From: Elusimicrobiaceae bacterium
Lineage (GTDB): Bacteria; Elusimicrobiota; Elusimicrobia; Elusimicrobiales; Elusimicrobiaceae
Reading direction: 5' to 3'
Assembly: GCA_017646765.1 (NCBI GenBank)
Contig: JAGCMD010000039.1
Location: 1-34,393, forward strand
Length of the DNA stretch: 34,393 bases
The stretch's first letter is position 1, and every line of letters starts with the position of its first letter. A program made the translations under genes and the position numbers. The notes beneath the pieces are model-generated. The model did no database searches, was not told where the DNA came from, and saw only the letters and a list, made by a program, of their open reading frames with translations. Below are positions 1-34,393 of the stretch, piece after piece.

Positions 1-122
1 AAATTTTTCATGTTTGAGCGAAAGCGAGTTTGAAAAATTTCCCATTTTGAGTGCTTTTTGTGGTGCCCTTGGGCGGGAAATCTTTTGTTACTTTTCTGTT
101 TGCAGAAAAGTATAAAAAAGCC
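1..122. other. Upstream non-coding region with two hairpins
   Basis: No gene is visible here. Positions 1-10 and 31-40 form a perfect 10-bp inverted repeat (AAATTTTTCA / TGAAAAATTT) around a GC-GAAA-GC mini-hairpin. Positions 89-98 and 103-112 form a second perfect stem (TACTTTTCTG / CAGAAAAGTA) with loop TTTG. The second hairpin ends 10 nt before the pilin -35 box, so it could be the terminator of a gene left of the window or a regulatory structure. The window edge prevents a decision. Confidence 0.45.
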
Positions 123-150
123 TTGACCTATTTTTTTTTTTTGCTATACT
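123..150 (+). promoter_or_regulatory. Promoter of the first pilin gene
   Basis: TTGACC at 123-128 and TATACT at 145-150 are separated by 16 bp, and the spacer is almost entirely T. This is a near-consensus sigma-70 type promoter about 35 bp before the ATG. The same TATACT -10 recurs at several genes in the window. Confidence 0.75.
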
Positions 151-184
151 ACTTTTATCAACATTGTTGATAAGGAGAACTAAA

Positions 185-724
185 ATGAAGAATAATGGTT
201 GTAAAAGAGCGTTTACGCTCATAGAATTACTTGTAGTAGTTTTAATCATAGGAATACTTGCCGCGATTGCGTTACCGCAATATCAAAAGGCAGTTGCCAA
301 AGCCCGTACCGCCGAAGCGATAACTTGGCTGGGGAATGCGCAACGTGCGGTATCTATGTATCTGCTCCAAAACGGAGGGTTTCCTTCTACCGCGGGAAAT
401 CCTGTTACGACTGGATTGCTGGATATAGATTTAACAAACGGTTTAACGTGTGGTAGCGTGGATTCGGGGGGGGACATTACGGATGCATGCTACAACAAAA
501 ATTTTACGTATGTTTCTTATTGCAGTTCGCATGATTGTTTGGTAGGAGCATACCAAATGCCCAACGGTGACGTGGGGCAACTGCACGGTGGGGCTTTGTT
601 TCAAACGCAAGATGGGAAAACTTGGACTCCGGTGATTGTGGTGTATACCGATGCTATTGGCAAACCCAGCTGCCAAATGTTCGCACAACATTTTGGCGGT
701 ACGTGCGAGCAATACAGCGAATAA
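185..724 (+). CDS. Type IV pilin-like (pseudopilin) protein
   Basis: This is a type IV pilin/pseudopilin family protein of 179 aa. The N-terminus is a short basic leader followed by FTLIELL and a hydrophobic helix (about residues 10-31) with the conserved Glu at mature position 5. Such proteins are cut by prepilin peptidase at the inner membrane and assembled into type IV pili or related secretion and uptake filaments. The residue before the cleavage site is Ala (KRA/FTLIE) instead of the usual Gly, so processing may be slower. The C-terminal domain has six Cys and probably disulfides. I chose the ATG at 185 because AAGGAG at 172-177 lies 7 nt upstream; an in-frame TTG at 164 has no such site. 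The gene is monocistronic, with its own promoter and a terminator at 751. A second pilin lies at 30257. The exact filament it joins cannot be told. Confidence 0.9.
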   Translation: MKNNGCKRAFTLIELLVVVLIIGILAAIALPQYQKAVAKARTAEAITWLGNAQRAVSMYLLQNGGFPSTAGNPVTTGLLDIDLTNGLTCGSVDSGGDITDACYNKNFTYVSYCSSHDCLVGAYQMPNGDVGQLHGGALFQTQDGKTWTPVIVVYTDAIGKPSCQMFAQHFGGTCEQYSE

Positions 725-750
725 TTAAGTTTGTAATTTGTATCAAAAAA

Positions 751-785
751 CAGGAGCGAAACAATTTGTTTCGCTCCTGTTTTTA
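751..785. terminator. Bidirectional terminator (pilin / POT transporter)
   Basis: A 12-bp perfect stem (CAGGAGCGAAAC, 751-762, with 768-779) has a 5-nt loop. It is flanked by A's on the left and T's on the right, so it works in both directions. It sits between the converging pilin and transporter genes. Confidence 0.85.
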
Positions 786-799
786 TTTCCAATTTAATC

Positions 800-2179
800 T
801 TAGCGTACGCCGTGCATCCAGCGTAAGATTTGGCGGGAAAAGGCCCACACCAAAAAGCCAAAGATCATTAAAATAGCAGCCGGTATGGCAAAGAAGACGG
901 ATAAGTTTTGCAACTTGACAGACAAGGTGGCAAAATATCCGCCCATTAAATTTCCTACGAAGGAAGAAGATAACCATACTCCCATAAATAAGGACACGAA
1001 TTTAATCGGTGCTAGTTTGGTGATCATAGATAATCCCACGGGGCTCAAGCACAGTTCCCCGCAGGTGTGGATTACATACAAGGCAATCAACCAATACATA
1101 CTGATTTGGCCTTGTGCCGGCAAGAAGGAAGAGCCGATGGCTAACACTAAAAAGCCAAAACCCGTTAAAAATACACCCATCGCAAATTTCAAGGGGATGG
1201 CGGGTTCCTTGCCCATACTACCCAGTTTGATCCACATTTTGGCAAATAGCGGAGCCAAAATTACAACGGCAATCGGGTTAATGGATTGGAACCACGAAGC
1301 TTTTACCTGCAACGTCAAACTCCCTAACCAAGCCGGCAAATGAAAGGTGGGCAGGTAAATAGACGTTTGGGCAAATTTGCTTAACGAAGAGCCCGCTTGC
1401 TCAAAGAAGGCAAAGAAGAAAACGGCGATAAAAGTGAAGGTGCAAATGGCTTTGATTTTATCCCAATCTTCCGGTGTGAGCGGTTTGTCTTCTTCGGCAG
1501 CTTCTTTGGTTTTGTGTTTGGTTACGGGATACAAGCCGATATGGCCCAAGAATCTATTTTGTTCAACCAAGTACCAAACTAAGCTGATAACCATACCGAT
1601 ACCGGCGGCCATAAAGCCCCAGCGCCATTGTACCCAAGAAGGAGAGGTGGCGGTTACTTCCCCTACGTAGCCCGTGATAAACGGAGCAAAGAAGGCACCG
1701 ATATTGATACCCATATAGAAGATGGTAAATCCGCTGTCACGGCGCGGGTCATTGGGCTCATACAATTCCCCTACAATGGTGGAAATGTTCGGTTTAAAAA
1801 AGCCGTTTCCGATAACGATTAAAGCCAATCCAATAAATAAGGCGGCCTTGGCCGGTAGGAAACCATAAGAAGCAAGGGTAAATTGACCTACTGCCATCAA
1901 AATAGCACCGATGGTAATAGAATGACGTTTGCCAATGTAGTTGTCGGCAAGCCAACCGCCGATGACCGGGGTGAAATAAACCAAGGCCGTAAACCACGCA
2001 TAGATTTTGAAAGCTACAGGATCCGTAAAGCCAATCACGGCGCTAGTCATAAAGTAGACGAGCAATGCCCGCATACCGTAGTAGTTGAAACGTTCCCACA
2101 TTTCCACCATAAAGAGCATATATAAGCCCTTGGGGTGTCCTGCTTTGGAAACGTTGTGTTTTACTTCTTCGTCTGTCAT
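800..2179 (-). CDS. Proton-dependent oligopeptide transporter (POT/PTR2 family)
   Basis: This is an inner-membrane proton-coupled symporter for di- and tripeptides (459 aa, about 12-14 hydrophobic segments). The family signature ExxERFxYYG is visible as EMWERFNYYG near residues 26-35, followed by the typical GGWLADNYIGKR loop after the second helix. The family usually has 450-500 aa, so the gene is full length. The start at 2179 is preferred because AAGGAG lies 12 nt upstream. An in-frame ATG at 2203 would add eight residues but has no ribosome site. Peptide uptake fits an amino-acid-fermenting gut lifestyle. It lies downstream of the zinc-ribbon gene on the same strand but has a possible -10 of its own just upstream. 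Confidence 0.9.
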   Translation of the reverse strand: MTDEEVKHNVSKAGHPKGLYMLFMVEMWERFNYYGMRALLVYFMTSAVIGFTDPVAFKIYAWFTALVYFTPVIGGWLADNYIGKRHSITIGAILMAVGQFTLASYGFLPAKAALFIGLALIVIGNGFFKPNISTIVGELYEPNDPRRDSGFTIFYMGINIGAFFAPFITGYVGEVTATSPSWVQWRWGFMAAGIGMVISLVWYLVEQNRFLGHIGLYPVTKHKTKEAAEEDKPLTPEDWDKIKAICTFTFIAVFFFAFFEQAGSSLSKFAQTSIYLPTFHLPAWLGSLTLQVKASWFQSINPIAVVILAPLFAKMWIKLGSMGKEPAIPLKFAMGVFLTGFGFLVLAIGSSFLPAQGQISMYWLIALYVIHTCGELCLSPVGLSMITKLAPIKFVSLFMGVWLSSSFVGNLMGGYFATLSVKLQNLSVFFAIPAAILMIFGFLVWAFSRQILRWMHGVR

Positions 2180-2220
2180 TTCTGTTTTGTTCTCCTTAAT
2201 CATAAAAACGAGTACTCTAT

Positions 2221-2226
2221 ATTATA
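2221..2226 (-). promoter_or_regulatory. Possible -10 box for the peptide transporter
   Basis: TATAAT on the minus strand lies about 40 bp before the transporter start. There is no convincing -35 at 16-18 bp, and the box overlaps the end of the upstream gene, so this is tentative. Confidence 0.35.
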
Positions 2227-2583
2227 CTAAATCTGAATATCGGTTGGGATATCTATTGGCAAGGTGAGTCCGTTTAATACTTGGTCAAACATTTCCCGCG
2301 CCAGTTGATAGGCCCGGTAAAAAGACCAAGCTACATAGATACCCAAAAGCACCAAAACGACGGAGTAAATAATTTTGGCCAAACGGCTGATTCGGTGAGA
2401 GGTCCATACCCACGGCAATACCAAAGGACCCAGTAAACAGGCCATTAAAATAATGCCGGTATGCGAGTGAAAAAAGCCGTATCCGGGTTTTAGACTTCTG
2501 CCGCAATGACGGCAAAAATTATCTTCCGGCGTGATAAGCAAGTGGCAATATGGGCACAAAAGAGGCTGGTTTAAATCGGTCAT
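2227..2583 (-). CDS. Small zinc-ribbon membrane protein
   Basis: This is a 118-aa protein with an N-terminal zinc ribbon: Cys10-Pro-Tyr-Cys13 and Cys24-Arg-His-Cys27, a typical CxxC...CxxC pair. Two hydrophobic segments follow (about residues 40-58 and 67-88). The ribbon would face the cytoplasm, but no function can be assigned from the sequence. Its ATG overlaps the stop of the Rel/SpoT gene by 4 bp (ATGA), so it is translationally coupled and belongs to the same operon. Such zinc-ribbon membrane proteins are common and mostly uncharacterised. Confidence 0.8.
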   Translation of the reverse strand: MTDLNQPLLCPYCHLLITPEDNFCRHCGRSLKPGYGFFHSHTGIILMACLLGPLVLPWVWTSHRISRLAKIIYSVVLVLLGIYVAWSFYRAYQLAREMFDQVLNGLTLPIDIPTDIQI

Positions 2584-4034
2584 AGTTTAATTCCTTTGTT
2601 TCGTAAAAAGCGTTTAATATGGCTGCGGGCCCCGGCAGTTTTGGCAAATGTCAGCCAATCGGTTTTGGGTTCGCTGTTTTTACGCGTGATAATTTCGCAC
2701 ACGTCGCCGGTTTTAAAAGCGTAGTCCATACGTACCATGCGGTTGTTGACTTTGGCCCCCACATAATGATCGCCGATATCTGTGTGAATAGCGTAAGCAA
2801 AATCAATGGGAGTGGAACCGGCCGGTAACGATTTTACATCGGCGTTTGGCGTAAAAACGAAAATCTGTTGTAAGTTGACGTCCGTCTTGAAACCTTCCAA
2901 AAATTCGCGCGGAGCGGTTAAATCTTGCTGCCACTCAATCCAGCGGCGTATCCAGTTTATTTTTTCATCAAAGTTTTTATCTTGTTTGGTGTTGCCGGTT
3001 TTATAGCGCCAGTGCGCCGCGATGCCGTACTCGCAGGTGCGGTGCATTTCTTCGGTGCGGATTTGAATTTCAATGATATCTCCATCGGGCGAGAGTACGG
3101 TTGTATGAATGCTTTGATACATATTGGCTTTGGGAGTGGCAATATAATCGGTAAATGTGCCGGCGATAGGTTTAAACACATTATGCACAATACCCAGCGC
3201 GCGGTAACAATCTTGCAAGGTTTTAGTAATAATGCGCACGCCTAAAGAATCTTGGATTTCCGCAAAGGATAAATGCTGGCTTTGCATTTTGCGATAAATG
3301 GAATAGTAGTTTTTTGCGCGGGCTAAAATGCGCGAGTCCAACTTGGCTTCGGCTAAAGCCGGTTCTAAGTGTGATTTAAATTTTTCCAAGGCGGCTTGCC
3401 GGTCGGCGGTGCGGGCCTCCACTTCTTTTTTTAAATTTTCATATTCGGTGGGGTGTAAATATTTAAAAGACAAATCTTCCAAATCGGTTTTAATGGTAAA
3501 CATTCCCAGCCGCTGTGCAAGCGGCGCGTAAAGTGAAATGGTTTCGTAGGCCTTCACTTTTTGCCGGTCCGGAGGGAGGGCATCTAACGTACGCATATTA
3601 TGGGTGCGGTCAGCCAGTTTAATTAAAATCACGCGTACATCTTCGGCCACCGCAATTAACATTTTGCGCCAGTTTTCCACGGTTTCTTCATCCGTGGAAG
3701 AAAATTTTAAATCGCTTATTTTGGTTACCCCTTGCACCATGTGGGCAATTTGCGGGTTAAATTCTTTGCGCAATTCTTCTAAGGTGACAGGGGTGTCTTC
3801 CACGGTGTCGTGCAAAAGTCCGGCGCAAATAGTGTCGGCGTCTAAATTGAAATCCATTAAAATACTGGCGACATATTGGCAGTGAATAAAATACGGTTCA
3901 CCCGTTTCCCGCTTTTGTTCGCGGTGTGCTTTTTCGGCAAAGCGATAGGCTTTCTCAATCAAAGAGGTGTCTTGAGTGGGATTGTATTCCTTAAACTTAT
4001 GCAGCAAAGCCTGTAAATCGGGTGCTTGATCCAT
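2580..4034 (-). CDS. (p)ppGpp synthetase/hydrolase, short Rel/SpoT form
   Basis: This is a Rel/SpoT homologue of 484 aa that makes and probably degrades the alarmone (p)ppGpp. The hydrolase domain (about 25-200) has the metal-binding pattern His51, His75-Asp76 (LLHDTVEDT) and Asp142 in KLADRTHNMRTL. The synthetase domain (about 240-345) has YSIYRKM, DYIATPKANMYQSIHTTV and EIQIRTEEMH. A TGS domain follows (about 390-450), with GSTPIDFAYAIHTDIG. The protein stops about 30 residues after TGS, so the C-terminal helical, zinc-finger and ACT/RRM regions of the usual 700-aa-plus enzymes are missing. Both active sites look intact, so the enzyme is probably bifunctional with altered ribosome control. 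It is separated from lpxB by 3 bp and overlaps the zinc-ribbon gene, so it lies inside an envelope operon. Confidence 0.93.
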   Translation of the reverse strand: MDQAPDLQALLHKFKEYNPTQDTSLIEKAYRFAEKAHREQKRETGEPYFIHCQYVASILMDFNLDADTICAGLLHDTVEDTPVTLEELRKEFNPQIAHMVQGVTKISDLKFSSTDEETVENWRKMLIAVAEDVRVILIKLADRTHNMRTLDALPPDRQKVKAYETISLYAPLAQRLGMFTIKTDLEDLSFKYLHPTEYENLKKEVEARTADRQAALEKFKSHLEPALAEAKLDSRILARAKNYYSIYRKMQSQHLSFAEIQDSLGVRIITKTLQDCYRALGIVHNVFKPIAGTFTDYIATPKANMYQSIHTTVLSPDGDIIEIQIRTEEMHRTCEYGIAAHWRYKTGNTKQDKNFDEKINWIRRWIEWQQDLTAPREFLEGFKTDVNLQQIFVFTPNADVKSLPAGSTPIDFAYAIHTDIGDHYVGAKVNNRMVRMDYAFKTGDVCEIITRKNSEPKTDWLTFAKTAGARSHIKRFLRNKGIKL

Positions 4035-4037
4035 AGC

Positions 4038-5192
4038 TTATTTTTTTTGCAAATCCATCAAAATATCCTGTGCCGCGCGGGCTGCCACACCGGCTTGACC
4101 CAGTTGGGCACGCAAATTGAGTAACTGCTCTCGTAAATGTGCTAAGGCGGGCGGATTTTGGAACATAGCCATGGCCTCGGCCGCTAACAAACGCGGGGTG
4201 GCTTCATATTGGATAAGTTCCTTTACAAGCGGTTTATCCGCCAGCAAATTAACCAACGAAATGTAGCGCACTTTAATCACCATTTTGGCGATTTGGAACG
4301 TCGGCCAGAACATTTTATAGGCTACTACCATAGGCACCCCCAACAGGGCGTTTTCCAACGTGGCAGTGCCGGAGCACGCGAACAAAAAATCCATTTTTTG
4401 GCGCTTTTCGTAATTTTTATCTTTTACAAAATGAAATTGCGGGTGTAGCGGCTCTCCCAGCAGGGAAGCGATGGCTTTTTCGTCGGCGTCCGGAAGTAAA
4501 AACATGGAAGCTTCCGCAGCGGGAAATTCCTTCAAAATTTGCTTAAATGCTTGATAAAAAACCGGGGCCAAGCGTTTGATTTCGCCGGGCCGGCTGCCGG
4601 GTAACATCCCCAGTTTCCACGGATGATTTTTGGGGTCTTTAACGTCGTATTTTTTGGGCAACGGCGCAGGTAAAATGTCCAAAAGCGGGTTGCCCAAGAA
4701 TACGGCATTGCCGCCGAATTTTTCATGGAAAGCCGGCTCAAACGGATAAATGGTATACATCTTTCGGGTAAGTTGCGCCAGTTTTTTGGCGCGGTATTGC
4801 CGGCTGGCCCACACTTGCGGCGTGACATAGTAGTACGCCGGGATTTGGCGGTGGTGTGCCATTTCTAATACTTGGTGGTTAAATCCGTAAAAATCTACCA
4901 CAATCACTGCAATCGGGTTTTGCGTTTCCATATAATCGCGGATTTGGTTAATAAGTTTAAACCAAAGTGGCATTTTCTTAAGAGGTTCCACAAAACCGTT
5001 GGTTCCTTGGCTGGCCAAATCATATAAGAAATGATCGCACAAGGATTGCATGTTCTTTCCACCGATAGCAGTAATGCAGAGGTCCGGGTCCGTTTCTTTC
5101 AGTGCGCGGATCAGGCCGGCGGCATGTAAATCGCCGGAAACATCCCCCGCTACAATTAACATATTTTTGGTAATCGGCGTAATGGTAGACAT
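4038..5192 (-). CDS. Lipid-A-disaccharide synthase LpxB
   Basis: This GT19 glycosyltransferase joins UDP-2,3-diacylglucosamine to lipid X (2,3-diacylglucosamine-1-phosphate) to form the lipid A disaccharide at the inner face of the inner membrane. It has 384 aa, the usual length. Visible motifs are AGDVSGDLHA (15-24), the VDFYGFNH acceptor-site motif (about 99-106), TPQVWAS (124-130), FLGNPLLD (165-172), LPGSRPGEI (197-205) and SGTATLE (274-280). The ATG overlaps the stop of the upstream oxidoreductase by one base (TAATG), a coupling arrangement. Its presence implies a lipid A-bearing outer membrane. Confidence 0.95.
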   Translation of the reverse strand: MSTITPITKNMLIVAGDVSGDLHAAGLIRALKETDPDLCITAIGGKNMQSLCDHFLYDLASQGTNGFVEPLKKMPLWFKLINQIRDYMETQNPIAVIVVDFYGFNHQVLEMAHHRQIPAYYYVTPQVWASRQYRAKKLAQLTRKMYTIYPFEPAFHEKFGGNAVFLGNPLLDILPAPLPKKYDVKDPKNHPWKLGMLPGSRPGEIKRLAPVFYQAFKQILKEFPAAEASMFLLPDADEKAIASLLGEPLHPQFHFVKDKNYEKRQKMDFLFACSGTATLENALLGVPMVVAYKMFWPTFQIAKMVIKVRYISLVNLLADKPLVKELIQYEATPRLLAAEAMAMFQNPPALAHLREQLLNLRAQLGQAGVAARAAQDILMDLQKK

Positions 5193-6253
5193 TATTTATC
5201 TCCTTTCAGTTGGCCCAGTGTTTCGTCCAACACGGCTTGCGCGGCGCGTGCAACGGTGTTGAGTGTTTGCAACGGTTTGGGAGTATGCATATGCCCCGTT
5301 TTAGGTACATCAAACCGGTTCATTTTTTCCAAAATATGCAAAGCCAAATCAAGCGCTTTGGAACCTTTTTCCCCGCTGGGGGCCGGCGTTTTGGCGGTAT
5401 GGATACAATCCATAAAATGTAGAATTTCCGCCGTAATGGGCAGTTGTTTTTCTACTTTCGGATAAGTTACTGTTAAATCGTTCATGGACTTAAGCACCGG
5501 TTTTTCGCGGCGGTATGTTTTGACGCGGGCGTTCATAAAATCTACGGACACATATCCGTCCGGTTGGAACACGTGCATGTAGCGGGCACGCTCAAAACTG
5601 GCGCGGCTGGCGGTAATATCGGCCACCGCCCCGTTTTCAAAATGCAAACGTACATTGGCGATATCCTCATGGTCGGAGAACACGCTTAATCCCACGGCCT
5701 CTACGTGGCATACTTCGCTGGGGACGAGGGTGTAAATTAAATCCAAATCGTGAATCATCAAATCTAATACTACGCTGATGTGGGACATGCGTCCGTCGTA
5801 AGGACCTTGGCGGTTGATGGTAATAAAGCGCGGGTTTTTGATATAGTTGCGCGCTTCTACAACGGCCGGATTAAAACGTTCCACATGACCGACTTGCAAA
5901 ATGAGGTTATTTTTCTTTGCTGCCTGAATTAAATCGCGCGCTTCTTCCATGGTAACGGCGATCGGTTTTTCCACTAATGTATGTATGCCGTTTTCTAAAA
6001 ACAACATACCTAATTTATGATGTAGCGGTGTGGGGGCGGCAATAATAACAGCGTCCACTTGCCCGATTAGTTCCTCCGGGTGCGTGTAGGGAGTGCAATT
6101 ATGTTCCCAAGCCAATTTTTGCGCACGCATTTGATCGGGGTCGCATACACCTACCAGTGTAACTCCTTTCATTTTAGCCAACGTGCGCGTATGAAAAGTG
6201 CCGATTTTGCCGGCACCGATAACTCCAAAACGGATATTTTTTTCTTCTGCCAT
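5192..6253 (-). CDS. Gfo/Idh/MocA-family oxidoreductase next to lpxB
   Basis: This NAD(P)-dependent sugar oxidoreductase has 353 aa. The N-terminal Rossmann fold has GAGKIG (13-18), and the catalytic EKP motif follows (95-97). The C-terminal domain has DLMIHDLDL (about 164-172), a pattern common in the family. The substrate is not evident. Genes of this family often sit between lpxA/lpxI and lpxB in other phyla, and GnnA, which oxidises UDP-GlcNAc for 3-amino lipid A, belongs to this family. A nucleotide-sugar role in lipid A synthesis is therefore a reasonable inference, although no GnnB-type aminotransferase is in the window. I chose the ATG at 6253 because a purine-rich site (AAAGAGAG) lies 8 nt upstream; a TTG at 6259 would be too close to it. 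Confidence 0.85.
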   Translation of the reverse strand: MAEEKNIRFGVIGAGKIGTFHTRTLAKMKGVTLVGVCDPDQMRAQKLAWEHNCTPYTHPEELIGQVDAVIIAAPTPLHHKLGMLFLENGIHTLVEKPIAVTMEEARDLIQAAKKNNLILQVGHVERFNPAVVEARNYIKNPRFITINRQGPYDGRMSHISVVLDLMIHDLDLIYTLVPSEVCHVEAVGLSVFSDHEDIANVRLHFENGAVADITASRASFERARYMHVFQPDGYVSVDFMNARVKTYRREKPVLKSMNDLTVTYPKVEKQLPITAEILHFMDCIHTAKTPAPSGEKGSKALDLALHILEKMNRFDVPKTGHMHTPKPLQTLNTVARAAQAVLDETLGQLKGDK

Positions 6254-6274
6254 AAACAATACTCTCTTTATTTT

Positions 6275-6283
6275 ATTATACCA
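6275..6283 (-). promoter_or_regulatory. Extended -10 promoter of the lpx/rel operon
   Basis: TGGTATAAT on the minus strand is an extended -10, about 22 bp before the oxidoreductase ATG. No good -35 is visible. It would drive oxidoreductase, lpxB, rel and the zinc-ribbon gene. Confidence 0.6.
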
Positions 6284-6329
6284 ATTCTATTTAAAAACAG
6301 GCGAAAAAATACTTCGCGTACGTAAAAAG

Positions 6330-6358
6330 TTGGACAGGAGAGTTTTTATTAGTATAAT
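6330..6358 (+). promoter_or_regulatory. Promoter of the hydrolase/GH3-like operon
   Basis: TTGGAC (6330-6335) and TATAAT (6353-6358) are 17 bp apart. The promoter is divergent from the lpx/rel promoter, with about 50 bp between the two -10 boxes. Confidence 0.75.
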
Positions 6359-6390
6359 GTTTACATAGGTTGTGGGGAGTACTTAACCGG

Positions 6391-7248
6391 ATGCAAAAAA
6401 GTTTATTTTTGTTATGTTTGTTTGTTGTGCTAGTTACGGCTTTGCCCCTGCACGCGGATAAAGCGGGGGCGCAAGCGGTCACCTTGTCTACCAAAGACGG
6501 GTGGTCTTTGGCGGCTTCTTACTTGCCGGCAGAGCCGGAAAAACGCACGTTAATTTTGCTGCACGATTTGGGCAAGAAGAAAGAAGATTTTACTTCCTTT
6601 GAAAAAGCCCTGGCTAATGCCGGGTTTGGTTATTTGGCGGTAGATTTGCGTGGATTTGGACAAAGTATCGGCGGCGGCAAAGCCTCTTCCTTTGCGCGCG
6701 AGGGGGTGGATAACCCTTTTAACAAAATGACGCGGGATGTAGACGCGGCGGTAGAATTTTTACACCAACGCGGTGTTGAGGATGAAAACATTTGCCTGTT
6801 CGGTACGGGGTTAGGGGCGAATGTAGCGGCTAAAAGTACCACCTTTTGGCCGGATATAGCGCTGCTGGCCCTTATCAGTCCAACGTCTAACGTGCGTGAT
6901 GTGTTGGCTATTCCGGCTATGCGTATTTATAAGGGGGATGTGCTTATTGCGGCCGGCGCGGCCGATAAAAAAATGTTTTTGGAAGCGAGTGTAATTCGTA
7001 ATGTGGCGTATTTAACAACCGGCGCGGAAAACGGCAAAGTTACTTTTCTTACCGCATACGAAAAAACTTCGCATGAGATGCTTGATCAGTATTTAATCCC
7101 GGCGGTGATTCAATGGTTGAACACCTCCCAACGGCCTGAAGTACTTCCCGATGCAACAGCAGAGGTAAGTGCGCAGGAGCAAACAGCGGGGGTACCGGTG
7201 GAATCATCTCGTACGGAAGAGGCGCTGGTGCCGTCCGTACTGAACTAA
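6391..7248 (+). CDS. Secreted alpha/beta-hydrolase-fold protein lacking the nucleophile Ser
   Basis: This 285-aa protein has an N-terminal signal peptide (hydrophobic residues 4-20) and an alpha/beta hydrolase fold: ILLHDLG (55-61) and LAVDLRGFGQS (82-92). The nucleophile elbow, usually GxSxG, reads GTGLG (138-142), so the catalytic Ser is replaced by Gly140. Candidate acid Asp192 (GAADKKM) and His228 (TSHEM) are kept. It may be a binding protein or act by another mechanism. The C-terminal 35 residues are low in complexity and rich in Glu, Val and Ala. I chose the ATG at 6391, with GGGGAG 11 nt upstream; the in-frame TTG at 6370 only adds residues before the signal peptide. It is followed 18 bp later by the GH3-like gene. 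Confidence 0.8.
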   Translation: MQKSLFLLCLFVVLVTALPLHADKAGAQAVTLSTKDGWSLAASYLPAEPEKRTLILLHDLGKKKEDFTSFEKALANAGFGYLAVDLRGFGQSIGGGKASSFAREGVDNPFNKMTRDVDAAVEFLHQRGVEDENICLFGTGLGANVAAKSTTFWPDIALLALISPTSNVRDVLAIPAMRIYKGDVLIAAGAADKKMFLEASVIRNVAYLTTGAENGKVTFLTAYEKTSHEMLDQYLIPAVIQWLNTSQRPEVLPDATAEVSAQEQTAGVPVESSRTEEALVPSVLN

Positions 7249-7266
7249 ACATAAGGAGGGGTTCCC

Positions 7267-8208
7267 ATGAATCCCGCGCGGATTGTTTTTCCCGGATTTT
7301 GGTTTGGCAAAAGTGACGTGGCTGAAGCGGAAGCTTTGGTCCGGCGCGGCGTAGGCGGTTTTTGTTTGTACAATGCCACGGCTGCTCAAGTATATAAATT
7401 AACTCATCATTTAAACAATCTGGCCCCGCAAGGGCCCTTGCTGTTTTGTGTGGACATCCGGGATAATTTATCGGAAGTAATTACCGATGCTCCGGTCTTG
7501 CCCGCTAACAACACGCTCCTTTCTTCAAAAACATCGGACGCGACTTACCGTAAAGGCAATTTGCTGGGGCGTATGGCGCGCGCGGTCGGGATAAACTGGG
7601 TGTTGGCCCCGGTGGTAGATTTGGGGTATGCTTCCCCGGCGCTGGGGGAAAGCCCGATGGATGTAACACGCTTGGCGGAAGATATGATTGCCGGAATTTC
7701 CAATGCCGGGGCACTGAGTTGTATGAAGTACTTCCCGGGACTTTCGGGCGTGCTTAAAAATCTGACGCAGTTGGAAGATGAAGAATTTATACCCTATAAA
7801 CACCTGTTCCGCCGGGCAGATGCCATTATGCCGTCGGATATGATTTTTCCGAATTTAGATGCCAATAATCGGGCCATGCTTTCAGAGAAAATTATTAAAG
7901 ATTTATTGCGCAAGCGGCTTAATTATAAGGGGATGGTGGTTAGCTTTCCGCTCAGCCAAGCCCGGCTTCGTTCGGAGGGGGGCGAAGCGGTACACATGCT
8001 TTATAACGGGGTAGAAACTTTGCTGTCCGCACAACAACCCCATGCTGTGATAGATGCTATAGAAAAAGAAATAGCGAAAGGGAAGTTGTTTGAACAAGTC
8101 AGCCAAGCGGTTTCCGGCTTGGAAATGTTTGTCAGTAAGGTGGCCGGCGGCCCGGAACCTGACGAAATAGACCGTATTTTTGAGGTAGCTAAAACTACAT
8201 TTGAGTAG
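7267..8208 (+). CDS. GH3/NagZ-like protein with degenerate active site
   Basis: This 313-aa protein resembles the N-terminal barrel of family 3 glycoside hydrolases such as NagZ, which remove beta-GlcNAc from cell wall fragments. Recognisable family stretches are INWVLAPVVDLG (109-120), CMKYFPGLSG (152-161; the family has GKHFPGHG), ADAIMPSDMIFPNLD (184-198; the family has MPAHV.YP) and LNYKGMVVSFPLS (218-230). In active enzymes the last motif carries the nucleophile Asp (SDDL); here it reads SFPLS. The His of KHFPGHG is Tyr155, and the general acid/base His loop is not recognisable. Glycosidase activity is therefore doubtful, and no signal peptide is seen. A very strong ribosome site (AAGGAGGGG) precedes the ATG. 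It forms an operon with the equally degenerate hydrolase upstream. Confidence 0.75.
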   Translation: MNPARIVFPGFWFGKSDVAEAEALVRRGVGGFCLYNATAAQVYKLTHHLNNLAPQGPLLFCVDIRDNLSEVITDAPVLPANNTLLSSKTSDATYRKGNLLGRMARAVGINWVLAPVVDLGYASPALGESPMDVTRLAEDMIAGISNAGALSCMKYFPGLSGVLKNLTQLEDEEFIPYKHLFRRADAIMPSDMIFPNLDANNRAMLSEKIIKDLLRKRLNYKGMVVSFPLSQARLRSEGGEAVHMLYNGVETLLSAQQPHAVIDAIEKEIAKGKLFEQVSQAVSGLEMFVSKVAGGPEPDEIDRIFEVAKTTFE

Positions 8209-8230
8209 GAGCCTTGACAACTTTACTCAT

Positions 8231-8260
8231 AAAAATACCCGTTTTAAAACGGGTATTTTT
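8231..8260. terminator. Bidirectional terminator
   Basis: A 30-bp perfect palindrome (AAAAATACCCGTTTT and its complement) ends in T's on both strands. It lies between the converging GH3-like and YtxH-like genes. Confidence 0.85.
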
Positions 8261-8279
8261 GATAAGCAGGTTGGCAAAA

Positions 8280-8627
8280 TTACGCTTCTTCTTTGTCTTT
8301 GAATTTTGCCACAATTTCGTCTTTTCTGCGGTTAAATTCTTTTAAGACTTTTTCTTTTCCTTCCGCAATTTTGGCACGCGCGTTTTGAGCGTGTTCGGCG
8401 AATTTTTGCCGGGCATCTTCGGTGTGTTCTTTGAGGTGCCCTTTAATTTCTTCGGCGTGTTCCAAAACATAGTCACGTTGTTCCTCATAATTTTCTTCCG
8501 CCCAACGTTTAAGTTTGCGGCGGGTGGTTTCGCCTTTGGCCGGTGCAAACAACACGCCCAGCGCAATACCCGTTACAGCCCCGAGCAAAAAGGCCGCCAA
8601 TCCTGTTTCAGTAGTTCTGTTGCACAT
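8280..8627 (-). CDS. YtxH-like small membrane protein
   Basis: This 115-aa protein has one N-terminal membrane segment rich in Gly and Ala (about residues 8-28), ending in the typical GVLFAPAKGETTRRKL of the YtxH family (Bacillus general-stress protein family). A long, highly charged, probably helical or coiled tail follows (about residues 35-115). The role is unknown; family members are often linked to stress and the envelope. AAGGAGGGG lies 3-4 nt before the ATG. It is monocistronic and ends at the shared palindrome. Confidence 0.8.
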   Translation of the reverse strand: MCNRTTETGLAAFLLGAVTGIALGVLFAPAKGETTRRKLKRWAEENYEEQRDYVLEHAEEIKGHLKEHTEDARQKFAEHAQNARAKIAEGKEKVLKEFNRRKDEIVAKFKDKEEA

Positions 8628-8715
8628 AATACCCCTCCTTAAGTTTGTATAATGTTATATAGATATTATACAACAAAAGCCAATTTTTACCAGTGGTAGA
8701 TTAGGGAGAATCTTT

Positions 8716-10107
8716 ATGCCAAATCCGTCCGCACCCCGCCAAAACGGTCAACAACTTGACCCGCAGGTCCGCAAGAAAAATTTTGAAGAAGTGGCCCAAA
8801 TTTTCACTAAAGAGGAAGCTTTAGCCGAGGCCAACCGCTGTTTGCATTGTCAAAACGCACGCTGTCAGGCCAATTGCCCCGTCGGTGTGCAAATCCCGGC
8901 GTTTATCGCACTACTTAAAGACGGCAACGTCGGCGGTGCGATTAGCAAAATCATGGAAACCAGTTTACTCCCCGCTATCTGCGGACGCGTCTGTCCGCAA
9001 GAAAAACATTGTGAAGGCAACTGCGTATTAAAAGAAAAATTTGGCGCGGTCAATATCGGCATGTTGGAAAGATATACCGCCGATACCGCGCGCCGAGAGG
9101 GGCTTTTAAAAACGCCCATCTGCGCGAAAAAAACCGGTAAAAAAGTAGCGTGTATCGGCTCCGGCCCGTCGTCTATTGCGGCGGCAGCAGAACTGGCGCG
9201 CGCCGGACATGATGTTACCGTTTTTGAGGCCCTGCACGCTTTCGGCGGCGTGCTACGCTACGGGATACCGTCTTTCCGCTTGCCGCGCGAAGTAATTGAT
9301 AAAGAAATTGAAACCGTCAAATCAATGGGCGTAAAATTTCAAACAGACGTACTTATCGGTGCAAGCGAAAAAATAGAAGATTTATTAAAAGAATTTGATG
9401 CCGTGTATATAGGTAGTGGGGCGGGGTTGCCCACTATGCTGGGCATACCGGGCGAAAGCGCTGTCGGTGTATATAGCGCCAACGAATTTTTAACGCGCGT
9501 AAACTTAATGCAAGCGTATAAATTCCCGCAAACTGATACGCCTATCTGTATCGGTAAACACGTGGTAGTGTTAGGCGGAGGCAACAGTGCGATGGACGCC
9601 GCGCGTTGTGCTATGCGCCTAGGGCCCGATACGGTAACGGTGGCTTACCGCCGAAGTGCGGCCGAAATGCCCGCCCGCGCGGCCGAGGTATTACACGCAC
9701 AGGAAGAAGGGGTAGTGTTTGATTACCTCATCACCCCTAAAGAAATTTTGCAAGACGAAACAGGGCACGTTACCGGCATTAAATGTACCCGCAACGAACT
9801 GGGCGAGCCCGACGCTAAAGGACGCCGCCGCCCGGTGGAAATTCCTAATTCTGAATTTGTTTTGCCTGCCGATACGGTTATTGTGGCGATTGGTCAACGG
9901 CCTAACCCGATTATCGCCAAAACCACGCCGCAATTAAAAACCACCGAGCGCGGAGTGCTTGCATTAGACGAAGAAGGAAAAACTTCTATCCCCGGCGTGT
10001 ATGCGGGGGGCGATATTATCCGCGGCGGCGCGACGGTACTGCTGGCCATGAAAGACGGTATTGAAGCTGCGCGCCGCATTAACAAGTATCTAAACGGGAG
10101 CAAATAA
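8716..10107 (+). CDS. NADPH-dependent oxidoreductase large subunit (NfnB / GltD-like)
   Basis: This 463-aa iron-sulfur flavoprotein belongs to the glutamate synthase small-subunit family. The N-terminal domain has two Cys sets for [4Fe-4S] clusters (Cys42, 45, 50, 54 and Cys89, 93, 99, 103). An FAD-binding GSGPSS follows (148-153), then the NADPH-binding GGGNSAMDAA (287-296) and a C-terminal FAD motif ending GVYAGGDIIRGGATVLLAMKDG. Together with the next gene it matches NfnAB, the electron-bifurcating NADH-dependent reduced ferredoxin:NADP oxidoreductase of fermentative anaerobes, or the related SudAB. The large-then-small gene order and the absence of a glutamate synthase large subunit favour Nfn/Sud over true GltBD. 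GGGAG lies 7 nt before the ATG. Confidence 0.85.
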   Translation: MPNPSAPRQNGQQLDPQVRKKNFEEVAQIFTKEEALAEANRCLHCQNARCQANCPVGVQIPAFIALLKDGNVGGAISKIMETSLLPAICGRVCPQEKHCEGNCVLKEKFGAVNIGMLERYTADTARREGLLKTPICAKKTGKKVACIGSGPSSIAAAAELARAGHDVTVFEALHAFGGVLRYGIPSFRLPREVIDKEIETVKSMGVKFQTDVLIGASEKIEDLLKEFDAVYIGSGAGLPTMLGIPGESAVGVYSANEFLTRVNLMQAYKFPQTDTPICIGKHVVVLGGGNSAMDAARCAMRLGPDTVTVAYRRSAAEMPARAAEVLHAQEEGVVFDYLITPKEILQDETGHVTGIKCTRNELGEPDAKGRRRPVEIPNSEFVLPADTVIVAIGQRPNPIIAKTTPQLKTTERGVLALDEEGKTSIPGVYAGGDIIRGGATVLLAMKDGIEAARRINKYLNGSK

Positions 10108-10108
10108 C

Positions 10109-10963
10109 ATGCAAGAAAATACGATTTTGGTTAAAGAACAATTAAATAGTGCCGTTGTTAAATTTGTGATCTACAAACCGCTGATCGCGCGTTCGGCTCA
10201 GGCCGGGCAGTTTGTGATTTTGCGCGGGCGCGAAGGCGGCGAGCGCGTACCGGTGACGCTGGTTGATTGGGACAAGGAAAAAGGCACGATTACCGTGATT
10301 ATCCAAGCCATCGGCAAATCTACTTCTCTGTTTAATTCGCTTAACCAAGGCGAGCAGTTTTTAAACGTCGCCGGGCCGCTCGGTACGCCGGTGGAAATTA
10401 AAAATTACGGTACGGTGGCGGTAGTCGGCGGCGGTGTGGGTATTGCCGAAGTGTACCCGATTGCCCGCGCGTTAAAAGAAGCCGGTAACCGCGTGATAGC
10501 GGTGCTTGGCGCGCGCACCAAAGAACTGCTGATTTTGGAGCCGGAAATGGCCCAATTATGCGACAAAACCGTTTGCGCTACCGACGACGGCTCACACGGG
10601 ATGAAAGGCATGGTAACAGACGCTATCCAACAGTTGCACGACAACGGCGAAAAAATAGATGCCGGGTTTATCATTGGTCCGATCCCCATGATGAAATTTA
10701 CCGCGCGGCTGATGGATAAACTTTCCATTAAGCCCTACGCCAGTTTAAACCCGATTATGTTAGACGGAACGGGCATGTGCGGTTGTTGCCGCGTAACGGT
10801 GGAAGGCAAAGTGCGTTTTGCGTGTGTGGAAGGGCCGATGTTCCCGGCCAGTACGATAGATTTTGACGAACTCATCCGCCGCACCAGCGAATATAAACCG
10901 CTTGAAAAAGAAAGTTTGGAAAACTTTCAAAAAGACCACGTGTGCAAGTGCGGTTTGCATTAA
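10109..10963 (+). CDS. Ferredoxin-NADP reductase-like small subunit (NfnA / SudB)
   Basis: This 284-aa FAD- and NAD(H)-binding protein is of the dihydroorotate dehydrogenase PyrK/ferredoxin reductase type. It has an N-terminal FAD barrel, a Gly-rich NAD motif VVGGGVGIAEVYPIARAL (105-122), and a C-terminal [2Fe-2S] site in LDGTGMCGCCRV and FACVEGP. Asp219, Cys224, Cys227 and Cys239 fit the three-Cys-plus-Asp cluster described for NfnA. It starts one base after the stop of the large subunit, with its ribosome site (GGGAG) inside that gene. The two subunits probably bifurcate electrons between NADPH, NAD and ferredoxin in the cytoplasm. An alternative is a sulfide dehydrogenase-like SudB. Confidence 0.85.
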   Translation: MQENTILVKEQLNSAVVKFVIYKPLIARSAQAGQFVILRGREGGERVPVTLVDWDKEKGTITVIIQAIGKSTSLFNSLNQGEQFLNVAGPLGTPVEIKNYGTVAVVGGGVGIAEVYPIARALKEAGNRVIAVLGARTKELLILEPEMAQLCDKTVCATDDGSHGMKGMVTDAIQQLHDNGEKIDAGFIIGPIPMMKFTARLMDKLSIKPYASLNPIMLDGTGMCGCCRVTVEGKVRFACVEGPMFPASTIDFDELIRRTSEYKPLEKESLENFQKDHVCKCGLH

Positions 10964-10981
10964 GCGCGTCGTTTTTACGCA

Positions 10982-11024
10982 ACACAAAAGTATCCCCCGA
11001 GCACCTCGGGGGATACTTTTGTGT
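10982..11024. terminator. Very strong terminator after nfnBA
   Basis: A perfect 20-bp stem (10982-11001 with 11005-11024) has a 3-nt loop CAC. It lies between nfnA and the end of the first metalloprotease gene, which converge. Because it is symmetrical it could serve both. Confidence 0.85.
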
Positions 11025-11056
11025 CGGGCTTAAAAACTTTTAATCTGCCTGGTTGT

Positions 11057-12790
11057 TTACAACTTTTTGACCGGTTTTTTAGCCGCTTGTTTGTTTGTGT
11101 TTTTGCGGGTGTTCCCGGGGGCCTGGTCGGCACGGGAGTTCTTCTTTTGGGCAGAGGAAGCCGCAGCCTTACCGGTGCGACGGTTTAAATCTTTCTTAAC
11201 CTTGTTTATTACTTGCTGAGCTTTTTGCTTTTCCAGTTGTGTACTAAAAAACGGATTATAAAAGTTCTGATAGAAACTTTTTATATTGCGTAAGTGATTG
11301 TGATAGGTTACCCAATAATCAGCAATCTCTTCGCATTTTCCGGTCGGGAATTTAGCTGCCGAACATTCCATACTTTCTCCATCAATTACCGCCTGGAGAG
11401 AGGGCGCTTTGGCAGTGCCGGACAGTTTGTTTGCTTCGTCCCGGCTTTCTATGAAGAACTGTTCCATATTCCGGTCTTTATCCAATACGACTTTTAACTT
11501 CCACGCTTGTGCGGGAAGATAAGCAGTATATTTATTTTTGTATATGGATATGGGTGTATTATTGCCGCCTACCCAGCCGTCTTCGGCAATTTCCAACTCA
11601 AATTGGCCCTGCGATATACCGGCGATGGAGTCTTTTACGGTAAGGATGTATGATTTCCTGCCGGCCTCTTGTTTGCGTGCATAAGCAAATTCGCGTGTCC
11701 AAAACACTTTGCGGTCGCTCGGTTTATAATCGGCAAAGTATTGAAAAGAGTCCGTGGCTTTGCTTTTGTCAATTTCATAAACGCTTAGCGGTGTTTTGAT
11801 AGAAGTAATTACCCCGGTTTTCTTGTTTCGTGTGACTACGGAATCTTGGCCGGTATCAAACAGAAGCGTACGATCGGGTAGCGCTATGAGCATTTCCGCT
11901 TCCAAGTTGCCTTTATCGTAGCTGCGCATCAGGTCAAAGGTTCGTTGTCCCTTTTCAAACTGACCGTTTTGGGCTTCTTTTAATGTTCGTAAGTTGGGTT
12001 TAGGATAACGTAATAAATCAATGCGGTTGCGCGTGATGGTTCGGCCGGCTTGATAAAAGTTGTTGCTTTTGGGGCATAACGATTTCCACCCTTTTTGGGC
12101 TCGTTTGGAAAATTTTCCCTTGTTATGTTGTGCCAAGCGTAAATCTAAAAGGTTGATAAACCCGTCGGCATCATCACAAGTAAACTGCCGCGGGCCGTCG
12201 CTCCCGTGCATGATGGATTTTTCTTGTTGGTTGGCATCACTGGAGTATTCGGCATGGCTGCCTCTACGCGCCGGTACGTGGTCATACTGGTCGCTTAACC
12301 CGTAGTAATGGCCCATTTCATGCAAGACGGTAGGGAGAAACTCCCCCTCCGCCAAGCCCTCCGTAATAATCATCTCAAAAGGGCCGCCGGTGTCGGTTAT
12401 TAGGCATCCGTTAGCCGCAGGACCGCACTTCTTGCCGGTGGAAAAGAGGATGTAGTAGTTCTTATCCGTTTTTTGCCAGCGCACGGAACCCTCTAACAGG
12501 GGGATGATATCTTTAAATTGCCGCTTGTGTTTTGATTTTTTAATAAACTGTAAAGTCTCCCTGGGCCAACTGGTTAAAGCCTGTATAAAAGCCGCTTCTT
12601 GGCCGATGGTAATTTCGTCGGAAAGTTTATAAAAAACAGGCGTTTGGAAAATAAGTGCGTCCATGGCGTATTTGTGATGGGTATCTTCTACAAATTCGGA
12701 CAGCACGCCCCACGGCCGTTCCGCCCGGCCGATCCCCGGGGTAATTAAGCAGATAACCCATAAAAAATATAATAAAAACACACGCTTCAT
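11057..12790 (-). CDS. Secreted zinc metalloprotease, paralogue 1 (HExxHxxGxxD)
   Basis: This is a 577-aa secreted protein with a signal peptide (residues 1-23, ending GRA/ERPWG). The zinc site HEMGHYYGLSD (157-167) has the metzincin-like HExxHxxGxxD pattern, and Met194 in SIMHGSDG is a candidate Met-turn. HExxHxxGLxD is also seen in snapalysin (M7), but the rest is not recognisable. Just after the site, the family-specific CDDADGFINLLDLRLA and FSKRAQKGWKSLCP are shared with the two neighbouring paralogues. The C-terminal part has KSFYQNFYNPFF, also shared, then a basic Lys/Arg/Ala/Gln-rich tail of about 60 residues found only here. GGAG lies 8 nt before the ATG. Probably an extracellular or periplasmic protease; the target is unknown. 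Confidence 0.8.
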   Translation of the reverse strand: MKRVFLLYFLWVICLITPGIGRAERPWGVLSEFVEDTHHKYAMDALIFQTPVFYKLSDEITIGQEAAFIQALTSWPRETLQFIKKSKHKRQFKDIIPLLEGSVRWQKTDKNYYILFSTGKKCGPAANGCLITDTGGPFEMIITEGLAEGEFLPTVLHEMGHYYGLSDQYDHVPARRGSHAEYSSDANQQEKSIMHGSDGPRQFTCDDADGFINLLDLRLAQHNKGKFSKRAQKGWKSLCPKSNNFYQAGRTITRNRIDLLRYPKPNLRTLKEAQNGQFEKGQRTFDLMRSYDKGNLEAEMLIALPDRTLLFDTGQDSVVTRNKKTGVITSIKTPLSVYEIDKSKATDSFQYFADYKPSDRKVFWTREFAYARKQEAGRKSYILTVKDSIAGISQGQFELEIAEDGWVGGNNTPISIYKNKYTAYLPAQAWKLKVVLDKDRNMEQFFIESRDEANKLSGTAKAPSLQAVIDGESMECSAAKFPTGKCEEIADYWVTYHNHLRNIKSFYQNFYNPFFSTQLEKQKAQQVINKVKKDLNRRTGKAAASSAQKKNSRADQAPGNTRKNTNKQAAKKPVKKL

Positions 12791-12830
12791 ACGCTTTACT
12801 CCGTTTGGATAAAGAGATATTTATAGTATA
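12708..12830 (-). repeat. 123-bp block shared with 14303-14425 (copy 1)
   Basis: This block covers the -10 box, leader, ribosome site, start codon, signal peptide and the first mature residues of metalloprotease 1. It differs from the equivalent block of metalloprotease 2 at only 2 of 123 positions, whereas the rest of the two genes is clearly diverged. Confidence 0.9.
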
Positions 12831-12852
12831 GTATTAAAAGTCAAAATTTCAA
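12825..12852 (-). promoter_or_regulatory. Promoter of metalloprotease 1
   Basis: TATACT at 12825-12830 and TTGAAA at 12847-12852 (minus strand) are separated by 16 bp. The -35 lies inside the last codons of the upstream paralogue. The -10 lies in the duplicated 123-bp block and the -35 just outside it. Confidence 0.65.
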
Positions 12853-14385
12853 GGAGCCAACAGATTGGCGGTTTATTTGTTTATTTATATTTTCCATTAT
12901 TTGTTGTTTTTGTTCTTTGTCGGTTTGGAAACCAAAAAGCGGCTTATAAAAGTTTTCATAAAAACTTTCTATACGGCGTATATTCGGCCGGCAAATTTCT
13001 TCCAAATTGGCTTGCGGTTCTTTAGAACTAACGCTTTTGACTTTGCCGTTTTTAATAACAAAATCGACTTCAATGTTTTTCATTTTTTCAACATAAGTGT
13101 TCGGGTCAACTTGCCTCGTTTTTACGGTTTCGTGTAGGGTATAGGAACTCGCGCCAATCATATCCTCCAAAGGGCCGAAGTCCCACATCTTATACGGACT
13201 TATTGTCACAGAAACCTCCGTCTGATCTATGATTCTCCGCATTTCCACGCTCCCGGAAGAGTATATGCGAGCTTCAAATTTGCGGAAAGGAATTTCGTTA
13301 ATTTCTTCGCTTATTTGGATGGTCAAAGAATCTATCTTCGTGTCGCCTATATGCAGTGTATGCTTTTCCCCATACGTAAAAGTTCGGGTCCAACGTGCAC
13401 CCTTAGGGATCAGGTGTAAGGAATAGATTTCTTTAACCCCTGTCATATCTAGGAGGGTTGTTATGGAAGAAATTAACCCGGTATTTGGGTCTCTTATTAC
13501 CGTGCTTTCTGCCACATCAAATAGTTGTGCCCCGTCCGGCGGTTCCATGTGGGCAAAGACTCTTCCTTGTTGATAAAAAATCAACACATTACTTCCTCTT
13601 CCCCAATAATCCGCACTGTCTATTTTTTTGCGATTGGGAGTTCTGCTTTCTTGGTAGAAGTTGGTTCCTTCGCTTCCTAAAGTTTTCCACCCTTTTTGGG
13701 CCCGCTCGGAAAAGCGGCCCCCATTATATTGAGCTAAGCGCAGGTCCAGTACGTTAATAAAACCGTCTATGTCATCAAAACTTAGTGATAAATTAAACGC
13801 GGTGAGCATAACAGCCCCTAAATAAGGAGCACTGGAATATTCTACATGGGAGTTTCCTCGCGCCTTTTCGTACTGGTCCCCCAGCCCAAAATAATGGCCT
13901 ATTTCGTGTAAAGTAATGTGGTCAAAACGGTCGCGGTCAGATTTAACAACGATAATTCTGGCTACTCCGGCATTGTTTTGTGCTCTAGAAAAACATCCAT
14001 CGGCATAGTCCCCACAAACACCATCCTCTCCCAAAGAAAGAATAATATTTGGGTTTTGGTCTGTTTCTTCTAAAACAAGCGGCCGGCGTAATAAGGGAAG
14101 TATGTCTTTAAATTCTTTTTGCCGGCCGGCTTTTTCAATGGCTTTGAGCGTTTCCTGCGGCCATTTTTGGAAGTTAGCTACAAAAATGTCTTTTTCTTCT
14201 TGGGTAACCTCTTTGTCAACAGCATAGCGAATGGGCTGGCCCTGAATAAAAAAGTCCATAGCGTATTGGTGTGTCCGGTCATTCACAAAATCTTTCAAAG
14301 CACCCCACGGCCGTTCCGCCCGGCCGATCCCCGGGGTAATTAAGCAGATAACCCATAAAAAATATAATAAAAATACACGCCTCAT
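12841..14385 (-). CDS. Secreted zinc metalloprotease, paralogue 2 (HExxHxxGxxD)
   Basis: This 514-aa paralogue has a signal peptide almost identical to that of paralogue 1 (residues 1-23). The zinc site is HEIGHYFGLGD (160-170), with Met193 (GAVML) at the place of the Met-turn. The family boxes DDIDGFINVLDLRLAQ and FSERAQKGWKTLG follow the site, and ESFYENFYKPLF lies near the C-terminus. The basic tail of paralogue 1 is absent. The mature part is only moderately similar to paralogue 1, so the duplication is old apart from the 5' block. It has its own promoter at 14420-14447. Probably an exported protease; the substrate is unknown. Confidence 0.8.
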   Translation of the reverse strand: MRRVFLLYFLWVICLITPGIGRAERPWGALKDFVNDRTHQYAMDFFIQGQPIRYAVDKEVTQEEKDIFVANFQKWPQETLKAIEKAGRQKEFKDILPLLRRPLVLEETDQNPNIILSLGEDGVCGDYADGCFSRAQNNAGVARIIVVKSDRDRFDHITLHEIGHYFGLGDQYEKARGNSHVEYSSAPYLGAVMLTAFNLSLSFDDIDGFINVLDLRLAQYNGGRFSERAQKGWKTLGSEGTNFYQESRTPNRKKIDSADYWGRGSNVLIFYQQGRVFAHMEPPDGAQLFDVAESTVIRDPNTGLISSITTLLDMTGVKEIYSLHLIPKGARWTRTFTYGEKHTLHIGDTKIDSLTIQISEEINEIPFRKFEARIYSSGSVEMRRIIDQTEVSVTISPYKMWDFGPLEDMIGASSYTLHETVKTRQVDPNTYVEKMKNIEVDFVIKNGKVKSVSSKEPQANLEEICRPNIRRIESFYENFYKPLFGFQTDKEQKQQIMENINKQINRQSVGSLKF

Positions 14386-14425
14386 ACGCTTTACTCCGTT
14401 TGGATAAAGAGATATTTATAGTATA
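14303..14425 (-). repeat. 123-bp block shared with 12708-12830 (copy 2)
   Basis: This is the second copy of the promoter/signal-peptide block, with 121 of 123 bases identical to copy 1. It runs from the conserved ERPWG codons to the -10 box. Confidence 0.9.
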
Positions 14426-14447
14426 AGGGAAAAAAGGAAAATGTCAA
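14420..14447 (-). promoter_or_regulatory. Promoter of metalloprotease 2
   Basis: TATACT (14420-14425) and a consensus TTGACA (14442-14447) lie on the minus strand with 16 bp between them. It is stronger than the paralogue 1 promoter because the -35 is perfect. Confidence 0.75.
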
Positions 14448-14503
14448 GGTTAAAAGTTTCGGGCAGTTTTTATTCCTCCTTTTTGCCCGCCGGTAACATG
14501 TTT

Positions 14504-16015
14504 TTATTTTTTAAGGGAATCCTTGATAGATTCTTTGAGTTTGTCCTCACGAATTTTCGCAAAAACCGGCGTATAAAAGTTTTTGTAAAAACTTTCCAAA
14601 TCTCTTTTATACTCTTGAATTAAATTCCAATACGCATACAAAGGATGACTTTGGACCAGTGGCAATTTACTACCGTAGAGATTGTTTTTTGCATCGCGAA
14701 AGGTGAGGAGCGGCTCCCCGGCTTTGTGATATGCAAATCCTTCAGGAATAGATAAAGAATAGGTGTCAAAAGAATCCTCTTCTTGGCGTTGAAATTTGAG
14801 GGTAATTTTTTTGCCATACCAATCTTTTTTTATCGTAATATGTCCGTTTGGCGCAAATTCTGCACTGGCGGAACTTCTTAGTCCTGTTTTGGAAGAAAGG
14901 GTTTGTCTAAACGATTTTAATTCCACGCCGTCAACCGTTTCCTTTACCCAAACGTATACCAATATTTCGCCGTCTTCCGTTTCTTTAGGGATTCCGTATG
15001 TAAAAGTTCGGACAGAGTTTACCATTTGGGAGTAACTTTTCCTGTCTGAGGTGGTAATTTCTTGTTCAATGGGTATTGTAACGGAGATAATTAAACCGGT
15101 TTTTGGGTCGCGCTTTATGCCTTGTCCATTTTCCAGCACCAAGAAATTATCCAAGGCGGTAGACCGGATCATTCTTTTAACAGCTACCAATTCCCCGCTT
15201 TGGTAGATTCGTTCGGCTTGCGATATTTCAGGGGTTAATTGTTCTACTATAAGGTCTTTCTGACGTCGTGTAATGGTTTGGGCTTCCTGATAAAAATTAA
15301 AGGAACCCGGGCAAAAAGTTTTCCACCCTTTTTTAGCTCTGTCGGAAAATTGGCCGGTCTGGCTGCGTTTGGACAACCGCAGATCAAGTAGATTGATAAA
15401 TCCGTCCACATCATCACAAGTGATGTCTTTGGCTTCATTCATGACGCTGCCTTGCCGGAGATTAACATCGCTAGAGTGGTTGGCGTCACTATTTGCTCTA
15501 GAAGCGGTATATTGATCTCCCAAACCGAAAAAATGGCCTATTTCATGTAAGATAACTGGGTCAAGAGATTTCCCTCTATGATATTTCGTCACATAGAGCC
15601 TAAAATAGGGTTTAGAGGAAGACGGTTGAATATAGCTGGCTCTCTCGTCGTTTTTGGAGCTGATGTCCAAATAAATGTCCGCTTCGCCGGGCTTGAGAAC
15701 CGGCCGTAAATCAAGATGGCGTTGTAAATAGGGAATAATATCTTTAAATTCTTCCGTGCGGTTACTTTCTTGAATAAAGCGTAAAGTTTCCTTCTGCCAA
15801 CGGTGGATACTATTCAAAAATGCAACCTTTTCCCGATCGGTTGTTTCCAGGGAAATGGCATAATAAATGGGCTTTGAGGATATTAAATAGTCTATAGCGC
15901 TCCTTCGGTTGGGATCATTCATTTCTATCAATGCGCCCCAGGGCGCTTCCGCCCGCGCAAGCGGCGTCGCTATAAGCAAGAACAAATATAAAGCCATAAT
16001 AAAAAATCGTTTCAT
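14504..16015 (-). CDS. Secreted zinc metalloprotease, paralogue 3 (HExxHxxGxxD)
   Basis: This 503-aa third member of the tandem family has a signal peptide (residues 1-22, ending ARA/EAPWG). The zinc site is HEIGHFFGLGD (157-167), with Met192 in GSVMNEAKD as a Met-turn candidate. CDDVDGFINLLDLRLS and FSDRAKKGWKTFCPGSFNFYQEA are shared with the others, and ESFYKNFYTPVF is the C-terminal family box. The open frame extends upstream to 16180, but the ATG at 16015 has AAGGAA 7 nt before it, starts a clean signal peptide, and lies downstream of a good promoter, so the longer form is rejected. Its 5' region is not part of the 123-bp duplicate. It is probably the most distant of the three. Confidence 0.8.
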   Translation of the reverse strand: MKRFFIMALYLFLLIATPLARAEAPWGALIEMNDPNRRSAIDYLISSKPIYYAISLETTDREKVAFLNSIHRWQKETLRFIQESNRTEEFKDIIPYLQRHLDLRPVLKPGEADIYLDISSKNDERASYIQPSSSKPYFRLYVTKYHRGKSLDPVILHEIGHFFGLGDQYTASRANSDANHSSDVNLRQGSVMNEAKDITCDDVDGFINLLDLRLSKRSQTGQFSDRAKKGWKTFCPGSFNFYQEAQTITRRQKDLIVEQLTPEISQAERIYQSGELVAVKRMIRSTALDNFLVLENGQGIKRDPKTGLIISVTIPIEQEITTSDRKSYSQMVNSVRTFTYGIPKETEDGEILVYVWVKETVDGVELKSFRQTLSSKTGLRSSASAEFAPNGHITIKKDWYGKKITLKFQRQEEDSFDTYSLSIPEGFAYHKAGEPLLTFRDAKNNLYGSKLPLVQSHPLYAYWNLIQEYKRDLESFYKNFYTPVFAKIREDKLKESIKDSLKK

Positions 16016-16048
16016 GATGTTTTCCTTTTGAATGGAAGGTACACTCAC

Positions 16049-16077
16049 AGTATAAGAAAGAGGGATAGTTTCGGCAA
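16049..16077 (-). promoter_or_regulatory. Promoter of metalloprotease 3
   Basis: TATACT (16049-16054) and TTGCCG (16072-16077) lie on the minus strand with 17 bp between them, about 35 bp upstream of the chosen ATG. Confidence 0.65.
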
Positions 16078-16183
16078 GGGCCAAAAGACCCACTAACTTA
16101 TAGGTCCTTATTGTACTACACCCCCCCGGAATAGTCGGGGGATTGTTATTTTTTGTTGTGCGGAAAGAAAACGGTAACAACTT

Positions 16184-16240
16184 TTATTTATCTTCTTCCA
16201 ACTTTTTAAGCGTGGGGAACAAAACAGTATTATTGGAGTG
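16184..16240 (-). pseudogene. Remnant of a second lysS 3' end
   Basis: Read on the minus strand, this stretch encodes TVLFPTLKKLEEDK and a stop. The intact lysS 250 bp away ends in ILFPTLKKLEE. Upstream of the remnant the frame loses similarity and soon meets a stop codon. It is either the leftover of a duplicated or displaced lysS, or the old end of lysS separated by an insertion. Confidence 0.6.
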
Positions 16241-16255
16241 TAAGAAAGCCCTGAT

Positions 16256-16356
16256 TTTTCAAAACCGATTTTAGTTCGCGGGATATAGGCGGCCGCCAGG
16301 CGTAGTGGTAATTACGTCAAGGCCGCGAGACCGCGAAATAAACAGGTTTTGGAAAA
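16256..16356. other. Structured 100-nt inverted-repeat element
   Basis: Three nested stems fold the segment into one long arm. The outer stem pairs TTTTC-AAAACC (ending 16266) with GGTTTT-G-GAAAA (16345-16356), with one bulge. The middle stem pairs TTCGCGG (16275-16281) with CCGCGAA (16331-16337). The inner stem pairs GCGGCC (16289-16294) with GGCCGC (16321-16326), closing a 26-nt loop. It could be a small RNA or a MITE-like element. The strand is unknown. Confidence 0.5.
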
Positions 16357-16375
16357 TTGTTGGCCCCAAAAGCAA

Positions 16376-16406
16376 CGAAACACAAAAAAGAACTTTTTGT
16401 GTTTCG
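16376..16406 (-). terminator. Likely lysS terminator
   Basis: A perfect 13-bp stem (CGAAACACAAAAA and its complement) with a 5-nt loop lies 30 bp after the lysS stop on the minus strand. The following T tract is weak. Confidence 0.6.
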
Positions 16407-16435
16407 TGCGTAAAACGTAGCAGACGACAGACGTT

Positions 16436-17944
16436 CTATTCTTCTAATTTCTTCAAGGTCGGGAACAAGATAATCTCGCGGATAGAGTCTTGGCCCGTGA
16501 GCATCATAATAATACGGTCAATACCGATACCCATGCCACCGGTTGGCGGCATACCGCTTTCCAACGCTTCAATATAATCGGCGTCCAAAATATCGGCATT
16601 TTCGGCATCTTCGCCCTTGGCGGCAGCCTTGGCGGCAGCTTGGTCTTTGAGGCGTTGCAACTGGTCGGCCGGGTCATTTAACTCGGTATAGGCGTTGCCA
16701 AGTTCTTGTCCGTTTACAAATACTTCAAAACGTTCCACCAGTTCCGGGTCGCCGGGTTTGGTTTTGGCAAACGGGCTGACCGCGGTGGGGTAATCAAGCG
16801 CAATAACCGGGTTGTGATAATCGGCTAATAGTTTGCCTTCAAAAAGCTCTTCAAAAATAGCGGAGTCGCTGTCGGCCTCGGAAAATTTGATTCCTTGTTC
16901 GCGCGCGACTTCTTCTAATTTTTCGCGGTTAAATTGGCGGCCGTTTAATACTTCGTGGATATCGCGGCCGAATTTTTCCTGCCACGCCTGCGGAATATAC
17001 AACCGTTTAAACGGCGGACGCAAATCAACTTCGTAGCCGCGGAATTGTACTTTTTCTGCGCCGATGGCTTTGGCGGCGTTGCCTAAAATTTCGTCAAACA
17101 AATCGGCCATAGAATTTACATCGCCGTACGCTTGGTACAACTCCATCATGGTAAATTCCGGGTTGTGGGTCGTGTCAATACCTTCGTTGCGGAACATGTG
17201 CCCGATTTCGTAAATCTTATCCAACCCGCCCACAATCAAACGTTTGTGGTGAAGTTCCAGCGCAATACGCATGTAAAGCGGCATTTTAAGCGCGTTGTGG
17301 TACGTCTCAAACGGACGGGCAATCGCGCCGCCGGAGGACGGGTTCAAAATGGGGGTTTCTACTTCCAAAAACCCTTTTTCGTCTAACGTTTTGCGGATGG
17401 AAGAAATGATTTTGGCACGTTTGACAAAAATGTCTTTTACTTCTTCGTTGGCAATTAAATCTAAATGGCGTTTGCGGAAACGCACCTCGGTATCTTGCAG
17501 ACCGTGGTATTTTTCCGGCATGGGGCGGATGGCTTTGGATAAGAGCGTAAGCGAAGTGACTTTAATGGTTTTTTCGCCGGTTTTTGTTACAAATACGTGA
17601 CCTTTAACAGCGACAAAATCGCCTACCGCAATATGTTTTTTGAAGAATTGGTACGGCTCGTCGCCGAGTTGGTCCTTGGCTACGTAAAGTTGTACCTTAC
17701 CCGAAAAATCGCGTAAATGTGCAAACGCGGCCTTGCCCATTAAACGCAGTTGAACGACGCGGCCCGCGGTGGCGACTTCGGCATTTTCGTCGGAATTTTT
17801 AGCGCCTAAACAAGAAATCGTTTTTTCACAGCGGTTAGGATAAGGAGCTACGCCCATTTGGCGAATTTCGTCCACCTCGGCGTAGCGCTCTTTGATAATT
17901 TCGTCTAAAGAATTGTTGTGTTGGGCTTGTGTGTTTTCGGACAT
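16436..17944 (-). CDS. Lysyl-tRNA synthetase, class II
   Basis: This enzyme charges tRNA-Lys with lysine in the cytoplasm. It has 502 aa, the usual length. The N-terminal OB-fold anticodon-binding domain (about 55-150) has VVQLRLMGKAAFAHLRD. The class II core has motif 2 as FRNEGIDTTHNPEFT and motif 3 as GMGIGIDRIIMM near the C-terminus. A short Ala/Lys-rich insertion (about 430-450) precedes ADYIEALESGMPPTGG, as is common. GAGG lies 8 nt before the ATG. The gene appears monocistronic. A decayed copy of its 3' end lies downstream. Confidence 0.96.
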   Translation of the reverse strand: MSENTQAQHNNSLDEIIKERYAEVDEIRQMGVAPYPNRCEKTISCLGAKNSDENAEVATAGRVVQLRLMGKAAFAHLRDFSGKVQLYVAKDQLGDEPYQFFKKHIAVGDFVAVKGHVFVTKTGEKTIKVTSLTLLSKAIRPMPEKYHGLQDTEVRFRKRHLDLIANEEVKDIFVKRAKIISSIRKTLDEKGFLEVETPILNPSSGGAIARPFETYHNALKMPLYMRIALELHHKRLIVGGLDKIYEIGHMFRNEGIDTTHNPEFTMMELYQAYGDVNSMADLFDEILGNAAKAIGAEKVQFRGYEVDLRPPFKRLYIPQAWQEKFGRDIHEVLNGRQFNREKLEEVAREQGIKFSEADSDSAIFEELFEGKLLADYHNPVIALDYPTAVSPFAKTKPGDPELVERFEVFVNGQELGNAYTELNDPADQLQRLKDQAAAKAAAKGEDAENADILDADYIEALESGMPPTGGMGIGIDRIIMMLTGQDSIREIILFPTLKKLEE

Positions 17945-18012
17945 AATAAAACCTCGTTTGTGAACTAATTATTTATATTTTAGCAAATTGCCGCCAGGGC
18001 GGAGGAAAAAAG

Positions 18013-18021
18013 TGATACAAT
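18013..18021 (+). promoter_or_regulatory. Extended -10 predicting a leaderless ankyrin mRNA
   Basis: TGATACAAT is an extended -10 whose last base is 6 nt before the ATG at 18028. Transcription would then start at or next to the A of the start codon. The only SD-like sequence (GGAGG, 18001-18005) lies upstream of this box and is too far from the ATG. Confidence 0.5.
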
Positions 18022-18027
18022 ACAAAT

Positions 18028-18666
18028 ATGAATAAAAATTTTATAGTTTTTGGAATTGCTGCTGTTTTGCTTGTGGGCGGAGGATTATGGTATCGTTACC
18101 AAAGTAACGCCGCCGACGAGCGTGGCGCCACGAAACTGATGCGCTCTTTTGAAGAAGAAACCGACCAGCAAAAAGTGCTGCGTTTAATTCGTCACGCCGA
18201 TAATGTGAACGAGCGGGATAAATCGGGCCGCACGGCGTTGTTTTATGCGGTGCAACACGGAGCCAACGCGGAAATGATACGCCAATTGCTGCGAATGGGC
18301 GCAGACACTTCTATTACCGATACAACCGGACAAACGGTGCTGATGGTAGCGGCGCGGTATAATCAAGGGGAAGACGTATTGGTGCAGTTATTGGTAGCCG
18401 GAACGCCGCTTAACATTACCGACCGCGACGGTTACACCGCGCTTATGTATGCGGCCCAGTATAATACGCCCGGCGTGGTAAAAAAATTAGTACGCGGCGG
18501 CGCCGACCCGGATATTACCGCGCCTGACGGTAAAAATGCGGCCAAGTTGCTCGCGGAAAATCAAAAGTTTTCCAAAGAAGAAAAAGGCGATTTTGTACAG
18601 GCTTTTAAAATATTGTCCATCATCGGTCCGCGCCCGCCTGTTTTTATGAATAATGGAGGGAAATAA
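18028..18666 (+). CDS. Ankyrin-repeat protein with N-terminal membrane anchor
   Basis: This 212-aa protein has a hydrophobic N-terminus (about residues 5-22) that is an uncleaved anchor or a signal peptide. About four ankyrin repeats follow (about 47-185), with typical phrases such as DKSGRTALFYAVQHGANAEMI, TGQTVLMVAARYN and DGYTALMYAAQYN. Ankyrin repeats bind other proteins, and this one would face the periplasm. A promoter box almost touching the ATG suggests a leaderless transcript. A second ankyrin protein lies at 25397. The partner is unknown. Confidence 0.8.
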   Translation: MNKNFIVFGIAAVLLVGGGLWYRYQSNAADERGATKLMRSFEEETDQQKVLRLIRHADNVNERDKSGRTALFYAVQHGANAEMIRQLLRMGADTSITDTTGQTVLMVAARYNQGEDVLVQLLVAGTPLNITDRDGYTALMYAAQYNTPGVVKKLVRGGADPDITAPDGKNAAKLLAENQKFSKEEKGDFVQAFKILSIIGPRPPVFMNNGGK

Positions 18667-18686
18667 TTAAACGGCTTACATACAAA

Positions 18687-18714
18687 AAAGCGTGGAGTTA
18701 TGCACCCCCGCTTT
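18687..18714. terminator. Possible weak terminator
   Basis: AAAGCG (18687-18692) pairs with CGCTTT (18709-18714), with A's to the left and an imperfect inner stem. It lies between the converging ankyrin and protease genes. The pairing is modest. Confidence 0.4.
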
Positions 18715-18735
18715 ATTGTGCCCGTCGTACAAATT

Positions 18736-19866
18736 TTAGGGTTGGGTTCTTTCGGAGACGGCTTCTTCGTTGGCCACGGAGCGGACACAAAGGCCCCGCC
18801 TATAATCAGTTCCCATATAACGCTTTAAAAAATTTGTAAAATCATCAGTCAGCAGAGCGGTGGTTCCTTCTCCGCTTCCAAAACCAACCACATAACCGCG
18901 AATAATGAACGGCGTGCCGGACATTCCACCCGGCTCTTCGCCTGTCCATTGAACAGTATGGTCATCGTTCGTAGGAATCCCCTTATGCACAAAGGGGTAT
19001 TGCACGGGAAGTTTACGATCAGTGACAATTTCATTTTCAACTATTGGTTCAAACCAATAGCCATACGCAGTTCTTCCGGCCAGTTCCGTACGCGCGCTTT
19101 CGGGACTGAATGTCATAAAGTGATAATCATCTAATAGTTGTTGCAGGAAGCGCTTTTTATCTGCTATCGCCTTAGCCATTTGTCTACGTACGGACGCCTG
19201 GGCAGAAGCAGCCCGCCCGACTTGAGCGGAAGCGAACGAATTATTCCCTTTTGTTATGTCCGCCATCTGCTGCATTTGGGATAATGCGGTATCTAATTTC
19301 TTGATATTCTTCTCCATAGAAGAGATCATTTTATCGTTTTTATCAAACCCGATAATTGCAATATCCTCAGCATGTCCGTATGCTCCGCTGGGCTCATATC
19401 CTTTGCGATAGAAATAAATGGTCGCGTTGGCAGGGGTGTCGGCACTCGGCTCGGAAAGGTTCACAAGCCACACTCCGTTGTCAAGTTGTTCTACTCCCGC
19501 CACTACTCTGGGATTGGTGGTTGTACCAAATCTATTTAAACAATGCGCCGCCGTAGCAATCCACCGTTCGTGATAACGTACTCCGGAACAAATGCCAGAT
19601 CCATTTTTCGTCATCTCTAAAGCCACCACATTCTGAGATACTTTTGTTCTTGGATAGGGATATCTGACGGCAAACAATTCATCCAAGGGAGACAGAGGTT
19701 GTTCTTCCGTACTGGAAGAGTTCTTGGAAGTAATTTTATTTTTTGACTTAGCCGCATGACTATTAACCCGCTGCAAGGTGGGTACAACCGTTTTTGCGCA
19801 TAGGGTGGGAACTAAAAACATGCTCCCAAACCATACAATTAAAAAATTGACTAAAATTTTTTTCAT
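18736..19866 (-). CDS. Secreted trypsin-like serine protease
   Basis: This 376-aa secreted protein has a signal peptide (residues 1-24) and an S1-type catalytic triad: His108 in TAAHCLN, Asp168 in AEDIAIIGFD and Ser316 in PGGMSGTPFI (the family has GDSGGP). A Ser/Thr/Lys-rich linker separates the signal from the domain (about 30-58). An unusual feature is an insertion of about 65 residues (182-248), Ala/Gln/Lys-rich and probably coiled-coil, between the Asp and Ser motifs. SGVRYHERWIATAAHC is typical of the region before the His. A GGGAGGAG ribosome site and the promoter at 19888-19915 support the start. The substrate is unknown; it lies near the three metalloproteases in what looks like a secreted-protease region. 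Confidence 0.82.
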   Translation of the reverse strand: MKKILVNFLIVWFGSMFLVPTLCAKTVVPTLQRVNSHAAKSKNKITSKNSSSTEEQPLSPLDELFAVRYPYPRTKVSQNVVALEMTKNGSGICSGVRYHERWIATAAHCLNRFGTTTNPRVVAGVEQLDNGVWLVNLSEPSADTPANATIYFYRKGYEPSGAYGHAEDIAIIGFDKNDKMISSMEKNIKKLDTALSQMQQMADITKGNNSFASAQVGRAASAQASVRRQMAKAIADKKRFLQQLLDDYHFMTFSPESARTELAGRTAYGYWFEPIVENEIVTDRKLPVQYPFVHKGIPTNDDHTVQWTGEEPGGMSGTPFIIRGYVVGFGSGEGTTALLTDDFTNFLKRYMGTDYRRGLCVRSVANEEAVSERTQP

Positions 19867-19887
19867 ATATCTCTTCTCCTCCCTTAC

Positions 19888-19915
19888 ATTGTAATAGTTT
19901 TTGTAAAAAAGTCAA
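19888..19915 (-). promoter_or_regulatory. Promoter of the trypsin-like protease
   Basis: TTGACT (19910-19915) and TACAAT (19888-19893) lie on the minus strand with 16 bp between them. The -35 nearly touches the edge of tRNA-tail repeat A. Confidence 0.65.
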
Positions 19916-19918
19916 GAA

Positions 19919-20069
19919 AAGGACTTGCCTTGCGGTTCACAAGTTCGCACACAAACTCGGATATCGCTGCGCCTTTCAAGTCCTGGACGCGGGTAAAGCA
20001 GTTTGCCCGCTTGGACATAAAAATTTAGCCTATCCGTAAAGGATAGGCTAAATCTTTGCGCCCACCAGG
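19919..20069 (-). repeat. tRNA-tail composite repeat, copy A (orphan)
   Basis: Read on the minus strand it starts with CCTGGTGGGCGCA (20057-20069), the 3' end of the CAU tRNA, with no tRNA attached. H1 follows (13-bp stem, 20023-20035 with 20041-20053), then H2 (20002-20010 with 19989-19997, loop CTGC). The inverted T-arm CAGGACTTGAA comes next (about 19974-19985), then the conserved box beginning AGGCGCAGCGAT (19944-19973), ending in AAGGCAAGTCCT (19919-19930), a fresh T-arm half. The copy is about 60 bp shorter than B or E. Confidence 0.75.
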
Positions 20070-20144
20070 CGGCGAACTTGTATCTTCAGCTCCGCAGGCT
20101 GACACGCTATTCATTCTATATTCAAATTTGTTTTTTCTAGGTCC

Positions 20145-20170
20145 TTGGACCCAGGCCCGTTTGGGTCCAA
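20145..20170. other. Hairpin upstream of the orphan secreted gene
   Basis: TTGGACCCA (20145-20153) pairs perfectly with TGGGTCCAA (20162-20170) around an 8-nt loop, directly before the -35 box of the next gene. It could be an operator-like inverted repeat or a terminator. The rest of 20070-20247 shows only the promoter. Confidence 0.5.
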
Positions 20171-20177
20171 ATACCCC

Positions 20178-20205
20178 TTGTTTTTTTCTCTTTTTCCCTT
20201 ATACT
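20178..20205 (+). promoter_or_regulatory. Promoter of the orphan secreted protein
   Basis: TTGTTT (20178-20183) and TATACT (20200-20205) are separated by a 16-bp pyrimidine-rich spacer. Confidence 0.65.
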
Positions 20206-20247
20206 TACAATATCAACTCGTAAATTTAAGCTCAAGGAGGCAGTCTT

Positions 20248-21687
20248 ATGAAACGGATTATTATGATGTGTGTGTTTGCGTGTTTTATGGCGGTATCGGC
20301 GTCTGCGCAATTAGCGCCCCAAAAAATGGCCCAACAGCCACAAGAAAACGGCTTTGCCAAAGCGCAAGAGACCATGCAAAAGACCATTAAAGAGGCCTTT
20401 AAAAAGTACCCTGAAGAAGCCTTGAAACGTGCGTACGACAAAAACGGTCTCCTTAAAAAGGCCATTGAAGAGACCGTTAAAGAGACCGTTGAAGAGACTG
20501 TTGAAGAGGACCCTAAAAAAGCTTTGAGACTTGCGTACATGTACAACAACTCCAAAATGGTAGATGCAATTTTAACCAAACATCCGGAGTTGGCCAACAC
20601 TACTGTCAAGAACGGCGAAGATGTCCCTATGATGTACGCTGCGTTTGAAGATTTTGTATCTAAGGATCCTCGTTATGGAGAGATGTTCCGGGTATTTTTG
20701 AAACACAAGGTCGAATGTCCGAAGTGTATGTATAAGATTTCTGAACTCCCTGAACGCGAGGCCCTTGATTTTATGAGTTATCAAACGGTACGGCTTGAAG
20801 ATATATATGATAGATGTAAAAATTCTGCAATGACATGTGAAAAGTGGGTCGCTGCCGCGTCCAAGATAATTGTATCTGAAAAATACGTACTATATCTTAG
20901 GGCGTTGCTTTTCGTTCTTTCTGGCGTGTCCGGGAACTATATGGATAAATTTGAGTCGTCTGAATATTTGCCCACGTTTGGGAAGCGGTTATCCTTCTAT
21001 CAGGAAGTCCTCAAAGAAGGCGACGCAGAACGGTTCTTGGAAGTATTCGCATTTTACGAAGAAAAGTATAGGTATGGATTGGATAGGGTAATAAATCTCT
21101 ATCGCGAATTGCGTAAAATAAATTATAACGGGCCGTTTAAGGGGTCTTCCGTCGCCTGTCAAGAAGAAATTGACAGAAAATTGGCAAACTATGAAGAGCG
21201 GCAGCTACCCGGATTCCCAAACCGTGAAGCCAACGAGAAGACTCTAAAAGAAATCGCCGAGTTAAAACAACTGAAGAAAGTGTTGATTGAGGTGGTGGAG
21301 AAGCCACTAGCCTATGAAAAGGGGGTGGAAGGTTGGAAGAGTCTTCTAGAAGGCGATGAACAACTGGCTAAGCGGTTTTATAGCAAATTCGGGGGAATGG
21401 TTAATAACTTGAATGGCGTCAAGAAGTGGAGGTATTTCCCAAAAGGTGATCCTGACGTTTCTCCGCTGTTGGAAGGGAAAGACGTTACTATCCCGGTAGT
21501 GGTCGAGTGTATAAGAGCTCCGTACTCCTACTATAGAGAGGGAAATTACGGGCACGATGGATACGCCTGTAAAGAAGCCAATGTGTGGGATGCGCGGCCC
21601 AACGGTAGTTTGGCTAAACCTATCCTCACAATGGAAGTTGATTATAGCCGTTGGGCTAAATGGATTAATGAATATCCGCTGCCCTAA
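20248..21687 (+). CDS. Secreted protein of unknown function
   Basis: I do not recognise this 479-aa protein. It has a clear signal peptide (residues 1-20, ending SASA/QLAPQ). A charged helical region follows, with short repeats (KETVEETVEE, about 75-87). The phrase DPKKALRLAYMYNNSKMVDAILTKHPELANTTVKNG is ankyrin-like (about 88-125). Cys-containing stretches such as ECPKCM and a C-terminal part rich in Tyr and Trp complete it. It is probably exported, and the ankyrin-like section hints at protein binding. AAGGAGG lies 7 nt before the ATG, and the gene has its own promoter and strong terminator, so it is a single-gene unit. Confidence 0.75.
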   Translation: MKRIIMMCVFACFMAVSASAQLAPQKMAQQPQENGFAKAQETMQKTIKEAFKKYPEEALKRAYDKNGLLKKAIEETVKETVEETVEEDPKKALRLAYMYNNSKMVDAILTKHPELANTTVKNGEDVPMMYAAFEDFVSKDPRYGEMFRVFLKHKVECPKCMYKISELPEREALDFMSYQTVRLEDIYDRCKNSAMTCEKWVAAASKIIVSEKYVLYLRALLFVLSGVSGNYMDKFESSEYLPTFGKRLSFYQEVLKEGDAERFLEVFAFYEEKYRYGLDRVINLYRELRKINYNGPFKGSSVACQEEIDRKLANYEERQLPGFPNREANEKTLKEIAELKQLKKVLIEVVEKPLAYEKGVEGWKSLLEGDEQLAKRFYSKFGGMVNNLNGVKKWRYFPKGDPDVSPLLEGKDVTIPVVVECIRAPYSYYREGNYGHDGYACKEANVWDARPNGSLAKPILTMEVDYSRWAKWINEYPLP

Positions 21688-21705
21688 GCTAAGAAAATTC
21701 GTTTC

Positions 21706-21745
21706 AAAAACTCCTCGGGCTAATCTCCCGGGGAGTTTTTATTTT
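21706..21745 (+). terminator. Terminator of the orphan secreted gene
   Basis: A 14-bp stem (21706-21719 with 21727-21740, one T-G pair) has a 7-nt loop and ends in a T tract. Confidence 0.9.
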
Positions 21746-21867
21746 AGCGTTTACTGCACACTATAGAGGGTCCACGAAGAATATACACTTTTTCGCTTTT
21801 GCAGATACCGATGAGAAAGTATAAGAAGAAGTCATTTCCAGCCGAAGGAATGGCTTTTTTAAGGTCT
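21746..21867. other. Non-coding stretch before repeat B
   Basis: No gene or clear structure is visible. It contains short A/T-rich and GGAATGGC-type sequences that may be decayed repeat material, continuous with the T-arm remnant at 21868. Confidence 0.4.
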
Positions 21868-22075
21868 TGCGCCCACCAGGACTTGCCTTCCGGTAAAATT
21901 CCTGACGGAATTTTCCTGCAGGCCGGGCTCGCGGTTTTTGCCTTTCGCGCTACGCCTGTGCGGCTCGCACTCAAACAAAAACATCGCTGCGCCTTTCAAG
22001 TCCTGCCGCGCATAAAGCAGTTTATGCGCTGTGGACTAAATTTTAAGCCCGCACACAAGGCGCGGGCTCAAAATC
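21868..22075 (-). repeat. tRNA-tail composite repeat, copy B
   Basis: On the minus strand this 208-bp unit follows a tRNA pseudogene. H1 is AGCCCGC type (22046-22052 with 22062-22068). H2 is a perfect 9-bp stem (22008-22016 with 22021-22029) with loop CTGC in the tRNA sense. The inverted T-arm CAGGACTTGAA comes next (21994-22005), then the conserved box (21964-21993) and a GC-rich spacer. The unit ends in AAGGCAAGTCCTGGTGGGCGCA, a second tRNA 3' end (21868-21889). Confidence 0.75.
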
Positions 22076-22119
22076 TGCGCCCACCAGGACTTGAACCTGG
22101 AACCCATCGATTATGAGTC
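21997..22119 (-). repeat. 123-bp direct repeat flanking the membrane operon (left copy)
   Basis: This segment matches 24062-24184 at 120 of 123 positions. It spans the H2 and H1 hairpins and the tRNA 3' half up to the anticodon. The two copies bracket a segment of about 2 kb with three genes. Confidence 0.9.
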
Positions 22120-22143
22120 AATTACTCTCATTGTTGAGCTAAG
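22076..22143 (-). pseudogene. Decayed CAU tRNA pseudogene
   Basis: From the anticodon to the discriminator base it equals the intact tRNA at 24141-24214. The D-arm is altered (GCTC-AACAAT-GAGA, without the GG of the D-loop), and the 5' acceptor strand does not pair with the 3' strand. Its 5' edge abuts the stop codon of the neighbouring membrane protein gene. It is probably not a functional tRNA. Confidence 0.75.
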
Positions 22144-22485
22144 TTAGATCGTAAAGAAAATAATGACAATCCCGGTCTCAAAAGAAATGACATTGGCAAG
22201 TAGAGCTAGCGTCCACGGATTTATCTGTTTATACTGCAAACATCTATAAAAAATAAATCCTTCCACTAACACCACAAGGAACTCCATTACTCCAATAAGC
22301 GGCCAAGCTAAATTCGGTGTAAATACAAATAGCAGATTGGCCGCAAATACCACTGGGGGATTGGTAAGCATATTGGCATAAATTCCGGTCAAAATATCCT
22401 GTCGGGTTCGTATCCCCAACAGATACAAAATCGGTAATTCAATGAGCCATGTTAAAACGAGGGAAATCATTAAACTACACAACAT
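22144..22485 (-). CDS. Small integral membrane protein
   Basis: This 113-aa, very hydrophobic protein has about three to four membrane helices. The central loop has RTRQDILTGIYANMLTNPPVV. I do not recognise a family. The start overlaps the end of the upstream MFS-type gene by 11 bp, so the two are probably co-translated and may act together in the inner membrane. It ends directly at the tRNA pseudogene, as if a junction had been made there. The function is unknown. Confidence 0.7.
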   Translation of the reverse strand: MLCSLMISLVLTWLIELPILYLLGIRTRQDILTGIYANMLTNPPVVFAANLLFVFTPNLAWPLIGVMEFLVVLVEGFIFYRCLQYKQINPWTLALLANVISFETGIVIIFFTI

Positions 22486-23488
22486 ATTTTTCCCCTTGAT
22501 AAATAGAAGGTATCAGTAATGCTGCGGATAATATACTTAGCAAGCTAAGTCCGGGACCGGTAGCTAAAAAATTTACTCCCCAAAATGTCGGAAGCGCACC
22601 CACAAATAAGGCCGCCGTTAAAATACCGAAAGCAAGCCCTTTGTGATGTGGCATCAGATTAGCAAGCATGGTTAAGGTAAGGGGCATTGTCATATTAAAA
22701 CAAATTAGAGCAATTAAACCGGCCGCCGAATTATTAAACGCAAACAGGAAAGCTCCTGCTGCTACCAGTAGAGAAACAGCCGCCGTTGGCATAAAACCGA
22801 CTTGATCTCCTATAATACCACCCACCATTTTGCCTAACACTACCGCACTTACTGCCAAAACGGCCAATAAATAGTGGGATTTCCACGCAAAAACAGCTAA
22901 ACATCCTACATAACTTCGTAGGCATACCGTAGCGATTAATCCAAGGGCTACCAGAAATTTCCCGAAACTAATTACCGGAAAAGTCGTGGGTAAATTATCC
23001 GGTTTTCCACACACGGACCGATATATGTAGCCAAGCAACCCCACGCTAATTACTAGCAATATAGCCACGATGGCAAGATGATGAACCATACTCTTTCCAA
23101 AGAATATTCCCAATGCACCGGTGGAAACAAAAATACCTATCTGCGTCGCCCGTTTGTCACTTAGGTTAAGCACATCAATTCCGCCACCTAGGTGAAACAA
23201 GGCATTTCCTATTCCGGCAATAATACAAGTATAAAAAGGGTGTTTGGTGCACAACAAGGCCCCCAGTATTAATATACAACCGCCGGCAGCCACCAACGCG
23301 TTCTTATTAAGCTTATCGGCCATAATTCCTAATGGGATTTGCATAAAAAATGCAAAAAAATTATAACCGACAATGGCCCCCCACAACGAGGTCTGGTGCT
23401 GTTCTGCTAGCGTGGTTGCCAAAGCCATACAGGCAAAATCTACTATAAAGTGAATAATGCTGTAAATAAGAATAACTTGCTTGGGCAT
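22475..23488 (-). CDS. MFS-like membrane transporter
   Basis: This 337-aa protein has about ten to eleven hydrophobic segments. The loop after the second helix, GIMADKLNKN (about 54-63), resembles the MFS signature GxxaDrxgrk. At 337 aa it is shorter than the usual 400-aa MFS protein. The substrate cannot be told. The ribosome site is weak (AAGAG, 3 nt before ATG), and the stop of the upstream gene is only 9 bp away, so translation is probably coupled. With the genes at 22144 and 23498 it forms a three-gene membrane operon framed by repeats. Confidence 0.75.
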   Translation of the reverse strand: MPKQVILIYSIIHFIVDFACMALATTLAEQHQTSLWGAIVGYNFFAFFMQIPLGIMADKLNKNALVAAGGCILILGALLCTKHPFYTCIIAGIGNALFHLGGGIDVLNLSDKRATQIGIFVSTGALGIFFGKSMVHHLAIVAILLVISVGLLGYIYRSVCGKPDNLPTTFPVISFGKFLVALGLIATVCLRSYVGCLAVFAWKSHYLLAVLAVSAVVLGKMVGGIIGDQVGFMPTAAVSLLVAAGAFLFAFNNSAAGLIALICFNMTMPLTLTMLANLMPHHKGLAFGILTAALFVGALPTFWGVNFLATGPGLSLLSILSAALLIPSIYQGEKYVV

Positions 23489-23497
23489 ATACTCTTT

Positions 23498-23932
23498 TTA
23501 TGGAATGTTGGGCGAATTAGGTTTGCGGGTACGCCATAACAAAACAAAAGCAGCTACGGATAAGAGTAACGTAACCAGTCCGGCTAAGCCATACTGCAAA
23601 CTGCTTATTTCGGACGAATCTGCTTGGGGAGTAGAATTACTCGAAGGAGATTTAGAAGGATTTTCAGCATTCGGGTTTGGAGTTGTTTGCTTGTCTAACC
23701 GTTCCAGACATTCTAGTCTATTCCATCGCTTCTTTAAGGGAAAGATGGCAGATTCGTTTTCAATGTCAGGGAAATCCTCTTTTATTTGTTTGCACGTTTC
23801 CAATTTTTTTTCTTCGGATAACTTATCAAGACTTTCCCACCAGGGGGTTTCACCGGGGTCAATCAAATCTGCCCGGGAAATTCCGGAACAAAGAATCATT
23901 AAAAACATAGTTCCTAATACAATTTTTTTCAT
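23498..23932 (-). CDS. Secreted/membrane-anchored small protein
   Basis: This 144-aa protein has a signal peptide (residues 1-20, ending SRA/DLIDPG). A short mature domain contains two Cys (ETCKQIKEDFP and RLECLERLD) and may form one disulfide. A Pro/Ser/Asn-rich linker (about 82-104) leads to a C-terminal membrane helix (about 112-132) with a short Arg/Lys tail. The topology is that of a periplasmic domain tethered by its C-terminus. No family is recognised. GAGGAG lies 6 nt before the ATG at 23932; the upstream in-frame extension to 23995 is not supported. It is first in the repeat-framed operon. Confidence 0.75.
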   Translation of the reverse strand: MKKIVLGTMFLMILCSGISRADLIDPGETPWWESLDKLSEEKKLETCKQIKEDFPDIENESAIFPLKKRWNRLECLERLDKQTTPNPNAENPSKSPSSNSTPQADSSEISSLQYGLAGLVTLLLSVAAFVLLWRTRKPNSPNIP

Positions 23933-23985
23933 AAATTTCTCCTCACAAAAAGCAGCAAGTGAATCCCTGTTTCTTCTCACACACA

Positions 23986-23994
23986 AGTATATCA
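23986..23994 (-). promoter_or_regulatory. Extended -10 promoter of the three-gene membrane operon
   Basis: TGATATACT on the minus strand lies about 55 bp before the ATG. No clear -35 is present, which is usual for extended -10 promoters. Confidence 0.55.
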
Positions 23995-24061
23995 AAAATT
24001 TTCTGGGTTTTCACGTGCGTCCAAAAGCATATAGCGGGTTATTATAAGATAGCGATTGGTG

Positions 24062-24140
24062 CAAGTCCTGTCGCGCATAAAGCAGTTTATGCGCTGTGGA
24101 CCAAATTTTAAGCCCGCACACAAGGTGCGGGCTCAAAATC
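24062..24140 (-). repeat. tRNA-tail composite repeat, copy C
   Basis: Directly downstream of the intact CAU tRNA. H1 is AGCCCGCA (24111-24118) with TGCGGGCT (24126-24133), a likely tRNA terminator. An AAATTT box follows, then H2 (24073-24081 with 24086-24094, loop CTGC in the tRNA sense) and CAGGACTTG (24062-24070), complementary to the tRNA T-arm. Beyond this the similarity to copy B ends. 24062-24184 is the right copy of the 123-bp direct repeat. Confidence 0.75.
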
Positions 24141-24214
24141 TGCGCCCACCAGGACTTGAACCTGGAACCCATCGATTATGAGTCGATTGCTCTAACCAAT
24201 TGAGCTATAGGCGC
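24141..24214 (-). tRNA. tRNA with anticodon CAU (Met elongator or Ile2)
   Basis: A full cloverleaf is seen on the minus strand. The acceptor GCGCCTA pairs with TGGGCGC (one G-T), and the D-arm GCTC/GAGC has a GG loop. The anticodon stem ATCGA/TCGAT encloses CTCATAA, giving CAU. The T-arm is CCAGG-TTCAAGT-CCTGG and the discriminator is A. CCA is not encoded. CAU can mean elongator Met, or Ile2 modified by TilS; I cannot decide. It is not the initiator, because the first pair is G-C and the anticodon stem lacks the three G-C pairs. Confidence 0.93.
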
Positions 24215-24225
24215 GTTACACTTCT

Positions 24226-24234
24226 ATTATAACA
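24226..24234 (-). promoter_or_regulatory. Extended -10 promoter of the CAU tRNA
   Basis: TGTTATAAT on the minus strand lies 12 bp before the first tRNA base. The tRNA promoters are divergent within 86 bp. Confidence 0.6.
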
Positions 24235-24260
24235 AATTCCTAGTTTTTTCGTAGCGCAAA

Positions 24261-24289
24261 TTGTTCGCCGGGGAAAAATGTGCTAAAAT
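24261..24289 (+). promoter_or_regulatory. Promoter of tRNA-Gln
   Basis: TTGTTC (24261-24266) and TAAAAT (24284-24289) are 17 bp apart, and the -10 is extended (TGCTAAAAT). The -10 ends 11 bp before the tRNA. Confidence 0.75.
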
Positions 24290-24300
24290 ATATATGTTAA

Positions 24301-24371
24301 TCCGGGATGGTGTAATGGTAACACAGGTGCCTCTGGAGCACTAATTCTAGGTTCGAATCCTAGTCCCGGAA
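24301..24371 (+). tRNA. tRNA-Gln (anticodon CUG)
   Basis: The acceptor TCCGGGA pairs with TCCCGGA, and the D-arm is GTGT/ACAC. The anticodon stem GTGC/GCAC encloses CTCTGGA, giving CUG, which reads CAG (Gln). The T-arm is CTAGG-TTCGAAT-CCTAG. A first base of U is usual for tRNA-Gln. CCA is not encoded. It is followed by two tandem tail repeats. Confidence 0.93.
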
Positions 24372-24582
24372 AAATTTGAAAACCTGCCGTTTGGCAGGTT
24401 TTTAAATTTTAGGGACAGCAACACCAACTGCTTGGTGTTGCGTTAGGATTCGAAAGCCGGAGCCATATCCGAGTTTGAGTTCACGCGACGCGTGGACGAA
24501 AGGCGAGGATGGCGAGGCGGGGCCGCGAGCGCCGCGCGTCAGCAAGGCGACTTGTGGCCGAATCTATATTTGTAGTCCCGGA
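24372..24582 (+). repeat. tRNA-tail composite repeat, copy E
   Basis: This unit of about 211 bp follows tRNA-Gln. H1 is AAAACCTGCC-GTTT-GGCAGGTTTT (24379-24402), a good terminator. AAATTTT follows (24404-24410), then GGGAC (24412-24416), which can pair with GTCCC of the tRNA. H2 is a perfect 10-bp stem (24418-24427 with 24432-24441) with loop CTGC. TAGGATTCGAA (24444-24454) is the exact reverse complement of the tRNA T-arm at 24352-24362. The conserved box (24455-24486) and a GC-rich spacer follow, and a new tRNA-Gln 3' end (TAGTCCCGGA, 24573-24582) closes the unit. Confidence 0.75.
24379..24402 (+). terminator. Terminator of tRNA-Gln (H1 of copy E)
   Basis: A perfect 10-bp stem with a 4-nt loop, followed by TAAATTTT, ends 31 bp after the tRNA. 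Confidence 0.85.
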
Positions 24583-24774
24583 AAATTTTGGGCCTCGCAA
24601 AAGCGGGGCCTAAATTTTGTGAGAAGAAGGCAAACTGCTTTGCCTTCGTCTAGGATTCGAAGCCCGCAGCGATGTTTTTGTTTGAGTGTGCGAGAGCCGC
24701 GAAAGAAAAACCGTTCCTTGGGTTGCAAAGAGCGGCGTAGTTTATTCGCTTATAGTCCGAAGACTATCAAAGAA
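24583..24774 (+). repeat. tRNA-tail composite repeat, copy F (tandem, partly decayed)
   Basis: It starts at the tRNA-Gln 3' remnant. H1 is GGCCTCGC-AAAA-GCGGGGCC (24591-24610), then TAAATTTT (24611-24618). H2 is a 9-bp stem (24626-24634 with 24639-24647) with loop CTGC. TAGGATTCGAA follows (24651-24661), then the conserved box (24661-24693). A degenerate T-arm end (TTCG...TAGTCC, 24745-24758) may close the unit. No protein gene is supported here. Confidence 0.7.
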
Positions 24775-25275
24775 TCAACTGCATTTTATGTGTTGAGCAG
24801 TAAGAATTTGAAGTATTTCCTTACGATTATTTACTACAAATTTATCACGCTTCCCTTCTTGTACAATTTCCAAACCATTAGGTACTAATCCTAAACTATT
24901 GTATTTTTTTACTTGCAAAATATCCTGTAATAGGATTTCCGTATGATCTTTTTGAAGATTTACTCCGTGGTCCCAAAAAATAAATCGGTCATTAGTTAGA
25001 ACCAAATACCCACCAAGAGCTTCATTCCCCTTCCAATGGTTGGCATTTCCTTGATACCGGATCAGTGCTTGGGATAGACCCATTTCTTCCAAAATTTTGG
25101 CAGAACGCGAGGTGGCCCAGGCCAAGAAAATGAAAATCGCAACGCTCCATCCCAAGAAGCAAAAGATAAAAGAGCCAAACACATTTATTCGGGGAAATTT
25201 TAAAGCAAAAAAAATGCTCATTGATAATGCAAAAAATAATCCACTTAAAATGCTGGTTTTTAAATTTGATTTCAT
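24775..25275 (-). CDS. Membrane protein with GRAM-like domain
   Basis: This 166-aa protein has two N-terminal membrane helices (about 8-25 and 32-54). A cytoplasmic C-terminal half follows with the pattern GGYLVLTNDRFIFWDHG and EILLQDILQVKKYNS, which resembles a GRAM/PH-like domain (about 85-160). Such domains bind lipids or proteins; the role in bacteria is unclear. AAGGAG lies before the ATG. It is transcribed away from the RDD-ankyrin gene and ends at repeat F, so part of its 3' flank is repeat debris. Confidence 0.65.
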   Translation of the reverse strand: MKSNLKTSILSGLFFALSMSIFFALKFPRINVFGSFIFCFLGWSVAIFIFLAWATSRSAKILEEMGLSQALIRYQGNANHWKGNEALGGYLVLTNDRFIFWDHGVNLQKDHTEILLQDILQVKKYNSLGLVPNGLEIVQEGKRDKFVVNNRKEILQILTAQHIKCS

Positions 25276-25306
25276 AAATTTTCTCCTTTTTCTTTTATTT
25301 TTTACT

Positions 25307-25335
25307 TTGATAAAGTTTACAAAATTTATTATACT
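25307..25335 (+). promoter_or_regulatory. Promoter of the RDD-ankyrin gene
   Basis: TTGATA (25307-25312) and TATACT (25330-25335) are 17 bp apart. A second TATAAT lies at 25354-25359, without a good -35. Confidence 0.6.
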
Positions 25336-25396
25336 ACTTTCCGCCTAAATTTATATAATGAGTTGTGCGAAAATCAATAACAGGAGGCCTGTGTGT

Positions 25397-26899
25397 ATGT
25401 ATGCGGGATTTTGGAGACGTTTGGGAGCTTGGCTTGTAGATTTATTCATTTTTACAATAATATGTATGTTCTTCTCTTCGGGGGTAGAGTTTACTTTACA
25501 GTCGGATTCTGTGGGTTTTAGAGCCACCCCCTCGCCAATTATTATGCTTGTGGGGTGGTTTGTGTATTACGTTTATGCGGAGGCGTCTGCCTGGCAAGCC
25601 ACGTTAGGAAAGAGACTGTTTGGAATCAAAGTAACCGATATGCAGGGTTATCGGATTTCCGTACTTCGCTCGTTGGGACGCAATCTTTCCTTTGCGTTCT
25701 CTTCGTTGATATTTTCCATCGGATACTTGATGTGTCTGTGGACCAAACAAGAACAATGTTTACACGATATGGTAAGCGGGTGTTTAGTCGTAATGGAAGA
25801 TGTGCAACCCGGGCAGGAATTCCCTCCTACAAAATCTCTTCCGTTTACGGTTTTTTTTATTATCCTAGTAATACTGTTTTTGGGTTTATTCTTTGCTTTT
25901 TCCTGGGGTATACGATTTTTGACAGCTCAAGTTCCATCAATACCCGCTTCTTTTGAAGAAGCTGTTAGGGAAGGGAACGCAAAAAGCGTTTCCGATTACT
26001 TGCGGAGGGGGGAAGATCCGAATCAAAAAACGAAATGGGGAAATCCCGTGGTATTTCTTTACAAGACGCCCCAGGTGCTTGATTTATTGTTACAGGCAGG
26101 AGCAGATCCGAACGCACAAGATGAAAAAGGCAGTACTATCCTTACATACGCTGCCGGAAAAGCAGATCTGGAAGCGGTAGATTTACTCTTAAAAGCAGGG
26201 GCGGACGTAAAAAAGGGCAAGCCCCTTTTTGCAACTTGTAACCAGTATTTTAGCCCTGATGCATACCAGTATATGAAACCCGCGTTAATTCAAAGCGCCC
26301 GCGTTGCACAACGCTTGATACAAGCAGGCGCTGACGTCAATGCTGTTCTGGATGATTTGTTTACTCTTTTGTATTATTGTAGCTACAGTGGAAATGATGA
26401 AGTGGTAAAAGTTTTATTACAGGCAAACGCTTCATCTACTATACCAAACAAACACGGAACGCCTCCGCTTATTGCAGCGGTGGAGCAAGGGCATCCTTAC
26501 GTGGTAGCCGCATTCGTGCAAGCGCGTGCACCTCTTGACGTAACTGATAAGAAGGGAGATACAGCCCTTATAAAAGCTATTCGGGAAGGTCATACGGAAA
26601 AAATAGTAAGTATGTTACTAGAGAGCGGTGCGAATCCGAATATTGCGGGAGAGTATGGGCTTACAGCCCTTATGCATGCCGCCGGGAGGGGGCATACGGA
26701 AATAGTGCGTATGTTATTAGAAGCCGGTGCGGATCCGAAAATTACGGACATAGGTGGTCAGGACGCTCTCTATCATGCCGCATTGGGAAGGCACAGAGAT
26801 ACTATTGATTTATTGGAAAAAGTAAGACTGTCTACACGAACTCAACCGCAAGACAGTGTGGATCTTTTGCGCCAATCATACAAAGGCCGTCGTCGCTAA
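25397..26899 (+). CDS. RDD-domain membrane protein fused to ankyrin repeats
   Basis: This 500-aa protein has an N-terminal RDD-type membrane domain (about 1-130). It includes GFWRRLGAWLVDLFIF with the conserved Arg and Asp, and ATLGKRLFGIKVTD, as in that family. A further membrane helix follows (about 150-175). About seven ankyrin repeats (about 185-475) include DEKGSTILTYAAGKADLEAVDLL, KKGDTALIKAIREG and YGLTALMHAAGRGHTEIVRMLLEAGADP. It is anchored in the inner membrane; the side the repeats face is not certain. I chose the ATG at 25397 because AGGAGG lies 9 nt upstream; the in-frame ATG at 25358 has none. RDD proteins have been proposed as ion exchangers, but that is not evident here. Confidence 0.82.
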   Translation: MYAGFWRRLGAWLVDLFIFTIICMFFSSGVEFTLQSDSVGFRATPSPIIMLVGWFVYYVYAEASAWQATLGKRLFGIKVTDMQGYRISVLRSLGRNLSFAFSSLIFSIGYLMCLWTKQEQCLHDMVSGCLVVMEDVQPGQEFPPTKSLPFTVFFIILVILFLGLFFAFSWGIRFLTAQVPSIPASFEEAVREGNAKSVSDYLRRGEDPNQKTKWGNPVVFLYKTPQVLDLLLQAGADPNAQDEKGSTILTYAAGKADLEAVDLLLKAGADVKKGKPLFATCNQYFSPDAYQYMKPALIQSARVAQRLIQAGADVNAVLDDLFTLLYYCSYSGNDEVVKVLLQANASSTIPNKHGTPPLIAAVEQGHPYVVAAFVQARAPLDVTDKKGDTALIKAIREGHTEKIVSMLLESGANPNIAGEYGLTALMHAAGRGHTEIVRMLLEAGADPKITDIGGQDALYHAALGRHRDTIDLLEKVRLSTRTQPQDSVDLLRQSYKGRRR

Positions 26900-26937
26900 A
26901 AAATTTCCAAGAACTTTTTGTCAAACGCTTGCGTGTA

Positions 26938-26970
26938 AAAAACCCCCGGCATAGCCGGGGGTTTGTTTTT
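26938..26970. terminator. Bidirectional terminator
   Basis: An 11-bp stem (AAACCCCCGGC, 26940-26950, with 26954-26964) has loop ATA, with A's to the left and T's to the right. It lies between the converging RDD-ankyrin and TPR genes. Confidence 0.9.
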
Positions 26971-26980
26971 TATTAGGAAT

Positions 26981-28237
26981 TTATTTATTCAACCGGTCTA
27001 ATCGGCTTTGTGCACCGGAAGCGTATTTGCCGGTGGGGAATTGTAAAATAAGTTTCTTATACAATTCTTGCGCTTGAGCGGTTTTGCCTTGTTTTTCATA
27101 GGCATTGGCTAATTCATACATTAGCGGCGCCGTTTCCTGTTCACCGGGGGCTAACAAAATGGCCTTTTCCAACGATTGCGTATATTTCACATCGTCTTTT
27201 AAGCGCTTGCGTGCGATATTAGCTGCCTCTTGCAACGATTGTAATGCCTGCGCTTTAGGCAAGTTGGGCAAGGCCGCCGCTTGATGTAATACAGTATACG
27301 CCTGTTCGTACTGTTTGGTTTTCAAGTATACGTCCGCTTTACCGCGGTAGGCATCGTGGACGGATGTGGCATCCCCCAACAGCTCAATAGCTTTATCATA
27401 ATTGATAAGCGCGCTGTCGTATTGTTTGTTGTTCTCGTCCAAAATAGCCATGTGTTTATACACAATACCCAGCTCGGACGATTTGGGATAAAGCCGCAAC
27501 ACGGTGGTATAAGCATTGAGAGCTGCGTCGGTATCTTTCAAGTTGTCGGCATAAATGTCACCGATTAAACGTAAGCTCGCTGCTTTATATGGTGAATTGG
27601 GATACAGCGCGTCCGCCTTTTTATATTGCGCGATAGCTGCCAAATAATTGCCGTTTAGACGGTGCAAATCGCCATACCAAAGTTCCGCCTCGTTGTTCCC
27701 TGCGTAATTGGGGTAGCGCACAAAAAAGCGTTCAAAAGCTTGCGTGGCCGCCGGGTAGAAATTTTTTCCGCTCAGTTTAGAAAGCGCATATAAACTTTCC
27801 GCCTCTTGTTGGGGCAGCTCGGTGGCTTTGGCGCTGGCGCCTTTTGTAAAAAGTTCTTGGGCGGTTTGGCGGACATTTTTATCAAGCCCGTTTAAAGATT
27901 CTTCCAAAATGGACTTAAGGGAAGCTACGTCTACTTGCGGGAACATATACCGCAGTTGCAGCAGCGTTACAAAAGCGGCGCCGTTTTCCTGCGCTTTGGC
28001 CAGCAACCGGGCTTGCAGTAAGCGCGCGGTCGGCACAGCGCTGTCCTTTTCATGTTGCAAGACCCACGTGTTAAGTCCGTCAGCCAGCGACAGCGCATAA
28101 GCACGGTTATCGCGTGAGGTTTTCACAGGGAAAGAACTGAGTTCTTTTTTGTAAAAGTTAAGCGCCTCTTGGGCATCTGCCGCCCACGCGCTAACACCAA
28201 AAACACTTACCAGAATAAGGAGTCCTAATTTTTTCAT
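26981..28237 (-). CDS. Secreted TPR-repeat protein
   Basis: This 418-aa protein has a signal peptide (residues 1-20, ending SAWA/ADAQ) and many tetratricopeptide-like helix pairs through the C-terminal two thirds. Examples are YKKADALYPNSPYKAASLRLIGD and LYKKLILQFPTGKYASGAQSRL near the end, the latter like the tol-pal repeat proteins (YbgF/CpoB style). TPRs are protein-docking modules, so a periplasmic scaffold or envelope-maintenance role is likely but unproven. The ATG at 28237 lies 4 bp after the yajQ stop (TAAACGTATG), so it is probably coupled to yajQ; the frame extending to 28276 would overlap yajQ and lacks a ribosome site. Confidence 0.8.
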   Translation of the reverse strand: MKKLGLLILVSVFGVSAWAADAQEALNFYKKELSSFPVKTSRDNRAYALSLADGLNTWVLQHEKDSAVPTARLLQARLLAKAQENGAAFVTLLQLRYMFPQVDVASLKSILEESLNGLDKNVRQTAQELFTKGASAKATELPQQEAESLYALSKLSGKNFYPAATQAFERFFVRYPNYAGNNEAELWYGDLHRLNGNYLAAIAQYKKADALYPNSPYKAASLRLIGDIYADNLKDTDAALNAYTTVLRLYPKSSELGIVYKHMAILDENNKQYDSALINYDKAIELLGDATSVHDAYRGKADVYLKTKQYEQAYTVLHQAAALPNLPKAQALQSLQEAANIARKRLKDDVKYTQSLEKAILLAPGEQETAPLMYELANAYEKQGKTAQAQELYKKLILQFPTGKYASGAQSRLDRLNK

Positions 28238-28241
28238 ACGT

Positions 28242-28736
28242 TTACCTATAGTTTGTAAATTGGAGTTCCACCCCAAAATCTTGCCCGCGAAGTAACGTCA
28301 TGGTGTTTTGGAGTTCGTCTTTTGATTTAGAGGATACCCGCAACTGGTCGCCCTGGATAGACGCGCTGACTTTGAGCTTGGCATCCTTAATAGCTTTGGA
28401 AATCTGTTTGGCTTTTTCCGATGGGATGCCTTGTTGTATTTTAACGGTTTGTTTGGCATTACCGCCCAGGGCCGATTCAATTTTTTGCGGCAACATGTTT
28501 TTAAGCGGAATGCCGCGTTTGGCTATACGCGTAAAAATAATATCGCGCAACGTATTTACTTTAAATTCGTCGGCGGAGGCCAATTTCAGTTCGTTGTCCT
28601 TTTGGTTTAATTCAATAGAAGAAGAAGTGCCTTTAAAATCGTAGCGGTTGGCAATCTCTTTGTTGGCCGCGGTGACGGCCTCGTTAATAATGTTTAGGTC
28701 CACTTTGGACACGACGTCAAAGCTATAATCAGCCAT
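28242..28736 (-). CDS. YajQ-family nucleotide-binding protein
   Basis: This 164-aa protein is the usual size for YajQ (DUF520). The start MADYSFDVVSKVD, the middle ANRYDFKGTSSSIELN and the phrase GIPSEKAKQISKAIKDAKLKV are all typical of the family, which has two ferredoxin-like domains. YajQ proteins bind RNA or tRNA and, in Xanthomonas and others, cyclic di-GMP. AAGGAGG lies 6 nt before the ATG at 28736; the in-frame start at 28763 is unsupported. It heads a two-gene unit with the TPR protein. Confidence 0.92.
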   Translation of the reverse strand: MADYSFDVVSKVDLNIINEAVTAANKEIANRYDFKGTSSSIELNQKDNELKLASADEFKVNTLRDIIFTRIAKRGIPLKNMLPQKIESALGGNAKQTVKIQQGIPSEKAKQISKAIKDAKLKVSASIQGDQLRVSSKSKDELQNTMTLLRGQDFGVELQFTNYR

Positions 28737-28780
28737 GTTGTTCCTCCTTAAATACCGGGGCAAGCCGGAAGATTTCCTAT

Positions 28781-28786
28781 ATTATA
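28781..28786 (-). promoter_or_regulatory. Possible -10 box for yajQ
   Basis: TATAAT on the minus strand lies about 45 bp before the yajQ ATG, with a poor -35 (TTAAAA at 18 bp). Confidence 0.35.
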
Positions 28787-28845
28787 TCTTTTTTTGTACA
28801 ATAGTTTTAACGCGTGTCGTTGCAGTGGCCGGCGCGCTAATTTAC

Positions 28846-28888
28846 GGAGGAGAACCTGTGTGCCGGCGAACCCGGCGCGTAAAAAGCT
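28846..28888 (+). promoter_or_regulatory. Distant ribosome site and hairpin before the nucleoside permease
   Basis: A strong GGAGGAG (28846-28852) is 36 nt upstream of the permease ATG. A 7-bp hairpin (28860-28866 with 28872-28878, one G-T, loop CGAAC) lies between. The GTG triplets just after the ribosome site are out of frame with the permease. Confidence 0.5.
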
Positions 28889-30187
28889 ATGTATATCAAA
28901 ACACGTTTAACAGTTATGAATTTTCTCCAGTTTGCCGTATGGGGTGCCTATTTGACGTCTATGGGCACGTTCCTGGCAAGCGTTGGACTGGCCGAGCATA
29001 TCGGTTGGTTCTATGCGGTGCAAGGGTTTGTTTCCTTGTTTATGCCGGCGGTAATCGGTATCGTGGCCGACCGTTGGGTGCCTGCCCAAAAGATGCTTTC
29101 GCTGTGCCACTTTTTAGCGGCGGTGTTTATGGCCGGGGCGGCTTATTACGGCGCGCAAAGCACGATTAGTTTTGCTTGTTTGTTTACGTGTTATACACTC
29201 AGCGTAGCTTTTTATATGCCCACGCTGGCGCTTTCCAACTCGGTAGCGTATACAGCGCTTCGCCAACAGGGGTTGGATACGGTCAAAGTGTTCCCGCCGA
29301 TTCGTGTGTTTGGCACGGTGGGTTTTATTTGTGCCATGCTGACTACCAACTTTGCCGGTTTTCAAGGCAGCTACGTACAATGGTATTTTTCCGCTATATT
29401 AGGTGTTCTTTTAGCGGCGTATTGTTTGACGTTGCCGGCTTGCCCGGTGGCACAAGGGGAAGCCAAAACGCTCAGCGAAGCGTTGGGCTTAAAAGCATTT
29501 GCGTTATTTAAAGAAAAGAAAATGGCGATTTTCTTTATTTTCTCTATGCTTTTGGGGATGTCCTTACAAGTAACTAACGGTTTCGCCGGGCCGTTTATTA
29601 CCGGGTTTAACTCGCTGGCCGGGTTTACCGGCTCGTGGGGGGCCAACAATGCTAACGCGCTGATTTCGCTTTCGCAAATGTCGGAAACGCTTTGTATTTT
29701 ACTCATTCCGTTCTTCTTAAAACGCTACGGTATTAAAAAGGTAATGCTTATCAGTATGTTTGCCTGGGTGCTACGTTTTGGGTTTTTAGGACTTGGCAAC
29801 CCATCTACGGCGCTGGGTATTGTGCTTTTGGTGGCGTCTATGATTGTATACGGTGTGGCGTTTGATTTCTTTAACATTTCCGGCTCGCTGTTTGTGGACC
29901 AAGAAACGGACCCGTCTATCCGCTCCAGCGCACAGGGCGTGTTTATGTTGATGACCAACGGTTTTGGCGCGGCGATTGGTTCGTTGGCGGCGCAAAAGGT
30001 GGTAAATTGTTTGGTTATTTCCCACCAAAACCCGGCACTCATGGTAAACGGGGTTTATCCGCCGGATGTATCGCAAGTAATTATGCACGGGTGGAGCAGC
30101 GCGTGGTTTGTGTTTGCGGGTTTTGCGCTGGTGGTAGCGGTGCTGTTTGCTATCTGCTTTAAATACAAACACGTTCAAGAGGCATAA
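28889..30187 (+). CDS. Nucleoside:H+ symporter (NupG family)
   Basis: This 432-aa protein has about 12 membrane helices and belongs to the nucleoside-proton symporter branch of the MFS. The N-terminus TVMNFLQFAVWGAYLTSMGTFL is characteristic of NupG/XapB/YegT-type permeases. The middle has long polar loops, and DFFNISGSLFVDQETDP near the C-terminal half is also seen in the family. It should import nucleosides at the inner membrane and fits with the purine genes downstream. The ATG is supported by alignment with the family N-terminus, although its ribosome site is far away (see 28846). Alternatives within MFS are less likely. Confidence 0.85.
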   Translation: MYIKTRLTVMNFLQFAVWGAYLTSMGTFLASVGLAEHIGWFYAVQGFVSLFMPAVIGIVADRWVPAQKMLSLCHFLAAVFMAGAAYYGAQSTISFACLFTCYTLSVAFYMPTLALSNSVAYTALRQQGLDTVKVFPPIRVFGTVGFICAMLTTNFAGFQGSYVQWYFSAILGVLLAAYCLTLPACPVAQGEAKTLSEALGLKAFALFKEKKMAIFFIFSMLLGMSLQVTNGFAGPFITGFNSLAGFTGSWGANNANALISLSQMSETLCILLIPFFLKRYGIKKVMLISMFAWVLRFGFLGLGNPSTALGIVLLVASMIVYGVAFDFFNISGSLFVDQETDPSIRSSAQGVFMLMTNGFGAAIGSLAAQKVVNCLVISHQNPALMVNGVYPPDVSQVIMHGWSSAWFVFAGFALVVAVLFAICFKYKHVQEA

Positions 30188-30195
30188 ATTACCCC

Positions 30196-30224
30196 TTGAA
30201 ATTTCTGCATTTTAAAGCTAAACT
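30196..30224 (+). promoter_or_regulatory. Promoter of the second pilin gene
   Basis: TTGAAA (30196-30201) and TAAACT (30219-30224) are 17 bp apart, about 33 bp before the ATG. Confidence 0.6.
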
Positions 30225-30256
30225 TAAGTAGAAGGATTTTTTGGAGGAGGATATTT

Positions 30257-30700
30257 ATGAAAAAAGGTTTTACGTTAATTGAGTTGTTAGTAGTCGTACT
30301 AATTATCGGTATTTTGGCCGCCATTGCGTTGCCGCAATACCGCCGGGCTGTCCAAAAAGCACGCTTGTCTCAGGTGGATGTGATTTTGAACTCTACACAA
30401 AAGGCAGTGGAAGCGTATGTGTTATCTCACGGGACGCCGCGGGAAAATATAATGTTTACTGGCGAAAATAGTGTATCTGATATAGATGTTTCTAAGGATT
30501 GCGATGGAGATGAGTGCTTTACTAAGGCAGGATCAATTAAGACACAGTGTTATGATAATGGCCAGTGTCAGTTAGAGCTTGCCACGGCAAATACATCTCC
30601 CGGAGCAAATGACCAATGGTTAGATGGGGCTTCTATAATGTTTAAGCGTGATCCGGCCACTCATGCTTGGTATGTAGAGAGTATATCCGGGCTTGATTAG
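30257..30700 (+). CDS. Type IV pilin-like (pseudopilin) protein
   Basis: This 147-aa protein has a four-residue leader (MKKG/FTLIE) with the normal Gly at the cleavage site and Glu5. The N-terminal helix (residues 5-28) is nearly identical to that of the pilin at 185, including the following LPQY. The C-terminal domain is different and shorter, with four Cys (DCDGDEC and QCYDNGQC). The two genes are therefore paralogues with diverged heads, as in a set of major and minor pilins. GGAGGA lies before the ATG. It is a single-gene unit between its own promoter and a bidirectional terminator. Confidence 0.9.
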   Translation: MKKGFTLIELLVVVLIIGILAAIALPQYRRAVQKARLSQVDVILNSTQKAVEAYVLSHGTPRENIMFTGENSVSDIDVSKDCDGDECFTKAGSIKTQCYDNGQCQLELATANTSPGANDQWLDGASIMFKRDPATHAWYVESISGLD

Positions 30701-30713
30701 TTTTTATACAGAC

Positions 30714-30750
30714 AAAAACATCCCCGCCTAAACCGCGGGGATGTTTTTTT
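30714..30750. terminator. Bidirectional terminator (pilin / purA)
   Basis: AAAAACATCCCCGC pairs with GCGGGGATGTTTTT around a 7-nt loop, with T's on both strands. Confidence 0.9.
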
Positions 30751-30767
30751 ATGGACTGGTTATAACC

Positions 30768-31784
30768 TTATAATACCAAGGTGTCTTCCATATCCGGCCC
30801 GGTGGAAATCAGCGCAATTTTGGGGTGCGGATATACCTCGGCCGACAGCGCACGCAAGTCGGCCAAAAACTTTTTGGCCTGCGGAGTAAAGTCCTCTTCT
30901 TTTTTTACACGGTCATTGCCGGGGAACATATCAATATGTGTAATGGCAATTTTGGTGCAGTTGTTAATCATAATCGCACGCGAAGCGGAGCGCTTTTCAA
31001 ACTCGCCTACGCGGCGAAGGCGCTTGCTGACGCTGCCGATTTCGTGGCCTTTGGTGTGATAAATTTCCAATTCTTTTTCATCGGAAATTTCTTTTTCAAG
31101 CGGGCCGGGGCCTACGCGCGTAATATAAGGTTTAAATACCACATACACGTCGCGCACGCTCTTGGGGCCGAGCCCTGCCTCGCCCAAAAAGGTGCTTGCG
31201 GTGGTGTCGCGCGAAGTAACAAAGGGGTATTCCCCGTGCAACAGCGAGAGTTTAATACCTTGCGTGCCTTCTAACAAAACGTGGCCGCCTTTATCTAAGC
31301 AGCGGTTTAAAAGTTCGGGCACTTCTTGAATAAAATCTTTGAGTAACGGTTCGTCTTTGGCAAATTTAATGTCGCGCCGTTCAATGCGTTCTTTGACGGC
31401 CTGGCCCAGCCCGGTGCCCACACTGCCAATGTGGCTCATAAAGTGGCTGGCGCCGCGTTCGGCGGCGGTTTGCTCGTCGGTAATTAAAACGGCATACGGG
31501 TCAATAATCAAGCGGTCTTGTGTGCCGGTTTTCTTTACTTCATCCAGTAGCCACTCGGTTTTAGTATAAGCCCCGGCGCCGAGTACCAGTTTGGTTTTGG
31601 GGTTTAAAAAGCCCGAAGGGATATTTTTAAGCGTGTAAGAAACGCCATCTTGCACGACGGTATGCCCGGCGTTCGGGCCGCCCACGCGCACGCAATAATC
31701 GTAATTACCTTTATAAGAAAGGTAGGCCGCAATTTTGCCTTTTCCTTCGTCTCCGGCTTGTCCGCCGCATACTAAATCAATCAT
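30768..31784 (-). CDS. Adenylosuccinate synthetase, short form
   Basis: PurA joins IMP and aspartate using GTP in the first committed step to AMP. It has 338 aa, about 90 fewer than most bacterial enzymes but like archaeal-type PurA. The motifs are intact: GGQAGDEGKGK (7-17) with catalytic Asp12, GGPNAGHT (35-42) with His41, GSVGTGLG (119-126), EGTQG (171-175) and HGEYPFVTSRDTT (182-194). Asp12 argues against the phage-type PurZ, in which this residue is changed. AAGGAG lies 5 nt before the ATG. It overlaps the end of purB by 8 bp, so the two form an operon covering both steps from IMP to AMP. Confidence 0.93.
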   Translation of the reverse strand: MIDLVCGGQAGDEGKGKIAAYLSYKGNYDYCVRVGGPNAGHTVVQDGVSYTLKNIPSGFLNPKTKLVLGAGAYTKTEWLLDEVKKTGTQDRLIIDPYAVLITDEQTAAERGASHFMSHIGSVGTGLGQAVKERIERRDIKFAKDEPLLKDFIQEVPELLNRCLDKGGHVLLEGTQGIKLSLLHGEYPFVTSRDTTASTFLGEAGLGPKSVRDVYVVFKPYITRVGPGPLEKEISDEKELEIYHTKGHEIGSVSKRLRRVGEFEKRSASRAIMINNCTKIAITHIDMFPGNDRVKKEEDFTPQAKKFLADLRALSAEVYPHPKIALISTGPDMEDTLVL

Positions 31785-33171
31785 GTTTGCTCCTTGCCAA
31801 CTTTTCGGCTAATCCGGTATACTTTTCCGGTGTTAACGTACAAAGTCGTTTTTTGATGTTTTCCGGTACGTCTACTTTTTTTATAAATTGTTGTAAATCT
31901 TGATACGTGATTTTGCGCCCGCGGGTAAAATCGCGCAGTTGCTCATAAGCGTTAGCGTGCCCGGCCGCCCGTAAAATAGTTTGCAACGCTTCGGCGAGCA
32001 CTTCCGGGTGGTTGTTTACTTCTTGCTTGGCGGCGGCGCGGTCAAAAATAATTTTTTTGAGTCCGTTTTGCAAAGACGCCAACGCCACCATCATATATCC
32101 AAACGCCATCGGCATATTACGTAAAACGGTGGAATCGGACAAATCGCGCTGCAACCGCGAAATAGGCAGTTTGTTTGAAAAGAAATCACACAACGCACCG
32201 GCCAGTTGCAAATTACCTTCGGCATTTTCAAAATCAATCGGGTTGACTTTTTGCGGCATGGTGGATGAGCCCACTTCGCCTTTTTTTATTTGTTGCTGCA
32301 CAAGTCCGGCGGAAATATATTGCCACATATCGCGGCAGAAATCAATCAGAATAACATTGATGCGGCGTAAATTATCAAACAGTTCTGCGTAACTGTCGCG
32401 CGGATCTACTTGTGTGGAAACGGCAGTGCGGTAAATTTTAATCCGGCGGTTTTTGTTCAAACTGCTGACGAATTTATCCGCTACGCGCGGCCAAGCTATG
32501 TGGGAAAATGCAGCTGCGTGGGCATTAAAATTGCCGACTGCTCCACCGAATTTACACGAAATTGGTTGTTTTTTAAGCTGTTTAATTTGGCGCGCGAGGC
32601 GTTGTTCAAAGACGCGGATTTCTTTGCCAAACGTGGTCGGTACGGCCGGTTGCCCATGGGTGCGTGCCAGTAACACCGAGCCCGCTTCTTTACGCGCCAG
32701 TTGCGTTAGTGCACGGCAAAGATTTTCCAGCGCAGGCAACAACACTTCGCCCAACCCGTTGGAGAGCATCAGCGCATACGACACACTGTTTACGTCTTCG
32801 CTGGTTAGCGCAAAATGAAGCCAATGCAGGCGGTCTTTTAACGAAGTATTTTGCAATTTTAAACGCAAAAAATATTCTACGGCTTTTACGTCATGACGGG
32901 TCGCCGGGATGTTTTTATATCCTTTCACTTCAATAGCCCGCAGAATGGATAAATCGTTTTCCGAAAGCGGACATAGCTGCGATAAAAGTTTTTTTTCGCG
33001 TGCCGAAAGCGGTTTAAAATGCGGAAGGTTTAATTCGGATAATACTTGCAGCCACGTAATTTCCGTTTGCAAACGGTATGCGGCGAAAGCCGCTTCACTC
33101 ATCACGTGCGTGAGCGCGCCTAATCGGCCGTTGTAGCGGCCATCTAACGGGCACAAAGCCGTATTTCCCAT
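31777..33171 (-). CDS. Adenylosuccinate lyase
   Basis: PurB cleaves adenylosuccinate to AMP and fumarate, and SAICAR to AICAR, in purine synthesis. It has 464 aa and resembles the Escherichia coli type, with CPLDGRYNGRLGAL at the N-terminus. It has the fumarase-superfamily motif GSSTMPQKVNPIDFENAEGNL (canonical SSxMPxKxNxxxxE), plus TSEDVNS and RTHGQPAVPTTFGKE. The ATG has no ribosome site; an extended -10 ends 6 bp before it, so the mRNA is probably leaderless. It precedes purA, which overlaps its end by 8 bp. Confidence 0.95.
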   Translation of the reverse strand: MGNTALCPLDGRYNGRLGALTHVMSEAAFAAYRLQTEITWLQVLSELNLPHFKPLSAREKKLLSQLCPLSENDLSILRAIEVKGYKNIPATRHDVKAVEYFLRLKLQNTSLKDRLHWLHFALTSEDVNSVSYALMLSNGLGEVLLPALENLCRALTQLARKEAGSVLLARTHGQPAVPTTFGKEIRVFEQRLARQIKQLKKQPISCKFGGAVGNFNAHAAAFSHIAWPRVADKFVSSLNKNRRIKIYRTAVSTQVDPRDSYAELFDNLRRINVILIDFCRDMWQYISAGLVQQQIKKGEVGSSTMPQKVNPIDFENAEGNLQLAGALCDFFSNKLPISRLQRDLSDSTVLRNMPMAFGYMMVALASLQNGLKKIIFDRAAAKQEVNNHPEVLAEALQTILRAAGHANAYEQLRDFTRGRKITYQDLQQFIKKVDVPENIKKRLCTLTPEKYTGLAEKLARSKHD

Positions 33172-33177
33172 ATTTAT

Positions 33178-33186
33178 ATTTTAGCA
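33178..33186 (-). promoter_or_regulatory. Extended -10 of purBA, predicting a leaderless mRNA
   Basis: TGCTAAAAT on the minus strand ends 6 nt before the purB ATG at 33171. There is no SD and no clear -35. Transcription would begin at or next to the start codon. Confidence 0.55.
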
Positions 33187-33206
33187 AAAATCAAGTTTTA
33201 TTTCCG

Positions 33207-33242
33207 TAAAAAACTCCCCGGTGTTTTCCCGGAGAGTTTTAG
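33207..33242 (-). terminator. Terminator of the TlpA-like gene
   Basis: AAAACTC pairs with GAGTTTT and CCGG with CCGG (one mismatch) around a T-rich loop. On the minus strand a T tract follows. It lies 18 bp after the TlpA-like stop. Confidence 0.75.
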
Positions 33243-33259
33243 CATACGACATAGGTCTT

Positions 33260-33745
33260 TTATTTCGTTACTTTTTTCAAACCTTCTTCGTAATCTGCAA
33301 ACCTGTCGGGTGAAAAACCTTCCCAATGTTTAATGGCGCGGTGTTTTTTATCAAACAGTACCGAGTGCGGAAAACCGCCCACTTCCAAACTTTCGGCCAG
33401 TTCAGAACCGTTGTATATAGCTTTACCCGTAAAATTATTTGCTTTCATAGCAGCTTGTACCGGGGCAGCGTCTGTGTCTACAAATACCGCCACAATTTCA
33501 GCTTTATCTCCGTATTTTTGGGCAGCTTCCATAACAGCCGGCATGGTCTTTTTGCACCAGGGGCACCAGGATCCCATAAACACTAACAAGATCGGTTTAC
33601 CCTTGTAATCAGCCGAGTTCCAAACGACTTCTTGCTCTGCCACAACGGGAAGCTCCACGCTCGGCAAAATGTATACTTCCGGCAAGCGCGGTAAACAAGC
33701 CGCCGCAAAGACGGCTAAAACGAGTGCTAAGATGCTTTTTTTCAT
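33260..33745 (-). CDS. TlpA-like thioredoxin lipoprotein
   Basis: This 161-aa protein has a signal peptide ending in a lipobox (FAAAC, Cys17) and is probably a lipid-anchored lipoprotein in the envelope. The thioredoxin fold has WCPWC (60-64) in VFMGSWCPWCKKTMP and the cis-Pro loop GGFPHSVLF, as in TlpA/ResA. It would reduce or isomerise disulfides of exported proteins such as the Cys-rich pilins and proteases nearby. AAGGAG lies before the ATG at 33745; the upstream extension to 33829 is rejected. It is divergent from the M23 peptidase gene. Confidence 0.88.
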   Translation of the reverse strand: MKKSILALVLAVFAAACLPRLPEVYILPSVELPVVAEQEVVWNSADYKGKPILLVFMGSWCPWCKKTMPAVMEAAQKYGDKAEIVAVFVDTDAAPVQAAMKANNFTGKAIYNGSELAESLEVGGFPHSVLFDKKHRAIKHWEGFSPDRFADYEEGLKKVTK

Positions 33746-33792
33746 TTCTTTCTCCTTAGTATAGGTAAAATTGCCCCAAGGGGCTCTTATTA

Positions 33793-33801
33793 TGATAGAA
33801 T
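33793..33801 (+). promoter_or_regulatory. Extended -10 of the M23 gene, predicting a leaderless mRNA
   Basis: TGATAGAAT ends 7 nt before the ATG at 33809. No SD is present between the box and the ATG. It is the third such case in the window. Confidence 0.5.
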
Positions 33802-33808
33802 ACAAAAG

Positions 33809-34393
33809 ATGGGGAAAAGAATCAATCATTTTGCCAGGTTATTAGGGGAGCGCGTGGATATTTTAGTGATGCCGCGCTTTGGAGCCTCTTTTAAATTTAA
33901 AATACGGTTGCTTTCCCTGCTGGTTCTTTTTGTTTTGTGGGTGGCGGTGACGCTGGCCGGACTCGTATTTGTTGCCCGCGGGTATGATTATCAAATTACC
34001 AAAGCGGATAATGAGTTGATGCGTATGAAAATGCACCTTATCGGTGATGAGCTGGAGCGTGGACGTAAATACCTGGAACTTACGCGTACCACCGATACGC
34101 AAATGCGTCAGATGCTCGGTATGCCGGGCGGTAAATTTATTAACTTGCCCAAAGGTTGGGAAGCCAATAAAGAAAAAGAAAATGAACGCGCCCGCGCTTT
34201 ATTTCAGAAAGATTTAAAAGATTTATCCGCAGAAGAATTTGAAGAATATATTGATAATTTGGAAGATAATGCCAAAACGCGGCTAGCCAGTTTCCAAGAA
34301 ATTGCTTGGTTTTTTGCCAACCGCCGCGAAGGGCTCAACTCCACCCCATCTATCCGGCCTTCCAACGCGCCGATTAGTTCGGGTTTTGGTTAC
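33809..34393 (+). CDS. M23-type peptidoglycan endopeptidase (3' end outside the window)
   Basis: The frame is open to the window edge, giving 195 aa. It has a short basic N-terminus, one membrane helix (about 34-57) and a long helical or coiled-coil region (about 60-180), and ends in NAPISSGFGY. Family members read SG(F/Y)GxR just before the zinc-binding domain, so the M23 catalytic domain should follow outside the window. Such proteins are inner-membrane anchored MepM-like enzymes or EnvC-like activators that remodel peptidoglycan. The catalytic HxGxD and HxH motifs are not in the window, so activity is unproven. Confidence 0.75.
   Translation, partial: MGKRINHFARLLGERVDILVMPRFGASFKFKIRLLSLLVLFVLWVAVTLAGLVFVARGYDYQITKADNELMRMKMHLIGDELERGRKYLELTRTTDTQMRQMLGMPGGKFINLPKGWEANKEKENERARALFQKDLKDLSAEEFEEYIDNLEDNAKTRLASFQEIAWFFANRREGLNSTPSIRPSNAPISSGFGY

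Follow-up and report, generated by a model that had tools for sequence, protein, structure and literature searches.

A putative non-coding mobile element behind tRNA genes of Elusimicrobiota and Patescibacteria, carrying direct and mirrored copies of the tRNA end

Repeats attached to the 3' ends of tRNA genes in an Elusimicrobiaceae genome probably represent a mobile DNA element, non-coding and non-autonomous, whose insertion at the T-loop and 3' end of the tRNA duplicates the target both directly and in mirror image. The element is about 190 bases long and follows one order: the T-loop/acceptor 3' strand of the tRNA (T-A), a terminator-like hairpin (H1), an inverted acceptor (A'), a second hairpin with the loop AACTGCTT (H2), an inverted T-arm (T'), a structured core of 67 to 116 nt, and a direct copy of T-A. 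The inserted part, from A' through H2 and T' to the core, measures about 130 to 155 nt. Both direct tRNA-end copies have C56 of the T-loop as their first position and extend over 18 to 60 bp, ending shortly beyond either the acceptor or the terminator that belongs to the tRNA; the host tRNA is thereby left intact. The same tRNA end is mirrored in A' and T'. T' matched its own tRNA at 10.6 of 12 positions, compared with 8.17 when tRNAs were shuffled (maximum 8.55, n = 200). The right direct copy has decayed to an 8.06/10 match with the host tRNA, and its T portion is often broken. A direct copy of the 5' acceptor strand was ruled out as the source of A' for tRNA-Met, where A' complements the 3' strand (GCCCA/GTCCAC) and is unlike the 5' strand (GCGCCTA).

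The window, the whole 34,393-nucleotide stretch that was analyzed, holds the five copies (c1 to c5) to which the initial annotation had assigned a single layout. All five are present, with H1, an AAATTT box, H2 with its loop, and the inverted T-arm as described, but c3 lacks the terminal box and the left T-arm is degenerate in c1 and c5. The box itself exists and forms the start of a structured core, about 100 nt long. Three features had been overlooked: the inverted acceptor-strand copy A' after H1, the insertion of H2 at the acceptor/T-stem junction, and the repetition of the tRNA 3' end, in direct orientation, behind the core.

Three of the copies lie on the minus strand and are associated with tRNA-Met. 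Behind the tRNA-Met (CAU) gene at 24141 to 24214, identified by ARAGORN and Rfam RF00005, c3 comprises H1 with the AAATTT box within its stem (24104 to 24138, from sequence and fold), A' (GTCCAC, 24096 to 24101, pairing with GTGGGC of tRNA-Met), H2 with the loop AACTGCTT (24073 to 24094; model match, 24062 to 24096), and a T' that stops after 9 nt, with no core behind it (24062 to 24070, from sequence). Copy c2 (22095 to 21869) is attached to a pseudo-tRNA-Met with a damaged 5' part (22084 to 22141; RF00005, 36 bits, model positions 8 to 63). It contains H1 (22040 to 22074), A' (22031 to 22036), H2 with the same loop (22008 to 22029), T' (CAGGACTTGAA, 21995 to 22005), the core that includes the box (21886 to 21994; model match, 21877 to 22031), and, from sequence, a right direct copy of the tRNA-Met T-arm/acceptor (21869 to 21885). 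Copy c1 (20079 to 19919) begins with a tRNA-Met 3'-end remnant bearing the degenerate T-arm (20058 to 20079), followed by H1 (20019 to 20056), H2 (19989 to 20010), T' (CCAGGACTTGAA, 19976 to 19987), and a partly degenerate core (19919 to 19975; model match, 19919 to 20012).

The remaining two copies are on the plus strand, in tandem behind tRNA-Gln (CUG, 24301 to 24371; ARAGORN and RF00005). Copy c4 consists of the terminator-like H1 (24374 to 24409), A' (AGGGAC, 24411 to 24416), H2 with the loop AACTGCTT (24418 to 24441), T' (TTAGGATTCGAA, 24443 to 24454), and the core (24455 to 24558; model match, 24416 to 24567). A right copy of the tRNA-Gln T-loop/acceptor plus a short filler (24559 to 24583, from sequence) forms the left end of c5 (24573 to 24760), which continues with H1 (24584 to 24620), H2 (24626 to 24647), T' (CTAGGATTCGAA, 24650 to 24661), and a core with a degenerate 3' part (24662 to 24760; model match, 24624 to 24760). 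Covariance-model E-values were 9e-33 (c2), 1.3e-29 (c4), 8e-12 (c1), 1.4e-10 (c5), and 9e-5 (c3); the model's seed included c2 and c4. When the left parts of the window copies were folded as DNA, z scores ranged from -4.9 to -10.5, and none of 200 shuffles was as good in any case.

A search for further copies, set beforehand as a test that could refute the family, uncovered a large one that matched no known repeat family. The covariance model gave 20 matches in this genome, with about 14 different tRNA genes as hosts, and identified carriers among 58 of 150 Elusimicrobiota and 41 of 287 Patescibacteria genomes, the latter with up to 19 copies per genome. In the control phylum, that of Ruminococcus, none of 249 genomes had a match at E ≤ 0.001. 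Among 99 matches, in a sample that includes pattern-seeded loci, 79 sit 6 to 63 nt behind a tRNA, with 29 anticodons represented; the other 20 are mostly in tandem, displaced, or at contig edges. The element was not found in phage, plasmid, or E. coli records. Viral contigs yielded one genuine array, and what can be read of its contig bears genes of the host type; another pattern match on a viral contig was due to chance, as were three pattern-scan matches in Firmicutes (L036, L046, and L057), whose genomes have no model match. The initial annotation could not name the element, and neither could we: Rfam 15 returned no family above its gathering cutoff outside the tRNA (and nothing credible at a relaxed threshold), and a search of open-access literature, with subscription journals outside its scope, found no description.

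The whole unit covaries strongly. Across the alignment, 91.5% of positions that should pair do so, 42 of 43 pairs show changes on both sides, and the covariation score was 0.566, compared with 0.174 for shuffled and at most 0.073 for slid alignments; covariation was also strong in an independent MAFFT alignment. Read on the tRNA-sense strand, G-T combinations outnumber A-C (124 versus 55), which points to that strand as the folded one. This pattern could reflect a functional structured RNA. It might be a tRNA trailer, or else a small RNA that resembles a tRNA and is cut out by tRNA-processing enzymes, with A'/A as the acceptor stem, H2 in place of the D-arm, and the core in the T-loop. The right-hand acceptor copy can indeed pair with A', and T' still matches the host tRNA. 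However, an RNA would be expected to show more G-T pairs, breaks in the right T copy are common, the element usually lies behind the terminator-like hairpin, and orthologous tRNAs of sister species often lack it. We consider a structured RNA unlikely. The last two observations also leave a plain trailer role, one of the functions initially suggested, unsupported.

Comparison of genomes instead favors a mobile element. At an orthologous tRNA-Met site that is empty in one genome and filled in another, the difference is a clean 193-bp insertion, with a right flank that is 96% identical. The same tRNA differs between species in whether it carries the element, and empty sites are clean in closely related genomes. 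For 42 of 65 elements, the nearest core came from another genome and from another tRNA, with up to 98% identity. Head-to-tail units of 193 to 213 bp occur together with target duplication. Mobile elements in general are expected to leave some orthologous sites occupied and others empty, to duplicate the target, and to occur at unrelated sites, and all of this is seen here; because the host tRNAs differ between species, the copies look like mobile DNA. Copies are scattered and variable rather than present on most tRNAs, which is the outcome that had been predicted for mobility as opposed to a trailer. The suggestion of a non-autonomous mobile cassette therefore holds, and mobility, as judged from these sequence comparisons, is well supported. 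More than one route may operate: at L089 the left H1 is unlike the original terminator, as if the unit had recombined into T-A, whereas at L097, L099, and L107, H1 itself is duplicated.

It is conceivable, at perhaps one chance in a handful or slightly better, that no transposition is involved. Old resident palindromes at tRNA tails could be kept perfect by quasipalindrome template switching, a process that turns imperfect inverted repeats into perfect ones (PMC7202029), with ordinary gene transfer and subsequent homologous recombination swapping cores between loci and species. Consistent with this, the identity of the H2 stem does not track that of the core, a disparity that may mean either that cores are traded through recombination or that the core moves by itself. 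Similarly, only 10 G-T were seen among 902 cells of H2, indicating that both arms change together almost without such intermediates, and the right direct copies have decayed where T' has not. Yet resident palindromes fit poorly with the clean empty sites of closely related genomes, with the exact tandem units and their target duplication, and with the patchy distribution of carriers across two phyla, and near-identical cores at different tRNAs would still need an entry step.

We also looked for an enzyme. The Y1 HUH transposase (PF01797) was detected in none of six congeners, two of which have about 20 or more copies (drafts 87 to 99% complete), although a REPIN/RAYT system or an IS200/IS605 MITE would call for this enzyme in its carriers. 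Reverse transcriptase (RVT_1, PF00078) was likewise found in none of the six, and most of the Patescibacteria carriers tested lacked it, which also speaks against a derivative of a group II intron, retron, or DGR. This makes it very improbable that the repeats are a retroelement, a bacterial SINE-like unit copied through RNA, even though they are non-coding and structured, with a tRNA-like 3' end and a duplicated target. Tyrosine recombinases (PF00589) are equally common in Patescibacteria carriers and non-carriers, at one or two genes and mostly one per genome, and carriers showed no integron-type or extra recombinase beyond the non-carriers' complement. We thus rejected a tyrosine recombinase linked to carriage, and we judged the closeness of such genes to some elements coincidental. 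The same counts, in genomes with up to 19 copies, argue against ordinary tRNA-targeting integrase islands as the source, whether the repeats are taken as scars or as attachment sites. Such islands would explain the direct repeats of tRNA 3' ends, and gene-bearing segments, one with an integrase, do separate some copies from the tRNA (L189 and the interval between c3 and c2 in the window). But across 29 tRNA types the unit has a fixed length and its structured core is conserved, and phage and plasmid records contained no mobile island family with an attP carrying the exact unit; we regard this origin as quite unlikely.

For a mobile element of this kind, we propose that the tRNA-sense single strand folds, T-A pairing with A'-T', to form a double-stranded look-alike of the target from which H2 would protrude. 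A recombinase acting in trans could then recognize the hairpin and join it to the tRNA gene, by a logic like that of integrons with folded attC sites, and template switching between the inverted arms would subsequently maintain perfect complementarity in A', T', and the arms of H2. The folded strand would thus serve as a hairpin substrate, and a recombination target, as initially suggested, may be part of the mechanism. To our knowledge, no known transposition chemistry produces direct and inverted copies of the target arranged in this way. More tentatively, and with the odds somewhat against it, the repeats could represent a previously unrecognized class of mobile element, devoid of genes and spread across Elusimicrobiota and Patescibacteria, that targets the universal tRNA T-loop, rebuilds within itself a mirror of each new host tRNA, and moves as a folded single strand via a core host recombinase. 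If the repeats are indeed mobile, a widespread class of mobile DNA would have been overlooked because it is gene-less and placed in tRNA flanks. A protein-less element could exploit a universal target, the T-loop, sparing the tRNA, and some of the clutter that follows tRNA genes in the small genomes of gut Elusimicrobiota and of Patescibacteria would be explained. It would also offer a concrete system for studying how inverted target copies arise.

The element resembles several known systems. MITEs are equally small, non-coding, and non-autonomous, and they duplicate their target. In contrast, the target duplication here is long (18 to 60 bp), the ends differ, there are no terminal inverted repeats of the element's own, the internal structure is conserved, and no parent transposase was found. 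Islands that integrate at tRNA genes, including tycheposons, encode an integrase and depend on a pre-existing shared core; like the element, they prefer the 3' ends of tRNAs, show those ends directly repeated, and can occupy a site in tandem, but the element's tRNA copies follow the target and include an inverted one. Casposons, too, target tRNA genes at their 3' ends, duplicating the target and leaving the tRNA intact, yet they carry Cas1, PolB, and TIRs (PMC4046053), whereas the unit described here is gene-less. REP/REPIN sequences mobilized with RAYTs are, like the element, short, palindromic, non-coding, non-autonomous, and present in many copies per genome (PMC2817692, PMC3116915); the element, however, sits behind tRNAs rather than in extragenic space at large, and the defining Y1 transposase was found in none of the six congeners examined. 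Integron attC sites are also non-coding, conserved in structure rather than sequence, and the folded single strand recreates a double-stranded site for a recombinase supplied in trans (PMC2727003, PMC3053210); for the element, these last two properties are presumed. Inspection by eye revealed no consistent pair of attC R-boxes (RYYYAAC/GTTRRRY at the ends of the folded site). Unlike attC, the element has no gene cassette, its carriers have no extra tyrosine recombinase, a T-arm copy forms one of its arms, and its covariation favors the tRNA-sense strand.

All five copies are present in the window, with their parts in the order given by the initial annotation. The layout, to which an inverted acceptor (A') is added here, consists of the T-loop and acceptor 3' strand of a tRNA, a terminator-like hairpin (H1), A', a second hairpin (H2), and an inverted T-arm (T'). 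In intact copies, these are followed by a core of 67 to 116 nt, after which the tRNA end recurs in direct orientation. The box that had been assigned to every copy begins the core of intact copies and is absent from the copy behind tRNA-Met CAU (24214-24141, minus strand). Similarly, a T-arm had been placed at the left end of all copies. This arm has decayed at 20079-19919 (minus strand) and 24573-24760 (plus strand), and the copy at 22095-21869 (minus strand) is attached to a pseudo-tRNA. The remaining copy lies behind tRNA-Gln CUG (24301-24371, plus strand). Folded as single-stranded DNA, the element forms a three-way junction in which A' and T' pair with the T-arm 3' half and acceptor 3' strand of the tRNA, while H1 and H2 form the apical and side arms. 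Fold z-scores of the five copies were -8.6, -10.5, -8.7, -5.4, and -4.9, with none of the shuffles equally stable. Ankyrin-repeat proteins, one with an RDD domain, flank the tRNA cluster on both sides (18028-18666 and 25358-26899).

To characterize the family, we scanned genomes with a pattern consisting of the H2 loop and a generic T-arm. Copies were found in 31 of 61 relatives, in which the reversed control pattern had no match. Among 84,980 species genomes, the pattern returned 51 stretches, almost all from Elusimicrobiota and Patescibacteria; the few Firmicutes matches had neither a tRNA nor a covariance-model match and were rejected as members. The covariance-model search that had been proposed, using a model built on 30 sequences, gave 20 matches in the element's own genome and matches in 59 of the 61 relatives. 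Carriers made up 58 of 150 Elusimicrobiota genomes, 41 of 287 Patescibacteria genomes, and none of 249 genomes from the control phylum, that of a Ruminococcus record. No Rfam family corresponds to the element.

The covariance model does not include the tRNA itself. Nevertheless, 79 of 99 matches (a sample partly seeded by the pattern with its generic T-arm) follow a same-strand ARAGORN tRNA at a distance of 6 to 63 nt, representing 29 anticodons, and own-genome copies found through the model alone show the same adjacency. Most matches not adjoining a tRNA formed the second or third unit of a tandem array, had been separated from their tRNA, or lay at the end of a contig. T' and its host tRNA matched at 10.6 of 12 positions, compared to 8.17 when tRNAs were shuffled. 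A' might instead be a displaced direct copy, but at tRNA-Met it is unlike the tRNA's 5' strand and complements the acceptor 3' strand, so that at this tRNA it is an inverted copy. Because the right direct copy decays, the pairing that is maintained is that of T' with the tRNA itself, consistent with folding of the strand on the left tRNA end.

Covariation supported the paired structure. In the alignment, 91.5% of cells were paired, and both sides had changed in 42 of 43 pairs. The covariation score was 0.566 for an alignment fitted to the covariance model, with which a MAFFT alignment agrees, versus 0.174 after shuffling and no more than 0.073 with partners slid. G-T pairs outnumbered A-C pairs (124 versus 55; P ~ 3e-7, or 0.009 leaving out one dominant pair), suggesting that it is the tRNA-sense strand that folds. 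H2 stems differ widely between copies, and yet 98% of their cells are paired, with G-T in only 10 of 902. We infer that this pattern is nearer to templated correction of DNA arms than to slow compensation in RNA. Template switching is documented at quasipalindromes (PMC7202029).

The divergent tRNA-Met/tRNA-Gln pair is conserved across the genus, and its tRNA-Met site is empty in two genomes (L087 and L096) and filled in two others (L089 and L103). In L089 the site is longer by exactly 193 bp, with a right flank 96% identical. The right copy begins at T-loop C56, where the junction sometimes holds a filler of a few nucleotides. The duplication takes in the terminator at the tRNA-Gln site of three genomes (L097, L099, and L107) and measures 18 to 35 bp in Patescibacteria and other Elusimicrobiota. 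These empty sites and junctions show that the element inserted into a tRNA end already in place, with the end duplicated directly over a long stretch. Head-to-tail tandem units of 193 to 213 bp, some identical, form arrays that finish with a partial unit made up of the T-loop/acceptor 3' strand and the terminator. We also compared cores among 65 elements (all own-genome copies and part of the copies from every other genome). For 42 of them, the nearest core, with up to 98% identity, was at a different tRNA in a different genome. Elements with near-identical cores at different tRNAs differ in T', A', H1, and H2. H2 identity was independent of core identity; the core must therefore move, or be exchanged, apart from its frame. 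Overall, the element is very probably mobile.

Several variants and neighborhoods were also observed. In the window, about 2 kb (22128-24062) flanked by two tRNA-Met end copies carries three minus-strand genes, of which two have no Pfam match and one encodes a weak MFS-like protein, and no integrase, as if gene cargo had entered between element copies. In L189, an element follows the 3' half of a tRNA-Val GAC whose 5' half does not occur in the stretch examined, as if displaced by an island. Upstream of this 3' half, a segment (4837-9500) encodes a tyrosine recombinase of 370 aa together with a Fic-like and an ATPase-like protein. A tandem array at tRNA-Asn (L247) has the H2 loop AACTTCTT, not AACTGCTT. 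The first array unit at a tRNA-Asp (L140, ~1400-1800, minus strand) keeps the layout with a different H2 loop and core, hinting at a wider superfamily. Five Patescibacteria stretches (L060, L038, L050, L066, and L074) have a recurring motif like CGAACGAAGTGAG immediately 3' of tRNA ends, within the duplicated stretch.

We lean toward explaining these observations by a non-coding element that would be mobilized in trans and would recognize the T-loop as its target. Recombination of the folded strand is a more tentative step. The inverted copy could originate by copy-back synthesis off a nicked tRNA end, or template switching could correct the arms after insertion. In searching for an enzyme, we found neither the Y1 transposase (PF01797) nor reverse transcriptase (PF00078) in any of six congeners tested, two with about 20 or more copies, although these are draft genomes in which a gene could be missed; on these grounds, a REPIN and a reverse transcriptase-based element were rejected. 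Tyrosine recombinases (PF00589) turned up in each of the 38 genomes tested. Patescibacteria genomes had one or two whether or not they carried the element, apart from one non-carrier with three. Phage, plasmid, and E. coli records yielded no copy. One array (L237, 2835-3319), which has three or more units and a tail resembling tRNA-Ser, lies beside host-type genes in the readable part of an IMG/VR contig classed as viral.

A classical MITE was rejected, as the element lacks TIRs. As with attC, a site would be recreated by folding of one strand. However, the element was not filed as attC because its carriage is not associated with an integrase and inspection by eye showed no consistent R boxes. 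Casposons likewise use tRNA ends but, unlike the element, bear genes (PMC4046053). On present evidence, and as far as the open-access literature goes, the element stands separate from these known kinds.
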